From contig NZ_JAALFE010000004.1 in NCBI RefSeq assembly GCF_011059185.1, positions 62,001 through 126,000 of the forward strand: a DNA stretch of 64,000 bases. Direction: 5' to 3'. The notes beneath the pieces were generated by a model. The model saw only the letters and a list, made by a program, of their open reading frames with translations, made no database searches and was not told the origin of the DNA. Every line of letters starts with the position of its first letter. The stretch's first letter is position 1. The position numbers and the translations under genes were made by a program. The DNA comes from Paragemmobacter kunshanensis. Its GTDB lineage: Bacteria > Pseudomonadota > Alphaproteobacteria > Rhodobacterales > Rhodobacteraceae. Positions 1-64,000 of this stretch are shown here, one piece after another.

Positions 1-1
1 C

Positions 2-241
2 CACCGCCTCGCCTCGTCGCAGGGCTTTGTCGATGCCTGCCTCGCGGGCCTCGGCTGGGGTCTGAACCCCGAACCACTGGTCGCATCCCACCTCGCCACG
101 GGCCGCCTGATCGACCTCGCCCCCGACCAGCCGCTCGATACCGCGCTGCACTGGCAGTTCGCCCGCCTCACCGCCCCGGCCATCGCCCCGCTCACCCGCG
201 CGATCCAGACGGCAGCCCGCGCCGCCCTCCTTCAGCCGTGA
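2..241 (+). CDS. argP: LysR-family regulator, ArgP type (C-terminal fragment)
   Basis: The 5' part lies outside the window; 79 codons and a TGA remain. The fragment ends a LysR effector-binding domain: GLGWGLNPE, then a LASHLATGRL-like stretch and a LDTALHWQ stretch, which is the C-terminal pattern of the ArgP/LysG branch. Proteins of this branch bind lysine or arginine and control amino-acid export genes. The DNA-binding helix-turn-helix is not visible, so the name rests on the effector domain alone. The gene converges with the membrane-protein gene at 232-804 and overlaps its 3' end by 10 bp. Confidence 0.7.
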   Translation, partial: HRLASSQGFVDACLAGLGWGLNPEPLVASHLATGRLIDLAPDQPLDTALHWQFARLTAPAIAPLTRAIQTAARAALLQP

Positions 242-804
242 CGCAGCACGCGGAAAAAGGTCATCGCCGCCAGCAGCACCAGCACCAGCCCGGCCATGTC
301 GGCCGCCGCAGCCTTCAGGAACGGCTCCGCGCGCGCCAGCATCGGCATCTCGCCGCAGCAGGGCCCGATCAGCACGCGCGGCACATTCCCGATCAGCGAT
401 CCGGCCAACCCCACCAGCAGGATCGCCTTCCAGTTCGCATCCTGCCCCTCGCCCCGCGCATCCATGCCCAGCACCCGGAACAGCGCAAAGGCCACCGGCA
501 CCGCCAGAACCTTGGCCACCAGCACCACCAACAGCAGCGCCGTCATCCCCTCCAGCCCGACGATCATCCCCGTCGACAGGATCGCCGCCGGCAACACCAT
601 CAGCATCGCCACCCAGCCATAGACCCAGACCATCAGCACCGTCACGCCAAAGGGCAGGAACACCGCATGCATCCGCGATTGCATCGCCCCGTTCCCGAAG
701 ATCCGGCTCAGATCATGTAGCCCCTGACACAGCAGAAAGGCCAGGACCATCAGCCCCGACGCGATGCAGAAATGCAGCGCCACCTGGCGCAGATCCCTCA
801 GCAT
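232..804 (-). CDS. Hypothetical multi-pass membrane protein
   Basis: A 190-residue protein with about five hydrophobic segments (near residues 13-30, 47-75, 84-110, 126-145 and 165-183), so an inner-membrane protein. A Cys-Cys pair sits in the loop GPCCGEMP near residue 148. I do not recognise the family. It lies 42 bp downstream of the small winged-helix gene at 847-1152 on the same strand, so the two may be co-transcribed. Its 3' end overlaps the LysR gene by 10 bp. Confidence 0.65.
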   Translation of the reverse strand: MLRDLRQVALHFCIASGLMVLAFLLCQGLHDLSRIFGNGAMQSRMHAVFLPFGVTVLMVWVYGWVAMLMVLPAAILSTGMIVGLEGMTALLLVVLVAKVLAVPVAFALFRVLGMDARGEGQDANWKAILLVGLAGSLIGNVPRVLIGPCCGEMPMLARAEPFLKAAAADMAGLVLVLLAAMTFFRVLRHG

Positions 805-846
805 CCTCCGCTCTCCCCCCGGGCAGGTTCCGCCCGGCGCCGCCCG

Positions 847-1152
847 TCACAGCCGGCCATTTGCCGACAGGACATACTGCCCCGCCCGGGTATCGGGCGC
901 ATGGGCCACCAGCCCCCGCTGCACCAGGCTCTTCAGCGCCCGATGATAGGTCGCCTGCGGGATCGCCGCGGCCAGGGGATGATTGCGGATCGCCTCCGAC
1001 CGCGCCGCCCGCTGCGATCCGTTGCACACCTCGTTGATGGCATAAAGCACATCGCGCTCATTGGGGGAAAGCTCCACCAGCCCAAGCGAGCTTTCCATCT
1101 CGAACAACAACGACCGAAGCTGTGCAACGCTCTTTATATTCAATCGGATCAT
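847..1152 (-). CDS. Small winged-helix DNA-binding protein
   Basis: A 101-residue protein that looks like a single MarR-like winged helix: a leading helix (residues 8-22), a segment LSPNERDVLYAINEV, a recognition-helix-like stretch ATYHRALKSLVQRGLV (about 67-82) and a wing ending in QYVLSANG. No effector domain is present. It is probably a small transcription regulator acting on itself or on the membrane-protein gene downstream. The start at 1152 lacks a strong ribosome binding site; Met19 is an alternative. The function is unknown. Confidence 0.6.
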   Translation of the reverse strand: MIRLNIKSVAQLRSLLFEMESSLGLVELSPNERDVLYAINEVCNGSQRAARSEAIRNHPLAAAIPQATYHRALKSLVQRGLVAHAPDTRAGQYVLSANGRL

Positions 1153-1478
1153 CCCCGAGCCGGCCCCCGGACGGGCAAGGCAGCCACGTCCTGTTAACCA
1201 TTATTAAAGCGTAGATACCCCCGTCAGGCAACGCTCCTCGCAAGGCGGGGCGAAGATTGGCATGAAGTTTGCTGCAAGGATTGCGCAACCGCATCGGCCA
1301 CTCGCAGAGAAAACTTTCATGCCCAGCAGCAAAGCCCTTGACAGCCCCTCTTGCAGCAACAACTTTTACGTGTATTAAGAAATTGATTCACGACCTATTG
1401 GTTATCCGGTTTCCTGTGCCTTGCCAGTGACCAGCTCTTCGGACCCCCCGCCGTTCGCAAAGATTGTCCCGCCCCAAG
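1153..1478. other. Divergent intergenic region
   Basis: No gene is seen between the winged-helix gene (leftward) and the receiver-like gene (rightward). The stretch is AT-richer than its surroundings. A possible sigma-70-like promoter for the rightward gene has TTGACA at 1338-1343 and a weak AACTTT about 17 bp later at 1361-1366. For the leftward gene the AT-rich run around 1195-1215 is the likeliest promoter zone. Both are inferences from composition and spacing only. Confidence 0.35.
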
Positions 1479-2009
1479 ATGAACATCCTTCCCGACAGCA
1501 TCAGCATGGCCCCTGCCAAGGACGCGTCCCCCGCCTGCTGCCCGCCCGGAGTGGCGCAGATGCCCCGCCCCGCGCAAATCGTCGCCGTCTGCGAACGTCC
1601 CGGTCCGCTGGACCCGCTGCTTGACTGGCTCGCCGAAAAGGGCGCGCAGATCGTGCATGTGCCGCTGCGCCGCCTGCCGCTCGACTGGTTCGATGCCAAT
1701 GCCCATCGCCATGACGTCGCCCTCGTCGATGCCGATTTCCTGGGCGATGAAGGGGCGATGATAGATTTCGGGATGCGCCTGCGCCGCTTCAGCCCGGGCA
1801 TGCCGGTGATCATGGCGACAAAGCGCGTCACCGCCTCGGATTTCTCGACCGAACGCATGGCCATCTGCGATGTCACGCTGCGCATGCCCATCACCCGCGG
1901 CGACCTGCTCGAGGCGCTTTCCGCGGCGCTGGAAAACCATGCCCACTGGACCGAAATCCGTCATCAGGGTCGTCCCCTGATCGCCGAGGCACACCCCCCC
2001 TCGGTCTGA
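1479..2009 (+). CDS. Receiver-like stand-alone protein
   Basis: Up to 176 residues with a response-regulator-receiver-like fold: a hydrophobic strand AQIVAVCE, an acidic strand end DVALVDADFLGDEG where the phospho-acceptor Asp would lie, a later strand PVIMATKR with a Lys, and a last helix GDLLEALSAALE. No output domain follows. The early acidic pair of true receivers is not clear, so phosphorylation is uncertain. The start is uncertain: a TTG at 1464, ATG at 1479, and ATG at 1560 are in frame. The last has the best Shine-Dalgarno (GGAG, 8 nt spacing) and would give 149 residues beginning just before the domain. Confidence 0.6.
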   Translation: MNILPDSISMAPAKDASPACCPPGVAQMPRPAQIVAVCERPGPLDPLLDWLAEKGAQIVHVPLRRLPLDWFDANAHRHDVALVDADFLGDEGAMIDFGMRLRRFSPGMPVIMATKRVTASDFSTERMAICDVTLRMPITRGDLLEALSAALENHAHWTEIRHQGRPLIAEAHPPSV

Positions 2010-2037
2010 TCGCCAGAATGGCGATACCCGTGCGACT

Positions 2038-2065
2038 GGCGGCCCCCCCGGGCCGCCATTTCTTT
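2038..2065 (+). terminator. Rho-independent terminator of the receiver-like gene
   Basis: A perfect 8-bp stem (2038-2045 with 2050-2057) around a CCCC loop, followed by ATTTCTTTT. It stands 28 bp after the stop codon of the receiver-like gene. Confidence 0.75.
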
Positions 2066-2078
2066 TGCCGAAACGAGA

Positions 2079-2103
2079 AAGGGCGGCCCGTTGGGCCGCC
2101 CTT
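2079..2103 (-). terminator. Terminator-like hairpin downstream of yebC
   Basis: A perfect 11-bp stem (2079-2089 with 2093-2103) with a 3-nt loop, 28 bp after the yebC stop on the minus strand. The following minus-strand bases are T-rich but interrupted (TTTCTCGTTTC). Confidence 0.65.
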
Positions 2104-2130
2104 CCCGCATTCCTCGGCGTTCCGCCCGGA

Positions 2131-2874
2131 TCAGGCCAGTTGCGCCGCCACATCCTCGGGGATGTCGAAATTATGCGTCACGGTCTGCACATCGTCATCC
2201 TCTTCCAGCATGTCGATCAGCCGCATCAGCTTGGTCGCCGTGTCCAGATCGACCTCGGTCCGCGACTGCGGCCGCCAGACCAGCTTGGATTCCAGCGATT
2301 CCCCCAGCGCCTTCTCCAGCGCGTCTGACACATCCGAAAGCGACTCGACGCTGCAATAGATCCAGTGGCCCTCGTCGTCGGATTCCACGTCATCCGCCCC
2401 GGCCTCCAGCGCGGCCATCATCACGTCATCCGCCGATCCGGCGCTGGCGGCATAGGAAATCTCGCCCACCCGGTCAAAGGAATGGCTGACCGATCCGGTC
2501 TGCCCAAGGTTCCCGCCGCATTTGGTGAAATAGGACCGCACGTTCGAAGCCGTGCGGTTCAGGTTGTCGGTCATCGCCTCGACGATGATCGCGATCCCGT
2601 TCACGCCATAGCCTTCATAGCGGATCTCGGTGTAATCCTCCGCATCGCCGCCCTGCGATTTCTTGATCGCGCGCTCGATCACGTCCTTCGGCATCGACAC
2701 GGCCTTCGCCGCCTTCACCGCCAGACGCAGGCGCGGGTTCTTCTCGGGGTCAGGATCGCCCATCTTGGCGGCGACGGTGATCTCCTTCGCCAGCTTGGAA
2801 AACATCTTCGAGCGCAGCTTGTCCTGCTTGCCCTTCCGATGCTGGATGTTCGCCCATTTTGAATGGCCTGCCAT
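2131..2874 (-). CDS. yebC: YebC/PmpR (TACO1) family protein
   Basis: A 247-residue protein starting [19 protein letters not shown], the hallmark N-terminus of YebC/TACO1 proteins, with the acidic C-terminal segments typical of the family (EADEGH-like and EEDDDVQTV). Family members bind ribosomes or DNA; recent work on relatives points to relief of ribosome stalling at difficult peptides such as prolines, while older work describes a transcription regulator. The open frame extends 16 codons further upstream, but the conserved MAGHSKW fixes the start here. It is monocistronic, with its own hairpin downstream. Confidence 0.95.
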
Positions 2875-3065
2875 GACCCGCGCTCCGATATCCCTTGGGG
2901 GGTGATGGCGTCCTATACACAAGGCAGGCGGGGAACGGCAACCCCGCCCCCGCGCAACTCCGGCCTATTCCGCTTCAGCGGCAAAGACCGCGCCCAGCCC
3001 CGCGAAGTGCAGCCCCATGCCTTCCGTTGCGCCGGACGGGCATTCCCGCCCCTCCGGCACGGAAA

Positions 3066-3422
3066 TCACTTCACCGGCGGGGGCGAGGCAAAGGTCCAAC
3101 TCTCCCCCCCGTCCGAAATCTCCACCGATGCCATCGGCGGCACCACGCCCTCGGCCCCCAGCGCGCGGGTCAACTCGCTCCAGAACTGGCGCAGCAGGTT
3201 GGGCTTCTCCACCACCGTCACGCGATAATCATAGCCCGGCCCGCAGGGCTCCAGCCGCCCGGCCCCGCCCGCCGCCGCCCAATCCGCGCGGCAGACCGTG
3301 CCATCGCTCAGGCTTACCGTCAGCACCGATTGCGACAGCCGCGCCGCCTGCGGCTCCACAGGCTGCATCGCCGCCGCGCAACCGGCCAGACCCAGCACCG
3401 CCACAAGTCCCAGAACCCGCAT
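3066..3422 (-). CDS. Small secreted lipoprotein, function unknown
   Basis: A 118-residue protein with a lipoprotein signal: MRVLGLVAVLGLAGC places the lipidated Cys at residue 15 in an LAGC lipobox. The mature part has two further cysteines (residues 44 and 60) that could form a disulphide, and an aromatic segment GYDYRVTVVEKPNLL. It starts 11 bp after the stop of the SLC13-type transporter gene and is probably translated from the same mRNA. I do not recognise a named family. Confidence 0.7.
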   Translation of the reverse strand: MRVLGLVAVLGLAGCAAAMQPVEPQAARLSQSVLTVSLSDGTVCRADWAAAGGAGRLEPCGPGYDYRVTVVEKPNLLRQFWSELTRALGAEGVVPPMASVEISDGGESWTFASPPPVK

Positions 3423-3433
3423 CTCCACCACTC

Positions 3434-5230
3434 CTACAAGGGCCAGATCACCGGGATCAGCGCCGAAGCCACCAATCCCGTCAGGATATTCAACGGTATC
3501 CCCACCCGCATGTAATCCGAAAAGCGATAGCCCCCCGGACCATAGACCATCATGTTCGTCTGATACCCCACCGGCGTCGCAAAGGCGACCGAGGCCGAGA
3601 ACATCACCGCCACGACAAAGGGCCGCGCATCCACGCCCAGCGTCTGCGCCAACTCGATCACGATGGGCGTATAGATCACCGCCACCGCATTGTTCGACAG
3701 GAACTCCGTCAGCGCCAGCCCCAGGAAATAGACGCACAGGATCATCAGGAAGGGCGACATCCCCAGCATCAAGGGCGCCACCGCCTCCACGATCAGTTCC
3801 ACCGCCCCCGCATGTTCCAGCCCCTGCCCCACCGCCAGCATCGCAAAGATCATCGCGATCAGGCGGCCATCGACAAAGCTGAAGGCCTCCTCGGCATCCA
3901 CGCAGCGCGTGATCAGGATCACCGCCACCGCGACCAGCCCCAGCGCCAGGATCGGCGCCACATCCAGCGCCGACAGCAGCACGATCCCCGCCAGCGCGGC
4001 AATCGCGATGGGGGCCTTGCCACGCCGGAACGGCTTGATCGACGGGCGGCTGATATCCACCAGATCCATATCCGCCGCCAGCCGCTGGATATCCTCCACC
4101 GCGCCTTCCAAGAGCAGCGTATCCCCCACCCGCACCGTCAGGTCATCCAGCTGCCGCCCGATATTCTGGTTGCGCCGATGCGCCGCCAGCACATAGACGC
4201 CGTATCGCCGCCGCAGCCGCAACTCGCCCAGCCGCCGCCCCTCCATCCGGCAGCCGGGCGAAATCAGCACCTCCACCGTCTCGGTCCGGGTCGAAGAAAG
4301 CTTGTCCACCAGATGCAGGTCCTTGCGGTTCTGCAGGCCCAGAAGTTCCGTCATCTCCGTCCGCAGCACCACCCGGTCCCCGGCCTCAAGCTTCACCGGC
4401 GCCAGGTCCCGCCGCAGCGAGGCATCGCCGCGCAACACGTCGATCAGCCGCACCCCGTCGCGCTTGAACAGGTCGATCTCCAGCACCGCCTGCCCGATCA
4501 GCGGGCTGTCCTCGGGCACGGCAACTTCCGTGAAATACTTCATCTTGCGCCGGTCGCTCAGCAGCACGCCCATGCTCTGCCGCACCGGCAGCAGCTTGTC
4601 CGCCGTCAGCGCCAGAAAGGCCCCGCCGATCACCGTGATCGCAATCCCCAAAGGCGCGATTTCAAAGATGGTGAAATGCGCAAGCCCGCTCTCCGCCGCC
4701 ACCCCATCCACCAGCAGGTTGGTCGAGGTGCCGATCAGCGTGATCATCCCCCCCATCACCGTGACATAGGACAAGGGGATCAACAGCTTCGAGGGCGCGG
4801 TCCCCATCTTCACCGCCATCTGCATCACCACGGGGATCATCACCGCCACCAGCGGCGTGTTGTTCATGAACCCCGACGCCACCGCGATGAACCCGAACAG
4901 CACGACGATCGTCCGCTTCGGCCTGTCCCCCACCTGCCGCTCGGCCGCGCGGATCACCATCTCCACCGCGCCCGTCCGGACCAGCCCCCCCATCACCAGG
5001 AACATCAGCACGATGGTCCAGGGCGCGGCATTCGACAGCACCGCCACGCCCTCGCGCACCGGCAGGATCCCCAGCACCAGCATCAGCGCGGCCCCGCCCA
5101 GCGCCGTCACCTCCACCGGATAGACCTCGCGCACGAACAGCGCGAACATCCCCAGCAGGATCGCGATCGCCACCCAGGGTTGCCATTCCGCCGCCAGTTC
5201 CAGTCCGAACATACCGCCCCCTCGCACCAA
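3434..5230 (-). CDS. SLC13/DASS-type permease with RCK_C (TrkA-C) domains
   Basis: A 598-residue inner-membrane transporter. Two membrane halves (about 10-195 and 400-598) flank a soluble middle of about 200 residues that reads as two TrkA-C domains (EDSPLIGQAVLEI... and SPGCRMEGRRLGEL...). Each half carries an SNT-like substrate/sodium signature: TLIGTSTNLLV in the first, ATPVGYQTNMMVYGPG in the second. Such proteins move sulfate, di-/tricarboxylates or similar anions with Na+ or H+; the exact substrate cannot be read from sequence. Met7 (5212) is an alternative start. The lipoprotein gene follows 11 bp downstream. Confidence 0.88.
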   Translation of the reverse strand: MVRGGGMFGLELAAEWQPWVAIAILLGMFALFVREVYPVEVTALGGAALMLVLGILPVREGVAVLSNAAPWTIVLMFLVMGGLVRTGAVEMVIRAAERQVGDRPKRTIVVLFGFIAVASGFMNNTPLVAVMIPVVMQMAVKMGTAPSKLLIPLSYVTVMGGMITLIGTSTNLLVDGVAAESGLAHFTIFEIAPLGIAITVIGGAFLALTADKLLPVRQSMGVLLSDRRKMKYFTEVAVPEDSPLIGQAVLEIDLFKRDGVRLIDVLRGDASLRRDLAPVKLEAGDRVVLRTEMTELLGLQNRKDLHLVDKLSSTRTETVEVLISPGCRMEGRRLGELRLRRRYGVYVLAAHRRNQNIGRQLDDLTVRVGDTLLLEGAVEDIQRLAADMDLVDISRPSIKPFRRGKAPIAIAALAGIVLLSALDVAPILALGLVAVAVILITRCVDAEEAFSFVDGRLIAMIFAMLAVGQGLEHAGAVELIVEAVAPLMLGMSPFLMILCVYFLGLALTEFLSNNAVAVIYTPIVIELAQTLGVDARPFVVAVMFSASVAFATPVGYQTNMMVYGPGGYRFSDYMRVGIPLNILTGLVASALIPVIWPL

Positions 5231-5242
5231 ACGCGCGGTCCG

Positions 5243-6169
5243 TCAGGCGGCGGGCACATCCCCCCGCGCCGAGCGTGCGCGCGGGCTGACCAATGCCACA
5301 CCGGACAGAAGCAAAACAAGCGAAAGCCAGAGAGAAGGAGGAAATCTCTCTCCCAGGATCACCATTGCCCAGAAAATTCCCGCCCCCGTCACGATATAGG
5401 AACATTGTGAGGCGAACACCGCCCCCGCCCGGAACGCAAGCCACACATAGGCCGCATAGACCAGCGCATGCAGCGCTGATGATGCCGCCAGCGCCACCTC
5501 CGCCCGGCCGAATCCGGCGAAGGGATCGAAGAACTGCCCCGTCAGCAGCGCCACGGGCAGGCACAGCACCATGCCCGTGACCGATGCCCCGAACATCGCC
5601 TGCACCGGGTCCATCCCCGCCGTGCCATTGCGCGCCACGTAAAGCCCCTCCAGCGCATAGCAAAGCGGCCCGACCAGGGCGACGGGCAGGAAGGCCGCCA
5701 TTGCCGGATCGGGCAGCGCCGCCCCGGGGGCCGCCAGCAACCCCACCGCCATCAGCCCCAGGCACAGCCCCGCCAGCCGCGCCCAGCTGAACCGCTCCAT
5801 CCCCAGCAGCAGCGCGATGGGAAAGGCGATCATCGGCACCGCCGAAATCAGGATCGACATGATCCCCGATGGCAGCCGTGCGATCGAGAGATAGAAGGTC
5901 GCATTCGGGATCAGCGTGCCCAGCGCCGCCACGACGACATAGAACCGCAGCGCCGGGCGGGTGAAGACCAGCCCCCGCCCCCGCGGCAGGCAGATCGCCC
6001 CCAGCACCCCGGTGCAGACCACCAACTGCCAGAAGATCAGCCCGAAAGGCCCATGCCCCGTCGATGTCGCGATCTTGCCCAGCGGCTGGGTCAGCCCCCA
6101 GCCAAGGCCCAGCAGCAGCAGAACCCCCACCAGAAACCAGCGCTGACCGCCCGCGGAAAGGGCTGTCAC
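5243..6169 (-). CDS. DMT-superfamily (EamA) transporter
   Basis: A 308-residue protein with ten predicted membrane helices in two EamA repeats (about 10-145 and 160-295). The first helix contains GLGWGLTQPLGK and the fourth-fifth region FYLSIARLPSGIMSIL, a typical EamA core. Members export or import small metabolites; the substrate is unknown. The start codon overlaps the stop of the ymdB-like gene by 4 bp (ATGA), so the two are translationally coupled, and the SLC13-type gene follows 12 bp downstream. Confidence 0.87.
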   Translation of the reverse strand: MTALSAGGQRWFLVGVLLLLGLGWGLTQPLGKIATSTGHGPFGLIFWQLVVCTGVLGAICLPRGRGLVFTRPALRFYVVVAALGTLIPNATFYLSIARLPSGIMSILISAVPMIAFPIALLLGMERFSWARLAGLCLGLMAVGLLAAPGAALPDPAMAAFLPVALVGPLCYALEGLYVARNGTAGMDPVQAMFGASVTGMVLCLPVALLTGQFFDPFAGFGRAEVALAASSALHALVYAAYVWLAFRAGAVFASQCSYIVTGAGIFWAMVILGERFPPSLWLSLVLLLSGVALVSPRARSARGDVPAA

Positions 6170-6978
6170 GGCGCGCTCTCCTGCAACCGCCCGCCCTGCC
6201 GCACCGGCACCACCCTCAGCGCCTTGCCTGTCCGGTCATCGGTCTCGACAAAGACACCCGACAGCGTGGCCTCGCCCGCCGCCGGCTCGAACCGCCCCTT
6301 GGCCATGCCGGTGACGAAACGGCGCAAGGGCTCCAGCTTCTCCATCCCGATGACGCTGTCATAGTCGCCGCACATGCCCGCATCCGAAAGATAGGCCGTG
6401 CCCCCCTTCAGGATCATCGCATCCGCCGTCGGCACATGGGTATGCGTGCCCACCACCAGCGACGCCTGCCCGTCGCACCAATGCCCCATGCCCATCTTCT
6501 CGGAGGTCGCCTCGCAATGCATATCGACCACTGCCGCCTGTACCGCCGCCCCCAGGGCATGGGTCTTCAACACCGCCTCGATGGCCGAGAAGGGATCGTC
6601 AAAGGGCCGTTTCATGAAGACCTGCCCCAGAACCTGCGCCACCAGAACCTTGCGCCCCTGCGTCGCGGTGAAGACGCGAAACCCCTTGCCCGGCGCCACC
6701 TTGGAAAAATTCAGCGGCCGGATGATCCGCGGCTCCGTCTCGATGAAGGACAGCATGTCCTTCTGGTCAAAGGCATGATCGCCCAGCGTGATGCAATCCG
6801 CCCCCGCCGCCAGAATGGCCCGGGCATGATCCGGCGTCAGCCCCGCCCCGCTCGAGGCGTTCTCGCCATTCACCACCACGAAATCGAGCGCCCAGTCCGT
6901 CCGCAAAGCGGGCAGCCGCGCGGTGATCGCCGCCCGTCCCGCCCGCCCCATGACATCGCCAAGAAAAAGGATCCGCAT
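6166..6978 (-). CDS. ymdB: YmdB-family metallophosphoesterase
   Basis: A 270-residue member of the TIGR00282/YmdB family, whose studied members hydrolyse 2',3'-cyclic nucleotides. Seen motifs: FLGDVMGR with Asp8, NGEN at 37-40, a GDH at 66-68 and the late GTHTHVPTAD. In characterised homologues the residue at position 67 is a metal-binding Asn (GNH); here it is Asp. Whether this keeps the bimetallic centre is unknown. It is the first gene of a pair with the DMT transporter. Confidence 0.88.
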   Translation of the reverse strand: MRILFLGDVMGRAGRAAITARLPALRTDWALDFVVVNGENASSGAGLTPDHARAILAAGADCITLGDHAFDQKDMLSFIETEPRIIRPLNFSKVAPGKGFRVFTATQGRKVLVAQVLGQVFMKRPFDDPFSAIEAVLKTHALGAAVQAAVVDMHCEATSEKMGMGHWCDGQASLVVGTHTHVPTADAMILKGGTAYLSDAGMCGDYDSVIGMEKLEPLRRFVTGMAKGRFEPAAGEATLSGVFVETDDRTGKALRVVPVRQGGRLQESAP

Positions 6979-7142
6979 GTCCCCGCCCTACGTCACGCCG
7001 GGCATGGCGGCAATCCCGTTCCCGACCCGTGCCGTCGCAAAACCCCACCGCAGCATAAAACCCGCCCTCGCCCCTTCACCCTGGCCCAAATACCCGAATT
7101 CCCACGCCAGCCACCCCCACCCCGGTCGCCTTCCGGCGCCCT

Positions 7143-7168
7143 CCCCTCCCCCGCCTGCGGGGGAGGGG
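7143..7168. repeat. GC-rich palindrome (REP-like)
   Basis: A perfect 10-bp inverted repeat (7143-7152 with 7159-7168) around GCCTGC, followed by a run of ten or more G. Similar CTCCCCC...GGGGGAG palindromes are common dispersed intergenic repeats in high-GC Proteobacteria. Here it can act as a bidirectional hairpin. Confidence 0.6.
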
Positions 7169-7254
7169 CCGGGGGGGGGGGCGTTTCCCCACAGGCACGC
7201 CCTGTGCAATGGCGCACCCTGACCGCGAAAACGCCGCTCCAGCCTATCGCTTCT

Positions 7255-7310
7255 TGTATGCACCGCTGTCTGCACCAGGCGCTGCACTGCAGGGCTGAAC
7301 GGGCATTTTC
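7255..7310. repeat. Dispersed 55-bp intergenic element, copy 1
   Basis: The element starts TGTATGCACC and contains GCTGCACTGCAGGGCTGAAC. A second copy at 29244-29297 matches at roughly three quarters of positions with one 2-bp gap. The inner CTGCACTGCAG (7282-7292) is a perfect palindrome that fits the CTGC-N3-GCAG pattern reported for the polyhydroxyalkanoate regulator PhaR. It ends 60 bp before the helicase start. The role is unknown. Confidence 0.5.
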
Positions 7311-7370
7311 GCCCAACCTCCTGAAATCAGACCCCTTCCCCCACCCCACCCCACACTCTACCTTCCCCCC

Positions 7371-9764
7371 ATGCACCTCCCCGCCCCCCTCACCGACTGG
7401 CTCGCGAAAAAAGGCTGGACCCTCCACCCCCACCAGCAGCAAATGCTGGACCGCGCCGCCACCCCCGCCACCCTCCTCATCGCCCCCACAGGCGGCGGCA
7501 AGACGCTGGCAGGCTTCCTCCCCACCCTCGCCGAACTGGGCACCACCCCGCCCCCTGGCCTTCACACCCTCTACATCTCCCCCCTCAAGGCCCTCACCGC
7601 CGACATCCGCCGCAACCTCCGCACCCCCGTCGAAGGCGCCTCCCTCCCCATCCGCATCGAAGACCGCACGGGCGACACCTCCTATACCCAGCGTCGCCGC
7701 CAACGCGCCGACCCGCCGCATATCCTGCTCACCACACCGGAATCCCTCGCCCTCCTCCTCTCCTACGAAGACGCGCCAAAAATCTTCCAATCCCTCCAAC
7801 GGGTTGTGATCGACGAACTCCACGCACTCGCCGAATCCAAACGCGGCGACCAGCTCATGCTGCTCCTCTCCCGCCTCGAATCCCTAAGCCCAAACCTCCG
7901 CCGCGTCGGCCTCTCCGCCACCGTCGAAGACCCGCCCGCGCTGGCCCGCTACCTCTCGCCAACCGCCTGCGACATCCTGCAAGCCGACCCCGGCCCCGAC
8001 CCCGACATCGCCATGCTGGAAACCGAAGCCCCCCCACCGTGGTCCGGGGGCGGCGGCCGCTACGCCATGCGCGCGATCCTCGACGAAGTCCGCCGCCACC
8101 GCACGACCCTCATCTTCCACAACACCCGCGCGCAGGCGGAACTCTTCTTTCACGACCTCTGGCTACAGAACGACGAAGGGCTGCCCATCGGCATCCACCA
8201 CGGCTCCCTCGCCCGCGAACAGCGTGAACGGGTAGAGGCCGCGATGGCCGCCGGACAACTCCGCGCCGTAGTCTGCACAGGCTCACTCGACCTCGGCATC
8301 GACTGGGGCGACGTGGACCTCGTCATCCAGGTCGGCGCGCCCAAGAACGTCAAACGCCTCGTGCAAAGGATCGGCCGCGCCAACCACCGCTACAACGCCC
8401 CCTCCAAGGCCTTGATATTGCCCGCAAACCGCTTCGAAGTGGTCGAATGCCGCGCCGCCCTCGACGCCGTCCGCGACCATACGCTCGACGGCGAACCCCG
8501 CGGCCCCGGCCCGCGCGACGTGCTCTGCCAGCACATCCTGATGACCGCCGCCTCCGGCCCCTTCGACGCTAACGATCTGTTTACCGAAGTTAAGAGAACC
8601 GGCCCCTACACGACCCTCACCCGCCCCGAATTCGACGCCTGCCTCGACTTCTGCGCCACGGGTGGCTACGCCCTCCGCGCCTATGACAAGTGGCAGAGAT
8701 TGCTGGAAAAAAACGGCAGATGGCAACTGCGCGACCCCCGCAACGCCGCCGTCATCCGCCAGAACCTCGGCACCATCATCGACACCGAGACGCTCAAAGT
8801 AAGGTTAAGAAACCGCCTCGGCGGCACGCCCCTCGGCGAAGTCGAGGAAGGCTTCGCCTCCACCCTCACCCCCGGCGACACCTTCCTCATCGGCGGCGAA
8901 ATCGTCCGCTACGAAGGCCTGCGGGAAATGACCGTCGAAGTCACCCGCCAACCGGGCCGCGACCCCAAAGTCGCCACCTTCAACGGCACCAAATTCGCCA
9001 CCTCCACGCTGCTCACCCAGCGAATCCTCGAAATCTTCCAAGCAGATAGCTGGCCCGACCTCCCCGCCCACACCGCCCAATGGCTGGCGCTCCAACGCGA
9101 CGTCTCGCGCCTGCCGCAACCCGACCGCCTGCTGGTGGAAAGCTTCCCCCATGACGGCCGCGAACATCTCTGCATCTACGGCTTCGCGGGTCGCAACGCG
9201 ATGCAGACCCTCGCCCTCCTCGTCACCAAAGTGATGGAAGATCAAGGCCTTGCCCCCTTGGGCTTCACCGCCACCGACTACGCGACGCTCATCTGGTGCC
9301 TCGACCCCGTCACCGACGCCGCCCCCCTCTTCGACCTCGACCGCCTCCGCGAAGGCCTCGAAACATGGCTCGGCGGCAATGCCGTGATGAAACGCACCTT
9401 CCGCGCCACCGCCATCATCGCAGGCCTGATCGAACGATCCCACCAAGGCCGACGGAAAACAGGCCGCCAAGCCACCTTCTCCTCCGACATCCTCTACGAC
9501 ACGCTGCGAAAATACGACCCCGACCACCTGCTGCTGCAAGTCACCCGCGAAGAGGCCGAACGCGGCCTTGTCGACTTCTCCCGCATCGAAGACATGCTCG
9601 CCCGCGTCGGCAACCGCATCGACCTGATCCGCCTGCCCCGCGTCACCCCCCTCGCCGCGCCCCTCTTCCTCGAACCGAACAAGATCCCCATCCATGGCAC
9701 AGGCCGCGAACGCATGGTCGAAGACGCCGCCCGTCGGCTGATGGAGGAAGCAGGCCTCGCCTGA
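7371..9764 (+). CDS. Ligase-associated DEXH-box helicase (Lhr family)
   Basis: A 797-residue superfamily 2 helicase. Visible motifs: Walker A APTGGGKT (38-45), DELH box (148-151), LSATVEDP, and C-terminal helicase motifs CTGSLDLGIDWGDVDLVIQ and QRIGRANHR. The C-terminal half matches the Lhr-core layout (winged helix and beta-barrel region). This branch is found in bacterial DNA-damage clusters with an ATP-dependent DNA ligase, an exonuclease and a PdeM phosphoesterase. Only PdeM is present here, 39 bp downstream and probably co-transcribed; no ligase or exonuclease lies in the flanking sequence. Confidence 0.92.
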   Translation: MHLPAPLTDWLAKKGWTLHPHQQQMLDRAATPATLLIAPTGGGKTLAGFLPTLAELGTTPPPGLHTLYISPLKALTADIRRNLRTPVEGASLPIRIEDRTGDTSYTQRRRQRADPPHILLTTPESLALLLSYEDAPKIFQSLQRVVIDELHALAESKRGDQLMLLLSRLESLSPNLRRVGLSATVEDPPALARYLSPTACDILQADPGPDPDIAMLETEAPPPWSGGGGRYAMRAILDEVRRHRTTLIFHNTRAQAELFFHDLWLQNDEGLPIGIHHGSLAREQRERVEAAMAAGQLRAVVCTGSLDLGIDWGDVDLVIQVGAPKNVKRLVQRIGRANHRYNAPSKALILPANRFEVVECRAALDAVRDHTLDGEPRGPGPRDVLCQHILMTAASGPFDANDLFTEVKRTGPYTTLTRPEFDACLDFCATGGYALRAYDKWQRLLEKNGRWQLRDPRNAAVIRQNLGTIIDTETLKVRLRNRLGGTPLGEVEEGFASTLTPGDTFLIGGEIVRYEGLREMTVEVTRQPGRDPKVATFNGTKFATSTLLTQRILEIFQADSWPDLPAHTAQWLALQRDVSRLPQPDRLLVESFPHDGREHLCIYGFAGRNAMQTLALLVTKVMEDQGLAPLGFTATDYATLIWCLDPVTDAAPLFDLDRLREGLETWLGGNAVMKRTFRATAIIAGLIERSHQGRRKTGRQATFSSDILYDTLRKYDPDHLLLQVTREEAERGLVDFSRIEDMLARVGNRIDLIRLPRVTPLAAPLFLEPNKIPIHGTGRERMVEDAARRLMEEAGLA

Positions 9765-9803
9765 CCCTTGCACCCCCTGCCTGACAAGGGCTAACCACGC
9801 CCC

Positions 9804-10445
9804 ATGCACCACGCCTTCACCCTTGCCGGAGAAATGCTCCACGCCCTCCCCTCCGGCGCGCTTTTCTGGCCCGCCCAATCGCTCCTCTGCGTCTCGGACC
9901 TGCATTTCGGCAAATCCGAACGCCTCGCCCGCCGCGGCGGATCGCTCCTGCCGCCCTATGAAACCCGCGCCACGCTGGAAAAACTCGAGGCCGATATCGA
10001 CCGCACCTCGCCCGCCCGCGTGATCTGCCTCGGCGACAGCTTCGACGACCTCGCCGCCGCCGACGGGCTGGAGGAAGCGGCGCGTTTGCGCCTCGCCCGC
10101 CTGATGGCGGGGCGCGACTGGACATGGATCGAAGGCAACCACGACGCAGGCCCGGTGGAGATCGGCGGCACCCACCGCGCCACCGTGACGCTTCGCCCCC
10201 TGACCTTCCGCCACATCGCGGACCCCTCGCAAAGCGCCGAGATATCAGGCCATTACCACCCCAAGGCCCGCCTGAAAGGCACCGCCCGCCCCTGCTTCCT
10301 GCTGGACGCGCAACGCCTGATCCTGCCCGCCTACGGCACCTATACGGGCGGCCTGCCCACCCACGACAGCGCCCTGCAATCCCTCATGCAAAAGGGCGCG
10401 CTGGCCATCCTCACCGGCCCGCGCGCCCTTCCCATTCCCTTCTGA
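9804..10445 (+). CDS. pdeM: Ligase-associated metallophosphoesterase PdeM
   Basis: A 213-residue calcineurin-like phosphoesterase with all family blocks: SDLHFGK (31-37), GDSFDD (77-82), GNHD (111-114) and GHYHP (149-153), which supply the two-metal centre. It is the usual partner of the Lhr-type helicase upstream and is thought to act in DNA repair; its physiological substrate is not settled. The stop codon is followed directly by two large inverted repeats that separate it from the convergent folD gene. Confidence 0.9.
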   Translation: MHHAFTLAGEMLHALPSGALFWPAQSLLCVSDLHFGKSERLARRGGSLLPPYETRATLEKLEADIDRTSPARVICLGDSFDDLAAADGLEEAARLRLARLMAGRDWTWIEGNHDAGPVEIGGTHRATVTLRPLTFRHIADPSQSAEISGHYHPKARLKGTARPCFLLDAQRLILPAYGTYTGGLPTHDSALQSLMQKGALAILTGPRALPIPF

Positions 10446-10453
10446 AACCCCGT

Positions 10454-10528
10454 CCCGGGCTTGACCCGGGACCTCCCCCAACACCCGCGCCGCCCGCCTG
10501 AAAAGAGAGGCCCCGGGTCAAGCCCGGG
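10454..10528. repeat. Inverted repeat, 17-bp perfect arms
   Basis: Left arm CCCGGGCTTGACCCGGG (10454-10470) and its exact reverse complement at 10512-10528, 41 bp apart. Each arm is itself nearly palindromic. This CCCGGGCTTGACCCGGG-type string is a widespread dispersed repeat in alphaproteobacterial genomes. Here it lies 9 bp after the pdeM stop. Confidence 0.75.
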
Positions 10529-10547
10529 GCGCGTCGTCACCATGCGC

Positions 10548-10606
10548 CGTAGGGCGGGGTTCACCCCGCCATCCGTCGCGAAAGGCGGGGTGAACCCCGC
10601 CCTACG
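10548..10606. repeat. Inverted repeat, 23-bp perfect arms
   Basis: The left arm (10548-10570) begins CGTAGGGCGGGGTTC; the right arm (10584-10606) is its exact reverse complement, with a 13-bp loop. The arms are long enough for a very stable hairpin on either strand, so it may end both convergent transcripts. The right arm contains the folD stop codon (TAG at 10602-10604 on the minus strand). The sequence type is a known dispersed Rhodobacteraceae repeat. Confidence 0.8.
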
Positions 10607-11492
10607 CCGTCAACCCCTCCGGCTCGGCCAGTCCGTTCGCCCGGCAGCAGGCCGTCAGCGTATTGGCCAGCAGGCACGCAATCGTCATCGGCCCCACGCC
10701 GCCCGGAACCGGCGTGATCGCCCCTGCCACCGCTGCCGCGCTGTCGTAATGCACATCACCCACCAGCTTCGCCTTGCCGTCCCGCTCGATCCGGTTGATC
10801 CCCACGTCGATCACCGTCGCCCCCGGCTTCACCATATCGCCCGTGATCATCTCGGGCCGCCCCACGGCAGCGACCAGGATATCCGCCCGCTTGCACACCT
10901 CCGCCAGATCCTTGGTCCGGCTGTGCGCAATCGTCACCGTGCAGCTATCGCCCAGCAAGAGCTGCGCCATCGGCTTGCCCACGATGTTCGACCGCCCCAC
11001 GACCACGGCGTTCAACCCCGCGAGCTTCCCGTGATGATCCCGCAGCATCATCAGGCACCCAAGCGGCGTGCAGGGCACCATCGACTTCTGCCCCGTCCCT
11101 AGCAGGCCAACGTTCGAGATATGGAACCCGTCCACATCCTTGGCAGGCGAAATCCGGTTGATCACCAGCTCGGAATTCAGATGCCCGGGCAGCGGCAATT
11201 GCACCAGAATGCCATGCACCGCCGGATCGGCATTCAGCCTGTCGATCAGCGCCAGCAACTCCGCCTCGCCCGTCTCCGCTGGCAGGCGATGTTCGAAACT
11301 CTCCATCCCCACCTCGATGGTCGAGGCATGCTTGTTGCGCACATAGACCTTCGACGCGGGGTCTTCCCCCACCAGCACCACGGCCAGCCCCGGCGTGATG
11401 CCGTTCTGCTCCTTCAGCCGCGCCACATGCGCCGCCACCTGCGCGCGCACATTGGCGGCGAATGCCTTCCCGTCGATCACCTTGGCAACCAT
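10602..11492 (-). CDS. folD: Bifunctional 5,10-methylene-THF dehydrogenase / methenyl-THF cyclohydrolase
   Basis: A 296-residue FolD that interconverts methylene-, methenyl- and 10-formyl-tetrahydrofolate with NADP. The catalytic set of E. coli FolD is intact at the same positions: Tyr50, Lys54 (YVRNK), Gln98 (VQLPLP) and Asp121 (KDVDGF). The Rossmann part has GRSNIVGKP and the C-terminus [11 protein letters not shown]. It is the last gene of the fhs - chorismate mutase - folD2 - folD operon, 21 bp after folD2. Its last codons and stop fall inside a dispersed inverted repeat. Confidence 0.96.
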
Positions 11493-11513
11493 GTCCCGTT
11501 CCCCTCTGTTATC

Positions 11514-12392
11514 TCAGACCGCCGCGGCAAAGGCCGCGCGGTAATGATCCTTCTGCATCCGTGTCGCCAGCACCGCGTTCTTCATCAGAACCGCTACCGT
11601 CACCGGCCCGACGCCACCGGGCACCGGGGTGATCCACCCCGCCACCTCGGCACAGCTTGCATAATCCGCGTCGCCGACCGTGCGCCCCTCGACCCGGTTG
11701 ATCCCGATGTCGATCAGCGCCGCGCCCGGCTTCAGCATGTTCCCCGTCACCAGCCCCGGCTTGCCCACGGCCACGAAGACCGCATCCGCCGCGCGGCTAT
11801 GCACCGCCACCTGCCGCGTCATGTGGTGGCAGACCGTGACGGTCGCCCCCAGCCCCATCATCAGAAAGGCGATGGGCTTTCCCACGATCTCGGAATGACC
11901 GATCACGCAGACATCCAGCCCTTCCATCTTCAACGGCAGGCTCTTCAATATCTCCACCGCCGCGACCGCCGTGCAGGGGCCCAGCGTCAGGTCGTTATAG
12001 ACGATGTTCCCGATGGAGGAGGGATGCATCCCCTCCACATCCTTGATCGGATGCACCGCCTTCTGCAGCGCCTTCACGGGGATATGCGCGGGCAGGGGCC
12101 GCTGGATGATGATCCCGTTCACCCGCGGATCGGCATTCAGCCCCGCCAGCACGCCCGTCAACTGCTCCAGAGAAATCGTCTCGGGATAGTTCCGCGCCTC
12201 GAAGGCCACGCCCGCCGCTTCGGCCTGGCGCTGCTGGTTGCGCACGTAAAGCTCCGCCGCCGCCACATCGCCCACCGAGATCGACACCAGCCGCGGCGCC
12301 CAGCCCGCAGCCTCAAGCTCGCCCGCCTCGGCCCGGATCTCGGCCATCATCCGCGCCGCTATGCCCTTGCCGTCGATCACCGTGGCCGTCAT
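11514..12392 (-). CDS. FolD paralogue with altered catalytic site
   Basis: A 292-residue FolD-family protein starting MTATVIDGKG; the longer open frame (to 12488) would overlap the chorismate mutase gene and lacks family support. The fold is complete (GHSEIVGKP for the nucleotide site, [11 protein letters not shown] at the end), but against FolD the catalytic Lys is Gln53 (YVRNQ) and the Asp is Glu120 (KDVEGM); Gln97 is kept. In human and E. coli FolD the Lys is needed for the cyclohydrolase, and a Lys-to-Gln change leaves the dehydrogenase active. So this protein is probably a dehydrogenase only, or has a new substrate. It lies between chorismate mutase and true folD. Confidence 0.9.
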   Translation of the reverse strand: MTATVIDGKGIAARMMAEIRAEAGELEAAGWAPRLVSISVGDVAAAELYVRNQQRQAEAAGVAFEARNYPETISLEQLTGVLAGLNADPRVNGIIIQRPLPAHIPVKALQKAVHPIKDVEGMHPSSIGNIVYNDLTLGPCTAVAAVEILKSLPLKMEGLDVCVIGHSEIVGKPIAFLMMGLGATVTVCHHMTRQVAVHSRAADAVFVAVGKPGLVTGNMLKPGAALIDIGINRVEGRTVGDADYASCAEVAGWITPVPGGVGPVTVAVLMKNAVLATRMQKDHYRAAFAAAV

Positions 12393-12427
12393 CCGCCTTC
12401 GCCCTTCCGCATCGGTCAGGCCCTGCG

Positions 12428-12724
12428 TCAGCCCTTCCGCAAATGGTCTTCCTCGCGCTCGATCGACCAGTCGATCAGCTTGCGCCACAGCTTTTCCAGC
12501 TTGTCTGGCGGCAAGCCCTGCGCCTCTGCATGACGCCGCACATTGGCCACGACCTGCTCCACCCGATCGTCGATCCGCGCGGGCAGGCCCACCTGTTCCT
12601 TGATCGCGGCGGCACGGTCGATATAGGCGGTCCGCTCTGCGAACATCGCCACCAGCGCCTCGTCCAGCCGATCAATCTCGGCCCGGATATCGGCCATCGT
12701 CATGCAGTCTTCCGGCCTCTTCAT
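12428..12724 (-). CDS. Chorismate mutase, AroQ type
   Basis: A 98-residue all-helical chorismate mutase: DIRAEIDRLDEALVAMFAERTAYI for the first helix, then RIDDRVEQVV and a last helix ending near WSIEREED. Enzymes of this type turn chorismate into prephenate for phenylalanine and tyrosine. It stands alone, not fused to prephenate dehydratase. It sits inside the folate one-carbon operon, 35 bp before folD2 and 69 bp after fhs. Met8 (12703) is an alternative start. Confidence 0.9.
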   Translation of the reverse strand: MKRPEDCMTMADIRAEIDRLDEALVAMFAERTAYIDRAAAIKEQVGLPARIDDRVEQVVANVRRHAEAQGLPPDKLEKLWRKLIDWSIEREEDHLRKG

Positions 12725-12743
12725 GCCTCGCCCCCTTTCAGGA

Positions 12744-12765
12744 TGGCCCCCATGTAAGGGGGCCA
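12744..12765 (-). other. Intercistronic stem-loop between fhs and chorismate mutase
   Basis: A perfect inverted repeat TGGCCCCC / GGGGGCCA with a 6-nt loop, in the 69-bp gap between the chorismate mutase start and the fhs stop. No T-run follows on the minus strand, so it is more likely an mRNA-stabilising or processing hairpin than a full terminator. Being upstream of the mutase start it may lower downstream expression. Confidence 0.5.
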
Positions 12766-12793
12766 GCCCGAAAGGGCAACGCGACAGATCGCT

Positions 12794-14470
12794 TTAGAAC
12801 AGGCCCTCGACATGGCCCGCGTCGTTCAGCCGGATCACTTCCGCCGACGGCACCTTGGGCAGGCCCGGCATCGTCATGATCTCGCCGCAGATCGCGACGA
12901 TGAAGCCCGCACCCGCCGACAGCCGCACTTCCCGCACCGGCACCGAATGGCCCGTGGGCGCACCGCGCACCGACGGATCGGTGGTGAAGGAATACTGGGT
13001 CTTGGCCACGCAGATCGGCAGGTTGCCGTAACCCGCCGCTTCCCAGGCCTTCAGCTGATCACGGATCGACTTGTCGGCGATCACCTCATCCGCGTGATAG
13101 ATGCGCTTGGCGATGGTCTCCAGCTTCTGGAACAGCGGCATGTCATCGGGATAGAGCGGCGCAAAATTCGCAGCCCCCGATTCCGCCAGCTGCACCACCT
13201 TATGCGCCAGATCCTCGATCCCCGCCGAGCCATTCGCCCAGTGCTTGCACAGGATCGCCTCTGCGCCCTGTTCGGCCACATAGGCCTTCACGGCGGCCAC
13301 TTCGGCATCGGTGTCGCTGTAGAAGTGGTTTATCGCCACGACCACCGGCACGCCAAAGCTCTTCACGTTGGCGATATGGCGGCCAAGGTTCGGGCAGCCC
13401 TTCTTGACCGCATCGACATTCTCGGTCCCCAGATCGGCCTTCGCCACGCCCCCGTTCATCTTCATCGCGCGGACCGTGGCCACGATCACCGCCGCCGACG
13501 GCTTCAGCCCGGCCTTGCGGCACTTGATGTCGAAGAACTTCTCGGCGCCAAGGTCCGCCCCGAAACCGGCTTCGGTCACGACATATTCACCCAGCTTCAG
13601 CGCCGTCTTGGTCGCGATGACCGAGTTGCAGCCATGCGCGATATTCGCGAACGGGCCGCCATGCACGAAGGCCGGGTTGTTCTCCAGCGTCTGCACGAGG
13701 TTCGGCTGCATCGCATCCTTCAGCAGGACGGTCATCGCGCCATCGGCCTTGATGTCGCGGCAATAGACCGGCTTCTTGTCGCGGGTATAGGCGACCACGA
13801 TATCGCCAAGCCGCTTCTGCAGGTCTTCAAGGTCATTGGACAGGCACAGGATCGCCATGACTTCCGACGCCACGGTGATGTCGAACCCGGTCTGGCGCGG
13901 GAAGCCGTTGGCCACGCCGCCAAGGCTCACCACGATATCGCGCAGCGCGCGGTCGTTCATGTCCATCACGCGGCGCCAGGCCACGCGGCGCTCGTCGATG
14001 TCCAGGCTGTTGCCCCAGTAGATGTGGTTGTCGATCATCGCCGACAGCAGGTTGTGCGCAGAGGTGATCGCGTGGAAGTCGCCGGTGAAGTGAAGGTTCA
14101 TCTCCTCCATCGGCACGACCTGCGCGTAACCGCCGCCCGCAGCACCCCCCTTCATCCCGAAATTCGGGCCGAGGCTGGCCTCACGGATGCAGATCACCGC
14201 CTTCTTGCCGATGCGGTTCAGCCCGTCGCCCAGACCGACCGTGGTGGTCGTCTTGCCTTCGCCCGCCGGTGTCGGGTTGATCGCGGTCACAAGGATCAGC
14301 TTGCCGTCCTTCTTGCCGGAAAGCGATTTGATGAACTCCTGGCTCACCTTCGCCTTGTCATGGCCGTAGGGCAGCAGATGCTCCGACGGGATGCCAAGTT
14401 TCGAACCGATCTCCATGATCGGCTTCTTCTTGGCTTCGCGTGCAATTTCGATGTCGGTTTTGAAGGCCAT
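12794..14470 (-). CDS. fhs: Formate-tetrahydrofolate ligase
   Basis: A 558-residue formyl-THF synthetase that makes 10-formyl-THF from formate, ATP and THF. The P-loop is seen in [18 protein letters not shown], and the family blocks [21 protein letters not shown]-like and [13 protein letters not shown] are present. The start [10 protein letters not shown] at 14470 has GGGAG about 8 nt upstream; the open frame runs 12 codons longer without support. With folD and folD2 downstream it links formate to the whole C1-folate pool, useful for oxidising methyl groups. Confidence 0.96.
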
Positions 14471-14580
14471 GTCCCAGCTCCCGTTGCGGGGTTCTTCCCC
14501 GTTCATGACCTGATACCGACATGCAAGCCCGTTGAGAGTGGCTTTTCCGACCTTTTCGGCCCCAGATTCGCCAGCCTGCG

Positions 14581-14594
14581 TTTCCTATCGGAAA
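14581..14594. promoter_or_regulatory. Palindrome upstream of fhs, possible operator
   Basis: TTTCCTATCGGAAA, a 5+4+5 inverted repeat, 111 bp upstream of the fhs start. A partial third repeat, GGGAAAC, lies at 14610-14616. The 180-bp gap holds no gene and must contain the fhs promoter. No regulator can be assigned. Confidence 0.35.
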
Positions 14595-14650
14595 TAATCG
14601 AACACTGCTGGGAAACTTGCCTCTGACAGTCGCCTTTTTCCGACACGCGA

Positions 14651-15250
14651 TCACGCCCGCCGGGCTGTCTCCAGATGCGCCCAGACCGGCTGATCGGGGA
14701 TATGCAGGCGGATGGATTCGCCCAGGGCAAAGCTGCCTTCGCGCTCTACCCAGGCGGTGATCCCGCGCCGCCCCGCCGCCGCGGCCTTGAACTTGCCGCC
14801 GAAACCGGGATGGCGCGCCTCGATGGGGCGGGCGGGCAGGTGGCAGGGCCGGTTCTCGATATCCACCACCAGCGTCGCGCCGCCTTCGGCCTGCAACCGG
14901 CTGCCCGGCGGCAGATGGCTGAAATCGGGGATGCCCTCGATCACCATGCTGGCCCCGACCAGCGCCGGATCCAGCCGCTCCAGCCCCATCTTCGCCGCGA
15001 TGGCCACCAGATCCTCGGCCGCCAGCACCGAGAACTGCCGCGTGTTCCGGATCGTCGTTCCCTTGGGATATTGCGCCACCACCCGGCTGCAAGAGGGGCG
15101 CGTCAGCCCGCCATGCGCCTCGCCCTCGGGTCCGGCAAAGCTGGCCGCCATGCGCTCGACCGGCTCGGCCTCCAGCGCGGCATCACGGTCGCGGACAAGA
15201 CCCAGCCAGGTGATGCGGCCAGTGAATGCAGTCGGCTTCAGGACAGTCAT
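14651..15250 (-). CDS. MOSC-domain protein
   Basis: A 199-residue protein of the MOSC superfamily (the C-terminal domain of molybdenum-cofactor sulfurases and of YiiM-like proteins). Support: an early Gly-rich strand, SCSRVVAQYPKGTTIRNTRQFSVL, then NRPCHLPARPIEARHPGFGGKFKAAAAGRRGITAWV. Such proteins handle sulfur on the molybdenum cofactor or reduce hydroxylated bases; the exact role here is unknown. Its start overlaps the stop of the methyltransferase gene by one base (TGATG), so the two are coupled. Confidence 0.85.
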   Translation of the reverse strand: MTVLKPTAFTGRITWLGLVRDRDAALEAEPVERMAASFAGPEGEAHGGLTRPSCSRVVAQYPKGTTIRNTRQFSVLAAEDLVAIAAKMGLERLDPALVGASMVIEGIPDFSHLPPGSRLQAEGGATLVVDIENRPCHLPARPIEARHPGFGGKFKAAAAGRRGITAWVEREGSFALGESIRLHIPDQPVWAHLETARRA

Positions 15251-16023
15251 CAGACACCCAGGATCAGAAAGACGCGGCGGAAGGGAAACAGCACCGATCC
15301 ATCCTGCTGCAACGGATAGGCCGCAGCAAGCGCCTCGTCATAGGCCGCCACAAAGCGCGCCAACTCTGCCGCATCCAGCCGCGCCGCGAAGGGGCGCATC
15401 ACCGTGCTTTCCGTGAACCGCCGCACCGGATGGCCCTGCTCCGCCGGATCCAGCCGCTGCACATAGTCCGTCTCCCAGGCCGTCACCTGCCCCAGGGGCG
15501 CCAGCATCGCCCAATAGGCCTGCGCCCGGTCAACCGGCGGGCGCCACTGGCTGAAATCGAAGCGGTCGGGAAACATCCCCTGCGCAATATCGCGCAGAAA
15601 GCGGTGGGACGGCGCGTTGAACTGCCGCGGCATCTGGATCGCCAGCACCCCCCCGGGAACCAGACACCCCGCCAGCCGCGGCATCAGCCCGGCATGATCC
15701 CCCAGCCATTGCAGCACGGCATTGGAAAAGATCAGCGCCACAGGCGCCTCGGGCTGCCAGGTCGCGATATCGGCCCCCTGCAGCGCATCATAGCCCCGCG
15801 CCTGTTCCAGCATCGCGGGCGAGGCATCCACCCCCACCAGCCGCCGCTCGGGGAAGCGCGCGCGCAAGGCCCGCGCCGCCGCCCCGTCGCCGCAGCCCAG
15901 ATCCACCACCGCGCCCTCCGGCAGGTCCGGCACCTGCGCCAGCAGGTCCAGCGCAGGCCGCAAACGAAGACCCCGGAACCGTCCATAGGTTCCGGGGTCC
16001 CAATCTGTTCCGCCCAGGGCCAA
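15250..16023 (-). CDS. tam: Trans-aconitate 2-methyltransferase-like enzyme
   Basis: A 257-residue SAM-dependent methyltransferase. SAM motif I DLGCGDG is at 41-47, with VGVDASPAMLEQAR after it. Segments ATWQPEAPVALIFSNAVLQWLGDH and GGVLAIQMPRQFNAPSH match E. coli Tam, which methylates trans-aconitate that escapes from the citric acid cycle. It begins 2 bp after the ftsH stop and overlaps the MOSC gene by one base. Confidence 0.85.
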   Translation of the reverse strand: MALGGTDWDPGTYGRFRGLRLRPALDLLAQVPDLPEGAVVDLGCGDGAAARALRARFPERRLVGVDASPAMLEQARGYDALQGADIATWQPEAPVALIFSNAVLQWLGDHAGLMPRLAGCLVPGGVLAIQMPRQFNAPSHRFLRDIAQGMFPDRFDFSQWRPPVDRAQAYWAMLAPLGQVTAWETDYVQRLDPAEQGHPVRRFTESTVMRPFAARLDAAELARFVAAYDEALAAAYPLQQDGSVLFPFRRVFLILGV

Positions 16024-16025
16024 GG

Positions 16026-17936
16026 TCAGACCACCGGCTCGGGCTCCGGCCCGGCCTTCGGTGTCTTGGGCTTGGTCTTCGGGATCGCCGCGATAGACGT
16101 GGTCCCGCCGCCCGAGGCCGGCTTGTCCGCATCGTCATCGCCACCCAGGGGCTCACCGGCGATCACCTTGCGGATCTCGTCGCCGGTCAGCGTCTCGTAT
16201 TCCAGCAGGCCCTTCGCCAGACGTTCGAAATCATCGGCCTTCTCGATCAGGATGCGACGGGCGGTTTCATAGCCCTCGTCGATCAGGGTCTTCACCTCGT
16301 CCTCGATCAGCTCCTTGGTATGGGCCGAAACCGAGAAGCCCGCCGTATTCCCCTGATACCCCTCATGCGCCTCGGCATAGTCGATATTGCCGACCTTGTC
16401 CGACATGCCCCAGCGCATCACCATCGCGCGGGCCAGCGACGACGCCTGCTGGATATCCCCCGCAGGGCCAGAGGACACGCCCTCTTCGCCATATTTGATG
16501 ATCTCGGCCGCCTTGCCCGCCATCGTCATGGCGATCTTCTGCTTGCCCTCATCCTTGTGCATGTTCAGCCGATCCATCTCGGGCAGGCTGACAACCATCC
16601 CCAAGGCACCGCCACGCGGGATGATCGTGGCCTTATAGACCGGATCACACTTCGGCATGTTCATGCCCACGATGGCGTGACCGGCCTCGTGATAGGCGGT
16701 CTTTTCCTTCTGGTCGGGCGTCAGCACCATGCTGCGACGCTCGGCCCCCATCATCACCTTGTCCTTCGCGTTCTCGAAGTCCTCCATCGTGACGAACCGC
16801 CGCCCGACGCGCGCCGCCATCAGCGCCGCCTCGTTCACAAGGTTCATCAGATCGGCCCCCGAAAAGCCCGGCGTGCCCCGCGCGATCGTCCGCAGGTCCA
16901 CATCCGGCCCCAGCGGCACCTTGCGCGCATGCACGCCAAGAATCTTCTCGCGCCCCTTGATATCCGGGTTCGGCACATGGATCTGACGGTCGAAACGACC
17001 GGGACGCAGCAGCGCGGGGTCCAGCACGTCCTTGCGGTTGGTGGCTGCAACGATGATCACACCCTCATTCGCCTCGAACCCGTCCATCTCGACCAGCAGC
17101 TGGTTCAGCGTCTGCTCGCGCTCGTCATTCCCGCCACCGATGCCCACGCCACGCGCACGGCCCACGGCGTCGATCTCGTCGATAAACACGATACAGGGCG
17201 CGTTCTTCTTCGCCTGTTCGAACATGTCACGCACGCGGGATGCACCCACCCCCACGAACATCTCGACAAAGTCGGAACCCGAGATGGTGAAGAACGGCAC
17301 CCCCGCCTCGCCCGCAATCGCCCGCGCGAGCAAGGTCTTACCTGTCCCCGGAGGCCCCACCAGCAGCGCCCCCTTCGGGATCTTGCCGCCAAGACGGCTG
17401 AACTTCTGCGGGTTGCGCAGGAATTCCACGATCTCTTCCAGCTCTTCCTTGGCCTCGTCGATCCCCGCCACGTCGTCAAACGTCACGCGGCCATGCTTTT
17501 CCGTCAAAAGCTTCGCCCGGGATTTGCCAAAGCCCATCGCGCCCCCGCGCCCGCCGCCCTGCATCCGGTTCATGAAGAAGATCCAGACCCCGATCAGCAC
17601 AAGGAAGGGCAGCCAGATGCCCAGCACGGACATGAAGCCCGATTGCTCCTGCGCCTCGGCCTTCACGTCCACGCCCTTGGCGATCAGGCGGTCGGTCAGG
17701 GTTTCGCCATCGGGCTTGATCGTCACATATTGCGATCCGTCCCGCGCCCGCACCAGAACCCGCTCGCCATCCAGCGTCACGCTCTGCACCTCGCCGCCAT
17801 CGACGCGGCTGATGAATTCCGAATAGGACAATGTCCGCGACGAACTGGTCGACTGGTTGCCGCTGAACAGGTTGAACAGGGCCAGGATCAGCAGAAACAG
17901 AACGACCCAGAATGCGATGTTTCGTGCATTACCCAC
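16026..17936 (-). CDS. ftsH: ATP-dependent zinc metalloprotease FtsH
   Basis: A 636-residue membrane protease that degrades misfolded membrane proteins and regulators. With the chosen start: membrane helices near 8-24 and 101-121, Walker A GPPGTGKT (194-201), Walker [13 protein letters not shown] region [20 protein letters not shown] and zinc site HEAGH (416-420). An in-frame ATG at 17951 exists, but the sequence AGGAGA lies inside those first codons, 6 nt before GTG at 17936, and homologues begin [10 protein letters not shown], so GTG is the better start. The tail is Pro/Glu-rich. Downstream tam follows after 2 bp. Confidence 0.96.
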
Positions 17937-18016
17937 GAAGTCTCTCCTCATACCGCCGCAAGGCCAATAACGGCCCGCGACCCTTTGTTCTTAAGATAGA
18001 CATAAACCCCGGCTGT

Positions 18017-19252
18017 TCAATGCGATAAAGGTGCCGCAGAAAGCGGCCCCGTGGGCCCCGCGCAACTCAGCACCCATCCGCCCCCGAATCCGGCCAGCGG
18101 TGCCGCGACCAGCCGCTCCCCCTGCCACAGCGCCGGGCTGGCCAGAAGGCTTGCCCGCGGCACGGCGGCAGAGCGCCAGTCGGGGCACAGGCCAAGCCCC
18201 GCCTCCCCCAAGGCGCGCAGGGTCAAGCCCTTGGAGTCCGGGCCGGAAATCCGCCACCTGCCATCCCATGCCTCGCCTGCCGGCACCTCCAGCGCGGCCA
18301 CCGCGCGCAATTCCCGGGTCAGCCGCATCCGCCCCCGCGCATGGCTGCTGCGGCACCCGGCCAGCGTGGCCGGACGCCCGGCAAGGGCTGCGGCAATGAA
18401 GCGCTCCATCTCGGCGCCGCGCGGGCCATATTCCGCGGATGCGATCCACATCACCGCCGCCCGCAAGAGCCGCCTTCGGATCTCCGCAGGCAGCGCGGCA
18501 AGGCCTGCCGTCTCAAGGATGACATCGCCCCCGTCGATCCGCGCCATCCGCGCCGCGGCATCGGCTGTCACCGCCTCCAGCGCCGCGCGCACATCGGCCA
18601 TCCGCCCGGCCAGGGCCGCGATCTGATCCGCCCCCGCACCGACCTCGGCCATCGCCTGCACCGCCCGCCGTGCCCGGACGCGATCAAAGCGCGCATCCTC
18701 GTTCGACGGATCCTCCACCCAGGGCAGCCCGCGATCCAGCAGCCAGCGGCGCAGTTCCGCCCGCGCCACCCCCAGCAGCGGCCGCAGAAAGACCACCCCC
18801 GCGATCTCGCGCCGGGCGGCCATGGCGGCCAAGCCGTCCACCCCCGCATCGCGCGCCAGGCGCATCAGGAAGGTTTCCGCGACATCATCCCTTGTATGAC
18901 CCAGCGCGACACAGCCGATCCCATGGCCCTTCGCCCAATCCGACAGCAGGCCCGTCCGCGCCCGCCGCGCCGCATCCTGCAGATTGCCTGTTCCGCCCCA
19001 GGACCAGGTCAGCGTGTCATGCGCCACCCCCAGATCGGCACAGATGCCCGCCACCATGGCGGCCTCTGCCGCCGCCTCCGGGCGCAGGCCATGGTCCACC
19101 GTGGCCACGCGCGGCCGCAGCCCCGCCTCTACCGCCAGATAGAGCAGCGCCAGCGAATCCCCGCCACCGGATACAGCCAGACCCAGCGCCTCCTTCGCGG
19201 CCGGGCCAAGGCCCCGGCGGAAGATATCGGCAACGTCCCGGGTCAGAGACAG
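18017..19252 (-). CDS. tilS: tRNA(Ile)-lysidine synthase, apparent CTG start
   Basis: TilS modifies C34 of tRNA-Ile(CAU) to lysidine, an essential step. The PP-loop SGGGDS is at residues 28-33 if translation starts at CTG 19252. The first in-frame ATG/GTG/TTG is GTG at 19108 (residue 49), which would delete the PP-loop and kill the enzyme. The CTG has AGGGG 5 nt upstream and overlaps the cpoB stop by 10 bp, which suggests coupling. Later family features: DHGLRPEAA, LGHTRDDVAETFLMRLARDAGVDGLAAM, PLLGV. Length 411 residues. Confidence 0.9.
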   Translation of the reverse strand: MSLTRDVADIFRRGLGPAAKEALGLAVSGGGDSLALLYLAVEAGLRPRVATVDHGLRPEAAAEAAMVAGICADLGVAHDTLTWSWGGTGNLQDAARRARTGLLSDWAKGHGIGCVALGHTRDDVAETFLMRLARDAGVDGLAAMAARREIAGVVFLRPLLGVARAELRRWLLDRGLPWVEDPSNEDARFDRVRARRAVQAMAEVGAGADQIAALAGRMADVRAALEAVTADAAARMARIDGGDVILETAGLAALPAEIRRRLLRAAVMWIASAEYGPRGAEMERFIAAALAGRPATLAGCRSSHARGRMRLTRELRAVAALEVPAGEAWDGRWRISGPDSKGLTLRALGEAGLGLCPDWRSAAVPRASLLASPALWQGERLVAAPLAGFGGGWVLSCAGPTGPLSAAPLSH

Positions 19253-20085
19253 CCAAGCCCCTGCATCGCCTGCGCGGCATTCGCCGCCTCGGCCGATCCG
19301 GGGAACCGCGTTCCCACTTCCTGCAGCGTGACACAGGCTTCGGGCGTCTGGCCCAAGGCCCCCAGCGCCTGCCCCAGCTTCAACAGCGCGGGCGCCGCCT
19401 GCGGCCCCGAAGGCTGGCCCGAGAAGGCCTCGAGATAGCTGCGCGCCGCTCCCGCCGTATCGCCCGACTGGCCCAGCGCCTCGCCGCGCAGGAAATGGGC
19501 CTCCTGCGTCAGGGGGCCACCCGGGTAGGATTGGGTAAAGGCCGCAAAGAGGTCTGCAGCGGCGCGAAAGTCACCCTGACCGAGCACCTCCTTGGCCCGG
19601 TCGAAATCCGCCTGTTCGCCAACTGCCAGTTCCGGCGCGGCCGTCGTTCCGGCGGCGGCCGGATCCGGGGTCACGCCGGGCGTGGGGGCAACCGCGCCGC
19701 CCCCACCTGCCGCCCCGCCCAGCGGGGCCGTATCGCCAAGCGCCGCGATATCGCAGCCCTCTTCCAGTTCGCACAGCCGGAATTCCAGATCGCCGATCCG
19801 GTTCGTGCCGTCCGAGACGACACGATTGACCTTCAGTTCCACCTCTTCCGTCTTTGCCGTCAGCCGCGCAAGCGCCGCCTCGATGGCATCCATCCGCTGC
19901 AGGGCATCACCCCCCGCAACCCCGGTCGCCGCAGCGCCCGAGGTGACAAGCTCGGATTTCAGGCTGTTGAATTCGGCCTGAAGCTGCCCGATCTCGGCCC
20001 GGATGTCGGCCAGCGTCTGCGCGTCCTGCGCAAAGGACGCCACCGGCAGGAAGGCCGCAAGGGCCACAAGGCGGAACATCCGCAT
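19243..20085 (-). CDS. cpoB: Tol-Pal system protein CpoB (YbgF)
   Basis: A 280-residue periplasmic protein that links Tol-Pal to peptidoglycan synthesis during constriction. Signal peptide to about residue 19 (ASFAQ), then a coiled-coil (TLADIRAEIGQLQAEF, MDAIEAALARLTAKTEEVELK), a Gly/Pro/Ala-rich linker with two Cys (CELEEGC) and a C-terminal TPR domain (DFDRAKEVLGQGDF...). MRMFRL at 20085 is preferred because it leaves 4 bp after the pal stop; an in-frame ATG at 20103 would overlap pal. The stop overlaps the tilS start. Confidence 0.92.
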   Translation of the reverse strand: MRMFRLVALAAFLPVASFAQDAQTLADIRAEIGQLQAEFNSLKSELVTSGAAATGVAGGDALQRMDAIEAALARLTAKTEEVELKVNRVVSDGTNRIGDLEFRLCELEEGCDIAALGDTAPLGGAAGGGGAVAPTPGVTPDPAAAGTTAAPELAVGEQADFDRAKEVLGQGDFRAAADLFAAFTQSYPGGPLTQEAHFLRGEALGQSGDTAGAARSYLEAFSGQPSGPQAAPALLKLGQALGALGQTPEACVTLQEVGTRFPGSAEAANAAQAMQGLGCL

Positions 20086-20089
20086 CGGA

Positions 20090-20620
20090 TCAGGCCCCCG
20101 CACCCATCGACAGCACGGTCACGGCCCGGCGGTTCTTGGCATAGCATTCCTCGCTCGAGCAAACCTCGATCGGGCGCTCCTTGCCATAGGGGATCGTCTT
20201 CATCCGCGCGGCGGCCACGCCCTGCGAAATCAGGAAATCCTGCACCGAAGCCGCGCGCCGCGCGCTCAGCGCGATGTTGTATTCCCGCGTGCCCTGCTCA
20301 TCGGCATGGCCTTCGATGATGATGGCATAATCTGGGTTGGAGTTCAGCCACTGCGCCTGCCCCTGCAGCACCATCCGCGCCTCGGGCGACAGGGTCGACT
20401 GGTCCACCGCGAACAGCACGCGGTCGCCCACGGCCTGGTTGAAATAGGCGATGGAGCGGGGATCGTTCGGATCGCCCAGACCGGATGTCCCGATGCCGCC
20501 GGCACCGAAACCGCCGGCACCATCGGCACCGGCCCCGCCCGCGCCAAAGCGGTCAGGGTTGTTGCAGGCCGCCAGGCCAAGCACGGCGACAATCATAAGG
20601 GCCTTGGGGAAAAGCGTCAT
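20090..20620 (-). CDS. pal: Peptidoglycan-associated lipoprotein Pal
   Basis: A 176-residue outer-membrane lipoprotein. Lipobox LAAC with Cys19, then a Gly/Ala-rich linker (GAGGAGADGAGG...) and an OmpA-like peptidoglycan-binding domain with IIIEGHADEQGTREYNIALSARRA. It anchors the outer membrane and is pulled by TolB/TolA at the division site. The longer open frame to 20704 is rejected because the signal peptide starts at MTLFPKALM. TolB lies 87 bp upstream, cpoB 4 bp downstream. Confidence 0.95.
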   Translation of the reverse strand: MTLFPKALMIVAVLGLAACNNPDRFGAGGAGADGAGGFGAGGIGTSGLGDPNDPRSIAYFNQAVGDRVLFAVDQSTLSPEARMVLQGQAQWLNSNPDYAIIIEGHADEQGTREYNIALSARRAASVQDFLISQGVAAARMKTIPYGKERPIEVCSSEECYAKNRRAVTVLSMGAGA

Positions 20621-20707
20621 GGAGGGGTTCCTTTTGGTGTTCTTGGCTCGATTGCGGGCCAGCATATCAGGTTCGCGCGCGCCTGTGAATCGGGCGCGCG
20701 CCATGTC

Positions 20708-22048
20708 TCAGGGCAGAAGCGGCGACCAAGCCGGATCGGAAGCCGGGCCCTCGGTCGGGATCTGCCGCAGGTTGCGCCCGGAAATGTCGACGCTGAACAG
20801 CGCCGCCTGCCCGCCCGCCCCCGCGCTTTCGCGCGTGAACATGATCACCCGGCCATTCGGTGCCCAGGTCGGGCCTTCATCCAGGAAGGACGCCGTCAGC
20901 AACCGCTCCTCGCTGCCATCCGTCCGCATCACGCCGATATGGAACCGGCCCGCATTCTGCTTCGTGAAGGCGATGTAATCCCCCTGCGGCGACCAGACCG
21001 GCGTGCCATAACGCCCCGGCCCCGAGGAGATCCGTGTCCCCTCGCCCCCGCTGGCGGGCATCACGTAAAGCTGCTGGGTGCCCGACCTGTCGCTTTCAAA
21101 GACGATCATGCTGCCATCGGGCGAAAAGCTGGGCGCGGTCTCGATCGACGGCGCATTGGTCAGCTGCCGGATCTGCCCGCTGCCCACATCCAGCGCATAG
21201 ATGTCGGAGTTTCCGCCCCGCTCCAGGCTGAACACCACCGTCCGCCCGTCGGGCGCAAAGCGCGGGGCAAAGGTCATGTTGCCATCCGTCTGGGCCAGGG
21301 CCTGCACCTGCAGCGATCCGACATCCATCAGATAGATGCGCGGAAAACCCGATTCATAGCTGGTAAAGACGATCTGGTTGCCCGTCGGCGAAAACCGCGG
21401 CGCCAGCACGATGGACCCGCCATCCGTCAGATAGGCGATGTTCGCGCCGTCGTAATCCATCACCGCCAGCCGCTTCACCCGCTGGTTCTTCGGCCCGCTC
21501 TCGGCCACAAAGACCACGCGGCTGTCGAAATAGGGGCCTTCCCCCGTGATCCGGCTATAGACCGCATCCGCCACCTTGTGCGCCATCCGCCGCCAGGTGC
21601 CGGGCGTGCCCGCGAATTGCAGCCCTTCGCCCATCTGCTGGCCGCTGAACACGTCGAACAGGCGGAACTTCACCACGATCTGATCGCCCGACGCGCTCAC
21701 CGCCCCCACGATCAGCGCCTGCGCATTGATCGCCTGCCAGTCGGGAAAGGACACCGGGCTGTCAAAGCTCGACACCCGCGCGATATGCGCCTCGGCCGGG
21801 ATCTCGCGGAACAGCCCGGTTCCGGCCAGATCCGACGCAATCACCCGCGTGATGTTCGCGGCATATTCGGCGGCCGCGCCATTCTCGGCCACGAAGCCCG
21901 GCACGGCAAAGGGCAGGGGTTCGATCACGCCATCGGTGATGGTGATGCGCAGCGGCCCCTGGCCCTGGGCGGCGGCGGGCGCAAGCGCCCCCACGAACAG
22001 GCCAAGCGCAAGCGCAAGCATGGGGGTGAGGGTTCTGACAAACATCAT
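20708..22048 (-). CDS. tolB: Tol-Pal system protein TolB
   Basis: A 446-residue periplasmic protein: signal peptide ending at APAAAQ, an N-terminal alpha/beta domain and a six-bladed beta-propeller built from repeats such as [50 protein letters not shown] and [15 protein letters not shown]. It shuttles between Pal and Tol[10 protein letters not shown] marks the start; the upstream extension to 22144 is not supported. Confidence 0.95.
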
Positions 22049-22160
22049 CTTGGCCCCAATCTCCTCGGTCAGTCGATTACAACATGCCGCGAACGGCGCT
22101 TCTTCGGGGACACAATGGCGCGAGCGGCGCCGCCATGCCGGCATCTGTCGGGGCGCGCGG

Positions 22161-23366
22161 TCATCGCATCCGCATCCCGTTCGGGTCGAATACCAGTTCC
22201 ATGTTGCGCCACTGGTCGTATTTCTCGGGCGGAAGCGGAAAACCGCGCGCGCCGCAGCGGATGATCGCCCGCCGCGCCGCCTCGAAGGCCTGCCGCGTGG
22301 CCGTGTCCGACTCGCCGTTCGAGGCGATCATCGTGATCGACCCGGCATCCGGCACGCCGTCCTGCCCGACGCTGACCGCCACCGTCACCGTTGTCCGCAG
22401 CGCCTCCATCGACAGCGCGCCGACATTCCAGCAGGCCTGCACCGCCACCCGCAGCGCATCCTGCTCGCCCGCCGTCATCGGCGGGCCCGCGGGCAGATTG
22501 CTGTCCTGCGCGGCGGCTTCGGCGGCGGCGGCCTCTTCCGCGGCGGCCTGATTGTCGGCCAATGCCTCGGCCAGGGCGGCGGCCACCGCATCCTCGGTCG
22601 CGCTGTCCTCCGCCGGCGTCTCCGCAGGCGCGGGCACCTCCTCGACAGGCTCCTCGGGCGTGGCCACCCGTTCGGGCCGCGACCGCGGCCGCAACGAGGC
22701 GGTCATCTCAAGCTGGGGCGCATCCTCTTCGGTCTCCACCGCCTCGGTCACGATCTGCGTCGTGGCCTCTTCCGGCGCGGCGGCTTCCTGCTGCTCCTCG
22801 ACGATCTGCGCCTCTTCGCTGGGCTGGTCGGTCACCTCTTCGATCACCTGCTCGGCCACCTCGGGCGCATCCACGCTTTCCACCGGCACCGCGGCCACCC
22901 GGTCCACGGGCCGCGGACGCGGGCGAACATCCGACGGGGCCACGGGAATGGGCTGCTCCACCTCGGCGATGGGGGCCACGGGATCGGGCGTCTCGATGGG
23001 CTGCGGCACCGCCTCGACGGGCAGATCCTCGGGCAAGGGCTCTTCCGGCGGGGCCACCGGCGGCGGCTCCTCGGCGGGCGGCGGCGGCTCGTCCGGCACC
23101 ACCGGCTCGGGCGGCGCGATCTCCTCGGGCGGCGTGATCTCGGGCTCCTGCGGCGCGGGCTCCTCCGCCGGGGGCTCCGGGGTCAGCGGCGTCGCGGGCG
23201 GCGGGGCTGACGCCATCATCGCGTCGAACTCCGCCCCCGTCATCAGCGACACCTCGGCCACCTGAATCTCGGGCAAGGTCGGCGCACGGAACAGCCAATC
23301 CCCCAGGATAACCCAGAGGATCACGCCCGCATGCGCGACACCCGAAATGATCTGGCCCTTTTCCAT
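22161..23366 (-). CDS. tolA: TolA-like envelope protein
   Basis: A 401-residue protein with one N-terminal membrane helix (about 8-27), a very long Pro/Glu/Ala-rich stretch (about 50-300) rich in PPAEEP-type strings, and a C-terminal TonB/TolA-like domain starting near [14 protein letters not shown] and ending [10 protein letters not shown]. It links the TolQR motor to TolB/Pal. Unlike the Lys/Ala-rich helical domain II of enteric TolA, the linker is acidic and Pro-rich, so it should be extended rather than helical. Confidence 0.9.
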
Positions 23367-23380
23367 GCTCCGCCCGGCCG

Positions 23381-23854
23381 TCAGCCGCCGTTACCGTCAA
23401 GCGTCGGGCCGCCCGCATCCGTGACCAGCCCGATATTGTTGAACCCGCCCGCGTTCAGCGCGCCCATCACCTCGGCCACCCTTGCATAGGGGATGGATCC
23501 GTCCGCCCGCAGGAAGATCTTGTCCGACGTCCGCTCCGCCGCAATCGCGCTCAGGCGCGAGATCAGCTCTTCCGGCGCCGTCTCCGTCGTCTGGATCAGC
23601 AGCTTGCCATCCGCCGTCATGGTGATCGCCAGCGGCTCTTCCTGCTCGGCCGGAAGGGCATTCGCCGCCGTTTCCGGCAATTCGATGGGCACCCCCACCG
23701 TCAGCATCGGCGCCGCCACCATGAAGATGATCAGCAGCACCAGCATCACGTCGATGAAGGGCGTGACGTTGATATCCGCCATCGGCCCCGCGCGCCGCCG
23801 CTTGCGCCCGCGCCGTCCGCCCCCGCCTGCCCCCTTGGCTATCCCGGCCCCCAT
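23381..23854 (-). CDS. tolR: Tol-Pal motor protein TolR
   Basis: A 157-residue ExbD/TolR protein. A basic Gly/Arg-rich N-terminus precedes MADINVTPFIDVMLVLLIIFMV, the single membrane helix with the proton-path Asp; the periplasmic domain follows (DGSIPYARVAEVMGALNAGG). It works with TolQ as a proton-driven stator. It starts 3 bp after the tolQ stop and ends 14 bp before tolA. Confidence 0.95.
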   Translation of the reverse strand: MGAGIAKGAGGGGRRGRKRRRAGPMADINVTPFIDVMLVLLIIFMVAAPMLTVGVPIELPETAANALPAEQEEPLAITMTADGKLLIQTTETAPEELISRLSAIAAERTSDKIFLRADGSIPYARVAEVMGALNAGGFNNIGLVTDAGGPTLDGNGG

Positions 23855-23857
23855 GGC

Positions 23858-24553
23858 TCAGGCGTCCAGCTGGCGCGACAGGATGGTGGAAAACTCGTCG
23901 GCGAAGGATTCATACCCGTTCAGGATACGCTCGCTGTCGCTGTTGAGCTTGTTATAGGCCACCACCGCCGGGATCGCCGCCACAAGGCCGATGGCGGTTG
24001 CCAGCAGCGCCTCGGCAATGCCGGGGGCCACGACGGCCAGGTTGGTGTTCTGGCTGATGGCGATCTGCTCGAAGGAATGCTTGATCCCCCAGACCGTCCC
24101 GAAAAGCCCGATGAAGGGCGCGGTGGAACCGGTCGTTGCCAGAAAGCCCAGCCCCTTGTTCAGCACCTCGTTCTCGCGCGCGATGGCCACGTCCATCGCC
24201 CGGTCGATGCGCGCCTGCGCCCCCGCGATCAGCTTGCCATCCTGCCGGTGGCTGCGCCGCCATTCCGTCATGCCTGCCACAAAGATCCGCTCGCTCGCAC
24301 CCTGCGGCTGCGGCCCGATGGTCTCGTAAAGCTCGTCCAGCGGCTCGCCCGACCAGAAGGCACGGTCGAATTCCTCGGCCTCTGCCCGCGCGCGCCGGAA
24401 GGTCAGCACGCGCTGGATGATGATCGACCACGACCAGAAACTCATCAGCAGCAGGGTCATCAGAACCAGCTTGTTGGTGAGTGTCGCTTTCATGAAAAGC
24501 GCAAGCACGGAGAAATCAATCTCCTGCGCCGCCGCGAGGGTTTCCGTTTCCAT
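23858..24553 (-). CDS. tolQ: Tol-Pal motor protein TolQ
   Basis: A 231-residue ExbB/TolQ protein with three membrane helices (about 10-45, 138-160, 170-195) and the family core GFLATTGSTAPFIGLFGTVWGI plus GIAEALLATAIGLVAAIPAVVAYN. It forms the proton channel with TolR. The start METETLAAAQEI fits the family; the open frame runs on to 24667 but without homology. It heads the tolQRAB-pal-cpoB row, downstream of ybgC. Confidence 0.95.
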   Translation of the reverse strand: METETLAAAQEIDFSVLALFMKATLTNKLVLMTLLLMSFWSWSIIIQRVLTFRRARAEAEEFDRAFWSGEPLDELYETIGPQPQGASERIFVAGMTEWRRSHRQDGKLIAGAQARIDRAMDVAIARENEVLNKGLGFLATTGSTAPFIGLFGTVWGIKHSFEQIAISQNTNLAVVAPGIAEALLATAIGLVAAIPAVVAYNKLNSDSERILNGYESFADEFSTILSRQLDA

Positions 24554-24706
24554 TACGCCTGCTCTTGTTGCGGGGCCATCCTTGGCGCGGCCCTTTAGCG
24601 GTGATTCTATCCGTTTTCCATGCAGAATGCCAACACATCTGCGCGACATTGCCGCAACCGGCAGCAAGCTGCCGCTGCAGCGCAGAAAAAGCGCGCCGCG
24701 CCGCCG

Positions 24707-25108
24707 TCAGTGATGCAGCGGCGCCAGCCTGGATCGCAGCCCGGCCGGGATGCGTGCCGCCACGCCCGCCTCCGAAAGGCAGACCAGCACCACCCGCGCG
24801 GTGAACAGGATCGCCCCGTCCCGCTCCACCGTCTGCTCCACCTCGATCCGCGCGCCGCCCAGCGCAAGCAGCCGTGTCTTCACCACCAGCAGATCATCGA
24901 ACCGCGCCGGACGCAGGTAATCCGCCTCGACCCGGCGCACGGCGAAGACAATCCCCTCCTCGCGCTTCAGCGCCGCCTGATCCACCCCCAGCGACCGGAC
25001 CCATTCCGTCCGCCCGCGTTCGATGAATTTCAGGTAATTCGCGTAATAGACGATGCCGGCAAGGTCGGTATCTTCGTAATAGACGCGCAACTCGATCTGA
25101 TGGGTCAT
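24707..25108 (-). CDS. ybgC: Tol-Pal associated acyl-CoA thioesterase YbgC
   Basis: A 133-residue hot-dog thioesterase: ELRVYYEDTDLAGIVYYANYLKFIERGRTEW carries the catalytic Asp of the 4-hydroxybenzoyl-CoA thioesterase type, and DDLLVVKTRLLALGGARIEVEQTV follows. It is the usual first gene of tol-pal clusters. MTHQIELRV at 25108 is used as start; MPMTHQ at 25114 is equally possible. The 153-bp gap to tolQ holds a putative tolQ promoter. Confidence 0.93.
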   Translation of the reverse strand: MTHQIELRVYYEDTDLAGIVYYANYLKFIERGRTEWVRSLGVDQAALKREEGIVFAVRRVEADYLRPARFDDLLVVKTRLLALGGARIEVEQTVERDGAILFTARVVLVCLSEAGVAARIPAGLRSRLAPLHH

Positions 25109-25214
25109 CGGCATTTCCAAAAGGCGCCGCGCCGGGGGCGCGGCAGGGCGGCAGTTCACCCCCCTGCTTACCCGGTCACGGCCCAAAGGTCCAAGGCCCT
25201 GCCCGCGCGCCGCG

Positions 25215-25976
25215 TCAGGCCGCCTCTGTCCCGCCCTTCACCCCAGTGATGTAGGACACGATGTCATTCCCGTCCGTCTCGTCCTTGCGCAGGCTGGCCA
25301 CGATCCGCCCGCGCCGGAACACCACGATCCGGTCCACCAGATCGAAGACCTGCCGCAGGTTGTGGCTGATCAGGATCAGCGGCACCCCCCGGTCCTTCAA
25401 GCCCCGGATGATGTTCTCCACCTGCGCCGTCTCCTGCACGCCCAGCGCCGCCGTCGGCTCATCCATGATCACCAGCTTGCTGGCAAATGCCGCCGTCCGC
25501 GCGATGGCCACGCATTGCCGCTGCCCGCCCGACATGTTGCGGATCGGGTTGTCCACGTTCGGGATCTTCACCGCCGTCGTCTTCAGCGCCTCCAGCGTCC
25601 GCTCGCGCATCGCCTTGCGGTCGAGGATGGAGAACGGCCCCAGCCGGAACCTGAACAATTCCCGCCCAAGGAACAGGTTCGACGGCACGTCCAGATCATC
25701 GGCCAGCGCCAGCGTCTGGAACACCGTCTCGATCCCGGCCTCGCGCGCCTCCAGCGGCCCTGCAAAACTCACCGGCTGGCCGTCGAAGAAAATCTCCCCC
25801 GCCGTCCGCTGCTCCACCGCCGTGACCTGCCGGACGAAGGTGGATTTCCCCGCCCCGTTGTCGCCCACGACCGCCACATGCTCACCCTCGTGCAGCACGA
25901 AATCCGCGTCCTCCAGCGCATGCACGCCGCCATAGCGCTTCGTCAGGCCCCGGGTTTCCAGAATGATCCTTGCCAT
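25215..25976 (-). CDS. Sugar-type ABC transporter ATP-binding protein
   Basis: A 253-residue single ATPase domain of the carbohydrate (RbsA/FrcA-like) group. Walker A GDNGAGKST (38-46), Q-loop near VFQTLAL, signature MSGGQRQ (148-154), Walker B LVIMDEP (168-174) and switch His in ISHNL. Unlike RbsA it is a single rather than tandem ATPase, as in the rhizobial FrcA type. It is the last gene of the importer operon, 5 bp after the permease. Confidence 0.93.
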   Translation of the reverse strand: MARIILETRGLTKRYGGVHALEDADFVLHEGEHVAVVGDNGAGKSTFVRQVTAVEQRTAGEIFFDGQPVSFAGPLEAREAGIETVFQTLALADDLDVPSNLFLGRELFRFRLGPFSILDRKAMRERTLEALKTTAVKIPNVDNPIRNMSGGQRQCVAIARTAAFASKLVIMDEPTAALGVQETAQVENIIRGLKDRGVPLILISHNLRQVFDLVDRIVVFRRGRIVASLRKDETDGNDIVSYITGVKGGTEAA

Positions 25977-25981
25977 GTCCC

Positions 25982-27094
25982 TCACCCCCGCGTCCGCGTG
26001 CGTTGCCGCCACTGGTCCAGAACGACCGCCCCGACGATGATCGCGCCCTTCACCATCTCCTGGTAATAGGCGTCCAGCCGGATCGAGGTGAAACCCGAGA
26101 TGATCACCGAAAAGATCGCAGCCCCCAGCACGGTGCCGATGATCGACCCGCGCCCCCCGGCCAGCGACACACCCCCGATCACCGCCATGGCAATCGCGTC
26201 CAGTTCGTACATCACCCCCATGCCCGCCTGCGCCGTCAGGTTCTTCGACGTCAGCAGGATCGCGGCCACGGCGGCCAGCAGACCGGCCATCGTATAGACC
26301 AGCACCTTGTGCCGATCGACATTGATCCCCGACATCCGCGCCGCCGCCTCGTTCGACCCGATGGCATAGCTGCGCTTGCCGTACAGCGTGTATTTCATCA
26401 CCAGATGGAACAGCACCGCCAGCAGCACGAAGACCACCGCCGGGTTCTGCCCCTGCCAGGACAGCAGGCCGAAGGTCATCCCCCCCAGCAGATCGCCATT
26501 CGCAAGGCTCCCGTACCCCTCGGTCGGAAAGCTGACAGGCTGCCCGTTCGACCACCACCGCGCCACGCCGCGCGCCGATACCATCATCCCCAAGGTCGCG
26601 ATGAAGGGCGGGATCTTCGTATAGGCCACCAGAAGCCCGTTCACCAACCCTGCCAGCAACCCGCAGGCCAGCCCCGCGGCAATCGGCACGATCACCGGCA
26701 GGTCCATCGCCCAGTCCCCGAAGATCGCCTTCGGGTTCGGGTTCCCGTTCACCATCGCCGTCTGCGCGAAACTCATCACGATCATCGCCGTCGCCCCCAC
26801 GACAGAGCCCGACGACAAGTCGATCCCCCCGATGATGATGACCTGCGTCACCCCCAGCGCGATGATCCCGATGATCGCCACCTGCAGGATCATGATGTCC
26901 AGCCGCTGCTGGTTGAAGATCGCGTCCACATTGTCGCGCATGTTGAACAGGAAGGATCCCCCCTGCATGCGGTTCAGAACCTCGAAGATCACAAGGATCA
27001 GGACAAGCGCCCCGAACACGTTCCATTCCGGAGCGCGCGTCCTCTTCGCCGGATCGTATTTCAGGCCACCCAGCCCATGCGTCGCCTCTGCCAT
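25982..27094 (-). CDS. Sugar-type ABC transporter permease
   Basis: A 370-residue inner-membrane permease of the RbsC/FrcC group, with about ten hydrophobic helices. Family features: IMILQVAIIGIIALGVTQVIIIGGIDLSSGSVVGATAM and LDAIAMAVIGGVSLAGGRGSIIGT. The start MAEATHGLGG at 27094 is preferred to 27127 by family length and the AGGAGGA sequence upstream. It follows the binding-protein gene after a stem-loop. Confidence 0.92.
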   Translation of the reverse strand: MAEATHGLGGLKYDPAKRTRAPEWNVFGALVLILVIFEVLNRMQGGSFLFNMRDNVDAIFNQQRLDIMILQVAIIGIIALGVTQVIIIGGIDLSSGSVVGATAMIVMSFAQTAMVNGNPNPKAIFGDWAMDLPVIVPIAAGLACGLLAGLVNGLLVAYTKIPPFIATLGMMVSARGVARWWSNGQPVSFPTEGYGSLANGDLLGGMTFGLLSWQGQNPAVVFVLLAVLFHLVMKYTLYGKRSYAIGSNEAAARMSGINVDRHKVLVYTMAGLLAAVAAILLTSKNLTAQAGMGVMYELDAIAMAVIGGVSLAGGRGSIIGTVLGAAIFSVIISGFTSIRLDAYYQEMVKGAIIVGAVVLDQWRQRTRTRG

Positions 27095-27155
27095 GGCGTC
27101 CTCCTCCCGCTTGCCGTTTTCATCCATCCTGCCACAACAGGCGCAGGAATGAAGC

Positions 27156-27180
27156 GGGGCGGCGCTTGCTCCGCCGCCCC
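27156..27180 (-). other. Stem-loop between binding protein and permease genes
   Basis: Perfect 8-bp stem (27156-27163 with 27173-27180) in the 106-bp gap. Such hairpins after binding-protein genes usually stabilise that part of the mRNA so that the binding protein is made in excess. No U-run follows on the minus strand. Confidence 0.6.
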
Positions 27181-27200
27181 CTTGTCATCCCGCGGGGGGA

Positions 27201-28142
27201 TCAGTTCTTGGACAGGTAGCCGTCGATATTCGCAGGCGTCACCAGTTCGAAGGGGACATAGACCTTCTGCTCCACCGCCTCGCCCGCGGCCAGCTTCACC
27301 GCCGCATCCAGCGCGCCGCCACCCTGCGCCGCCGCGTTCTGGAACACCGTGATGTCCAGCTCGCCCGCCTGCATGGAGGCCAGCGCGTCCTGCGTCGCAT
27401 CCACGCCCGACACGATGACCGAAGCCATGTCGATGCCCGCCGCCTTCATCGCCTGGATCGCGCCCAGCGCCATTTCGTCATTGTTGGCCAGCACGCCGTC
27501 GAAGGCCGCGCCCGTGGACAGCCAGTTCGTCATCAGGTTCTGCGCCTGATCCCGCGACCAGTTGGCGGTCTGCTGGTCGATGACATTGACCTTCACCGCG
27601 CATTCGCCCGCTTCCATCACGTCGTAATAATTCTGCGTGCGCTGCACGGCGGCCTGATTGGAAAGCTCGCCCTGCATGACATAGACGCTCACCTCGTCCT
27701 TGCCTGCGGCCTTCCACTGGTTGCACTGCTCGATGAAGCCCTGACGCGAGGATTCGCTTTCGTTCGACGCGACAAAGGCCTGATTGTCGGGCAGGCTGTC
27801 CACGTTGATCGGCTGGCGGTTCACATAGACCAGCGGCACGCCCGCGGCGGCAGCGGCATCCGTCATCGCCTGCGTGGCGGACGTATCGACCGGGTTCACG
27901 ATGATCGCATCCACACCCGACGCGATGAAGTTGTTGATCTGGTCCAGCTGCTTGGCCACGTCGTTCTGCGCGTCCTCGATCTGCACCGACAGGCCCGCCG
28001 CATCGGCCTGCGCCTGAATCCCGTTGCGCAGCACGGTCAGGAAGTTGTCATCGAACAGCGCCATCGACACGCCGATCCCGTCGGCCATCGCGGTGGTCCC
28101 CATCAGCGAGACGAAGCCCGCAGCGATCAGGGTCTTTTTCAT
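27201..28142 (-). CDS. Sugar-type periplasmic binding protein
   Basis: A 313-residue periplasmic-binding protein of the ribose/galactose cluster (Peripla_BP_4). Signal peptide to residue 20 (TTAMA). Typical stretches: ALFDDNFLTVLRNGIQAQA, QLDQINNFIASGVDAIIVNPVDT, VYVNRQP, NDEMALGAIQAMKAAG. The family also takes up inositol, rhizopine and fructose. The neighbouring IolI-like and MocD/MocE-like genes favour an inositol- or methoxy-inositol-like ligand, but this is inference. Confidence 0.93.
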   Translation of the reverse strand: MKKTLIAAGFVSLMGTTAMADGIGVSMALFDDNFLTVLRNGIQAQADAAGLSVQIEDAQNDVAKQLDQINNFIASGVDAIIVNPVDTSATQAMTDAAAAAGVPLVYVNRQPINVDSLPDNQAFVASNESESSRQGFIEQCNQWKAAGKDEVSVYVMQGELSNQAAVQRTQNYYDVMEAGECAVKVNVIDQQTANWSRDQAQNLMTNWLSTGAAFDGVLANNDEMALGAIQAMKAAGIDMASVIVSGVDATQDALASMQAGELDITVFQNAAAQGGGALDAAVKLAAGEAVEQKVYVPFELVTPANIDGYLSKN

Positions 28143-28192
28143 TGGTTCTCTCCTCCACTGTCGGTGTCCGGCACACCGTTCTCCCTGCCGGA

Positions 28193-28210
28193 CCGCCCGC
28201 TTCCGGGCGG
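28193..28210 (-). other. Stem-loop upstream of the binding-protein gene
   Basis: Perfect 7-bp stem CCGCCCG/CGGGCGG with a 4-nt loop, in the 80-bp gap between the TIM-barrel gene and the binding-protein gene. Probably an mRNA processing or stability element. Confidence 0.4.
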
Positions 28211-28222
28211 CATTCCCTCCGC

Positions 28223-29041
28223 TCAGGCCTCCACGCCCGCGCGGATGAATTCCATCGAAGCCGCCAGCGCGGGTTTCGGATCGGTCAAGTCATGGACCGA
28301 CGGCGCAAAGGGCTCGTAACTGATCGGCCCCGCATAGCCCGCGCGCCGCAGCGCCCGGATCTGGGCCACATTGCCCAGCACGTCATCACCATCGACCAGC
28401 ACCCGATGCGGATCGCGCATGTCGTCCAGCGGGATCATGTCCTTGACGCCCGACACATGGACGATCCCCGTCAACTCCGGGAAGATCGGCCCGAACCCCG
28501 CCAGCGCATGGTGGAAGGTGTCATGCACCATGAAACAGGTGCCGACCCCGCCCACCGCATCAATTGCCTCGGCCAGCACGTCCTTGTAGCGCAGCGAACA
28601 GACTGCAAAGCCCAGCGGCTCCACCGTCGCCTTCAACCCATGCGCGCGCAGCATCGGCAGGATTTCCCGCAGCGCCGCCTCCGTCACCTTGCGGCTCTCG
28701 CCCCGCTCCGTCGCCACGCCGTCATTGCGCGGGATCAGGCTCACCGCCTCGGCCCCTGCCGCCACCGCGATCCGCATCAGCGCCTCAGCCTCCGCCGCCT
28801 TGGCATCGGACCAGTCGTTGAACATCTTGACCTCGGCCAGCGCAAGGAAGCGCAGACCGCGCGCCCGGACCGCCGCCCCCACCGCCGCCGGATCGGCCCC
28901 GCCGAACAGCGGCCCCGCCAGATCGTTGCGATACTCCACCCCCACGCAGCCCAGGCCCGCCGCGAGATCGGCAAAGGCCTCCCATCCCAGTCGCGGGGCG
29001 GTCATGTGGTTCAGGGCAAAGGGCAGCATCTCTACGGTCAT
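28223..29041 (-). CDS. Sugar-phosphate isomerase/epimerase-like TIM barrel (IolI/MocC type)
   Basis: A 272-residue AP-endonuclease-2-type TIM barrel, the fold of IolE, IolI, hydroxypyruvate isomerase and rhizobial MocC. Metal-ligand type positions are seen: ATVEPLGF (Glu), MVHDTFHHALAG (Asp, His), VHVSGVKD (His), VDGDDVLGN and ISYEPFAP (Glu). Such enzymes isomerise or dehydrate keto-inositols and related sugars. It is the first gene of the importer operon; a regulator operator lies 136 bp upstream. The exact reaction is not known. Confidence 0.85.
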   Translation of the reverse strand: MTVEMLPFALNHMTAPRLGWEAFADLAAGLGCVGVEYRNDLAGPLFGGADPAAVGAAVRARGLRFLALAEVKMFNDWSDAKAAEAEALMRIAVAAGAEAVSLIPRNDGVATERGESRKVTEAALREILPMLRAHGLKATVEPLGFAVCSLRYKDVLAEAIDAVGGVGTCFMVHDTFHHALAGFGPIFPELTGIVHVSGVKDMIPLDDMRDPHRVLVDGDDVLGNVAQIRALRRAGYAGPISYEPFAPSVHDLTDPKPALAASMEFIRAGVEA

Positions 29042-29176
29042 CCTCGATCACGGCGTCGCAGGCCCGTTGCCCGCATCATGCCATAGTTTCGCAGTAATGG
29101 AATATTCATTCCAAAGAAGCGGTTTCTTTTGTGCATCGGACCCAGGGCGCAGATTCATCGCGCAGATCGTCAGAAT

Positions 29177-29192
29177 TGACGATTTTTCGTCA
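29177..29192. promoter_or_regulatory. Probable LacI-family operator 1
   Basis: TGACGATTTTTCGTCA, a palindrome with 6-bp arms and an even centre as LacI-type regulators prefer. It lies 136 bp upstream of the first gene of the importer operon. A near-identical copy (one mismatch) lies in front of the regulator gene at 30431. Confidence 0.65.
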
Positions 29193-29243
29193 TTTCTGGC
29201 CTCCTGTCCGGAAGGCAGGGCCGAAGGAGAAAACGCCTCCGCG

Positions 29244-29297
29244 TGCATACACCCTGCTGCACCGCGCGCGGCACTGCGCCGCTGAACAGGTGATTTC
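29244..29297. repeat. Dispersed 55-bp intergenic element, copy 2
   Basis: Begins TGCATACACC and ends GCTGAACAGGTGATTTC; matches 7255-7310 in order and spacing. In this copy the inner palindrome is changed to CGGCACTGCGCCG. It lies about 200 bp upstream of the TIM-barrel gene, in the operon control region. Confidence 0.5.
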
Positions 29298-29389
29298 AAT
29301 GGAAAAGCCCGTTTCCCGGCCCGGGTTCGCCCGAGGGGACCGTCCTCACCCCCAGGCTCGGAGTGGTTCTCGCCGACAGCGCCCTGCCG

Positions 29390-30421
29390 TCAGATCGATT
29401 CCGCCACATGCAACTGGACCGGCAGAAACACCTGCCCCGCCCCGCCATTCCCGCGCTCACGCACGGCCCGCACCATCAGCCCCAGCACCGTCTGGCACAG
29501 ATCCGGCAGCGGCGTCGCATCGACCATCGTCACCCAGCCCTGGGCCAGACCCGCCCGCGAGTCGGCGGTCACTTCATTCACCACCACCGCCACCTCGCCC
29601 GGCCTGCGCGCCTGCTGAAGCGCGGCAATGGCCCCCTCCATCCCGCCCCCGGCAACGAAGATCCCGCGCAGGTCGGGATGGCGGGTCAGCAGGTTCAGCG
29701 TCGTCTCATAGGTCAGCTGCCGGGTCTCGAGGTTCACGATGCTCTCCAGCACTTCAAGATCCGGCCTTTCCTCGCGCAGAAAGGCCCGAAACCCCGTCTC
29801 GCGCAGGTCATGCCCATGCCAGCGCGCCCCGCCGACGAAGATCGCCACCTTCCCGCCGCCCCGAACGGAAAGCGAGATCATCCAGGCCGCCGTCCGCCCC
29901 ACCTTCAGGTTGTTCAACCCCACATAACCCGCCCGCACGCCTTGCGCGAAATCAGACAGCAGCGAAAAGACCGGCACGCCCTGCGCCTTCAACGCCTCCA
30001 CCGCCGCCGTGATCTCGGGATGGTTCACCGCCGTCGCCGCGATCACATCGCAGCGCCCCGCCATGCCCCGCAGGAGCCCCGCCACCTCGCTCGGCGCCTG
30101 ACTGGCCGAGAATTCCATGACCAGCTGCCCCTTCACCCCCGGCAGCAGCGCGACGGCCGACCGGAACTCGCGCGCCATGTTCTGATAGAACTCCTGCCCC
30201 TGCTTGTGCAGCAGCACGCCAAAGCGCACCGAAGGCACCGCCCTGCCCGCGCCCTCCGTCAGCCGCGCCGCCGCCGGATGCCCGATCCGCAGCGCCGCCT
30301 CCAGCACCGCCGCGCGGGTCGCAGCCGCCACCGCCTCGCGCCCGTTCAGCAGCCGATCCACCGTCGCCACCGAAACCCCCGCCGCCGCCGCCAGCGCCGC
30401 CATGCCCGGCCGTCTTGCCAT
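29390..30421 (-). CDS. LacI-family transcription regulator
   Basis: A 343-residue regulator. The N-terminal helix-turn-helix reads GMAALAAAAGVSVATVDRLLNG, followed by the hinge helix region and a periplasmic-binding-protein-like effector domain (FGVLLHKQGQEFYQNMAREF, ISLSVRGGGKVAIFVGG, LRGIFVAGGGMEGAIAAL). The domain resembles those that bind sugars. Start MARRPGM at 30421 has AGGTG 5 nt upstream; a palindromic operator lies only 10 bp before it, so it is probably autoregulated. It stands between the importer operon and the oxygenase operon and is likely to control both. Confidence 0.9.
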   Translation of the reverse strand: MARRPGMAALAAAAGVSVATVDRLLNGREAVAAATRAAVLEAALRIGHPAAARLTEGAGRAVPSVRFGVLLHKQGQEFYQNMAREFRSAVALLPGVKGQLVMEFSASQAPSEVAGLLRGMAGRCDVIAATAVNHPEITAAVEALKAQGVPVFSLLSDFAQGVRAGYVGLNNLKVGRTAAWMISLSVRGGGKVAIFVGGARWHGHDLRETGFRAFLREERPDLEVLESIVNLETRQLTYETTLNLLTRHPDLRGIFVAGGGMEGAIAALQQARRPGEVAVVVNEVTADSRAGLAQGWVTMVDATPLPDLCQTVLGLMVRAVRERGNGGAGQVFLPVQLHVAESI

Positions 30422-30430
30422 CGCATCACC

Positions 30431-30446
30431 TGATGATTTTTCGTCA
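30431..30446. promoter_or_regulatory. Probable LacI-family operator 2
   Basis: TGATGATTTTTCGTCA, differing from operator 1 by one base. It sits 10 bp upstream of the regulator start codon and 126 bp upstream of the divergent MocD-like gene, inside the shared promoter region. A further half-site, TGACGAAAAGCGGCGA, is at 30463-30478. Confidence 0.65.
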
Positions 30447-30571
30447 TTCTTCTGCATCACTATGACGAAAAGCGGCGAAAGATCCAGCATTTGCCCTACC
30501 GAAAAGCGGAACGATTGTTCTAAGCTGCCCCAAAAGACCGGCGCGCGCCCCGCGCCGAGAGGGAGGATCGC

Positions 30572-31666
30572 ATGGCGAAAAGAGACTACAGCCTGCTCGG
30601 CTCCGATGGCGCCCGCGCCGTCGAAACCGGGCTTGCCGCGGCGGAGTGGTATCACACAGATGTCCCCCGCAAGGTGATGAAAGAGTTGATGCAGCGGTCG
30701 GATCAACCGGCGATCCGCGACACCATCATCCTCTACGGCTGCATGATCGCCTTCGCCGCCGGGGGCATCGCGCTCTGGGGTTCATGGTGGTGCGTGCCAT
30801 TCTGGGCCGCCTATGGCGTCCTCTACGGCTCCGCCTCGGATTCGCGCTGGCATGAATGCGGCCACGGCACGGCCTTCAAGACGCCGTGGATGAACAACGC
30901 CGTCTACGAAATCGCCTCCTTCATGATCATGCGCAACTCCGCCACCTGGCGGTGGAGCCATGCCCGCCACCACACCGACACCTACATCGTCGGCCGCGAC
31001 CCGGAAATCGCCATCATGCGCCCCCCGGCCTTCGTCAAGCTGATCGGCGCCTTCTTCGGCATCCCCGATGTCATCGCCTTCTTCCCCCGGATGATCCAGA
31101 ACGCCCTCTCCGGCCCCACGGCCGAAGAGCGCACCTTCGTCCCCCAATCCGAATGGGCCAAGGTGCAGCGCGTGGCGATCCTCTACACCGCGATCTACGC
31201 CGCCACCCTCGCCACCGCGGTCTGGATGGGGTCCATCCTGCCCCTCATGGTGATCGGCCTGCCCCGCATGTATGGCGCATGGCACCACATCATGACGGGC
31301 CTCCTGCAGCATGGCGGCCTTGCCGACAACGTCATCGACCACCGGCTGAACTCGCGCACCGTCTACATGAACCCGATCAGCCGCTTCATCTACTGGAACA
31401 TGAACTACCATGTGGAACACCACATGTTCCCGATGGTCCCCTATCACGCCCTGCCGCGTCTGCACGAAACCATCAAGCACGACCTCCCCGCCCCCAACCG
31501 CTCCATAGCCGAGGCCTTTGCCGAGATGTGGCCCGCCCTGCGCCGCCAGCTCGCCTACGAGGATTATTTCCTGCGGCGCGACCTGCCCCCCACCGCGAAA
31601 CCCTATCGCGAAGATTTCCACCGTGCGGCCCTGGGCGACCTGCCCGACGCGCTGCCCGCCGAATGA
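30572..31666 (+). CDS. MocD-like membrane diiron oxygenase (fatty-acid desaturase fold)
   Basis: A 364-residue integral membrane protein with the eight-histidine diiron signature: HECGH (94-98), HARHH (130-134) and HVEHH (280-284), plus His247 and His257. Membrane helices lie around 50-90 and 198-232. The order and the paired Rieske protein resemble MocD of rhizopine catabolism, where MocD/MocE act in O-demethylation of 3-O-methyl-scyllo-inosamine; lipid desaturases and AlkB share the fold. GGGAGGAT gives a strong ribosome binding site. No dedicated reductase gene is nearby. Likely reaction: hydroxylation or oxidative demethylation of the imported compound (inference). Confidence 0.85.
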   Translation: MAKRDYSLLGSDGARAVETGLAAAEWYHTDVPRKVMKELMQRSDQPAIRDTIILYGCMIAFAAGGIALWGSWWCVPFWAAYGVLYGSASDSRWHECGHGTAFKTPWMNNAVYEIASFMIMRNSATWRWSHARHHTDTYIVGRDPEIAIMRPPAFVKLIGAFFGIPDVIAFFPRMIQNALSGPTAEERTFVPQSEWAKVQRVAILYTAIYAATLATAVWMGSILPLMVIGLPRMYGAWHHIMTGLLQHGGLADNVIDHRLNSRTVYMNPISRFIYWNMNYHVEHHMFPMVPYHALPRLHETIKHDLPAPNRSIAEAFAEMWPALRRQLAYEDYFLRRDLPPTAKPYREDFHRAALGDLPDALPAE

Positions 31667-31676
31667 GGATTGCCCG

Positions 31677-31991
31677 ATGCCCCAATGGATCCGCGCCTGC
31701 GCCACCGACGACATCGACGAAGAGGACCTGATCCGCTTCGATCACGCCGGCGCCACCTACGCCATCTACCACTCCCCCGAAGGCGACTTCTTCGCCACCG
31801 CGGGCCTCTGCACCCATGAAAACGTGCATCTCTGCGACGGGCTCGTCATGGGCCACCTGATCGAATGCCCGAAACACAACGGCCAGTTCGACTACCGCAC
31901 CGGCGAAGCCAGGCGCACCCCCGTCTGCGTCAACCTTCGCACCTTCCCGGTCAAGGTCGAAGGCGGCGACGTCTATATCGAGGTGCCGTGA
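31677..31991 (+). CDS. MocE-like Rieske [2Fe-2S] ferredoxin
   Basis: A 104-residue soluble Rieske protein. Cluster ligands are Cys45-x-His47 (CTHE) and Cys64-x-x-His67 (CPKH), followed by GQFDYRTGEARRTPVC, as in MocE and in ferredoxins of aromatic dioxygenases. It most likely passes electrons to the diiron oxygenase encoded 10 bp upstream. Its stop overlaps the start of the PanB-like gene by one base (TGATG). Confidence 0.92.
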   Translation: MPQWIRACATDDIDEEDLIRFDHAGATYAIYHSPEGDFFATAGLCTHENVHLCDGLVMGHLIECPKHNGQFDYRTGEARRTPVCVNLRTFPVKVEGGDVYIEVP

Positions 31992-32725
31992 TGGCGAAAC
32001 GCCTGACCGTCCGCGACCTGCTGGATCAGCGCGGCAAGCACCAATTCGCCATGCTGCGGGTCGAAACGCTGGAAGAGGCCGAAGCCGCCGAGAAAGCGGG
32101 GGTCGAACTTCTCTCCATCCCGCCCGCCATGATCATGGACCGCCGCTTCCGCGACGCGGCCCCCACCGCCTTTGCCTTTCCGGGCGACAATTTCTACGAA
32201 ATCGGCGACACCGCCGATTTCCTGAAATGGGCCTTCCCCCTCTACAAGCACGGGGCAGACGGCTTTTACTGTTCCGGCTCGCTGACCACCATCCGCGCCA
32301 TGGCCGATCACGCCCTGCCCGTCTGCGGCCATGTCGGCCTGATCCCGTCCAAACGCACATGGACCGGCGGGTTCAAGGCAGTGGGCAAGACGCTGGAAAC
32401 CGCGCAACGCGTCTGGAACCAGGTCAAGGCGCTGGAGGAGGCAGGCGCATTCGCGGCGGAAATCGAGGTCGTCCCGCATGCCATCACCCAGGCCATCGCG
32501 GAGCGGACCAGCCTCTTCCTCATCTCGATGGGCGCAGGCGCGGGCGGGCATGCCCAATACCTCTTCACCGATGACGTGCTGGGCCAGAACCCGGGCCACA
32601 TCCCCCGCCATGCCAAGGTCTATGCCGATTTCGCGGGCGAATATGCACGGCTTCAGGAAAAGCGCGTCACCGCCATGCGCGCCTTCGCCGATGACGTGCA
32701 TGACGGCACCTATCCCGCGCCCTAG
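31991..32725 (+). CDS. Divergent PanB-like (ketopantoate hydroxymethyltransferase family) protein, ends at in-frame TAG
   Basis: A 244-residue TIM-barrel protein related to PanB: VCGHVGLIPS with His114, GGFKAVGKT, IEVVP with Glu159 and GHIPRHAKVY align with PanB. But the positions of the PanB metal ligands (Asp45, Asp84) and of Lys112/Glu114 read differently (LSIPPAM, FPGD, YCSGS), so it is probably not a pantothenate enzyme. Reading stops at TAG 32723-32725, right after YPAP; the same frame goes on for 21 more codons to a TGA at 32789-32791, giving the length normal for PanB. It is coupled to the Rieske gene, so it likely acts on a product of the oxygenase. Confidence 0.8.
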   Translation: MAKRLTVRDLLDQRGKHQFAMLRVETLEEAEAAEKAGVELLSIPPAMIMDRRFRDAAPTAFAFPGDNFYEIGDTADFLKWAFPLYKHGADGFYCSGSLTTIRAMADHALPVCGHVGLIPSKRTWTGGFKAVGKTLETAQRVWNQVKALEEAGAFAAEIEVVPHAITQAIAERTSLFLISMGAGAGGHAQYLFTDDVLGQNPGHIPRHAKVYADFAGEYARLQEKRVTAMRAFADDVHDGTYPAP

Positions 32726-32791
32726 CATCTGGTGGACAGCGATGCCGATGTCGTCGCCGCCTTCCGCGACTGGCTGGACCGCGTCGCCTGA
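32726..32791 (+). other. In-frame continuation of the PanB-like gene after TAG
   Basis: Twenty-one codons (HLVDSDADVVAAFRDWLDRVA) and a TGA, in the same frame as the upstream gene. The peptide is a good amphipathic helix with normal codon use for this genome. It looks like the original C-terminus, cut off by a stop codon that could be a point mutation (for example GAG to TAG), a sequencing error, or a site of readthrough. Confidence 0.6.
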
Positions 32792-32814
32792 CTACCGCCC
32801 CGACGCACCGGGGA

Positions 32815-32949
32815 TCAGCAGCAGGGAAGCTTCACCTGCACCATGATCGCGGCCTGTTCCGGCGTCAGCGGCGGAAACAGCCGCGCCCAAAGACCGGGCC
32901 CCCGCGCAGCAACCACGGCAGGGGCCTGCACCTGTGCCTCATCCGCCAT
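32815..32949 (-). CDS. Small ORF coupled to the xdhC/coxF-like gene
   Basis: A 44-codon ORF, MADEAQVQAPAVVAARGPGL... ending VKLPCC. Its ATG overlaps the end of the upstream XdhC-like gene by 11 bp, so it would be translated by coupling. The product is short, with an Ala/Val/Pro-rich start, a TPEQAAIM helix and two terminal cysteines. No family is recognised. It would be the last gene of the CO dehydrogenase operon. Expression is unproven. Confidence 0.4.
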   Translation of the reverse strand: MADEAQVQAPAVVAARGPGLWARLFPPLTPEQAAIMVQVKLPCC

Positions 32950-33793
32950 GCGCTTCCCCCCTTCCCCCGTCCCGCCGCAACATCACGATCTCGGCCAGGA
33001 TCGACAGCGCAATCTCCTCCGGCGTGATCGCGTGAATGTTCACCCCCGCCGGGGCCTTCACCCGTGCCAGCGCCTCTGCCTCCATCCCCCCGGCGATCAG
33101 CCGCTCCGCCAGCGTCGCGAACTTGCGCCGCGATCCGACAAAGGCCACGTGCTCCGCCCCCGCCGCCAGCGCCGCCCGCAACCCCGCCTCATCACCCTTG
33201 CCCTGCGTCGCCACCACGATAAAGCGCCGCGCGCCCGGTGCGGCCTCGCCCCCGCCCTCTGCCCCGGTCGGCAGCACAAAACCGTCCTGCACGCGCTCTG
33301 CAGGCCCCTCCGTCAGGCCCGGCGCCGCCATCGTCCGGTGCAGGTCGAACCGCCCCGCCAGATCGCACAGCGCCATCGCCACAGGCCCCGCACCAAAGAC
33401 CACCAGCCGCGGCCTCGGCAGCACCGGCTCCACGAAGATATCCATCGACCCTTTCGACGGGCAGCCATTCCGGGCAAAGCGCACCCCCGCCCGCTCCTCT
33501 CCAGGCGCCACCCCCTCGGCCGCCAGCAATTCCTCCGGCCGTAACGAGATGAACTGCGGCTGCCCTGCCTTGATCGCCGCAGCACCCGCCTTGCCCACCG
33601 CCGACCGCGCGCATCCCCCACCGATCCAGCCCTCGGCAATCGTCCCATCCGCAAGGACGATCGCCTTCGCCCCCGGCTTCGCGCTTGTCGCATCCACCGT
33701 CCGCACGACGGTGGCGATGGCAAAGGGCTCTCCCGTAGCCCGCAGGCTGGACAGGCGGCTTTCGAAACGGTCCTCGAAACGCGCGGTGATCAT
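32939..33793 (-). CDS. coxF: XdhC-family protein (CoxF-like)
   Basis: A 284-residue XdhC/CoxI-family protein. The N-terminal part has FAIATVVRTVDATSAKPGAKAIVLADGTIAEGWIGGGC, and the C-terminal Rossmann part has RLVVFGAGPVAMALCDLAGRF and VAFVGSRRKFATLAERL. XdhC proteins bind molybdenum cofactor and help its sulfuration and insertion; CoxF is the matching protein of CO dehydrogenase clusters. Start MITARFEDRF overlaps the coxE stop by 4 bp. In this place it should mature the CuMo active site together with CoxD and CoxE. Confidence 0.85.
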   Translation of the reverse strand: MITARFEDRFESRLSSLRATGEPFAIATVVRTVDATSAKPGAKAIVLADGTIAEGWIGGGCARSAVGKAGAAAIKAGQPQFISLRPEELLAAEGVAPGEERAGVRFARNGCPSKGSMDIFVEPVLPRPRLVVFGAGPVAMALCDLAGRFDLHRTMAAPGLTEGPAERVQDGFVLPTGAEGGGEAAPGARRFIVVATQGKGDEAGLRAALAAGAEHVAFVGSRRKFATLAERLIAGGMEAEALARVKAPAGVNIHAITPEEIALSILAEIVMLRRDGGRGEAHGG

Positions 33794-34965
33794 AGCCGTT
33801 CCAACTCCTTCTCCAGCCCCGCCAGATCGTCCAGCGTGCCTGCCGGGGCAAACAGGTCCAGATAGGGCAGCGCCGCCGCCATGCCTGCGGCCACGGGCGC
33901 GTAATCGCGCCAGCCCTTCAACGGGTTCAGCCAGACGATCCGGCACCCCCGCCGCGCCAGCCGCGCCATCGCCCCGGCCAGCGCATCGGACGACCCGCTG
34001 TCATAGCCATCCGACAGGATCATCACCACCGTCCGCCCATCCACGAAGCGCCGCGCATGGGTGGCGGCAAATTGCGCCAGGGCCTCCCCGATCCGGCTGC
34101 CGCCGCCGAACCCGTCGGCCAGCAGCGTGATCCGGTTCAGCATGCGCAAGGGGTCCTCCTCGCGCAGCGCCTCGGTCACCCGCACCAGACGGGTATGGAA
34201 CAGATAGGCATCCGCCGCCCCATCCCTTCGCATCAGCCCCGCCATGAAGGCAAGGAACGCCCGCGCATAGGGCAACATCGACCCCGACACATCCACCAGA
34301 AGCGCGATCTTCACCGGCCGCTCCGGCCGCCTGCGCCGCATCAGGCGCAAGGGCTCCCCCCCGGTGCCGACCGAGGCGCGGATCGTCCGCCGCAGGTCCA
34401 GCGCCGCGCCCCGCCGCGCCGCCTTGCGCCGCCGTGACCGGCGGTCGCGCAGCGCCTGCCCCAGGGCCCGCGCCACCGCCTCCGCCTGCCGGATATCCTC
34501 GGGCGGCACCACCTCGCGCAGGTCCTTGCGCCGCAGGTTCCGCACCGCCGTCGCGATCAGCCGCCCTTCGCCATCGCCCTCCCCGTCGCCACCGCCCACG
34601 GCCTCCGTCCCCGGCTCAGGTGCCGCGCCGCTGCCAGAGGCACCCTCCCCCAGCATGGCCGACCGCGCCGCAGGGGGTGTGCCCGCAGGCACCGCCCGGC
34701 TCCGCACCCGGCCCCCATTTCGCCAATAGGCATCGAACACCGCATCGAACCGCGCCCAGTCCTCGGCACAGCCACAGGCCACCGCCTTCAGCGCCCGCCG
34801 CACCGCGGCCTCCCCCACCCCGGCCGCGGCCAAGGCCGCCAAGGCCAACTCCGTCTCGCCGATCCCCAGCCGAAACCCGTTTTCCCGCAGATGCGCCATG
34901 AACCCCACGACCCGCGCCGCAGGCCCCGCATCCCGCGCGGCAAAGCGGGTGACGCGCCCCCTCAT
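33790..34965 (-). CDS. coxE: VWA-domain protein CoxE
   Basis: A 391-residue CoxE. The C-terminal von Willebrand A domain has the metal site DVSGSM after RPVKIALLV, then FHTRLVRVTEAL, FGGGSRIGEAL and ILSDGYDSG. The N-terminal part (HLRENGFRLGIGETELALAAL) is typical of CoxE. CoxE works with the AAA+ protein CoxD in assembling the copper-sulfur-molybdenum centre of CO dehydrogenase. Start and stop overlap the neighbouring genes by 4 bp each. Confidence 0.93.
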   Translation of the reverse strand: MRGRVTRFAARDAGPAARVVGFMAHLRENGFRLGIGETELALAALAAAGVGEAAVRRALKAVACGCAEDWARFDAVFDAYWRNGGRVRSRAVPAGTPPAARSAMLGEGASGSGAAPEPGTEAVGGGDGEGDGEGRLIATAVRNLRRKDLREVVPPEDIRQAEAVARALGQALRDRRSRRRKAARRGAALDLRRTIRASVGTGGEPLRLMRRRRPERPVKIALLVDVSGSMLPYARAFLAFMAGLMRRDGAADAYLFHTRLVRVTEALREEDPLRMLNRITLLADGFGGGSRIGEALAQFAATHARRFVDGRTVVMILSDGYDSGSSDALAGAMARLARRGCRIVWLNPLKGWRDYAPVAAGMAAALPYLDLFAPAGTLDDLAGLEKELERL

Positions 34966-35840
34966 GCCGCCCGCCCCGCCAGACGCTGCGCCACTTCCGT
35001 GCTGATTGCCGCCCTGTCGGCCTGCGTCTTGAGCAAGGTCGCCAGCGCCGCCTGCAGCACCCCGGCATCCTCCGTCAGGTCTGCCACGCCCAGCCCCGCC
35101 AAGGCGGCGGCAAAATCCAGCATCTCCGCCACGCCGGGTTTCTTTTCCAGCGCCTCCTTCCGCAGGTCCTGCACGAAACCCACGATCTGCGCCCCCAAAT
35201 CCGCCGCCACCTGCGAACAGCGCGCCTGAAGGATCGCCAGTTCCGTCGCCCGGTCGGGATAATCCACATGCGCATAAAGGCAGCGCCGCCGCAGCGCGTC
35301 CGACAGGTCGCGCGTGCCATTCGCCGTCAGGATCACCATGGGCCGCGTCACGGCGCGCAGCGTTCCCATCTCGGGAATGGTGATCTGGAAATCGGCCAGC
35401 ACCTCCAGAAGATAGGCCTCGAATTCCTCATCCGCCCGGTCGATCTCGTCGATCAGCAGGACCGGCGCCACCGGCTGCCGGATGGCCCGCAAGAGGGGTC
35501 GCTCCAGCAGATAGGCCTCTGAGAACAGCCGCGCCTCCACCGCGCTGCCCGTCTCGCCCGCTTCGGCCAGCGCGCGGATCGCCAGCAACTGGCGCTGATA
35601 GTTCCACTCATAAATCGCCTGCGCCGCGTCCAGCCCCTCATAGCATTGCAGCCGGATCAATTCGCAGCGCTTCCACGCCGCCAGGGCGCGGGCGACTTCC
35701 GTCTTGCCCACCCCCGCCGCCCCTTCCAGAAGCAAGGGCCGCCCCAGCGCCAGCGACAGATGCAGCGCCATCGCAAGGTCGGCAGAGGCAACATAGCCCT
35801 GCCCTGCAAGCCCGTCCTGCACCGTGCTGGCGGATGCCAT
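34962..35840 (-). CDS. coxD: AAA+ ATPase CoxD (MoxR type)
   Basis: A 292-residue MoxR-type AAA+ ATPase. Walker A EGAAGVGKT (about 39-47), Walker B VLLIDEIDRADEEFEAYLL, sensor 1 ILTANGTRDL and an arginine-rich LSDALRRRC. CoxD is reported to remodel apo-CO dehydrogenase so that sulfur and copper can be placed. It follows coxL after a 66-bp gap with a strong hairpin and overlaps coxE by 4 bp. Confidence 0.93.
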   Translation of the reverse strand: MASASTVQDGLAGQGYVASADLAMALHLSLALGRPLLLEGAAGVGKTEVARALAAWKRCELIRLQCYEGLDAAQAIYEWNYQRQLLAIRALAEAGETGSAVEARLFSEAYLLERPLLRAIRQPVAPVLLIDEIDRADEEFEAYLLEVLADFQITIPEMGTLRAVTRPMVILTANGTRDLSDALRRRCLYAHVDYPDRATELAILQARCSQVAADLGAQIVGFVQDLRKEALEKKPGVAEMLDFAAALAGLGVADLTEDAGVLQAALATLLKTQADRAAISTEVAQRLAGRAA

Positions 35841-35876
35841 CGCGAAACTCCTGCAGTTTCAAAGGAAAAGGGGGGT

Positions 35877-35900
35877 CCGGGGGGGCCGTTGCCCCCCCGG
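35877..35900 (-). other. Hairpin between coxL and coxD
   Basis: Perfect 10-bp stem (35877-35886 with 35891-35900) and a 4-nt loop, 7 bp after the coxL stop on the minus strand. It may partly stop transcription so that the structural genes coxMSL are made in excess of coxDEF. On the minus strand the following bases GACCCCCC have no U-run. Confidence 0.55.
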
Positions 35901-35906
35901 CCTCGC

Positions 35907-38327
35907 TCAGCCATGCAGGCCCAGATCCCGCGCGATCTTCCAGATGCGCCAATGGTCATGCGGCATGTGGCTCTGCCGCAGGCCGAAGGCCCGGAAGGCA
36001 TCATGCACCGCGTTGGAAAAGGCCGGAACCGACCCGACGTTGGGGCTCTCCCCCACCCCCTTCGCCCCGATGGGATGGTGCGGGCTGGGCGTCTCGGTAT
36101 GATCGGTCGTGTAATGCGGCGTCTCCCATGCGGTGGGCAGGAAGAAATCCATCAACGTCCCGGTCTTGACGTTGCCGATCTCGTCATAGGCGATCTCCTG
36201 CCCCATCGCGATGGCATAGCCCTCGGTCGCCCCGCCATGCACCTGCCCCTCGATCACCATCGGATTGATCCGCGTGCCGCAATCGTCCAGCGCGTAGAAC
36301 TGCCGCACCTCATGCTCGCCCGTATCGACGTCGATCTCCATCACCGCGATATAGGCCCCGAAAGGATAGGTCATGTTGGGCGGATCGTAATAGCTCACCG
36401 CCTCCAGTCCCGGCTCGATCCCCGGAATGGCCTGATTGTAGGCCGCATAGGCGATCTCCTTCATGGTCTTGAACCGCTCCGGCGCGCCCTTCACCTGGAA
36501 CCGGTCCACATCCCATTCCAGATCCCCCTCATGCACCTCCAGAAGCCAGGCCGCGATCATCTGCGCCTTGGCGCGGATCTTCCGCCCACACAGCGCCGTC
36601 GCCGCCCCTGCAACGGGCGTCGACCGGCTGCCATAGGTGCCAAGGCCATAGGGCGCGGTATCCGTGTCGCCCTCCTCCACCGTGATGCTGTCCGCGCTCA
36701 GCCCGATCTCGCTTGCGATGATCTGGGCGAAGGTCGTCGCATGGCCCTGCCCCTGCGAAATGGTGCCCAACCGCGCGATGGCCGATCCGGTGGGGTGGAT
36801 ACGGATTTCGCACGAGTCGAACATCCCCATCCCAAGGATGTCGCAATTCTTCACCGGCCCCGCCCCCACGATCTCGGTGAAATGCGTCAGCCCGATGCCC
36901 AGCAGCTTGCGCGTCCTGCCCGCCTTGAAATCGGCGATCCGCTGCGCCTGCTCCTCCCGCAGCCCCTTGTAATCCACCGCCGCCAGAGCCTTGTCCCATG
37001 CGGTGTGATAGTCCCCTGAGTCATATTCCCAACCCAGTGCCGACTGATAGGGGAACTGCTCCTTGCGGATGAAATTGATGCGCCGCAACTCCGCCGCATC
37101 CATCCCCAACTCGATCGCCAGCACCTCGATCATCCGTTCGATGAAATAGGCGGCCTCCGTCACGCGGAAGGAACAGCGATAGGCCACCCCGCCGGGGGCC
37201 TTGTTGGTATAGACCCCGTCCACACCCACATAGGCCACCGGAATGTCATAGCTGCCGGTGCAGATGTGAAAGAACCCAGCCGGAAACTTCGTCGGGTCCG
37301 CGCAGGCGTCAAAGGCCCCGTGATCCGCCGTCACATGGCAACGCAGCGCGGTGATCTTGCCCTCTTTCGTGGCGCTGATCCGCCCCTTCATCCAATAGTC
37401 ACGCGCAAAGGCCGTGGCCATCAGGTTATCCATCCGGTCCTCGACCCATTTCACGGGTTTCCCCGTGACGATGGAGGCCACGATGGAACAGACATAGCCG
37501 GGATAGACCCCCACCTTGTTGCCGAACCCCCCGCCGATATCGGGCGATACCACGCGGATATTGTGCTCCTCGATCCCCGACAGAAGCGAGGCCACGGTGC
37601 GCACCACATGCGGCGCCTGGAACGTGCCCCAGACCGTCAGCTTGCCATTCACCTTGTCCATGGAGGCCACGCAGCCACAGGTCTCCAGCGGGCAGGGATG
37701 GGTGCGGTGATAGTAAACCATCTCCTCGGCCACCACTTCAGCCGCACCAAGCGCCTCTTCCGTCGCCGCCTTGTCGCCCGTCTCCCACAGGAAGATGTGG
37801 TTGTGATGCCGCCGCGGCCCATGCGCGCCCGACATGATCCCGTTCAGATCCTCGCGCAGAACCGGCGCATCGGGTTCCATCGCGGCGAAGGGGTCCACCA
37901 CGACGGGCAGTTCCTCATAGTCCACCTCGACCAGTTCGATGGCATCGGCGGCGATATAGCGGTCGGTCGCCACGACGAAGGCCACCTCCTGCCCCTGAAA
38001 CAGCACCTTGCCATCCGCCAACACCATCTGCTTGTCGCCCGCCAGCGTGGGCATCCAATGCAGGTTCAACGGTGCCAGATCGGCCGCCGTCAGCACCGCC
38101 ACCACGCCGGGCAGCGCCCGCGCCGCATCGGCATTGATGGATTTCACCCGCGCATGGGCATAGGGGCTTCGAACGAAATCCCCAAACAGCATGCCCTGCA
38201 GCTTGATGTCATCGACATAGTTCCCCTTGCCCTGGGTAAAGCGGACATCCTCCACCCGCTTCCGGCTGGTCCCCATGCCCTTCAGATTGGCGATGCGCTC
38301 CTCGCGTGTCGGCGTCAGGTCGTTCAT
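35907..38327 (-). CDS. coxL: Form I carbon monoxide dehydrogenase, large subunit
   Basis: An 806-residue molybdopterin subunit of the xanthine oxidase family. The loop AYRCSFR (382-388, Cys385) is the form I fingerprint and holds the Cys that binds copper in the CuMo centre; the form II loop would be AYRGAGR. GVGES supplies the active-site Glu760. Other features: [27 protein letters not shown]. The enzyme oxidises CO to CO2 with water and gives electrons to the respiratory chain. Start [11 protein letters not shown] overlaps the coxS stop by 4 bp; the open frame extends 116 codons upstream through coxS and is rejected. Confidence 0.97.
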
Positions 38328-38815
38328 TCCGCAGCCTCCTTCGCATTCATCTCTGCCGCCGCAGCCATGATCGCCTTGACGATGTTCTGATATCCCGTGC
38401 AGCGGCACAGGTTCCCCGCCATGCCAAAGCGCACCTCTTCTTCCGTGGGCTGCGGGTTCTCCTGCAGCAGACGATGCGCCCGCGTGATCATGCCGGGCGT
38501 GCAATAGCCGCATTGCAACCCGTGATGCTCGCGGAACATCCGCTGCAGCACATGCAGCCCGTCCGGCCCGCCCAGACCCTCGATGGTGGTGATCTCCGCC
38601 CCATCCGCCTGCGCCACGAACACGGTGCAGGCCTTCACCGACCGCCCGTTCATATCCACCGTGCAGGCCCCGCAATGGCTGGTCTCGCAGCCGATATGCG
38701 GCCCGGTGATCCCCAGTTTCTCGCGCAGCGTATGGATCAGCAATTCGCGCGGTTCGGCCAGCACCTCATGCACTTCGCCATTCACCGTCAGGCTGACCTG
38801 CATCTTCTTTCCCAT
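38324..38815 (-). CDS. coxS: Carbon monoxide dehydrogenase, small iron-sulfur subunit
   Basis: A 163-residue protein with two [2Fe-2S] clusters: plant-type ligands Cys43, Cys48, Cys51 and Cys63 ([10 protein letters not shown]), and C-terminal ligands Cys102, Cys105, Cys137 and Cys139 (CGYC, CRC). The start ATG at 38815 (MGKKMQVSL) has AGGGGGG about 6 nt upstream; an ATG two codons earlier (38821) lies inside that ribosome binding site. It passes electrons from CoxL to the flavin of CoxM. coxM ends 12 bp upstream; coxL overlaps by 4 bp. Confidence 0.96.
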
Positions 38816-38827
38816 GACCATCCCCCC

Positions 38828-39682
38828 TCAGGCCCGCGCCCATGCCCGGGCAATCGCCCGGCCAAGGATCACGCCCGCCACATGCCGCTTGAACTCGATC
38901 GGTCCGCGATTGTCCTTCTGCGGGTCGATATCGCCCAGCATGGCCGCCACGGCCGCCTTGACCGCCGCCGCGCCGCAATCGCTGCCCACCAGCGCCGCCG
39001 CTGCCGCCTCTGACCAGACCGGCACATCCGAAAGGTTCGTCGTCGCAATCGACGCGCTCGCCACCTTGCCGCCAGACTTCGTCAGAAGAACCGCCGCCGC
39101 CGCCGTGGCATAATCCCCGATCTTGCGCTTCTGCTTTTCATAGGCATAGCCGCCCGCCGCCACCGGCAGGGTGATCCGCGTCAGGATCTCGTCATCCGCC
39201 CGCTCTGTCGCATAAAGCCCGTGATAGAAGCCCCGCGCCGCCACCTCGCGCGTCCCGCCGGGGCCTACAAGCGTGAAACTCGCGCCCAGACATTGCATCA
39301 ACCCCGGCATGTCATTTCCCGGATCGCCATTGGCGACATTGCCCCCCACCGTGCCCACATAGCGCACCTGCGGATCGGCGATCTGCAACGCCGCCTCGCG
39401 CAGCAGGGGCACCGCCCTCGCCAGCCCCTCATGCCCGATCAGCTCCGCCTGCGTCACCATCGCCCCGATGGTCACGCGGCCCCCTTCCACGGTGATCCCC
39501 TTCAACTCGGCCACCGCCTGCAGATCGACAAGATGGCCAACCGCCGCCATCCGCAGCTTCATCATCGGGATCAGGCTATGCCCCCCCGCGATGACCCGCG
39601 CCTCGTCGCCATGGTCCGTCAAAAGGCCGATGGCCGACGCAAGGTCGCCCGGCCGGTGATATTCAAAGGCCGATGGTATCAT
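38828..39682 (-). CDS. coxM: Carbon monoxide dehydrogenase, FAD subunit
   Basis: A 284-residue flavoprotein of the CO/xanthine dehydrogenase medium-subunit family. FAD-binding stretches: ARVIAGGHSLIPMMKLRM and TVGGNVANGDPGNDMP. The start MIPSAFEYHRP has GGAGGAA upstream. It is the first gene of coxMSLDEF and receives electrons from CoxS for delivery to quinone. Its 136-bp upstream region carries direct repeats suited to a LytTR regulator. Confidence 0.96.
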   Translation of the reverse strand: MIPSAFEYHRPGDLASAIGLLTDHGDEARVIAGGHSLIPMMKLRMAAVGHLVDLQAVAELKGITVEGGRVTIGAMVTQAELIGHEGLARAVPLLREAALQIADPQVRYVGTVGGNVANGDPGNDMPGLMQCLGASFTLVGPGGTREVAARGFYHGLYATERADDEILTRITLPVAAGGYAYEKQKRKIGDYATAAAAVLLTKSGGKVASASIATTNLSDVPVWSEAAAAALVGSDCGAAAVKAAVAAMLGDIDPQKDNRGPIEFKRHVAGVILGRAIARAWARA

Positions 39683-39756
39683 GTGTTCCTCCCGCCCTGC
39701 ATCCGTCCCGCGCAGTTGGGGAAAAGCTATTGCCGCCGCCCCGCCTGTTGAGGGGC

Positions 39757-39813
39757 GACGAACCAATGCGGCGCTGTTTTGCACGAAATGCGAAATGCCC
39801 GCACGAACTGCGA
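39757..39813. promoter_or_regulatory. Direct repeats, candidate LytTR-regulator site for cox
   Basis: GCACGAAATGCGA (39781-39793) and GCACGAACTGCGA (39801-39813) are direct repeats with one mismatch and a 20-bp period, so on the same helix face. A weaker third copy, GACGAACCAATGCG, is at 39757-39770. LytTR domains bind short direct repeats about two turns apart, and a LytTR-type CO-related regulator is encoded just upstream. The repeats lie about 75-130 bp before the coxM start. Confidence 0.6.
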
Positions 39814-39818
39814 CAGCG

Positions 39819-40937
39819 CTACAGACCCAACGCCTCGCGCAGGTCTGCCAGCCGCGCCCGGCTGACCGGGATGCGCAGGCCCTCGGCCCCGTCCACGCTG
39901 CACTGGCCGGAATCCTTCTGCCGTTCGAACCGCACCACATGGGCCGGGTTCAGAAGGAAACTGCGATGCACCCGCAGGAATCCCAGCGGGGCCAACCGCT
40001 CCTCCGCCTCAGAGATCGACCAGGGGCAGAACAGCGTCTCGGCCCCCTTCTGCAGCATCGTGTAATGCCCCTCGGCCCGCAGGGCGGATACCGCCGCGGG
40101 ATCGAGGAAATAGGTCCGCCCCTCGCGCTCATGCGGGATGCGCAGCGCGACGGGCTCTGCCCAGGGCAAGGGCGGCGCGGCCTTGGGTGCCTCCGCCGGG
40201 GCGGCAACCGCCACAGCCGCCCCCTCTTCCGCCGAAGGCGCGAAAGTGATCCCCGTCAGCAGGAAGGCCGCCGAAATCACAAAGGCCGACAGCGTCACCA
40301 GAATGGCCAGCGTCTCGTTGCTCAGCGCAGGCCCCATGTCGCCCGCATCGCCATCCGGCAGGAAATCCGTCCCCGCCATGGCGATGAAATGCACCATCAC
40401 CACCGCCAGCCCAAAGCACACCGTCCCAAGGATGATGTTCTTCCGCCCCCGCTCGGAATAGGCCACCCGCACCGCCAGCACCGGCAACACGACCGAGGCC
40501 GCAATCGCCCCCGCCACGCCAAGCGGCGTATAGACCGGGCGGCACAGTTCCATCCCCGACATCCCGATGTAATGCATCAGCGATATGCCCAGCCCGATGA
40601 TCGCCCCCGCCAGCGCAAGGCTGCGCGGCGTGCGCGCCCGGAAATGCAGGATCAGCAGCGCAAGCCCCGTCATCAGGATCGCCACCAGCGCCGAAACCAG
40701 CGTGGTCAGCAGGTCATAGCTGTAAAGGATCGGCAGTTGCAGCCCCAGCATCGCCACGAAATGCATCGACCAGATGCCCCCGCCCAGCGCCACCGCCGCC
40801 ATCGACACCGCCACCTTGCGCTGCGTCACCGACAGCCGCGATACGCCCCGTGTCAGCGACAGCCCCGTGAACCCCGCCATCAGGGCCACGGCAAGGGCCG
40901 CCACCACAAGACGCCAGTCATGGCTGAATTCAAGCAC
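39819..40937 (-). CDS. coxC: MHYT-LytTR membrane regulator, CoxC type
   Basis: A 372-residue regulator with an N-terminal seven-helix MHYT sensor and a C-terminal LytTR DNA-binding domain. MHYT repeats are SMHFVAM (57-63), LMHYIGM (120-126) and MVHFIAM (181-187), thought to bind copper and sense a diatomic gas. The LytTR part (about 265-368) includes ALRAEGHYTML and FLRVHRSFLLNPAHV. The same architecture is found in CoxC and CoxH of Oligotropha. The GTG at 40937 with GGGGAGG 7 nt upstream is preferred to ATG at 40964. It probably activates coxMSLDEF in response to CO. Confidence 0.88.
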   Translation of the reverse strand: MLEFSHDWRLVVAALAVALMAGFTGLSLTRGVSRLSVTQRKVAVSMAAVALGGGIWSMHFVAMLGLQLPILYSYDLLTTLVSALVAILMTGLALLILHFRARTPRSLALAGAIIGLGISLMHYIGMSGMELCRPVYTPLGVAGAIAASVVLPVLAVRVAYSERGRKNIILGTVCFGLAVVMVHFIAMAGTDFLPDGDAGDMGPALSNETLAILVTLSAFVISAAFLLTGITFAPSAEEGAAVAVAAPAEAPKAAPPLPWAEPVALRIPHEREGRTYFLDPAAVSALRAEGHYTMLQKGAETLFCPWSISEAEERLAPLGFLRVHRSFLLNPAHVVRFERQKDSGQCSVDGAEGLRIPVSRARLADLREALGL

Positions 40938-41013
40938 CCGGCAGCCTCCCCGCCAACGGACCAAGGATCAGCTTACAACCCGCAGGGCCAGACCGAAAGC
41001 GCCGAACAGGCCC

Positions 41014-41721
41014 TCATCCCCGCTCCGGCCCGGCCTGCTCCACCCCCCACCAGCGCATCGTATGGCGCAGATGCTGGGCAATCGCCTCGCCCGCCCGGTC
41101 GGCATCGCGGGCCTCCAGCGCGGCGATGATCTCCAGATGCTCCGTCATGGCCGAGATGATCCGGTCCGGCAGAAAGGGGCGCTGGGTCTGGATCACGGCG
41201 ATCCGGTCGCGGTTCTCGTCATAGATGCGGCCCATGACGCCGGGGCCAAGCCCCCGCGCCATCAGGTCATGCAGCGACAGATCCGTCAGGATCGCCTGAC
41301 GCTGCATTTCGGGCGTCACCGCCGCCTCGGCCGCATCGCGCAGGCGCAGATGCGCCGCCCGCAGATCGGCCAGCGGCATCGCCTCCCCGCGCGCGATCAG
41401 CCGCCGCGCGCCTTCGGCATCCAGCAGCGCGCGCAACTCCAGGCATTCCCGCGTCATCCCGGGGCTGGCCTGCATCACCATCAGCCCGCGCTTGGGCAGC
41501 ACCGTCACCAGCCCCGGCCCCTCGGCCCGCTTCACCGCCTCGCGCACGGCGGCCATGGGAAAGCCCAGCCGCTCCACCAGCATCGGCATCGACAGGAACA
41601 TCCCGCCGGGCAGGCGACCATCGCGCAACTGCGCCAGCAGCGCCTGATGCGCCTGATCCGTCAGCTTCGCCTCCGATGCCGCCCCTGCCAGCCCCCCGCC
41701 GGGGCCGATCACATCCGCCAT
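41014..41721 (-). CDS. GntR-family (FCD) regulator
   Basis: A 235-residue regulator with an N-terminal winged helix (LRDGRLPGGMFLSMPMLVERLGFPMAAVREAVKRAEGPGLV) and an all-helical FCD effector domain (LELRALLDAEGARRLI, LSLHDLMARGLG, EHLEIIAALEARDADRAGEAIAQHL). Start MADVIGPGGG follows GGGGGGGAGAG; the longer frame to 41979 is rejected as it runs into the divergent gene. It probably controls the divergent NCS1 permease. The effector is unknown. Confidence 0.88.
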   Translation of the reverse strand: MADVIGPGGGLAGAASEAKLTDQAHQALLAQLRDGRLPGGMFLSMPMLVERLGFPMAAVREAVKRAEGPGLVTVLPKRGLMVMQASPGMTRECLELRALLDAEGARRLIARGEAMPLADLRAAHLRLRDAAEAAVTPEMQRQAILTDLSLHDLMARGLGPGVMGRIYDENRDRIAVIQTQRPFLPDRIISAMTEHLEIIAALEARDADRAGEAIAQHLRHTMRWWGVEQAGPERG

Positions 41722-41963
41722 CTCTCCCCCCCGGCCGCCGCTGCGGCCGTCACTCACCCGGCACCGGATTGTCGCCCTTTGCCTGAAACTGTTTCTCGCC
41801 ACACGCAGGTATCCACAATGTGACATAGCGCGTAACATTTTACCTGCGACATTACGTGATGCACCAGAAGAGTCCACCCCCCTGAGCGGCCAAGACCCGC
41901 AGGCGAAGGACCAGCCGATGTCGCGCTCCAACCGGAAGCTGCGCCGCGCGCAGGAGGGAAAAG

Positions 41964-43391
41964 ATGACATCCGTTTCACATGCAGAAGACTTCACCGCCG
42001 ATACCGATGCCCTGCGCCCGGTCACGGCTGACGAGAAAAGCTGGGGCTGGTTCGCCATCTTCAACGTCTGGGCCAATGACGTGCAGTCGCTCTTCGGCTA
42101 TACGCTGGTGGCCTCGCTCTTCATCTCCTACGGCGTCAGCGGCTGGACGGCCTTCGCCGCCCTGATCGCCGCCGGGCTTTTCGTCATGTTCCTCGTGAAT
42201 CTGTCCGGCGCCGCGGGCGAGAAATACGGCATCCCCTACCCCGTCTTCGCCCGCGCCAGCATGGGCACCGCCGGGGCGAAACTGCCCGCCGTGCTGCGCG
42301 CCGTGGTGGCCGTGTTCTGGTATGGCGTCCAGGTCCACTTCGCCTCCACCGCGCTCTCGCTGCTGATCCGGCTTGTCACCGGGGCCGAAGGCGGCGGCAG
42401 CTTCCTCGGGATGGGCACCATCGACTGGATCTCCTTCCTCGTCGTCTGGGCCTTCCACATCGCCATCTTCTGGCGCGGCATGGGCTGGGTCGAAAGCTTC
42501 CTGAACTTCGCCGGTCCCTTCGTCTATGCCGTAATGATCGGCCTTGTGATCGTGCTGTGGGTCAAGTCCGACGGCCAACTCCTGCACCACGCCCAGACCA
42601 TCTTCGCCAATCCCCAAGCAACCTGGGGCACCGAAATCGCGGGCTTCATCGCCATCATCGGCACCATGGTCGCCTATTTCGCCGCGGTGATGATCAACTT
42701 CAGCGATTTCTCCCGCTATGCCCGCAACAAGGAGGCGATGATCAAGGGCAACCTCGCAGGCCTGCCCTTCAACATGATCCTCTTCTCGGCGCTGGCCCTG
42801 CTCACCACCGCAGGCGCGGCGGCGGTCTATGGCGAACAGATCATCAACCCGACGGAAATCGTCGAACGCACCGACAGCGTCCTTCTGGGCATCATCGCCG
42901 CCATCACCTTCTTCGCGGCCACCGTCGGCATCAACCTTGTCGCCAACTTCATCCCCGCCGTGAACGGCATCGCCAACCTCGCGCCCGAACGGATCGGTTT
43001 CCGCAAGGCGGGGCTGATCACCTCGGTCTTCGCCCTGGTGATCGGCGGCCTCTGGACGGCGGTGATCAGCGAGATCGGCATCGCAGGCTTCGTCAACACG
43101 CTGGGCGCGATGCTGGCCCCGCTCTATGGCATCCTGATCGCGGACTACTACCTGATCCGCAAGCAAAGCCTGAACCGCGACGATCTCTACAACATGGACG
43201 GCGGGCGCTATCACTATGGCAACGGCTGGCACAAGAACGCCTTCATCGCCTTCGCCATCGCCGCCGTCTTCTCGGTCGCCACCGTCTGGGTGCCTGCCTT
43301 GGGCCAACTCGAAGGCTATGGCTGGGTGATCGGTGCGGTGCTGGGCGGGGTGATCTACCACGCCCGCTGCAAGGGCCGGATCGCCGTCTGA
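41964..43391 (+). CDS. NCS1-family nucleobase:cation symporter
   Basis: A 475-residue permease with about twelve membrane helices. Family features: WFAIFNVWANDVQSLFGYTL in helix 1, GAKLPAVLRAVVAVFWYGVQ in helix 3, INFSDFSRYARNKEAM in the middle, and TLGAMLAPLYGILIADYYLIRK near the end. Members import cytosine, uracil, allantoin, hydantoins or vitamins with Na+ or H+. The substrate is not clear. GGAGGGAAAAG gives a strong ribosome binding site. A bidirectional-looking terminator follows. Confidence 0.9.
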   Translation: MTSVSHAEDFTADTDALRPVTADEKSWGWFAIFNVWANDVQSLFGYTLVASLFISYGVSGWTAFAALIAAGLFVMFLVNLSGAAGEKYGIPYPVFARASMGTAGAKLPAVLRAVVAVFWYGVQVHFASTALSLLIRLVTGAEGGGSFLGMGTIDWISFLVVWAFHIAIFWRGMGWVESFLNFAGPFVYAVMIGLVIVLWVKSDGQLLHHAQTIFANPQATWGTEIAGFIAIIGTMVAYFAAVMINFSDFSRYARNKEAMIKGNLAGLPFNMILFSALALLTTAGAAAVYGEQIINPTEIVERTDSVLLGIIAAITFFAATVGINLVANFIPAVNGIANLAPERIGFRKAGLITSVFALVIGGLWTAVISEIGIAGFVNTLGAMLAPLYGILIADYYLIRKQSLNRDDLYNMDGGRYHYGNGWHKNAFIAFAIAAVFSVATVWVPALGQLEGYGWVIGAVLGGVIYHARCKGRIAV

Positions 43392-43418
43392 CCGGCAGGC
43401 CGCAGGGTCAAATGGGGG

Positions 43419-43441
43419 GGGCGGGCCAATGGCCCGCCCTT
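43419..43441. terminator. Terminator hairpin between convergent genes
   Basis: Perfect 9-bp stem (43419-43427 with 43431-43439) and AAT loop, between the NCS1 gene stop and the GMC gene stop. Only a short T-run (TTCCC) follows on the plus strand. It can serve both convergent transcripts. Confidence 0.65.
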
Positions 43442-43443
43442 CC

Positions 43444-44928
43444 CTATTCCGCCCGCAGGATCCGATCTGCCGCCCGCAAGGCCAGCGCCGCCACCGTCAG
43501 CGACGGGTTCACCGCGGCCGAGGTCGGCAGGACCGAGGCATCGACGATGAACAGATTGTCCAGATCATGCGCCCGCAGATCGGTATCCACCACCGAAGCC
43601 GCCGGATCCTCCCCCATCCGCGCCGTCCCGCATTGGTGACTGGGCTTCGATTTCGGAAACCCCCGCGACAGCACGATGGGCCAGCCCGCCCGCCGCATCG
43701 CCCGCTTCAACCGCCCCACCAGCAGGTCATGCGCCTCTGTATTGGTGCGCCGCCAATCCAGCACCACCCCGCCATCGCGCCACATCACGCGTGAGTCCGG
43801 GTCCGGCAGGTCCTCCGACATCGCCATGATATGGATCGAATGATCCGCCACATGCCGCGCCAGCCACAGGGGCAGCCCCGCCTCGCCCGCCAGGATCGGC
43901 CCGGTGATCCGCCCCAGCATCTGGATATTCCCCAGGGGCTCGCCCCCCGGCCCGCCGGTCAGATACCAGTCATTGATCTGGATGGTCTTCTCATAGACCG
44001 ACCGGTTCCGCCGCAGCGGGTTCCAGGCCACCATCCCCGTCAGGTTGTGGTTCATGAAATTCCGGCCCACCTGATCGGACCCGTTCGCCAGCCCGCGCGG
44101 GTTCTCCGCACTCACTGACGCCAGCAGCAGCGCCGCCGACATCACCGCCCCGGCGCACAGGCAGACGACGGGCGCAGAGATCACCTCGCGCCGCCCGCCC
44201 CGCTCCACCTCCACGCCCGTCACCCGCCGCCCCTCGGCCAGCAGCCGCACCACCCGCGCGCCCGTCACCAGATCCACATTCGGATACCGCAGCGCCTCGG
44301 CCAGCCCGCAGCTTTCCGCATCCGACTTGGCCCCCGTCGTATCAGGGAAGGCATCCCATGTCGTCGGCGCGCGCTTCAGCCAGGCGTCGATATCCACGCC
44401 CAGAGGCAGTGCGGAAACATGCAGCCCCTGCGCCGCAAAGGCCGCCCGCAGCGCCGCGATATCCGGCTCATCCGGCACGGGCGGAAAGGGATAGGGCGCG
44501 GATCGCGGCGGTTCGGTCGGATCGCCCGCCGCATCCCCCCGTACCCGATAAAGCTGCTCGGCGCGGGAATAGAAGGGCTCCATCACCTCATAGCCAAAGG
44601 GCCATCCGGGCGTCACACCCCCCATATGCCGCATCGGCGCGAAATCCGCCGCGCGATAGCGCAGCAGCACCGCTCCATAGAACTTGGTGTTCCCGCCCAC
44701 AAAGGCATAGTTGCCCGGGTTGAAGGCCCGCCCCTCGGCATCGCGCCATGTTTCCTTCGGCTTGAAATGCCCGCGCTGGAAGATCGCCACCGGATCGCGC
44801 GCCTCGGCGCTGTCGGCCAGGCGCTCGCCCCGCTCCAGGATCACGATCCGCCGCCCGCTGGGGGCAAGCCCCGCCGCCAGCGTGGCCCCGCCCATGCCGG
44901 ACCCGATGATCAGAATGTCAGGCTGCAT
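43444..44928 (-). CDS. GMC-family FAD oxidoreductase
   Basis: A 494-residue flavoprotein. The FAD-binding Rossmann motif is IIGSGMGGATLAAGLA (7-22) with the ERG end of the second strand; GGNTKFYGAVLLRYR follows, and the C-terminal part has SHQCGTARMG and VNPSLTVAALALRAAD, which hold the catalytic His and Asn of GMC enzymes. It oxidises an alcohol or sugar; the substrate is unknown. No cytochrome or gamma subunit gene is adjacent. It follows the bestrophin-like gene... on the same strand the two genes are 9 bp apart and probably form one operon. Confidence 0.88.
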   Translation of the reverse strand: MQPDILIIGSGMGGATLAAGLAPSGRRIVILERGERLADSAEARDPVAIFQRGHFKPKETWRDAEGRAFNPGNYAFVGGNTKFYGAVLLRYRAADFAPMRHMGGVTPGWPFGYEVMEPFYSRAEQLYRVRGDAAGDPTEPPRSAPYPFPPVPDEPDIAALRAAFAAQGLHVSALPLGVDIDAWLKRAPTTWDAFPDTTGAKSDAESCGLAEALRYPNVDLVTGARVVRLLAEGRRVTGVEVERGGRREVISAPVVCLCAGAVMSAALLLASVSAENPRGLANGSDQVGRNFMNHNLTGMVAWNPLRRNRSVYEKTIQINDWYLTGGPGGEPLGNIQMLGRITGPILAGEAGLPLWLARHVADHSIHIMAMSEDLPDPDSRVMWRDGGVVLDWRRTNTEAHDLLVGRLKRAMRRAGWPIVLSRGFPKSKPSHQCGTARMGEDPAASVVDTDLRAHDLDNLFIVDASVLPTSAAVNPSLTVAALALRAADRILRAE

Positions 44929-44937
44929 CGCGCCCCC

Positions 44938-45828
44938 TCAGCTCAGATAGTGGTTCACCGGCGCCAAGGGCGGCGGGGCCTCGCGCCCCAGATGCGGCGC
45001 AAGGCTGATCTCCGCCGCGCGGCAGATCGCATCCATGGCAATCCCGTTCGGGCTGGGGGCAAAGGGATGGCTCAACTCCTCGGTCACTTCCGCCAGCCCA
45101 AGGAACATGTATCCCACCACCGCCACGAACAAAGGCGTGGCCCATCCCGTCGCCCCCGTCAGGGCAAAAGGCAGAAGCAGGCAATAGAGGTAACTCGTCC
45201 GATAGATCAGCAGCGAATAGACAAAGGGCAGCGGGCTGTTGGCGATCCGCTCGCACCCGGCCTGTTGCTGGGCAATCGCCCCCACCCGCGCCGTCAGGCT
45301 GCGCGCGCCGAACCCGTCGATCCCGCCATCCCGATAGGCCCCGGCCACCATCCCCGCCAGCCCGTCCAGCGCCGCGCAGGGCGCATGCGGCGCCCCGGCC
45401 AGATCGCGCACGCTCCCCCGTTCCGCCTTGTCCACCGGCAGGCCGCGCAAATGGATCCGATGGGCATGGATGAAATCGAGGCCCGCCTCCAGCATCGCCC
45501 GCCGCAGCGCGGGATCGGCCACGAAAACCTCCACCTCGCGCGCCAGCGATCGCAGATCGGCCAGCAACCCACCCCAAAGCCTCCGCGCCTCCCACCAGCG
45601 GTCATAGGCGGCGTTGTTGCGAAACCCCAGAAACAGCGACAGCCCGATCCCGAACACGGCGAATGCCGACCCGTCCAGTCGCGGCACGCCGCCAACCACG
45701 CGGTCCAGCCCGACCACCCCTGCAGCAAATCCCGCCAGCAACAGCACCGGCAGCGCGATCCGCGGCACGATGGACCCGCGCAGCGCGGTCAGCAGATCCC
45801 AGATATCCGGCCTGTCCCTGACGATCAT
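44938..45828 (-). CDS. Bestrophin-like (UPF0187) membrane channel
   Basis: A 296-residue protein of the bacterial bestrophin family: ALRGSIVPRIALPVLLLAGFAAG for the first helix, FAVFGIGLSLFLGFRNNAAYDRWWEARRLWGGL (the family signature) and a later SHPFAPSPNGIAMDAI. Family members form pentameric anion or cation channels. Start MIVRDRPDIWDLL is preferred; the longer frame to 45873 lacks homology. It may be co-transcribed with the GMC oxidoreductase 9 bp downstream, though a functional link is not obvious. Confidence 0.88.
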   Translation of the reverse strand: MIVRDRPDIWDLLTALRGSIVPRIALPVLLLAGFAAGVVGLDRVVGGVPRLDGSAFAVFGIGLSLFLGFRNNAAYDRWWEARRLWGGLLADLRSLAREVEVFVADPALRRAMLEAGLDFIHAHRIHLRGLPVDKAERGSVRDLAGAPHAPCAALDGLAGMVAGAYRDGGIDGFGARSLTARVGAIAQQQAGCERIANSPLPFVYSLLIYRTSYLYCLLLPFALTGATGWATPLFVAVVGYMFLGLAEVTEELSHPFAPSPNGIAMDAICRAAEISLAPHLGREAPPPLAPVNHYLS

Positions 45829-45958
45829 CCCGAACCCCGCCCCAGCCACTTCCGCCCGGCCTGATCCCACCACAAGACCCGGCCCGCCAGTGCTGCACCG
45901 AAGCTGCGCCCATGTCCAGTTGCCGCACCGTTACAAAACCTTCACTGGCACGGGCTGA

Positions 45959-45988
45959 CATTTCCATTATTCTCGAATTATGGAAATG
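45959..45988. promoter_or_regulatory. ArsR-type operator overlapping the arsR start
   Basis: A near-perfect 30-bp palindrome (26 of 30 positions symmetric) with ends CATTTCCAT and ATGGAAATG and an AT-rich centre. It covers the ATG at 45980 itself and the second ATG at 45986, so a bound repressor would block transcription and its product would start within the operator. Confidence 0.7.
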
Positions 45989-46825
45989 AATCACGCCACC
46001 CACGCCTTCGCCACCCTCGGCCACCCGGACCGCCTCGCCGTGTTCCGCCTGCTCAACCGTTTTGCCCCGCGCGGCGCGCGGCCCACGGAAATCGCCGCCG
46101 CACTGAACCTGAAGCCCAACACCCTGTCGCACCATCTGGCCGACCTGACCGCCTCGCGCCTTGTCACCGTCACCCGCGACGGCCGCTCGCTCTACTACGC
46201 CGTCAACCTCGACGTGACCGAAGCCCTGATCGGCTACCTCGCGCTCGACATCGGCCGCGCGCGGCCAGACCTGCTTTCGCCCCTTCTCGCCCCGCCCAAG
46301 GAACCCTCCATGCGCGACACCGGTTTCGACGTGCTGTTCATCTGCTCGGGCAATTCCGCCCGCTCCATCTTTGCCGAGGCGCTCTTGCGCGATCTGGGCG
46401 AAGGGCGCTTTCGCGCCTTCTCCGCCGGCACCCGCCCGAACAGCGCGCTGAACCCCTTCGCGCTCGATGTCCTTGCCCGCAACGGGCATGACATCTCCGG
46501 TCTGCGCTCCAAGCACATCTCGGAATTCCAGCAGCCCGCCTCGCCCACGATGGATTTCGTCTTCACCGTCTGCGACACGGCGGCAGCCGAGGAATGCCCG
46601 CCCTGGCCCGGCCAGCCCATCACCGGCCATTGGGGCCTGCCTGACCCCGTCCGCGCCACCGGAACCGATGCCGAACGCGCCCTCGTCTTCGCCCAGACCT
46701 ATGCCGCCCTGCGCCGCCGCGTCGCGGCCTTCGTGGCCCTCCCCTTCGGCACGCTCAGCCGCCTGTCGCTGCAATCCCGCGTGGATGACATCAGCGCCAC
46801 CCCCAACACCGAAGCGAAAGGCTGA
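45980..46825 (+). CDS. ArsR-ArsC fusion: ArsR regulator joined to LMW-phosphatase-type arsenate reductase
   Basis: A 281-residue two-domain protein. Residues 1-100 are an ArsR winged helix ([22 protein letters not shown]...[17 protein letters not shown]). Residues 115-265 are a low-molecular-weight phosphatase domain with CSGNSARS (122-129, nucleophile Cys122), and Cys198 and Cys206 ([10 protein letters not shown]) as the thioredoxin-type relay. The ArsR half has no cysteine at all, so the usual As(III)-binding Cys set is absent. First gene of an arsenic operon with GAPDH and arsJ. No Shine-Dalgarno precedes the ATG; the message may be leaderless. Confidence 0.9.
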
Positions 46826-46830
46826 TCCCC

Positions 46831-47838
46831 ATGCCCCGCATCGCCCTCAACGGCCTTGGCCGGATCGGCAAGCTCGTCCTGCGCAACCTGATCGACCAGG
46901 GCGCAGGCGGCGAGATCGTTCTGCTCAACGATCCCGCAGGCGATGCCGAACAGCACGCGCTCCTGATGGAATTCGACAGCGTCCATGGCCGCTGGCAAAC
47001 CCCCGTCACCCATGCCCCCGGCACGCTGGTCCTCGACGGCCACCCCATCCGCCTGACGCAGGAAAGAACCCTCGACGCCCTCCCCCTCGCCACCATGGGC
47101 GTGGATCTGGTGGTGGATGCGACAGGCGTCTTCAAGACCGCCGCCAGGATCGCGCCCTATTTCGCCGCCGGGGTGAAAAAACTCGTCATTTCCGCCCCGG
47201 TCAAGGAGGACGGCGCGCTCAACCTCGTCTATGGCGTCAACCACCACCTCTACGACGGCAGCCAGTCCCTCATCACCGCCGCCTCCTGCACCACCAACTG
47301 CCTTGCCCCCGTGGTCAAGGTCATCCACGAATCCCTCGGCATCCGCCACGGCTCCATCACCACGATCCACGATGTCACCAACACCCAGACCATCGTCGAC
47401 CGCCCGGCCAAGGACATGCGCCGCGCGCGCTCGGCCCTGATGAACCTGATCCCCACCACCACCGGATCGGCCACCGCCATCACGCTCATCTACCCCGAAC
47501 TCAAGGGCCGCCTGAACGGCCACGCCATCCGCGTGCCGCTTCTGAACGCCTCCCTCACCGATTGCGTGTTCGAGGTAGAGCGTCCCACCACCGCCGAAGA
47601 GGTGAACGCCCTGTTCCAAACCGCCGCCGAAGGCCCGCTCAGGGGCATCCTCGGCCATGAGACGCGCGCCTTGGTGTCCTCCGATTTCACCAACGATCCC
47701 CGCTCCGCCATCATCGACGCGCAATCGACGATGGTGGTGAACGGCACCCAGGTGAAGGTCTACGCCTGGTATGACAATGAATGGGGCTATGCCTGCCGAC
47801 TGGCCGACATCACCCGCATGGTGGCGGCATCCCTGTGA
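46831..47838 (+). CDS. ArsJ-associated glyceraldehyde-3-phosphate dehydrogenase
   Basis: A 335-residue GAPDH: NAD-binding start [20 protein letters not shown], catalytic ASCTTNC with Cys153, and [20 protein letters not shown] near the end. In ars operons with arsJ this enzyme uses arsenate in place of phosphate and makes 1-arseno-3-phosphoglycerate, which ArsJ exports. It starts 5 bp after the ArsR-ArsC stop and its stop overlaps the arsJ GTG start (GTGA). Confidence 0.93.
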
Positions 47839-49085
47839 CCGGCCTCAACCCGAAGCGCGCCTATATCGCCGTGACGGCCGCCTATTGGGCCTTCATGCTG
47901 TCGGATGGCGCGCTCAGGATGCTGGTGCTTCTGCATTTCAACGCGCTGGGCTTCTCGCCCGTCCAGCTTGCCTGGCTGTTCCTGCTCTACGAAGTCGCAG
48001 GCATCGCGACCAACCTCGCCGCGGGTTGGCTCGCCGCCCGCTTCGGCCTTGCCGCCACGCTCCATGCCGGGCTGTCGTTGCAGATCGCGGCCCTCATCGC
48101 CCTGTCGCAGCTCGATCCCGCATGGGCCATCGCCGCCTCCGTCGCCTTCGTCATGGCCGTGCAGGGCGTCTCCGGCGTGGCAAAAGACCTTGCCAAGATG
48201 TCCTCCAAATCCGCCGTCAAGCTGCTGGCCCCCGCCGGGGATGGCAGCCTCTTCCGCTGGGTCGCGCTGCTGACGGGATCGAAGAACGCGGTCAAGGGCG
48301 CGGGCTTCTTCCTTGGCGCGGCCCTCCTCGCCATCGCGGGTTTCCAACCCGCGCTCTGGACCATGGCCGCCGTGCTGGCCGCCATCCTGCTCGCGGTCCT
48401 TCTCTTCCTGCCCAAGGGCCTGCCGGGGCGCATGAAATCGGCCGAAGGCTGGGGCGGCTGGCGCTCACCCGACGCGCGCATCAACCGCCTCTCGCTGGCG
48501 CGCCTCTTCCTCTTCGGCGCGCGGGATGTCTGGTTCGTCGTGGGCATCCCGGTCTATTTTCAGGCCGTCCTGTCAGACGGAACGCCGGATGGCCGCCGCG
48601 CGGCCTTCTTCCTGATCGGCGGCTTTCTCGCGCTCTGGATCATCGCCTATGGCGCGGTGCAGGCCATGGCCCCCCGCATCCTTGGCGGCAAGGCCCAGGC
48701 CCTGACCGCCACCACGCAGAAGGCCACCCTCTGGTCGGGCCTGCTGGTCCCCATTCCCTTCGCGCTGGCCGCCCTTGCCCTCTGGGCAGGCGGCCCCGCC
48801 CCCTGGTTGACCGCCACACTGATCGCGGGGCTTCTGGCCTTCGGCTTCGTCTTTGCCGTCAACTCCTCGGTCCATTCCTACCTGATCCTCGCCTTCGGAT
48901 CCGCCGACCGGATCACCCGCGATGTCGGCTTCTACTACATGGCCAATGCCGCGGGCCGCCTGCTCGGCACCCTCCTTTCGGGCCTCAGCTATCAATGGGG
49001 CGGCCTGCCCGCCTGCCTTGCCACCGCGGGCCTCATGGCGCTGGCCGCCTGGCTTGCCACGCGCCGCCTTCCCGCCTCCGCCTGA
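47835..49085 (+). CDS. arsJ: Organoarsenical efflux permease ArsJ
   Basis: A 416-residue MFS permease with about twelve helices. ArsJ features: [32 protein letters not shown] at the start, [21 protein letters not shown] and [15 protein letters not shown] in the first half. It exports 1-arseno-3-phosphoglycerate, which then breaks down to arsenate outside. The start is GTG 47835, overlapping the GAPDH stop by 4 bp; an in-frame ATG at 47781 lies inside GAPDH and is rejected. Confidence 0.93.
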
Positions 49086-49293
49086 AAGAGGCGGCCAAAG
49101 GGCGCACAATTCCCGACATATTCAATCACCCATTTACTTTCCCAAGCTTTTTTGTCAGGAAGCTCTCAGCCAGCCCGAAGGGCAAGCCGATCCACCACCA
49201 TCCAAGGCTGATCACGCCCCTTTCCGCTGGCCCCTGCGCTGACCCTGCCCTCCGGCATCGTGCATCGGCCCCGCCCGAACCCGGAGTTCCCCC

Positions 49294-50547
49294 ATGACCC
49301 GCGCCGCCGCCCTCCTGCTCTGCACCGCCCTTGCCAGCCCGGCCCTTGCCGCCGATCCCGCCGCCGTCGTCGCCACCTATGCCGACATCGCCGCCGCGGG
49401 CTACGGCGACAGCCTGACCACCGCGCAAGCCCTGCAATCCGCCGTCGAAGCCCTGATCGCCACCCCGTCCGAGTCCACCCTCACCGCCGCCCGCGCCGCC
49501 TGGCTCGCCTCCCGCATCCCCTATCAGCAGACCGAGGTCTTCCGCTTCGGCAACCCCATCGTCGACGATTGGGAAGGCAAGGTGAATGCCTGGCCGCTGG
49601 ACGAGGGCCTGATCGACTATGTCGATCCCGGCTATGGCGTGAACGAGGAAAACAGCCTCGCACAACTCAACGTCATCGCCACGCCGAAATTCACCCTCTC
49701 CGGCACGGAAATCGACGCCAGCCAGATCACCCCCGCCTTCATCTCGGGCACCCTGCACGAAGCAGACGGGATCGAGGCGAATGTCGCCTCCGGCTATCAC
49801 GCCATCGAATTCCTGCTCTGGGGGCAGGATCTGAACGGCACCGAACCGGGCGCTGGCAACCGCCCCTTCACCGATTTCCTGCAAGGTGACGGCTGCACCG
49901 GCGGCAATTGCGACCGCCGCGCCGCCTATCTCAAGGCCGCGACGGATCTCCTGGTCGCGGATCTCGAATACATGGCCGCCGCCTGGGCGCCGGGCGGCGA
50001 AGGCCGCGCCACCGTGACCGCCGATCCCCAGGCCGGGCTTCTGGCCATGCTCACCGGCATGGGCAGCCTGTCCTATGGCGAACAGGCGGGCGAACGGATG
50101 AAGCTTGGCCTGATGCTGAACGACCCGGAAGAAGAACATGACTGCTTCTCCGACAATACCCATAACAGCCATTTCTACGATGGCCTCGGCATCCGGAACG
50201 TCTATCTCGGCAGCTATACTCGCGTCGATGGAAGCACCGTCTCGGGCCCCTCGCTGTCAGACCTCGTCGCCGCCGCCGATCCCGCCGTCGATACCCGCCT
50301 CAGGGCCGAACTCGATGCCACCGTCACCGCCCTGCAGGCGATCAAGACCGCCGCCGAAGGGGGCTTCGCCTATGACCAGATGCTCGCCCCGGGCAGCGCC
50401 GAGGGCGAGGCGCTGATCATGGCCGCGGTCAATGCCCTCGTGACGCAGACGGCCTCGATCGACCGTGCGGTCACCGCGCTCGGCCTGACGCAGATCAGCT
50501 TCGAAGGCTCCGATAGCCTCGATAATCCGGGTGCCGTCTTCCAGTGA
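49294..50547 (+). CDS. Imelysin-family protein (IrpA-like)
   Basis: A 417-residue periplasmic protein with a signal peptide (residues 1-19, SPALA). The imelysin GxHxxE motif is GYHAIE (167-172), and FRFGNPIVDDWEGKVNAWPLDEGLIDYV is typical. Imelysins (family M75) are linked to iron uptake; protease activity is doubted. First of four consecutive envelope genes (imelysin, di-heme protein, second imelysin, DUF1513) that recur together in Proteobacteria. The 208-bp upstream region is AT-rich around 49110-49150, a likely promoter; I see no certain iron-regulator box. Confidence 0.9.
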   Translation: MTRAAALLLCTALASPALAADPAAVVATYADIAAAGYGDSLTTAQALQSAVEALIATPSESTLTAARAAWLASRIPYQQTEVFRFGNPIVDDWEGKVNAWPLDEGLIDYVDPGYGVNEENSLAQLNVIATPKFTLSGTEIDASQITPAFISGTLHEADGIEANVASGYHAIEFLLWGQDLNGTEPGAGNRPFTDFLQGDGCTGGNCDRRAAYLKAATDLLVADLEYMAAAWAPGGEGRATVTADPQAGLLAMLTGMGSLSYGEQAGERMKLGLMLNDPEEEHDCFSDNTHNSHFYDGLGIRNVYLGSYTRVDGSTVSGPSLSDLVAAADPAVDTRLRAELDATVTALQAIKTAAEGGFAYDQMLAPGSAEGEALIMAAVNALVTQTASIDRAVTALGLTQISFEGSDSLDNPGAVFQ

Positions 50548-50636
50548 ACCCGACCGCTGTGCAGCCCCGCGCGGGTTGCGCAGCGCCCATCCCCAGGCCC
50601 CCATACCCAAGGCCCCCCGGCCATAAGGCACCCGCC

Positions 50637-52145
50637 ATGCTCCGCCCCCTTCTCCTCGTCCTCCTGACCGCAGCCCCCGCCCTGTCGCAAACGCTGGACG
50701 ATCCGCATCTCTCCACCCTGCCCCGCACCGCCGCCGAAACTGCCCGCATCGCGGCGATCCTCGCCCCGCCCACCGATTTCACCACCCCCGAACCCTTCGA
50801 GGCGCTCTCCGCCGGGGCGGCCACGGTGCGCGCCCGCGCCAATGCCGATGCCTTCAGCCAGTCCTCGGCCAACATGCCCTTCGACCATGAGATGCGCTTC
50901 AAGCTGGGCAATGCGCTGTTCCGCAAGACCTGGGTCGCCTCGCCCGCCTCCACCCTTGCCTCCGATGGGCTCGGCCCCCTCTACAACGCCCGCGCCTGCC
51001 AGGATTGCCACCTGAAGGATGGGCGCGGTCACCCGCCCGAAGGCCCCGAGGATGGCCGCGTGTCGATGTTCCTGCGCCTCTCCATTCACGCCGATACCGG
51101 CCCCGCCGATATCGCCGAATGGATCGCCACCGCCCCCGATCCCACCTATGGCGGCCAGTTGCAGGATCTCGCCGCCCCCGGCCACCACGCCGAAGGCCGG
51201 ATGGACATCACCTATGCCGATCTGCCCGTTCCCATTGCCGATGGCACGGTGATCACCCTGCGCCAGCCCAGCTATGCCTTCGCCGATCCCGCCTATGGCC
51301 CGCCCGACCCGCAGCTGATGCTCTCGCCCCGCGTCGCGCCCCAGATGATCGGCCTCGGCCTGCTGGAGGCGATCCCCGCCGCCGATATCCTCGCCCTCGC
51401 CGACCCGGACGATGCGAATGGCGACGGCATCTCGGGCCGCGCGCAGATCGTGCCTTCGGTCGAATTCGGCATCCCCATGCTCGGCCGCTTCGGCCTCAAG
51501 GCGGGTGCCCCCACCGTGCGCGAACAATCCGCAGGGGCCTTCTCGGGCGACATGGGCCTGTCCACCCCCCTTCACCCCGAACCCTGGGGCGATTGCAGCC
51601 CCACACAGGGCGATTGCCGCGCTGCCCCCCATGGCCAGGAACCCACTGCCCGCGACGGGCTCGAAGTCGATGCCGAAAGCCTCGACCTCGTCACCTTCTA
51701 CTCCCGCAATCTCGGCGTGCCCGAACGCCGCCGGGTGGATGACCCGCAGGTCCTGCGCGGCAAGGAGATGTTCCACACCCTGAACTGCGCCGCCTGCCAC
51801 ACCCCCAAACACGTCACCCATCGCCTGACCGATCAGCCGGAACAAAGCTTTCAACTGATCTGGCCCTATACCGATCTTCTGCTGCACGACATGGGCGAAG
51901 CCCTTGCCGACAACCGCGCTGAGGGCCGCGCCACGGGCCGCGAATGGAAGACCCCGCCGCTCTGGGGCATCGGCCTGACCGCACAGGTCAGCGGCCATAC
52001 CCAATTCCTGCACGATGGCCGCGCCCGTACCCTGCTCGAGGCGATCCTCTGGCACGGGGGCGAGGCGCAAGCCGCCCGCGACGCCACCATCGCCTTGCCC
52101 AAGGCCGACCGCGATGCCCTCATCGCCTTTCTGGAAAGCCTCTGA
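50637..52145 (+). CDS. Di-heme c-type cytochrome (DUF1111 thiol oxidoreductase-like)
   Basis: A 502-residue exported protein, signal peptide to about residue 17 (APALSQ). Two heme c sites: CQDCH (121-125) and CAACH (384-388). NGDGISGRAQIVPS and TPPLWGIGL-like strings fit the DUF1111 family, distantly related to di-heme peroxidases. It may oxidise or reduce iron or thiols for the imelysin system. The start MLRPLLLVL is 89 bp after the first imelysin stop; the stop overlaps the next gene by one base. Confidence 0.9.
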   Translation: MLRPLLLVLLTAAPALSQTLDDPHLSTLPRTAAETARIAAILAPPTDFTTPEPFEALSAGAATVRARANADAFSQSSANMPFDHEMRFKLGNALFRKTWVASPASTLASDGLGPLYNARACQDCHLKDGRGHPPEGPEDGRVSMFLRLSIHADTGPADIAEWIATAPDPTYGGQLQDLAAPGHHAEGRMDITYADLPVPIADGTVITLRQPSYAFADPAYGPPDPQLMLSPRVAPQMIGLGLLEAIPAADILALADPDDANGDGISGRAQIVPSVEFGIPMLGRFGLKAGAPTVREQSAGAFSGDMGLSTPLHPEPWGDCSPTQGDCRAAPHGQEPTARDGLEVDAESLDLVTFYSRNLGVPERRRVDDPQVLRGKEMFHTLNCAACHTPKHVTHRLTDQPEQSFQLIWPYTDLLLHDMGEALADNRAEGRATGREWKTPPLWGIGLTAQVSGHTQFLHDGRARTLLEAILWHGGEAQAARDATIALPKADRDALIAFLESL

Positions 52146-53134
52146 TGCTGCGCCCCCTGATCCTCGCCCTCTCGCTCGCGCTGTCCCTCGCCGCGCCACC
52201 CTCCGCCCGCGCCGACGTGGCCGCGGTGGTGCAGAACCACGCCCTGCCCGGCTATGCCACGCTTGCCGATGCCGCCTCCGCCCTCGATGCGGCAGCGCAG
52301 GCCGATTGCGCGCCCGCCGCGCTGGCCCCCGCCTGGAACGCCACCTTCGATGCCTGGATGGCGGTCCAGCATCTGCATCTCGGCCCGGTGGAGGAACAGG
52401 GCCGTGGCCTTGCCATCCATTTCTGGCCCGATCCCAAGGGGCGCGGCCGCGCCGCCCAGCGCGCCCTGCTGGCCGGTGATCCCGCCACCCTCACCCCCGA
52501 AACCTTCGCCAATCAATCCGTCGCCGCGCGCGGCCTGATGGCGCTGGAACGCCTGCTCTTCCCGGCGACCGACGCCCTGCAAGGCGACACCTGCACCCTG
52601 ATCCGCCTCACCACCGCCGATCTCGCCCGCAGCACCGCCGAAATCGCCACCCTCTGGCAGCAGGGCTTCGCCGCCAGCCTCACCACCGCAGGCGAACCCG
52701 GCAATCCCCGCTTCCTGTCACAGGCCGAGGCGCGGCAGGCCCTTCTCACCCAACTCACCACCGGCCTCGAACAACTCGCCGACCAACGCCTTGGCCGCCC
52801 CCTGGGCAGCTTCGACAAACCCCGCCCCGATCTGGCCGAGGCGCATGCCTCCGCCCGCAGCCTGCTGAATGTCACCTTGTCCCTTCAGGCCCTGCGCGAC
52901 CTCATGGTCAATCTGGCCCCCGACAGCCCGAAATCCCGCGCCGCCTTCGACAGCGCCCTCGCCCGCGCCACCGCGCTGAACGATCCCGCCCTTGCCGGGG
53001 TCGCCGATCCCGCGGGCCGCCTGCGGATCGAGATCCTCCAGCAATCCATCCGCGCCACCCGCGATGCCCTGCTGGCCGAACTGCCCCCGCAACTCGGCGT
53101 CGGCATCGGCTTCAACGCCCTGGACGGAGATTGA
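52145..53134 (+). CDS. Second imelysin-family protein, motif degenerate
   Basis: A 329-residue exported protein (signal peptide to residue 23, SARA). The imelysin fold is recognisable (AWNATFDAWMAVQHLHLGP, FANQSVAARGLMALERLLFP), but at the GxHxxE site it has GLMALE (130-135): the His is Met132. So metal binding of the usual kind is unlikely, and it may be a partner of the first imelysin. It overlaps the di-heme gene by one base and is followed 1 bp later by the DUF1513 gene. Confidence 0.88.
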   Translation: MLRPLILALSLALSLAAPPSARADVAAVVQNHALPGYATLADAASALDAAAQADCAPAALAPAWNATFDAWMAVQHLHLGPVEEQGRGLAIHFWPDPKGRGRAAQRALLAGDPATLTPETFANQSVAARGLMALERLLFPATDALQGDTCTLIRLTTADLARSTAEIATLWQQGFAASLTTAGEPGNPRFLSQAEARQALLTQLTTGLEQLADQRLGRPLGSFDKPRPDLAEAHASARSLLNVTLSLQALRDLMVNLAPDSPKSRAAFDSALARATALNDPALAGVADPAGRLRIEILQQSIRATRDALLAELPPQLGVGIGFNALDGD

Positions 53135-53135
53135 C

Positions 53136-54194
53136 ATGACCTCGCGCCGCTCTGTCCTTGCCGGCCTCGCCGCCCTCTGCCTGCCCGCGCCAAGCTGGGC
53201 CGATGTCGGCAATCCCCGCTTCCTCGCCGCCGCGAAACAGGGCGAAACCTACCGCCTCCACGGCCTCACCGCCGATGGCGAAAGCCTCTTCTCCCTGCCC
53301 CTGCCCGCAAGGGGCCATGCCGCCACCGCCCATCCCGACCAGCCCCTCGCCGTGGCCTTCGCCCGCCGCCCCGGCGTCTTCGCCCTTGTCCTCGATTGCC
53401 GCGATGGCCGCCTGATCTCCACCCTCACCCCGCCGCCGGGGCGGCAGTTCAACGGCCACGGCGCCTTTTCCGCCGATGGCGAAACCCTCTTCACCTCCGA
53501 AGTCATCGCCGAAACCTCCGAAGGCCGCATCGGCCTCTGGGAAACCCGCCGCTTCACCCGCATGGGCGAGGCCCCCTCCGGCGGCATCGGCCCGCATGAC
53601 GTAAGGCGCTTGGCCGATGGCAACCTCGTCATCGCCAATGGCGGCATCGCCACCGATCCGCGCGACCGCACGAAGCTCAACATCCCCGACATGCGCCCCA
53701 ACCTGACCCTGCTGTCACAGGATGGCGCGATCCTGGATCAGGCCGCGCTCGACCCCGCGCTGAACCGCAATTCCATCCGCCACCTCGCCCTTGCCCGCGA
53801 CGACCGCATCGCCTTTGCCATGCAATGGGAAGGCGACGCCGCCGAAGCCGTGCCGCTTCTGGGCCTCTGGTCCCCCGGCCAAGCCCCCACCCTTTGCCCC
53901 GCCCCGGAAACCGAACAACCCCGCATGCAGGGCTATGCAGGCTCCATCGCCGTGGCCACCGATGGCCGCATCGGCCTCACCTCGCCGCGCGGCGGGCTGG
54001 CGCAGGTCTTCGCCCCGGATGGCGGCTATCTCGCCAGCCATGCCCGCCCCGATATCTGCGGCCTCGCCGCGCTGCCCGATGGCGGCTTTCTCGCCAGCGA
54101 CGGGATGGGCGCGCTGCTGCGCATCACCGACGGGATGACCGCGCTGCAATCCCACGCCCTCGCCTGGGACAACCACATCGTCACCCTCGCCTGA
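53136..54194 (+). CDS. DUF1513 beta-propeller protein, Tat-exported
   Basis: A 352-residue protein. The N-terminus TSRRSVLAGLAAL is a twin-arginine signal, cut after about residue 22 (APSWA). The rest consists of propeller-like repeats (GHGAFSADGETLFTSE, PHDVRRLADGNLVIANGG, SIAVATDGRIGLTSPRGG, ICGLAALPDGGFLASDG). Its function is unknown; it closes the imelysin operon. Tat export suggests it folds, perhaps with a cofactor, before leaving the cytoplasm. Confidence 0.9.
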   Translation: MTSRRSVLAGLAALCLPAPSWADVGNPRFLAAAKQGETYRLHGLTADGESLFSLPLPARGHAATAHPDQPLAVAFARRPGVFALVLDCRDGRLISTLTPPPGRQFNGHGAFSADGETLFTSEVIAETSEGRIGLWETRRFTRMGEAPSGGIGPHDVRRLADGNLVIANGGIATDPRDRTKLNIPDMRPNLTLLSQDGAILDQAALDPALNRNSIRHLALARDDRIAFAMQWEGDAAEAVPLLGLWSPGQAPTLCPAPETEQPRMQGYAGSIAVATDGRIGLTSPRGGLAQVFAPDGGYLASHARPDICGLAALPDGGFLASDGMGALLRITDGMTALQSHALAWDNHIVTLA

Positions 54195-54244
54195 CCCTGC
54201 CCCCACGCCGAAACAGGCCGCGCGCGAAAGCGCTTCCATTTCCC

Positions 54245-54260
54245 ATACCATTCGGTCTAT
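54245..54260. promoter_or_regulatory. Probable AcuR operator
   Basis: ATACCATTCGGTCTAT, an imperfect palindrome (ACC/GGT core, ATA/TAT ends) 8 bp upstream of the acuR start. TetR regulators usually bind such sites next to their own gene. Likely autoregulation with acrylate as inducer (known for AcuR of R. sphaeroides). Confidence 0.55.
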
Positions 54261-54268
54261 TAAATGAC

Positions 54269-54916
54269 ATGCCCACCGATGCCGCCCCCCTTTCCCCTGC
54301 CCCTCCCCGCCCGCGCGGCCGTCCCGCCACGCCCCCCGACGCGGCCGAAGCCCGCCAGCGCCTGATCCGCGCGGGGCTGATCTTCCTGACGGAACGGGGC
54401 TATGGCGCCACCGCGCTGGAAGACATCCTGCGCAGCGCCGCCATCACCAAGGGGGCCTTCTACCACTATTTCGACAGCAAGGCCGATTTCGCCGAGGCGC
54501 TCATCTCGGCCTATCACGCCCATTTCGCCCGCAGGCTGGATCGCCGCCTGCTCGATCCCGGGCTTGCCCCGCTCGTCCGCCTCCGCGCCTTCACCGAAGA
54601 TGCCGAATCCGGCATGGCGCGGCACGGCTTCCGGCGCGGCTGCCTGATCGGCAATCTCGGGCAGGAAATGGGCGCGCTTCCCGAACCCTTCCGCGCCCGC
54701 CTGACCGATGTGCTGGCCGATTGGCAGGCCCGCACCGCCGCCTGCCTCACCCTCGCCCGCGATGATGGCACCCTCTCCCCCCACCATGATCCCGCGCTGC
54801 TGGCAGAATTCTTCTGGACAGGCTGGGAAGGCGCGGTCCTGCGCGCCAAGCTGGACGCCAGCCCCGCGCCCCTGCGCCGCTTCCGCCAGCAATTCTTCGC
54901 CCTCCTGACACAGTGA
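54269..54916 (+). CDS. acuR: TetR-family regulator AcuR
   Basis: A 215-residue TetR regulator with helix-turn-helix [31 protein letters not shown] (about 44-75) and a C-terminal ligand domain. AcuR represses acuI-dddL and responds to acrylate in Rhodobacter sphaeroides; the same gene order here supports the name. The N-terminus is Pro-rich and of uncertain start. acuI follows 19 bp downstream. Confidence 0.9.
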
Positions 54917-54935
54917 TCCCAAGAAAGGCCTCCCG

Positions 54936-55928
54936 ATGTTCGACGCCATCCTGATCGAGAAAACCGAAACCGGCCAATCCGCCCGCCTCGCCCGGCTTTC
55001 CCCCGATCAGTTGCCGCAAGGTGACGTCGCCGTCGATGTCGGCTGGTCCACGCTGAACTACAAGGATGCGCTGGCCATCACCGGGGCCTCGCCCGTGGTG
55101 CGCAGCTTTCCCATGGTCCCGGGGATTGATCTGGCCGGGCGCGTCGCGGCCAGCGATCACCCCGATTTCCGCCCCGGAGACCGCGTGGTCCTGAACGGCT
55201 GGGGCGTCGGCGAACGCCATTGGGGCGGCCTTGCCGGGCAGGCCCGGCTGAATGGCGACTGGCTCATCCCCCTGCCCGAGACGCTTTCCACCCGCGCCGC
55301 CATGGCCATCGGCACGGCAGGCTATACCGCCATGCTCTGCGTGCTGGCGCTGGAACGCCACGGCATCACCCCCGCCTCGGGCGAGGTGGTGGTGACCGGC
55401 GCCGCGGGCGGCGTCGGCAGCATCGCCACCGCCCTGCTGGCCCGCCGCGGCTATCAGGTCGCCGCCGTCACCGGCCGCCCGGCCGAGGCCGACTATCTGC
55501 GCCACCTCGGCGCCGCCACCATCGTCGATAGGGCGGAACTCTCTGCCCCCGGCAAACCCCTGGCGCGCGAACGCTGGGCCGGGGCCGTCGATGTGGCTGG
55601 CGGCACCGTGCTGGCCAATGTGCTGGCAGCCATGCGCTATCGCGGCGTCGTCGCCGCCTGCGGCCTTGCCGCCGGGATGGACCTGCCCACCACCGTCGCC
55701 CCCTTCATCCTGCGCGGCGTGACCCTTGCCGGGATCGACAGCGTCATGTGCCCAAAACCCGAACGCATGGCCGCCTGGTCCCACCTCGCCCAGGAACTCG
55801 ACCTCGCGCTACTCGAAGGGATGACCACCGAAATCGCCCTTGGCGATGTCATCGCCACCGCCCCCGCCTTCCTCAAGGGCCAGATCCGCGGGCGGATCGT
55901 CGTGCCGCTCGATCCCGCCATCGCCTGA
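54936..55928 (+). CDS. acuI: Acrylyl-CoA reductase AcuI
   Basis: A 330-residue medium-chain dehydrogenase/reductase of the YhdH/AcuI group: [22 protein letters not shown], and the NADPH-binding [20 protein letters not shown]. AcuI reduces toxic acryloyl-CoA (from DMSP-derived acrylate) to propionyl-CoA. It lies between acuR and dddL, 19 and 7 bp away, in one operon. Confidence 0.94.
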
Positions 55929-55935
55929 TCCCGCC

Positions 55936-56583
55936 ATGACCGGAGCAGAACCAACCAAAGCCACGCCCGAATGGCTGGCCCTGCTGGCCGCCTTCGACGC
56001 GGCCTATGGCCAGGCCGCCGATGCGGGCAGCGCCCCCATCGCCGATCACACCGCCCGCCTGCGGCAGGCCCTCGCCCGCGTGCAGGCGGGCCCGCCCCGC
56101 CTTTCCCCGCGCCCCGCCGCCGACAAGCCCGTCACCCGCTGGCTGCCAGCCGCCCTTGCCGCCGCCACCCGCGGCCCCTTTGCCGACATGGCCATGGCCC
56201 TTCTCGCCGTGGCCGACCGGCTGACCTGGGAATACGGCTATGCTTCCCTGCCCGAAGCCCTCGCCCGCGACTACGCCTATTGCGAAATCCTCGGCCCCCA
56301 GGGGCCGATCCTTGCCGATGACCTGATCCTTGGCCTTGTCCTCTTTGCCCCCGGCACGCATTACCCGCCGCATCACCACAAGGGGATCGAGGAAAGCTAC
56401 CTCGCCCTTTCGGGCCGCTGGTCGCAGAACCATGCCGCCAGTCACGCCCCCGGCAGCCTCGTGTTCAATCCTCCCGCGACGGAACATGAAATCACCACCG
56501 GCAGCGCAGGCCCCTGCTTGCTGGCCTATGGCTGGCTGGGCGATCCCCGGCGCCTTGCCGCGCCCGGGATGGTGCTGTCCTGA
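55936..56583 (+). CDS. dddL: DMSP lyase DddL
   Basis: A 215-residue cupin enzyme that splits dimethylsulfoniopropionate into DMS and acrylate. The metal-binding cupin motif is HYPPHHHKGIEESY (142-155), with a second His near 184 (ATEHEI). Start MTGAEPTKA at 55936 follows the acuI stop by 7 bp. The operon acuR-acuI-dddL is the one known from R. sphaeroides. No second lyase is present. Confidence 0.93.
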   Translation: MTGAEPTKATPEWLALLAAFDAAYGQAADAGSAPIADHTARLRQALARVQAGPPRLSPRPAADKPVTRWLPAALAAATRGPFADMAMALLAVADRLTWEYGYASLPEALARDYAYCEILGPQGPILADDLILGLVLFAPGTHYPPHHHKGIEESYLALSGRWSQNHAASHAPGSLVFNPPATEHEITTGSAGPCLLAYGWLGDPRRLAAPGMVLS

Positions 56584-56598
56584 TCCCCGCGCGCGCCC

Positions 56599-58686
56599 TC
56601 AGGCGTTCAGATCCTGCAACAGGCGGCCATGCTTGCGCACCTCGGTCAGCACCTGCTCAAAGGTGGTGACGCCACGCCCGCGCAGCATGGTCAGCATCTT
56701 CAGAAAGGCATCCGCCGTCGCCACTGCGTCACCCAGCGCGGTATGCCGCGCCTCTTCCGAAATCGTGATACCCAGCCGATGCGTCAGCGCATCCAGCGAA
56801 TGTTCCTCATGCTGGCTGAACACCACCGCCGACAGCAGCACCGTATCCAGGATCGGCATGTCGAACCGCTTGCCGATGGCCCCTTCGGCGCGGCGCAGGA
56901 AGGTCATGTCGAAGGGCGCGTTATGCGCCACAAGAACCGACCCTTCGGCAAAGCGATGGAACCGCGCCAGCGCCTCGGTCACGCCGGGCGCATCGACGAC
57001 CATCGCATCCGAAATCCCATGCACCGCCGATGACGAAGGCGGAATCGCCCGCCCCGGATTGACCAGCGTGTTGAACACCTCGCCCTCGACCCGCCGCCCG
57101 TTCACCACCCGCACCGCCGCGATCTGCACGATCTCGTCGCCCTGATGCGGCATCAGCCCCGTCGTCTCGGTGTCGAAGATCACATAGGTCAGCGCATCCA
57201 GCCCGCTCTTCAGCACATGCCCGCGCTTTTCCTGCGCCAGCAGGTCGAAATCATAGGTCACCCGCCGCACGATCGGCTCGGGCCGCCGCACCGCCCGCCG
57301 CGCCTGCAGGATCGGCAGGCACAGCGCCTCGCGCCCGTCGGCCTGTGTCTCGGGCCAGATATCGGTGGCATGTTCGGCCAGGAAACTGCGCCCCGTGGTG
57401 CTGTCGGGCAGGGCCGGATCAAGCGGCCGGTCCAGCAGCCGCTCCAGCGCCGCCACCGTCAGCGCGGGCCCCGTCCACAGGATCCGCAGCGACGCCCCGC
57501 CAAATTCCTCGTCCAGCCGCAGCTCCAGATCCCCCACCCCGGGCCGCGCCGCGATCTCGGCGCAAAGCAGCGCCGCCAGCCCGACCAGTTCATAGGCATT
57601 GCACCCGATCATCAGCGCGCCGGGCGTCACCCGGATCGCCTGCCCCGCCCGCTCCACCCGCGCCTTGATGCCGTCCAGCACATCCTCGCCCCGCAGCATC
57701 GCATAGGGCAGCGTCTCGGGCCGCCGCTCCTGATTGCTGCGCGCGATCTCCTGCACCGTGGCGACAAGCCCCGCCACTTCCGCCTCCATCGCCCGCACCA
57801 GCGCCGCATCCCCGCCCTCGGCGGCGGCCCCGCTGATCGTCACGATCCCCGCCACCGACCGGCTGATCCGCTCCAGCGCCTCGGCGATAAAGGCCTCCCG
57901 CCGGGCCGAGACGGCGAAATCCTGCGTCACGTCCCGCAGCGTCAGCACATAGCCCGGCGCCTCGCCCTCTCCGGCCAGAAGCCGCATGCGCCCCGCCAGC
58001 AAGGCCCGCCCCTGCACCGCCGTGCACAGCAGATCCGATGCCGCATCCCCCGCGCCCGTCTCGCGCAGGCGGCGATAGGCATCCTGCAACGGCCCCTCAC
58101 GCAGATAGCCAAAGACGCTGCGCGCCAGCCCCGGCTGATCCGCCACATCCAGACTGCCCGCCCCCAGAAACTCCGCCGCCTGGCTGTTGTAGAAGACAAG
58201 CTGATGATCCGCCGCGCAGATCATCACCCCCACCGGCACATCCGACAGCAGCAATTCCAGCCGCGCCTTCTCGGCGGTCAGCCGCGCCGTCTCGCGCCCG
58301 ATGGCCTCGGCCAGCGCGCTGCGCGTCTCGGCCAGCGTATCGGCGGCGGCACTCGCCGCCGGGGCCAGATCGCCCAGATACTTCGCCACCTCTGTCTCCA
58401 GCGGGCGAACCACATCCGAATGCGCCCGCGCCCGCAGCGCCCCGGCCAAAAGGTCGATGGGCCGCGCCACGTTCTTGTCGAACAGGAACCACACCCAGAC
58501 GATAAGCCCAAGGCTCGCAAATCCCGCCACCGTGCCGATCTGCACCAGCGCGCTCATCTCGCCCGCCAGCGCCGGAAAGCGCGTCACCGCAAACCAAAGG
58601 CCCAGCCCGATCGCGGCCAGCGTGCCCCCCGCCAGCGCGGCAAAGAACAGCAATATCCGCAGCCGCAGGCTCAGCCGGGCGATCAC
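56599..58686 (-). CDS. Sensor-kinase-like protein fused to a DnaQ-type 3'-5' exonuclease
   Basis: A 695-residue protein with two membrane helices (about 10-33 and 47-69), a HAMP-like linker, a PAS domain (about 140-258), a region shaped like a kinase core (260-465) and a C-terminal DEDDh exonuclease (500-690). Exonuclease residues are complete: FDTETTG (Asp505, Glu507), HNAPFD (Asp593), HTALGD (His648, Asp653). The position of the phospho-acceptor His (AFIAEALERI) has none, and ATP-binding motifs are not clear, so the kinase part is degenerate. The response regulator gene overlaps it by 4 bp. Confidence 0.88.
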   Translation of the reverse strand: MIARLSLRLRILLFFAALAGGTLAAIGLGLWFAVTRFPALAGEMSALVQIGTVAGFASLGLIVWVWFLFDKNVARPIDLLAGALRARAHSDVVRPLETEVAKYLGDLAPAASAAADTLAETRSALAEAIGRETARLTAEKARLELLLSDVPVGVMICAADHQLVFYNSQAAEFLGAGSLDVADQPGLARSVFGYLREGPLQDAYRRLRETGAGDAASDLLCTAVQGRALLAGRMRLLAGEGEAPGYVLTLRDVTQDFAVSARREAFIAEALERISRSVAGIVTISGAAAEGGDAALVRAMEAEVAGLVATVQEIARSNQERRPETLPYAMLRGEDVLDGIKARVERAGQAIRVTPGALMIGCNAYELVGLAALLCAEIAARPGVGDLELRLDEEFGGASLRILWTGPALTVAALERLLDRPLDPALPDSTTGRSFLAEHATDIWPETQADGREALCLPILQARRAVRRPEPIVRRVTYDFDLLAQEKRGHVLKSGLDALTYVIFDTETTGLMPHQGDEIVQIAAVRVVNGRRVEGEVFNTLVNPGRAIPPSSSAVHGISDAMVVDAPGVTEALARFHRFAEGSVLVAHNAPFDMTFLRRAEGAIGKRFDMPILDTVLLSAVVFSQHEEHSLDALTHRLGITISEEARHTALGDAVATADAFLKMLTMLRGRGVTTFEQVLTEVRKHGRLLQDLNA

Positions 58687-59078
58687 ATCGGATCCCCCCC
58701 GGCCATGATCCGCCGGATCTCGCCGCGCAAGGTGCCCAGATCGAAGGGCTTGGTCACGAACCCATCCGCCCCCAGCGCCATCGCCTTGCGCTTCTCCAGC
58801 GCCGATCCCCGCGCGGTCATCATCACCACCTTCACATCCGACAACGCCGGATCCAGCCGGATCTCCTGACAGATCTCATAGCCCGAAACCGAAGGCAGCA
58901 TGATGTCCAGCAGCACCACCTCGGGGTGGCGATTGCGGATGAAGGGCAGCGCCTCCGCCCCATCGGCCACCCGCGCATGGCCGTAACCCTCGCGCTTGAC
59001 GACATATTCCAGCGCGACCGCGATATTGTCCTCGTCCTCGACGATCAGGACAAGCGGCTCTCTCTTCGCCTCACCCAT
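58683..59078 (-). CDS. Single-domain response regulator
   Basis: A 131-residue receiver: acidic pair in VEDED (14-16), phospho-acceptor Asp58 (LLDIML), Thr88 (MMTAR), Lys110 (VTKPFD). No output domain. It overlaps the membrane-protein gene upstream (TGATG) and the sensor-exonuclease gene downstream by 4 bp. It may be a phosphorelay or diffusible regulator for this locus; its kinase could be encoded elsewhere, since the linked sensor lacks the His. Confidence 0.92.
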   Translation of the reverse strand: MGEAKREPLVLIVEDEDNIAVALEYVVKREGYGHARVADGAEALPFIRNRHPEVVLLDIMLPSVSGYEICQEIRLDPALSDVKVVMMTARGSALEKRKAMALGADGFVTKPFDLGTLRGEIRRIMAGGDPM

Positions 59079-59602
59079 CAGTCAGACCTCCGGCAGGCCA
59101 CGACGCCCAGTTGATCTCCCTCGGCAAGGGCGGCCCATTCGCCGCCCTCCAGTTCACCCGCGTCACTGATCCGCACACCTTCCACCAGCCGCACCGACCG
59201 CATCCCCGCGCAGTCCACCACGACCAGCCCCTGCTCCACCCCGCGCCAGCGCGCAAAGGCATAGACATCGGCCATCACCAGATCGTCCTTCGCCGGATGC
59301 CGCGCCAGGGTGCGGCTGTCCATCGCCAGAAACCGCGTCACCAGCGGCGCGACAAAGGTCCATGGCCGCAGCGCCTGCGGATTGTCATCCGCCCAGACCA
59401 CCTCCACCCCCGCCGGCAATTCGCCCGACACGCGCGAGAACCAGCTGTATTCGTTCCAGGCCGTGAAGCCGATCAGCCCCAGCCCCGCCGCCGCCGGCAC
59501 GATCCATTTCGGCAGCCGGTCCCGCGTCACCTTGCGCAGCATCATGGCGATGCCTGCAAAGGCCACCGCCGCCACGATCGCTGCCAGCAATTCCAGACCC
59601 AT
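59078..59602 (-). CDS. Hypothetical membrane-anchored protein
   Basis: A 174-residue protein with two N-terminal hydrophobic helices (about 4-24 and 35-54) and a soluble domain (WADDNPQALRPWTFVAPLVTRFLAMD, ...DLVMADVYAFARW). I do not recognise it by name. The start MGLELLAAIV at 59602 has GGTGG upstream; the longer frame overlaps the DUF294 gene more. It is one of a coupled row of genes between the DUF294 protein and the response regulator. Confidence 0.72.
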   Translation of the reverse strand: MGLELLAAIVAAVAFAGIAMMLRKVTRDRLPKWIVPAAAGLGLIGFTAWNEYSWFSRVSGELPAGVEVVWADDNPQALRPWTFVAPLVTRFLAMDSRTLARHPAKDDLVMADVYAFARWRGVEQGLVVVDCAGMRSVRLVEGVRISDAGELEGGEWAALAEGDQLGVVACRRSD

Positions 59603-59612
59603 TCCGCCACCC

Positions 59613-61436
59613 TCAACTTCTTGCGCCGCGGGCCTGGCCCACGGCGGATTGCATCGTCCGCACCACGACAAAGGCGTCGCGCAGATGGGACCTCTCGAAA
59701 TCGGACAGGTCCGACAGCGACAGGAAATTGTCAGGCTTCTCGCCCTGGCGCACCTGCTGGGCCTGATGCTCCAGCCGCGTCCGCGCGATCAGGTCATAGG
59801 CCTCGATCAGGTCGCGCGCGCCGGAGGGTGAAATCACCCCGGCCTCCGCCGCCGCCTCCAGCCGCGCGCGGGTATTCACCGCCCCGAACCGTCCGATCAG
59901 CGCATAGACCCGGCCCAGATCGGTGACCGGCACCACGCCGTTATGCTTCAGGTCGATATGGTTCTTGTGCTCGCCCGACCGGATCGTCGCAAAACCGCGG
60001 AGCAGGCCCAGCGGCGGCGCATGCTTCAGCGAATTCTGCACCATATGCGCGACAAAGATCGAATTCTTCGACGCCATCGCCAGCGTATCGTCCTGCAAGG
60101 CCCGGAACAGCGCAGGCTCCCCCCCGATGGGCCGCAGGTCGAACATGACCGAGGCCAGCATCTGCGCCATCGGATCGGGCGTCGCCACCCATCCCGCGAA
60201 ATAGTCCCGCCACACCCGCAGCGGCTGGCACCAGCGCGGATTGGTGGCCATCATGTCGCCCGGGCAATAGACATAGCCGCAGGCATCCAGCCCGTCCGAC
60301 ACGAACTTCGCCAGCGCCGCGAAATAGGGCATGTCCTCGGGCCCGGCCTCGTCCGACAGGATCAGGCAATTGTCCTGATCCGAAACACCCGTCTGCTCCT
60401 GCCGCCCCTGCGATCCGCAGGCCAGCCAGAGATAGGGCACCGGCGCCGGCCCCAGCGCCTGCTCGGCCAGCGCCAGCAGCCGCCGCGTCACCGTATCGGC
60501 GATATCGGTGATCAGCCGCGTCACCACCTCATGCGCGTGATGCGCGCCGACCAGCTGCAACAGCAGCCGCGGAATGCGCGCCGTCACCGCGGCCAGTTCC
60601 GCCACATCCACAGCCACAGCCGCATCGCGCACGAACTGCGCCGATGACACCGCCTGGAACCGCGTCAGATCGGTCTGCGTCACCATGCCGACCAGCGTGC
60701 CATTCTCCACCACCGGCAGATGCCCGATCCGCCGCTCCAGCATGATGTGCAGCACATCCGATCCCAGCGCCGAAGGCGGCAGCACCACCGGATCGCGCGT
60801 CATCACCTCGGCCACCGCCGCATCGGGCGACAGCCCCTCGGCCAGCACCTTGTTGGTGAAATCCCGCACCGTCACAAGGCCTGCAAAGCGCCCGGCCTCG
60901 GTCACGCCCAGGCTCGATACCCGGTTGTCGCGCATCACCCCGGCCGCCACCCTGATGGGCGTTTCGGCAGGCACCGTGATCGGCTCATGCGCCATCAGGC
61001 GCTCCACCTTCTGCGCGGTCAGCTCCGCCTCGCGATGCTCGCCCCCGCGCCCGCGATGGAAGAACCGCTCGAAGGACGGATGATCCACCATCATGCGCCG
61101 GAACTCGGCCACCGGCAGCATCAGCAGAACCGAATCCTGCGTCACCCGCGCCGTCGTCACCGCCAGCCCGTCGCGCATCAATCCGCGTTCACCGAAGCTG
61201 TTGCGCGGGCCGAGCAGGGACACGATCCCCCCCGAAGGCTCCAGCACCTCCACCGCGCCGCGCTTCACAAGATACAGGCCCTTCAGCGGCTCCCCCGCGT
61301 GATAGACCTCTTCCCCCGCGGCATAGTCCCTGCGGCTGAAGGAACCGGCGACACGCGCCAACTCGTCCTGCGGCAGGCCATCATAGGGATGCACCGTCTC
61401 CAGAAAGCCCATGATCGTCTTCAGGCTCTCGTCCAT
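59613..61436 (-). CDS. cNMP-binding / CBS / DUF294 nucleotidyltransferase-like protein
   Basis: A 607-residue soluble protein with a cyclic-nucleotide-binding-like domain (about 10-130), two CBS domains (about 145-265), a DUF294 nucleotidyltransferase-like domain with GSQGRQE (341-347) and DQD (353-355), and a DUF294 C-terminal domain (about 450-600). It resembles regulatory GlnD/CBS proteins beside acetate-type sodium symporters in Vibrio and Pseudomonas. The start is 61436 with AGGGG upstream; an ATG at 61466 is an alternative. A transcription terminator separates it from the symporter gene. Confidence 0.9.
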   Translation of the reverse strand: MDESLKTIMGFLETVHPYDGLPQDELARVAGSFSRRDYAAGEEVYHAGEPLKGLYLVKRGAVEVLEPSGGIVSLLGPRNSFGERGLMRDGLAVTTARVTQDSVLLMLPVAEFRRMMVDHPSFERFFHRGRGGEHREAELTAQKVERLMAHEPITVPAETPIRVAAGVMRDNRVSSLGVTEAGRFAGLVTVRDFTNKVLAEGLSPDAAVAEVMTRDPVVLPPSALGSDVLHIMLERRIGHLPVVENGTLVGMVTQTDLTRFQAVSSAQFVRDAAVAVDVAELAAVTARIPRLLLQLVGAHHAHEVVTRLITDIADTVTRRLLALAEQALGPAPVPYLWLACGSQGRQEQTGVSDQDNCLILSDEAGPEDMPYFAALAKFVSDGLDACGYVYCPGDMMATNPRWCQPLRVWRDYFAGWVATPDPMAQMLASVMFDLRPIGGEPALFRALQDDTLAMASKNSIFVAHMVQNSLKHAPPLGLLRGFATIRSGEHKNHIDLKHNGVVPVTDLGRVYALIGRFGAVNTRARLEAAAEAGVISPSGARDLIEAYDLIARTRLEHQAQQVRQGEKPDNFLSLSDLSDFERSHLRDAFVVVRTMQSAVGQARGARS

Positions 61437-61474
61437 GCTGCGCCCCTGATCATCCCTTTCCGGCATCGGATGGA

Positions 61475-61500
61475 AAGGCCCCGGCAACCGCCGGGGCCTT
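61475..61500 (-). terminator. Terminator after the symporter gene
   Basis: Perfect 10-bp stem (61475-61484 with 61491-61500) with a 6-nt loop; on the minus strand the stem ends in TT followed by TCC. It lies 10 bp after the symporter stop and should partly separate it from the DUF294 gene. Confidence 0.7.
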
Positions 61501-61509
61501 CCTGTTCGC

Positions 61510-63459
61510 TCAGTGGGCCTGGGCCGCGCCCGCACCTTTCGGCACGCGGATCGACTCGACCAGTTCCACAACTTCCTTCGGCGGCGCCTTGGTGATCGAC
61601 GACACCACGAAGGCGGTGACGAAGTTCAGCACAGCCCCGATCGTGCCGATCGACAGCGGCGAGATCCCGAAGAAGTACTGGTCCGGCGTATCCGGCAGGT
61701 TGTTGGTGCCGGGGATGAAGAACCAGCCCTTGAAGATGAAGATGTAGATCGACGTGAACAGCAGGCCGACGATCATCCCCATGATGGCGCCTTCCTTGTT
61801 GATGCGGGACGAGAAGATGCCCATCATCAGCACAGGGAAGATCGTCGCAGCAGCCAGACCGAAGGCCAGGGCCACAGTCTGCGCCGCGAAGCCGGGCGGG
61901 TTGAGGCCCAGGTAGGTCGCCAGCACGATGGCGAAGGCCATCGAGATACGCGCCGCCAGAAGCTCGCCCTTTTCCGAGATGTTGGGGTTGATCGTGCCCT
62001 TGATCAGGTCATGCGAGATCGCGGACGAGATCGCCAGCAGCAGACCCGCAGCCGTCGAGAGGGCGGCCGCCAGGGCGCCCGCGGCGACCAGAGCCACAAC
62101 CCAGCCCGGCAGGGCCGCGATTTCGGGGTTCGCCAGCACCATGATGTCGTTGTTCACGGTGACCAGTTCGTTCCCGTTCAGACCCATCTCGGCAAAGGTC
62201 TTGCCGGTGGAACCGACCGTCGCGGTGGCGATCACGCCTTCGCGGGCAGTCGTCAGTTCGGCAATCTTCGCCTCGATCGCGGCCTTGTCGGCGTCGGCGG
62301 CTTTCGCCAGTTCCGCAGCCGCCGCATCCAGCGCCTTGGTATTGGCGGCAAGATCGGCCGGTTCGTTCACGTACTGGATCTGGCCGTCCCCGTTCTTGTC
62401 GACCATCTTCAGAAGGCCGGTCTTCTCCCAGGTGCGGATCCAGCTCAGTTCCGGCTTGGCGTCGATGTCGGCACGGGTGATCGCCGGGCCGTCAAAGGCG
62501 CTGCCCGTCACGGCGGCAGGCCACATCGTCGTCGTCAGGTTCAGACGCGCCATCGAACCCACGGCCGGGGCCACGGTGTAGAGCAGCGCGATGAACACCA
62601 GCGCCCAACCCGCCGAGGACCGCGCATCGGCGACCTTCGGAACGGTGAAGAAGCGGATGATCACGTGCGGAAGGCCCGCGGTGCCGATCATCAGCGACAT
62701 GGTGAACAGGAACATGTTGAAGTAGTTCGAGCTGTCGGCGGTATAGGCCTTGAAGCCCAGTTCCGTGACAACCGCATCCAGCTTCTCAAGGAAGGCCACA
62801 TCGCCACCCGAGGGCGCATAGCCGCCGATCAGGCCCAGCTGCGGCAGGAAGTTGCCCGTCAGCGAAAGCGAGATGAACAGCGCCGGGATGGTATAGGCGA
62901 TGATCAGCACGACATATTGCGCCACCTGCGTATAGGTGATGCCCTTCATGCCGCCAAGCACCGCATAGGCGAACACGACCGCCGCCCCGATATAAAGGCC
63001 GGTCGAGGTCGACACTTCCAGGAAGCGCGCGAAGGTCACGCCCACGCCCGTCATCTGGCCGATAACATAGGTCACCGAGATGATGATCAGGCAGACCACC
63101 GCCATCAGACGCGCGCCACCCGAATAGAAACGGTCGCCCACGAATTCCGGCACGGTGAACTTGCCGAACTTGCGCAGATAGGGCGCAAGCAGCAGCGCCA
63201 GCAGCACATAGCCGCCGGTCCAGCCCATCAGATAGGCCGAGCTTTCATAGCCACCAAAGGCGATGATGCCGGCCATCGAGATGAACGAAGCCGCCGACAT
63301 CCAGTCCGCGCCGGTCGCCATGCCGTTCATCACGGGCGGAACGCCCTGGCCAGCGGCGTAGAATTCCGAGGTGGACCCGGCACGGGCCCAGATCGCGATC
63401 CCGAAGTAGAGGGCAAAGCTAAGCCCCACCACGATCAGGTTGAGGGTAAACTGATCCAT
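61510..63459 (-). CDS. Sodium:solute symporter, VC_2705 / acetate type, with large soluble insert
   Basis: A 649-residue SSS-family symporter with about 13 helices. Features: EFYAAGQGVPPVMNGMATGADWMSAASFI near the start and AYAVLGGMKGITYTQVAQY in the middle. Residues 305-450 form a soluble insert with a calcium-loop-like DKNGDGQIQYVNE (354-366) and a coiled coil (about 371-409). Related proteins take up acetate, pyruvate or similar acids. It works with the DUF4212 small subunit, whose gene ends 12 bp upstream. Confidence 0.92.
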   Translation of the reverse strand: MDQFTLNLIVVGLSFALYFGIAIWARAGSTSEFYAAGQGVPPVMNGMATGADWMSAASFISMAGIIAFGGYESSAYLMGWTGGYVLLALLLAPYLRKFGKFTVPEFVGDRFYSGGARLMAVVCLIIISVTYVIGQMTGVGVTFARFLEVSTSTGLYIGAAVVFAYAVLGGMKGITYTQVAQYVVLIIAYTIPALFISLSLTGNFLPQLGLIGGYAPSGGDVAFLEKLDAVVTELGFKAYTADSSNYFNMFLFTMSLMIGTAGLPHVIIRFFTVPKVADARSSAGWALVFIALLYTVAPAVGSMARLNLTTTMWPAAVTGSAFDGPAITRADIDAKPELSWIRTWEKTGLLKMVDKNGDGQIQYVNEPADLAANTKALDAAAAELAKAADADKAAIEAKIAELTTAREGVIATATVGSTGKTFAEMGLNGNELVTVNNDIMVLANPEIAALPGWVVALVAAGALAAALSTAAGLLLAISSAISHDLIKGTINPNISEKGELLAARISMAFAIVLATYLGLNPPGFAAQTVALAFGLAAATIFPVLMMGIFSSRINKEGAIMGMIVGLLFTSIYIFIFKGWFFIPGTNNLPDTPDQYFFGISPLSIGTIGAVLNFVTAFVVSSITKAPPKEVVELVESIRVPKGAGAAQAH

Positions 63460-63471
63460 GTTTCCCGCCCC

Positions 63472-63729
63472 TTATTCCTGAACGCCGTGTTCTTTGTCGA
63501 GCTTGTTCATCTTCGCCGCATAGGCAAAGATCAGCACGATGAACACATAGATCGACCCGTTCTGCGCGAACCAGAAGCCCAGATCGGCGCCGCCGATATG
63601 GATTCCCGAAAGCGCGGGACGAAGGATGATGCCCAGCCCGAACGAGCACGCAAACCAGATCGCCAACGAGATGAGGATGATCCGGATATTCGCGGCCCAA
63701 TAGGCGTTGGACGATGTCTTGTCCGCCAT
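63472..63729 (-). CDS. DUF4212 small subunit of the symporter
   Basis: An 85-residue membrane protein with two helices (about 14-38 and 53-70): AYWAANIRIILISLAIWFACSFGLGI and NGSIYVFIVLIFAYAAKM. It belongs to the small-subunit family found before VC_2705-type symporters. It is the first gene of the symporter pair. A palindrome with a loop (63770-63786) lies upstream near the adk end. Confidence 0.93.
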   Translation of the reverse strand: MADKTSSNAYWAANIRIILISLAIWFACSFGLGIILRPALSGIHIGGADLGFWFAQNGSIYVFIVLIFAYAAKMNKLDKEHGVQE

Positions 63730-63802
63730 GAGTGCTACTCCCTGAGGTTTCTTTTCTCCACATCCGCACCCCCCGAAAGATGGGGGATACGGCCTCCCTT
63801 TC

Positions 63803-64000
63803 TCACGCCGAGACGCGGCTCACGATGGCCGAAAGCGCGCTGCGGATCCCCGCGATGGAGCCCATCGCGTCGATCCGTTCCAGCACGCCCTTGCCCTCGT
63901 AATAGGCGATCAGCGGGGCCGTCTGGGCGTGATAGGCCTTCAGCCTTTCCCGCACCGTCTCGGCATTGTCGTCAGCCCGGCGCTTGAACGCCGTGCCGCC
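63803..64000 (-). CDS. adk: Adenylate kinase (C-terminal fragment)
   Basis: The last 65 residues and the stop are visible. FKRRADDNAETVRERLKAYHAQTAPLIAYYEGKGVL and the end AIVSRVSA match the C-terminus of adenylate kinase, which interconverts 2 ADP with ATP and AMP; the Arg-Arg and DDN part binds the nucleotide phosphates. The rest continues off the window. No promoter is visible here. Confidence 0.93.
   Translation of the reverse strand, partial: GGTAFKRRADDNAETVRERLKAYHAQTAPLIAYYEGKGVLERIDAMGSIAGIRSALSAIVSRVSA

What the first reader, a model, noticed from the sequence alone, without database searches (positions are those of the whole stretch)
25215..32791. Uncharacterised oxidative catabolic locus: ABC importer, IolI-like barrel, LacI regulator, MocD/MocE-like pair and a divergent PanB-like enzyme
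Seen: an importer operon and a divergent oxygenase operon flank one LacI-type regulator and share a 16-bp palindrome. Established: MocD and MocE of rhizobia act with MocB (binding protein) and MocC (IolE-like barrel) in rhizopine (methoxy-inosamine) catabolism. Inference: the cluster is a free-living relative of that system that imports a methoxy-inositol- or sugar-like compound, removes a methyl group with the diiron enzyme, and uses a PanB-like enzyme on the product. The combination with PanB and the absence of a reductase gene are not known to me.
Basis: partly seen in the sequence, partly recalled or inferred. Interest (0 to 1): 0.78.

Follow-up and report, generated by a model that had tools for sequence, protein, structure and literature searches.

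The report
Methyl-inositol demethylation operon with formaldehyde trap
A bacterial gene cluster that probably imports methylated plant sugar-alcohols, strips off the methyl group as toxic formaldehyde, and seems to use a re-purposed vitamin-synthesis enzyme to hand that formaldehyde to folate, a step for which no dedicated enzyme is known to us.

Summary
Importer, IolI-like barrel and LacI gene look like an inositol-type system: a relative adds a true IolG and an SDR, a Marivivens plasmid adds iolG-iolC-iolD, and this genome has IolG, SDR and IolD elsewhere. MocD/MocE most likely O-demethylate a methyl-inositol (pinitol or ononitol type). The third, PanB-like gene is the interesting part. It is a separate clade (PanBL) with the KPHMT fold; 0 of 127 members keep any of five metal/keto-acid residues, all keep His136 and Glu181. 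It follows MocD in 77 of 80 related loci, has no panC nearby in 126, stays when MocD is replaced by a sterol-desaturase-type oxygenase, and in some rhizobial lineages is followed by purU and folD. Twenty canonical panB loci from such genomes show none of these partners. Best reading: PanBL condenses the formaldehyde released by demethylation with tetrahydrofolate; FolD plus PurU (or Fhs here) make formate. That reaction is inferred, not shown. Against: most loci lack purU/folD; 22 of 40 MocE places lack a nearby PanBL; this copy lacks its last 22 residues through an early stop.

The parts
25215..25976 (-). ABC transporter ATPase, single domain of 253 aa (sugar CUT2 type, half the usual length)
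   Evidence: PF00005 1.1e-26; best NCBIfam YtfR matched over 1-235 of 492 only
25982..27127 (-). ABC permease, sugar CUT2 type
   Evidence: PF02653 7.5e-45
27201..28142 (-). periplasmic binding protein, inositol/sugar type
   Evidence: PF13407 1.3e-47; nearest solved chain 4yo7, 182 bits against 133 for the next and top by fold; its myo-inositol ligand is recalled
28223..29041 (-). IolI-like TIM-barrel isomerase
   Evidence: PF01261 6.9e-21; nearest solved chains 2q02/4hgx 98.9 bits, IolI 1i60 25.7 bits
29177..29192 (.). operator-like palindrome at the importer operon promoter
   Evidence: exact TGACGANNNNTCGTCA
29390..30421 (-). LacI-type regulator
   Evidence: PF00356 1.1e-7, PF13407 5.2e-38
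30431..30446 (.). second copy of the palindrome, LacI/MocD promoter region
   Evidence: one mismatch; a TGACGA or TCGTCA half-site in the LacI-MocD gap of 33 of 37 relatives
30572..31666 (+). MocD-like membrane diiron oxygenase (proposed O-demethylase) with HECGH, HARHH and HVEHH
   Evidence: PF00487 1.3e-36; motifs read
31677..31991 (+). MocE Rieske [2Fe-2S] ferredoxin
   Evidence: TIGR02377 169.6 bits, cut-off 136.15
31991..32725 (+). PanBL: KPHMT-fold protein without the metal/keto-acid residues; proposed formaldehyde-tetrahydrofolate enzyme; ends 22 residues early here
   Evidence: PF02548 1.4e-34; 91.8 bits against a panB cut-off of 207.55; residues; relatives
32726..32791 (+). in-frame remainder after the early stop, matching the C-terminal end of full-length relatives
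   Evidence: a helix in the model of the relative L008
10602..14506 (-). folD, a second folD-type gene and fhs, possible continuation of the one-carbon route; over 10 kb away and not shown to belong to the cluster

Best explanation
A LacI-controlled catabolic locus for O-methylated inositols. The ABC importer brings in a methyl-inositol (D-pinitol, ononitol or similar). MocD, a membrane diiron oxygenase fed with electrons by the MocE ferredoxin and a reductase encoded elsewhere, hydroxylates the methyl group; the hemiacetal falls apart into inositol and formaldehyde. PanBL, a ketopantoate-hydroxymethyltransferase relative that has lost the metal and keto-acid site, joins formaldehyde to tetrahydrofolate to give methylene-THF (or takes the carbon from the hemiacetal directly). 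FolD and then PurU (rhizobia) or Fhs run in reverse (here) release formate. The inositol is oxidised by IolG, isomerised by the IolI-like barrel and burnt by the iol pathway. Shown: gene content, conservation, linkage, residue loss, predicted fold. Inferred: substrate, demethylation, the PanBL reaction, the flow to formate.
For: Linkage: MocD within 4 kb upstream of PanBL in 77 of 80 loci and MocE in 76 of 80 (two of the three without MocD are cut by contig ends). In 20 loci from a phylum-wide sample a MocD (15), sterol-desaturase-type oxygenase (4) or Rieske oxygenase (1) lies in the fetched region of all 20. Control: 20 canonical panB loci from genomes that carry PanBL have 0 of 20 with MocD, MocE, sterol-desaturase-type gene, purU, reductase or IolG, and 16 of 20 with panC; panC near PanBL in 0 of 126 loci. 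Oxygenase swap with PanBL kept: Sinorhizobium sp. RAC02 has sterol-desaturase-type oxygenase, SBP, permease, ATPase, MocE, TIM barrel, PanBL, IolG, reductase, PurU, FolD. One-carbon genes: purU directly downstream of PanBL on the same strand in 11 of 126 loci, anywhere in the fetched stretch in 15 of 126 (loci partly chosen by hand); folD as well in M. huakuii, Agrobacterium and RAC02, and in R. rosettiformans at the far end of the importer operon. Inositol genes: IolG over its cut-off in L010 (420.5, cut-off 355), IolG within 9 kb in 23 of 80, iolG-iolC-iolD beside the cluster in Marivivens; own genome has IolG, SDR and IolD on other contigs. Chemistry: Mg ligands kept in 21 of 21 canonical PanB; none of five metal/keto-acid residues in any of 127 PanBL; His136 and Glu181 kept in all 152; one clade, SH-aLRT 100. 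Literature passages: spontaneous formaldehyde-THF condensation is too slow for growth and its authors could not exclude an unknown enzyme (PMC7073904); Rhizobium mesoamericanum induces mocDEF homologues and an ABC operon in root exudate whose most concentrated component is pinitol (PMC5789663); FolD-PurU beside a demethylating oxidase has a precedent (PMC6214936).
Against: I found no activity, binding or growth data for any gene here. purU/folD are near PanBL in a minority of loci (purU 8 of 80; 1 of 20 and 1 of 17 in the samples), and this genome has no PurU over the cut-off. 22 of 40 over-cut-off MocE places have no PanBL nearby (one of them cut by a contig end), including all six outside the class; 18 of those 22 were fetched, none has a PanBL, and no substitute one-carbon gene was recognised among ten flanking genes scanned, four of which matched no family, so PanBL is not required for every MocDE system. 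In the class sample 7 of 17 PanBL loci show no recognised oxygenase (two near contig ends, their neighbours not scanned). Deleting panB (with ltaE) did not change formaldehyde-dependent growth of E. coli, so canonical PanB shows no such side activity (PMC7073904). The window copy is truncated and may be impaired. The own genome also has a glutathione-type formaldehyde dehydrogenase. The binding protein is far from the rhizopine SBP model (40.3 bits, cut-off 420) and its ligand is untested.
Confidence: 0.52

Rival explanations
1. The locus demethylates a methyl-inositol, but PanBL acts on the carbon skeleton: an aldolase or hydroxymethyltransferase on the keto-inositol or keto-sugar.
For: KPHMT fold, and weaker fold matches to lyases of the PEP-mutase/isocitrate-lyase kind; Glu181 and His136 kept.
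Against: PanBL stays while substrate genes change: inositol genes, other sugar-type clusters with DUF4432 and Gfo/Idh genes, GH4, gluconolactonase and ILVD/EDD genes. The residues that bind metal and keto acid in PanB (roles recalled) are gone in 127 of 127.
Confidence: 0.17
2. PanBL is not an enzyme of C1 transfer but a non-catalytic partner of the membrane oxygenase, for instance a formaldehyde-binding or scaffolding protein.
For: Loss of metal ligands; near-constant adjacency to MocD.
Against: His136, Glu181 and a family-specific TWTGG..A.GK stretch are strongly conserved, more than a scaffold seems to need; purU/folD follow in several lineages.
Confidence: 0.15
3. The locus is a rhizopine (3-O-methyl-scyllo-inosamine) system in the narrow sense.
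For: MocD and MocE of the same families; in an S. meliloti plasmid PanBL lies in a cluster with MocR-, MocA-, IolE- and SBP-like genes.
Against: No separate MocR, MocA or IolE match in the window; a MocR match over 200 bits among 126 PanBL loci only in L003, from which the query came; relatives carry IolG and SDR.
Confidence: 0.06
4. PanBL is a spare pantothenate enzyme and its place in the operon is incidental.
For: Annotated as 3-methyl-2-oxobutanoate hydroxymethyltransferase in public records.
Against: Own genome has a canonical panB beside a gene recognised by eye as panC; PanBL scores 91.8 bits against a cut-off of 207.55; panC near it in 0 of 126 loci; active-site loss.
Confidence: 0.03

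Closest known systems
Rhizopine catabolism genes mocCABRDEF of Rhizobium/Sinorhizobium
   Same: MocD-type oxygenase and MocE ferredoxin, thought to act on an O-methyl inositol derivative; CUT2-type binding protein; link to the iol pathway
   Different: LacI in place of MocR; IolG/SDR in relatives; no reductase in the cluster; PanBL present. The passages read about mocDEF name no PanB-like gene (PMC10107442)
Ketopantoate hydroxymethyltransferase (PanB, KPHMT)
   Same: fold, His136 and Glu181
   Different: no Asp45, Ser46, Asp84, Lys112 or Glu114; own clade; no panC nearby in 126 loci; linked to oxidative demethylase-type genes
Formaldehyde-activating enzyme Fae (named in PMC7073904; details recalled)
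   Same: catalyses condensation of formaldehyde with a reduced pterin carrier
   Different: unrelated fold (recalled), tetrahydromethanopterin instead of THF
MABO-FolD-PurU demethylation operon of Paenarthrobacter pAO1 (PMC6214936, passages)
   Same: methyl carbon goes to methylene-THF, then FolD and PurU to formate
   Different: the oxidase itself makes methylene-THF; no PanB-like protein in the passages; an N-methyl substrate
S. meliloti SMb20711-20714 inositol importer (PMC3454389, passages)
   Same: putative inosose-isomerase gene next to a CUT2 importer whose binding protein binds myo-inositol
   Different: no oxygenase or PanBL mentioned in the passages read

Membership tests
MocE family ferredoxin (TIGR02377) | score over curated cut-off | tested here: met
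   169.6 bits, cut-off 136.15
Ketopantoate hydroxymethyltransferase (PanB) | score over TIGR00222 cut-off | tested here: not met
   91.8 bits, cut-off 207.55
Ketopantoate hydroxymethyltransferase (PanB) | Mg ligands Asp45, Asp84, Glu114 (E. coli numbers and roles recalled) | tested here: not met
   kept in 21 of 21 canonical and 0 of 127 PanBL sequences
Ketopantoate hydroxymethyltransferase (PanB) | KPHMT fold | tested here: met
   model of the relative L008, pLDDT 90.4; Foldseek ranks 1-28 all KPHMT, best E 4e-17
Ketopantoate hydroxymethyltransferase (PanB) | linkage to panC | tested here: not met
   panC in 16 of 20 panB loci, 0 of 126 PanBL loci
Rhizopine moc system | MocD and MocE homologues | tested here: met
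   PF00487 and TIGR02377; 72 and 63-64 % to the S. meliloti cluster's proteins
Rhizopine moc system | MocR, MocA, MocC/IolE homologues in the cluster | tested here: not met
   no separate match in the 64 kb window at 1e-6
Rhizopine moc system | MocF-type reductase in the operon | tested here: not met
   none in cluster; 44 % identical homologue on contig C41
Rhizopine moc system | rhizopine binding protein model NF052284 | tested here: inconclusive
   40.3 bits, cut-off 420; the S. meliloti moc-type SBP also scores only 45.4
Inositol import and catabolism | IolG in operon of a relative and in own genome | tested here: met
   L010 420.5 and own genome 419.9 bits, cut-off 355
Inositol import and catabolism | binding protein binds an inositol | not testable with these tools
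   needs ligand binding assay
Formaldehyde-THF condensing enzyme | catalysis of HCHO + THF to methylene-THF | not testable with these tools
   needs enzyme assay

The most novel reading that the evidence does not exclude
PanBL is a dedicated, metal-independent formaldehyde:tetrahydrofolate condensing enzyme, the folate counterpart of Fae, born from PanB by loss of the keto-acid site, and it serves oxidative O-demethylases of several unrelated families (MocD, sterol-desaturase type, perhaps Rieske and 2-oxoglutarate oxygenases) across Alphaproteobacteria.
Probability: 0.42. Interest if true: 0.88.

Novelty: new variant of a known kind. Interest (0 to 1): 0.72.

Why it matters
Formaldehyde is described as entering folate by a slow spontaneous reaction, with no enzyme named for it (PMC7073904, passages). 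An enzyme for it would close a gap in one-carbon metabolism, matter for engineered methanol or formaldehyde assimilation, and correct the annotation of many genes now called panB. Methyl-inositols are abundant in legume nodules (PMC8730688, passages) and in one legume's root exudate (PMC5789663), yet my paper searches showed no bacterial demethylation genes for them; this gives a concrete candidate set.

Tried and rejected
Considered and dropped: lipid desaturase role (MocD has the desaturase histidine boxes, but the neighbours are sugar/inositol genes). Strict rhizopine system (no MocR/MocA/MocC here). Pantothenate role (own panB elsewhere). A dedicated reductase cluster: the C41 homologue sits among unrelated genes, about 6 kb from the glutathione-type formaldehyde dehydrogenase, with no operon sense. 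A substitute C1 gene in MocDE loci without PanBL: none recognised. Linking the window's folD-folD-fhs group to the cluster: distance over 10 kb and no conservation shown. At two mismatches the palindrome is not significant. All ten paper searches listed no paper that, from title, abstract or the passages opened, describes a PanB-like/MocE/formaldehyde link; only open-licence PMC papers are held, so papers such as Bahar 1998 were not seen. The pdb_via aligner was not available. The title of 4yo7 was cut in the listing, so its ligand stays recalled.

Full report
What is there. Minus strand: ABC ATPase, permease, binding protein, IolI-like barrel, LacI. Plus strand: MocD-like, MocE, PanB-like, tightly spaced (the last two overlap by one base at 31991). 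The palindrome at 29177 and 30431 is significant at one mismatch (2 found, 0.07 expected, 0 of 100 shuffles), not at two. A TGACGA or TCGTCA half-site occurs in the LacI-MocD gap of 33 of 37 relatives and in the IolI-LacI gap of 18 of 34 (counted by eye). This fits one LacI-type regulator controlling both arms. The genome has 4.46 Mb, window G000:C52:62001-126000; the nearest named relatives of the PanB-like gene are Rhodobacteraceae such as Rhodobacter amnigenus (91 % identity).

Relatives. Four arrangements appear: Rhodobacteraceae, often with IolG and, where looked at in L010, an SDR at the end of the importer operon; Mesorhizobium with a different importer and other sugar-type genes; rhizobial-type clusters with reductase and often purU; and, among plasmids, an S. 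meliloti cluster with MocR-, MocA-, IolE- and SBP-like genes, which I call moc-type on gene content only. In the 80 loci MocD is within 4 kb upstream in 77, MocE in 76, LacI near in 41, IolI-like in 36, importer SBP in 36, IolG in 23, purU in 8, reductase in 8, folD in 0. Of the three without MocD upstream, two are cut by contig ends and one has MocD turned round in the same locus.

Samples drawn evenly over taxa. In a class-wide sample 19 of 289 genomes, and in a phylum-wide sample 19 of 398, had a hit at 1e-40; all phylum hits were in the same class, and the samples overlap. Twenty phylum-sample regions hold MocD in 15, a sterol-desaturase-type oxygenase in 4 (about 8 kb away in two) and a Rieske oxygenase in 1; a MocE-type ferredoxin in 18; a reductase in 6; IolG in 3; purU in 1. 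Seventeen class-sample regions, after three canonical-like hits were set aside, hold MocD in 6, a Rieske oxygenase in 1, PhyH/TauD-type genes in 3, and no recognised oxygenase in 7 (two of them near contig ends; L128 of the seven has MocE, IolG, purU, iolC and iolD); purU in 1. Twenty canonical panB regions from genomes that carry PanBL hold panC in 16 and none of MocD, MocE, sterol-desaturase-type gene, reductase, purU or IolG. panC lies in none of 126 PanBL stretches.

The reverse question. The MocE model finds 40 over-cut-off places in 26 of 398 genomes; 17 lie within about 3 kb of a PanBL and one about 7 kb away, 22 do not (read by eye; one of the 22, G395:C16, ends at a contig edge on the side where PanBL would lie). 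Eighteen of the 22 were examined: 15 have a MocD or sterol-desaturase-type gene beside them (one only a MocD fragment), none a PanBL. Of ten flanking genes scanned none is a known C1 gene and four matched no family. So PanBL goes with demethylase-type partners more strictly than they go with it.

The PanB-like protein. The model of the full-length relative L008 is confident (pLDDT 90.4) and its 28 best Foldseek matches are all KPHMT chains. Profile alignment puts Tyr94 and Ser96 at the places of Lys112 and Glu114 of E. coli PanB and keeps His136 and Glu181 as His115 and Glu160 (residue roles recalled). Across 152 aligned sequences the Mg triad is kept in 21 of 21 canonical PanB, 1 of 4 others (that one a canonical PanB beside a PanBL) and 0 of 127 PanBL-type sequences, none of which keeps any of the five residues; His136 and Glu181 are kept in all. 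The first strands align loosely, so the exact partners of Asp45, Ser46 and Asp84 are unsure. In a 77-row tree the 52 PanBL rows are one side of a branch with SH-aLRT 100, quick search, no bootstrap, some long branches. The half of the site that deals with the folate-borne carbon may thus be kept while the keto-acid and metal half is gone; this is an inference.

Why formaldehyde. Oxidative O-demethylation releases formaldehyde (established chemistry). PanBL goes with oxygenases of at least two membrane diiron families, over several kinds of importer and sugar genes, so the shared product, not the skeleton, is its likely substrate. purU lies directly downstream on the same strand in 11 of 126 loci, in any position in 15 of 126 (nine of the 126 were plasmid loci chosen by hand, five of them with purU); folD joins it in four plasmid loci, in one of them 9-10 kb away. 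He and others measured that spontaneous formaldehyde-THF condensation is too slow for growth, deleted panB and ltaE without effect, and could not rule out an unknown enzyme (PMC7073904, passages; they cite work on M. tuberculosis PanB using formaldehyde). So canonical PanB is not the missing catalyst in E. coli; PanBL would be a changed relative. FolD and PurU beside a demethylating oxidase are known in pAO1 nicotine breakdown (PMC6214936, passages).

Why methyl-inositol. Own genome: IolG 419.9 bits and an SDR side by side on C1, IolD 892.7 bits on C23. The Marivivens plasmid joins importer, barrel, iolG, iolC and iolD to LacI, MocD, MocE and PanBL. The binding protein's nearest solved relative by sequence and fold is 4yo7 (myo-inositol ligand recalled); ordinary sugar-binding proteins follow closely, and Caulobacter's myo-inositol binding protein 4irx ranks only 48th by fold, so this is a lead. 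S. meliloti has a similar barrel-importer set whose binding protein binds myo-inositol (PMC3454389, passages). Root exudate of Mimosa pudica, with pinitol as its most concentrated component, induces a mocDEF homologue and an ABC operon in Rhizobium mesoamericanum; the authors read this as rhizopine use (PMC5789663, passages); pinitol is a simpler reading, untested.

The host. No PurU passes the cut-off; Fhs and two FolD-type genes lie at 10602-14506 of the window, so methylene-THF could leave as formate with ATP gain. A glutathione-type formaldehyde dehydrogenase exists too. The window's PanBL stops 22 residues early where all 84 tabulated relatives read on; in the model of L008 that tail is mostly a helix. 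The copy may be impaired, recently decaying, or affected by a sequencing error; this does not touch the family-level argument.

Verdict. The locus is real and is a variant of the moc-type demethylation systems, most likely for methyl-inositols. Its interest lies in PanBL, a widespread family annotated as panB for which a formaldehyde-to-folate role is the best-supported but unproven reading.

Noticed in passing
window 32723-32791: The PanB-like frame ends 22 residues early compared with all relatives tabulated; intact copies exist in relatives.
   Followed up: partly
window 10602-14506: folD, a second folD-type gene and fhs in a row on the minus strand, a complete THF one-carbon oxidation set.
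   Followed up: partly
window 25215-25976: The CUT2 ATPase is a single 253-aa domain instead of the usual duplicated protein of about 500 aa; the relative L010 has a 266-aa ORF there.
   Followed up: no
window 32939-38675: Downstream genes look like an XdhC/CoxE/CoxD/CoxL-type molybdenum hydroxylase cluster (recognised by eye from the translations).
   Followed up: no
L132, L135, L139 (genome G161): A 1.6 Mb genome carries four PanBL-type genes, in loci with MocD-like, sterol-desaturase-type, PhyH, GH4, gluconolactonase and ILVD/EDD genes, hinting at methylated sugar use.
   Followed up: partly
L143, L144, L145: A further PanB paralogue keeps Asp45 and Lys112 but has Gln in place of Glu114 and Ser in place of Asp84; function unknown.
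   Followed up: no
L175 and L235 (genome G583): The system is split: MocD-PanBL without MocE on one contig, MocE with importer, IolG and iolC on another, with only a MocD fragment there.
   Followed up: no
L100, L101: PanB-like genes 37-39 % identical to the window's lie beside sterol-desaturase-family genes, in L100 also Rieske, TIM barrel and reductase.
   Followed up: partly
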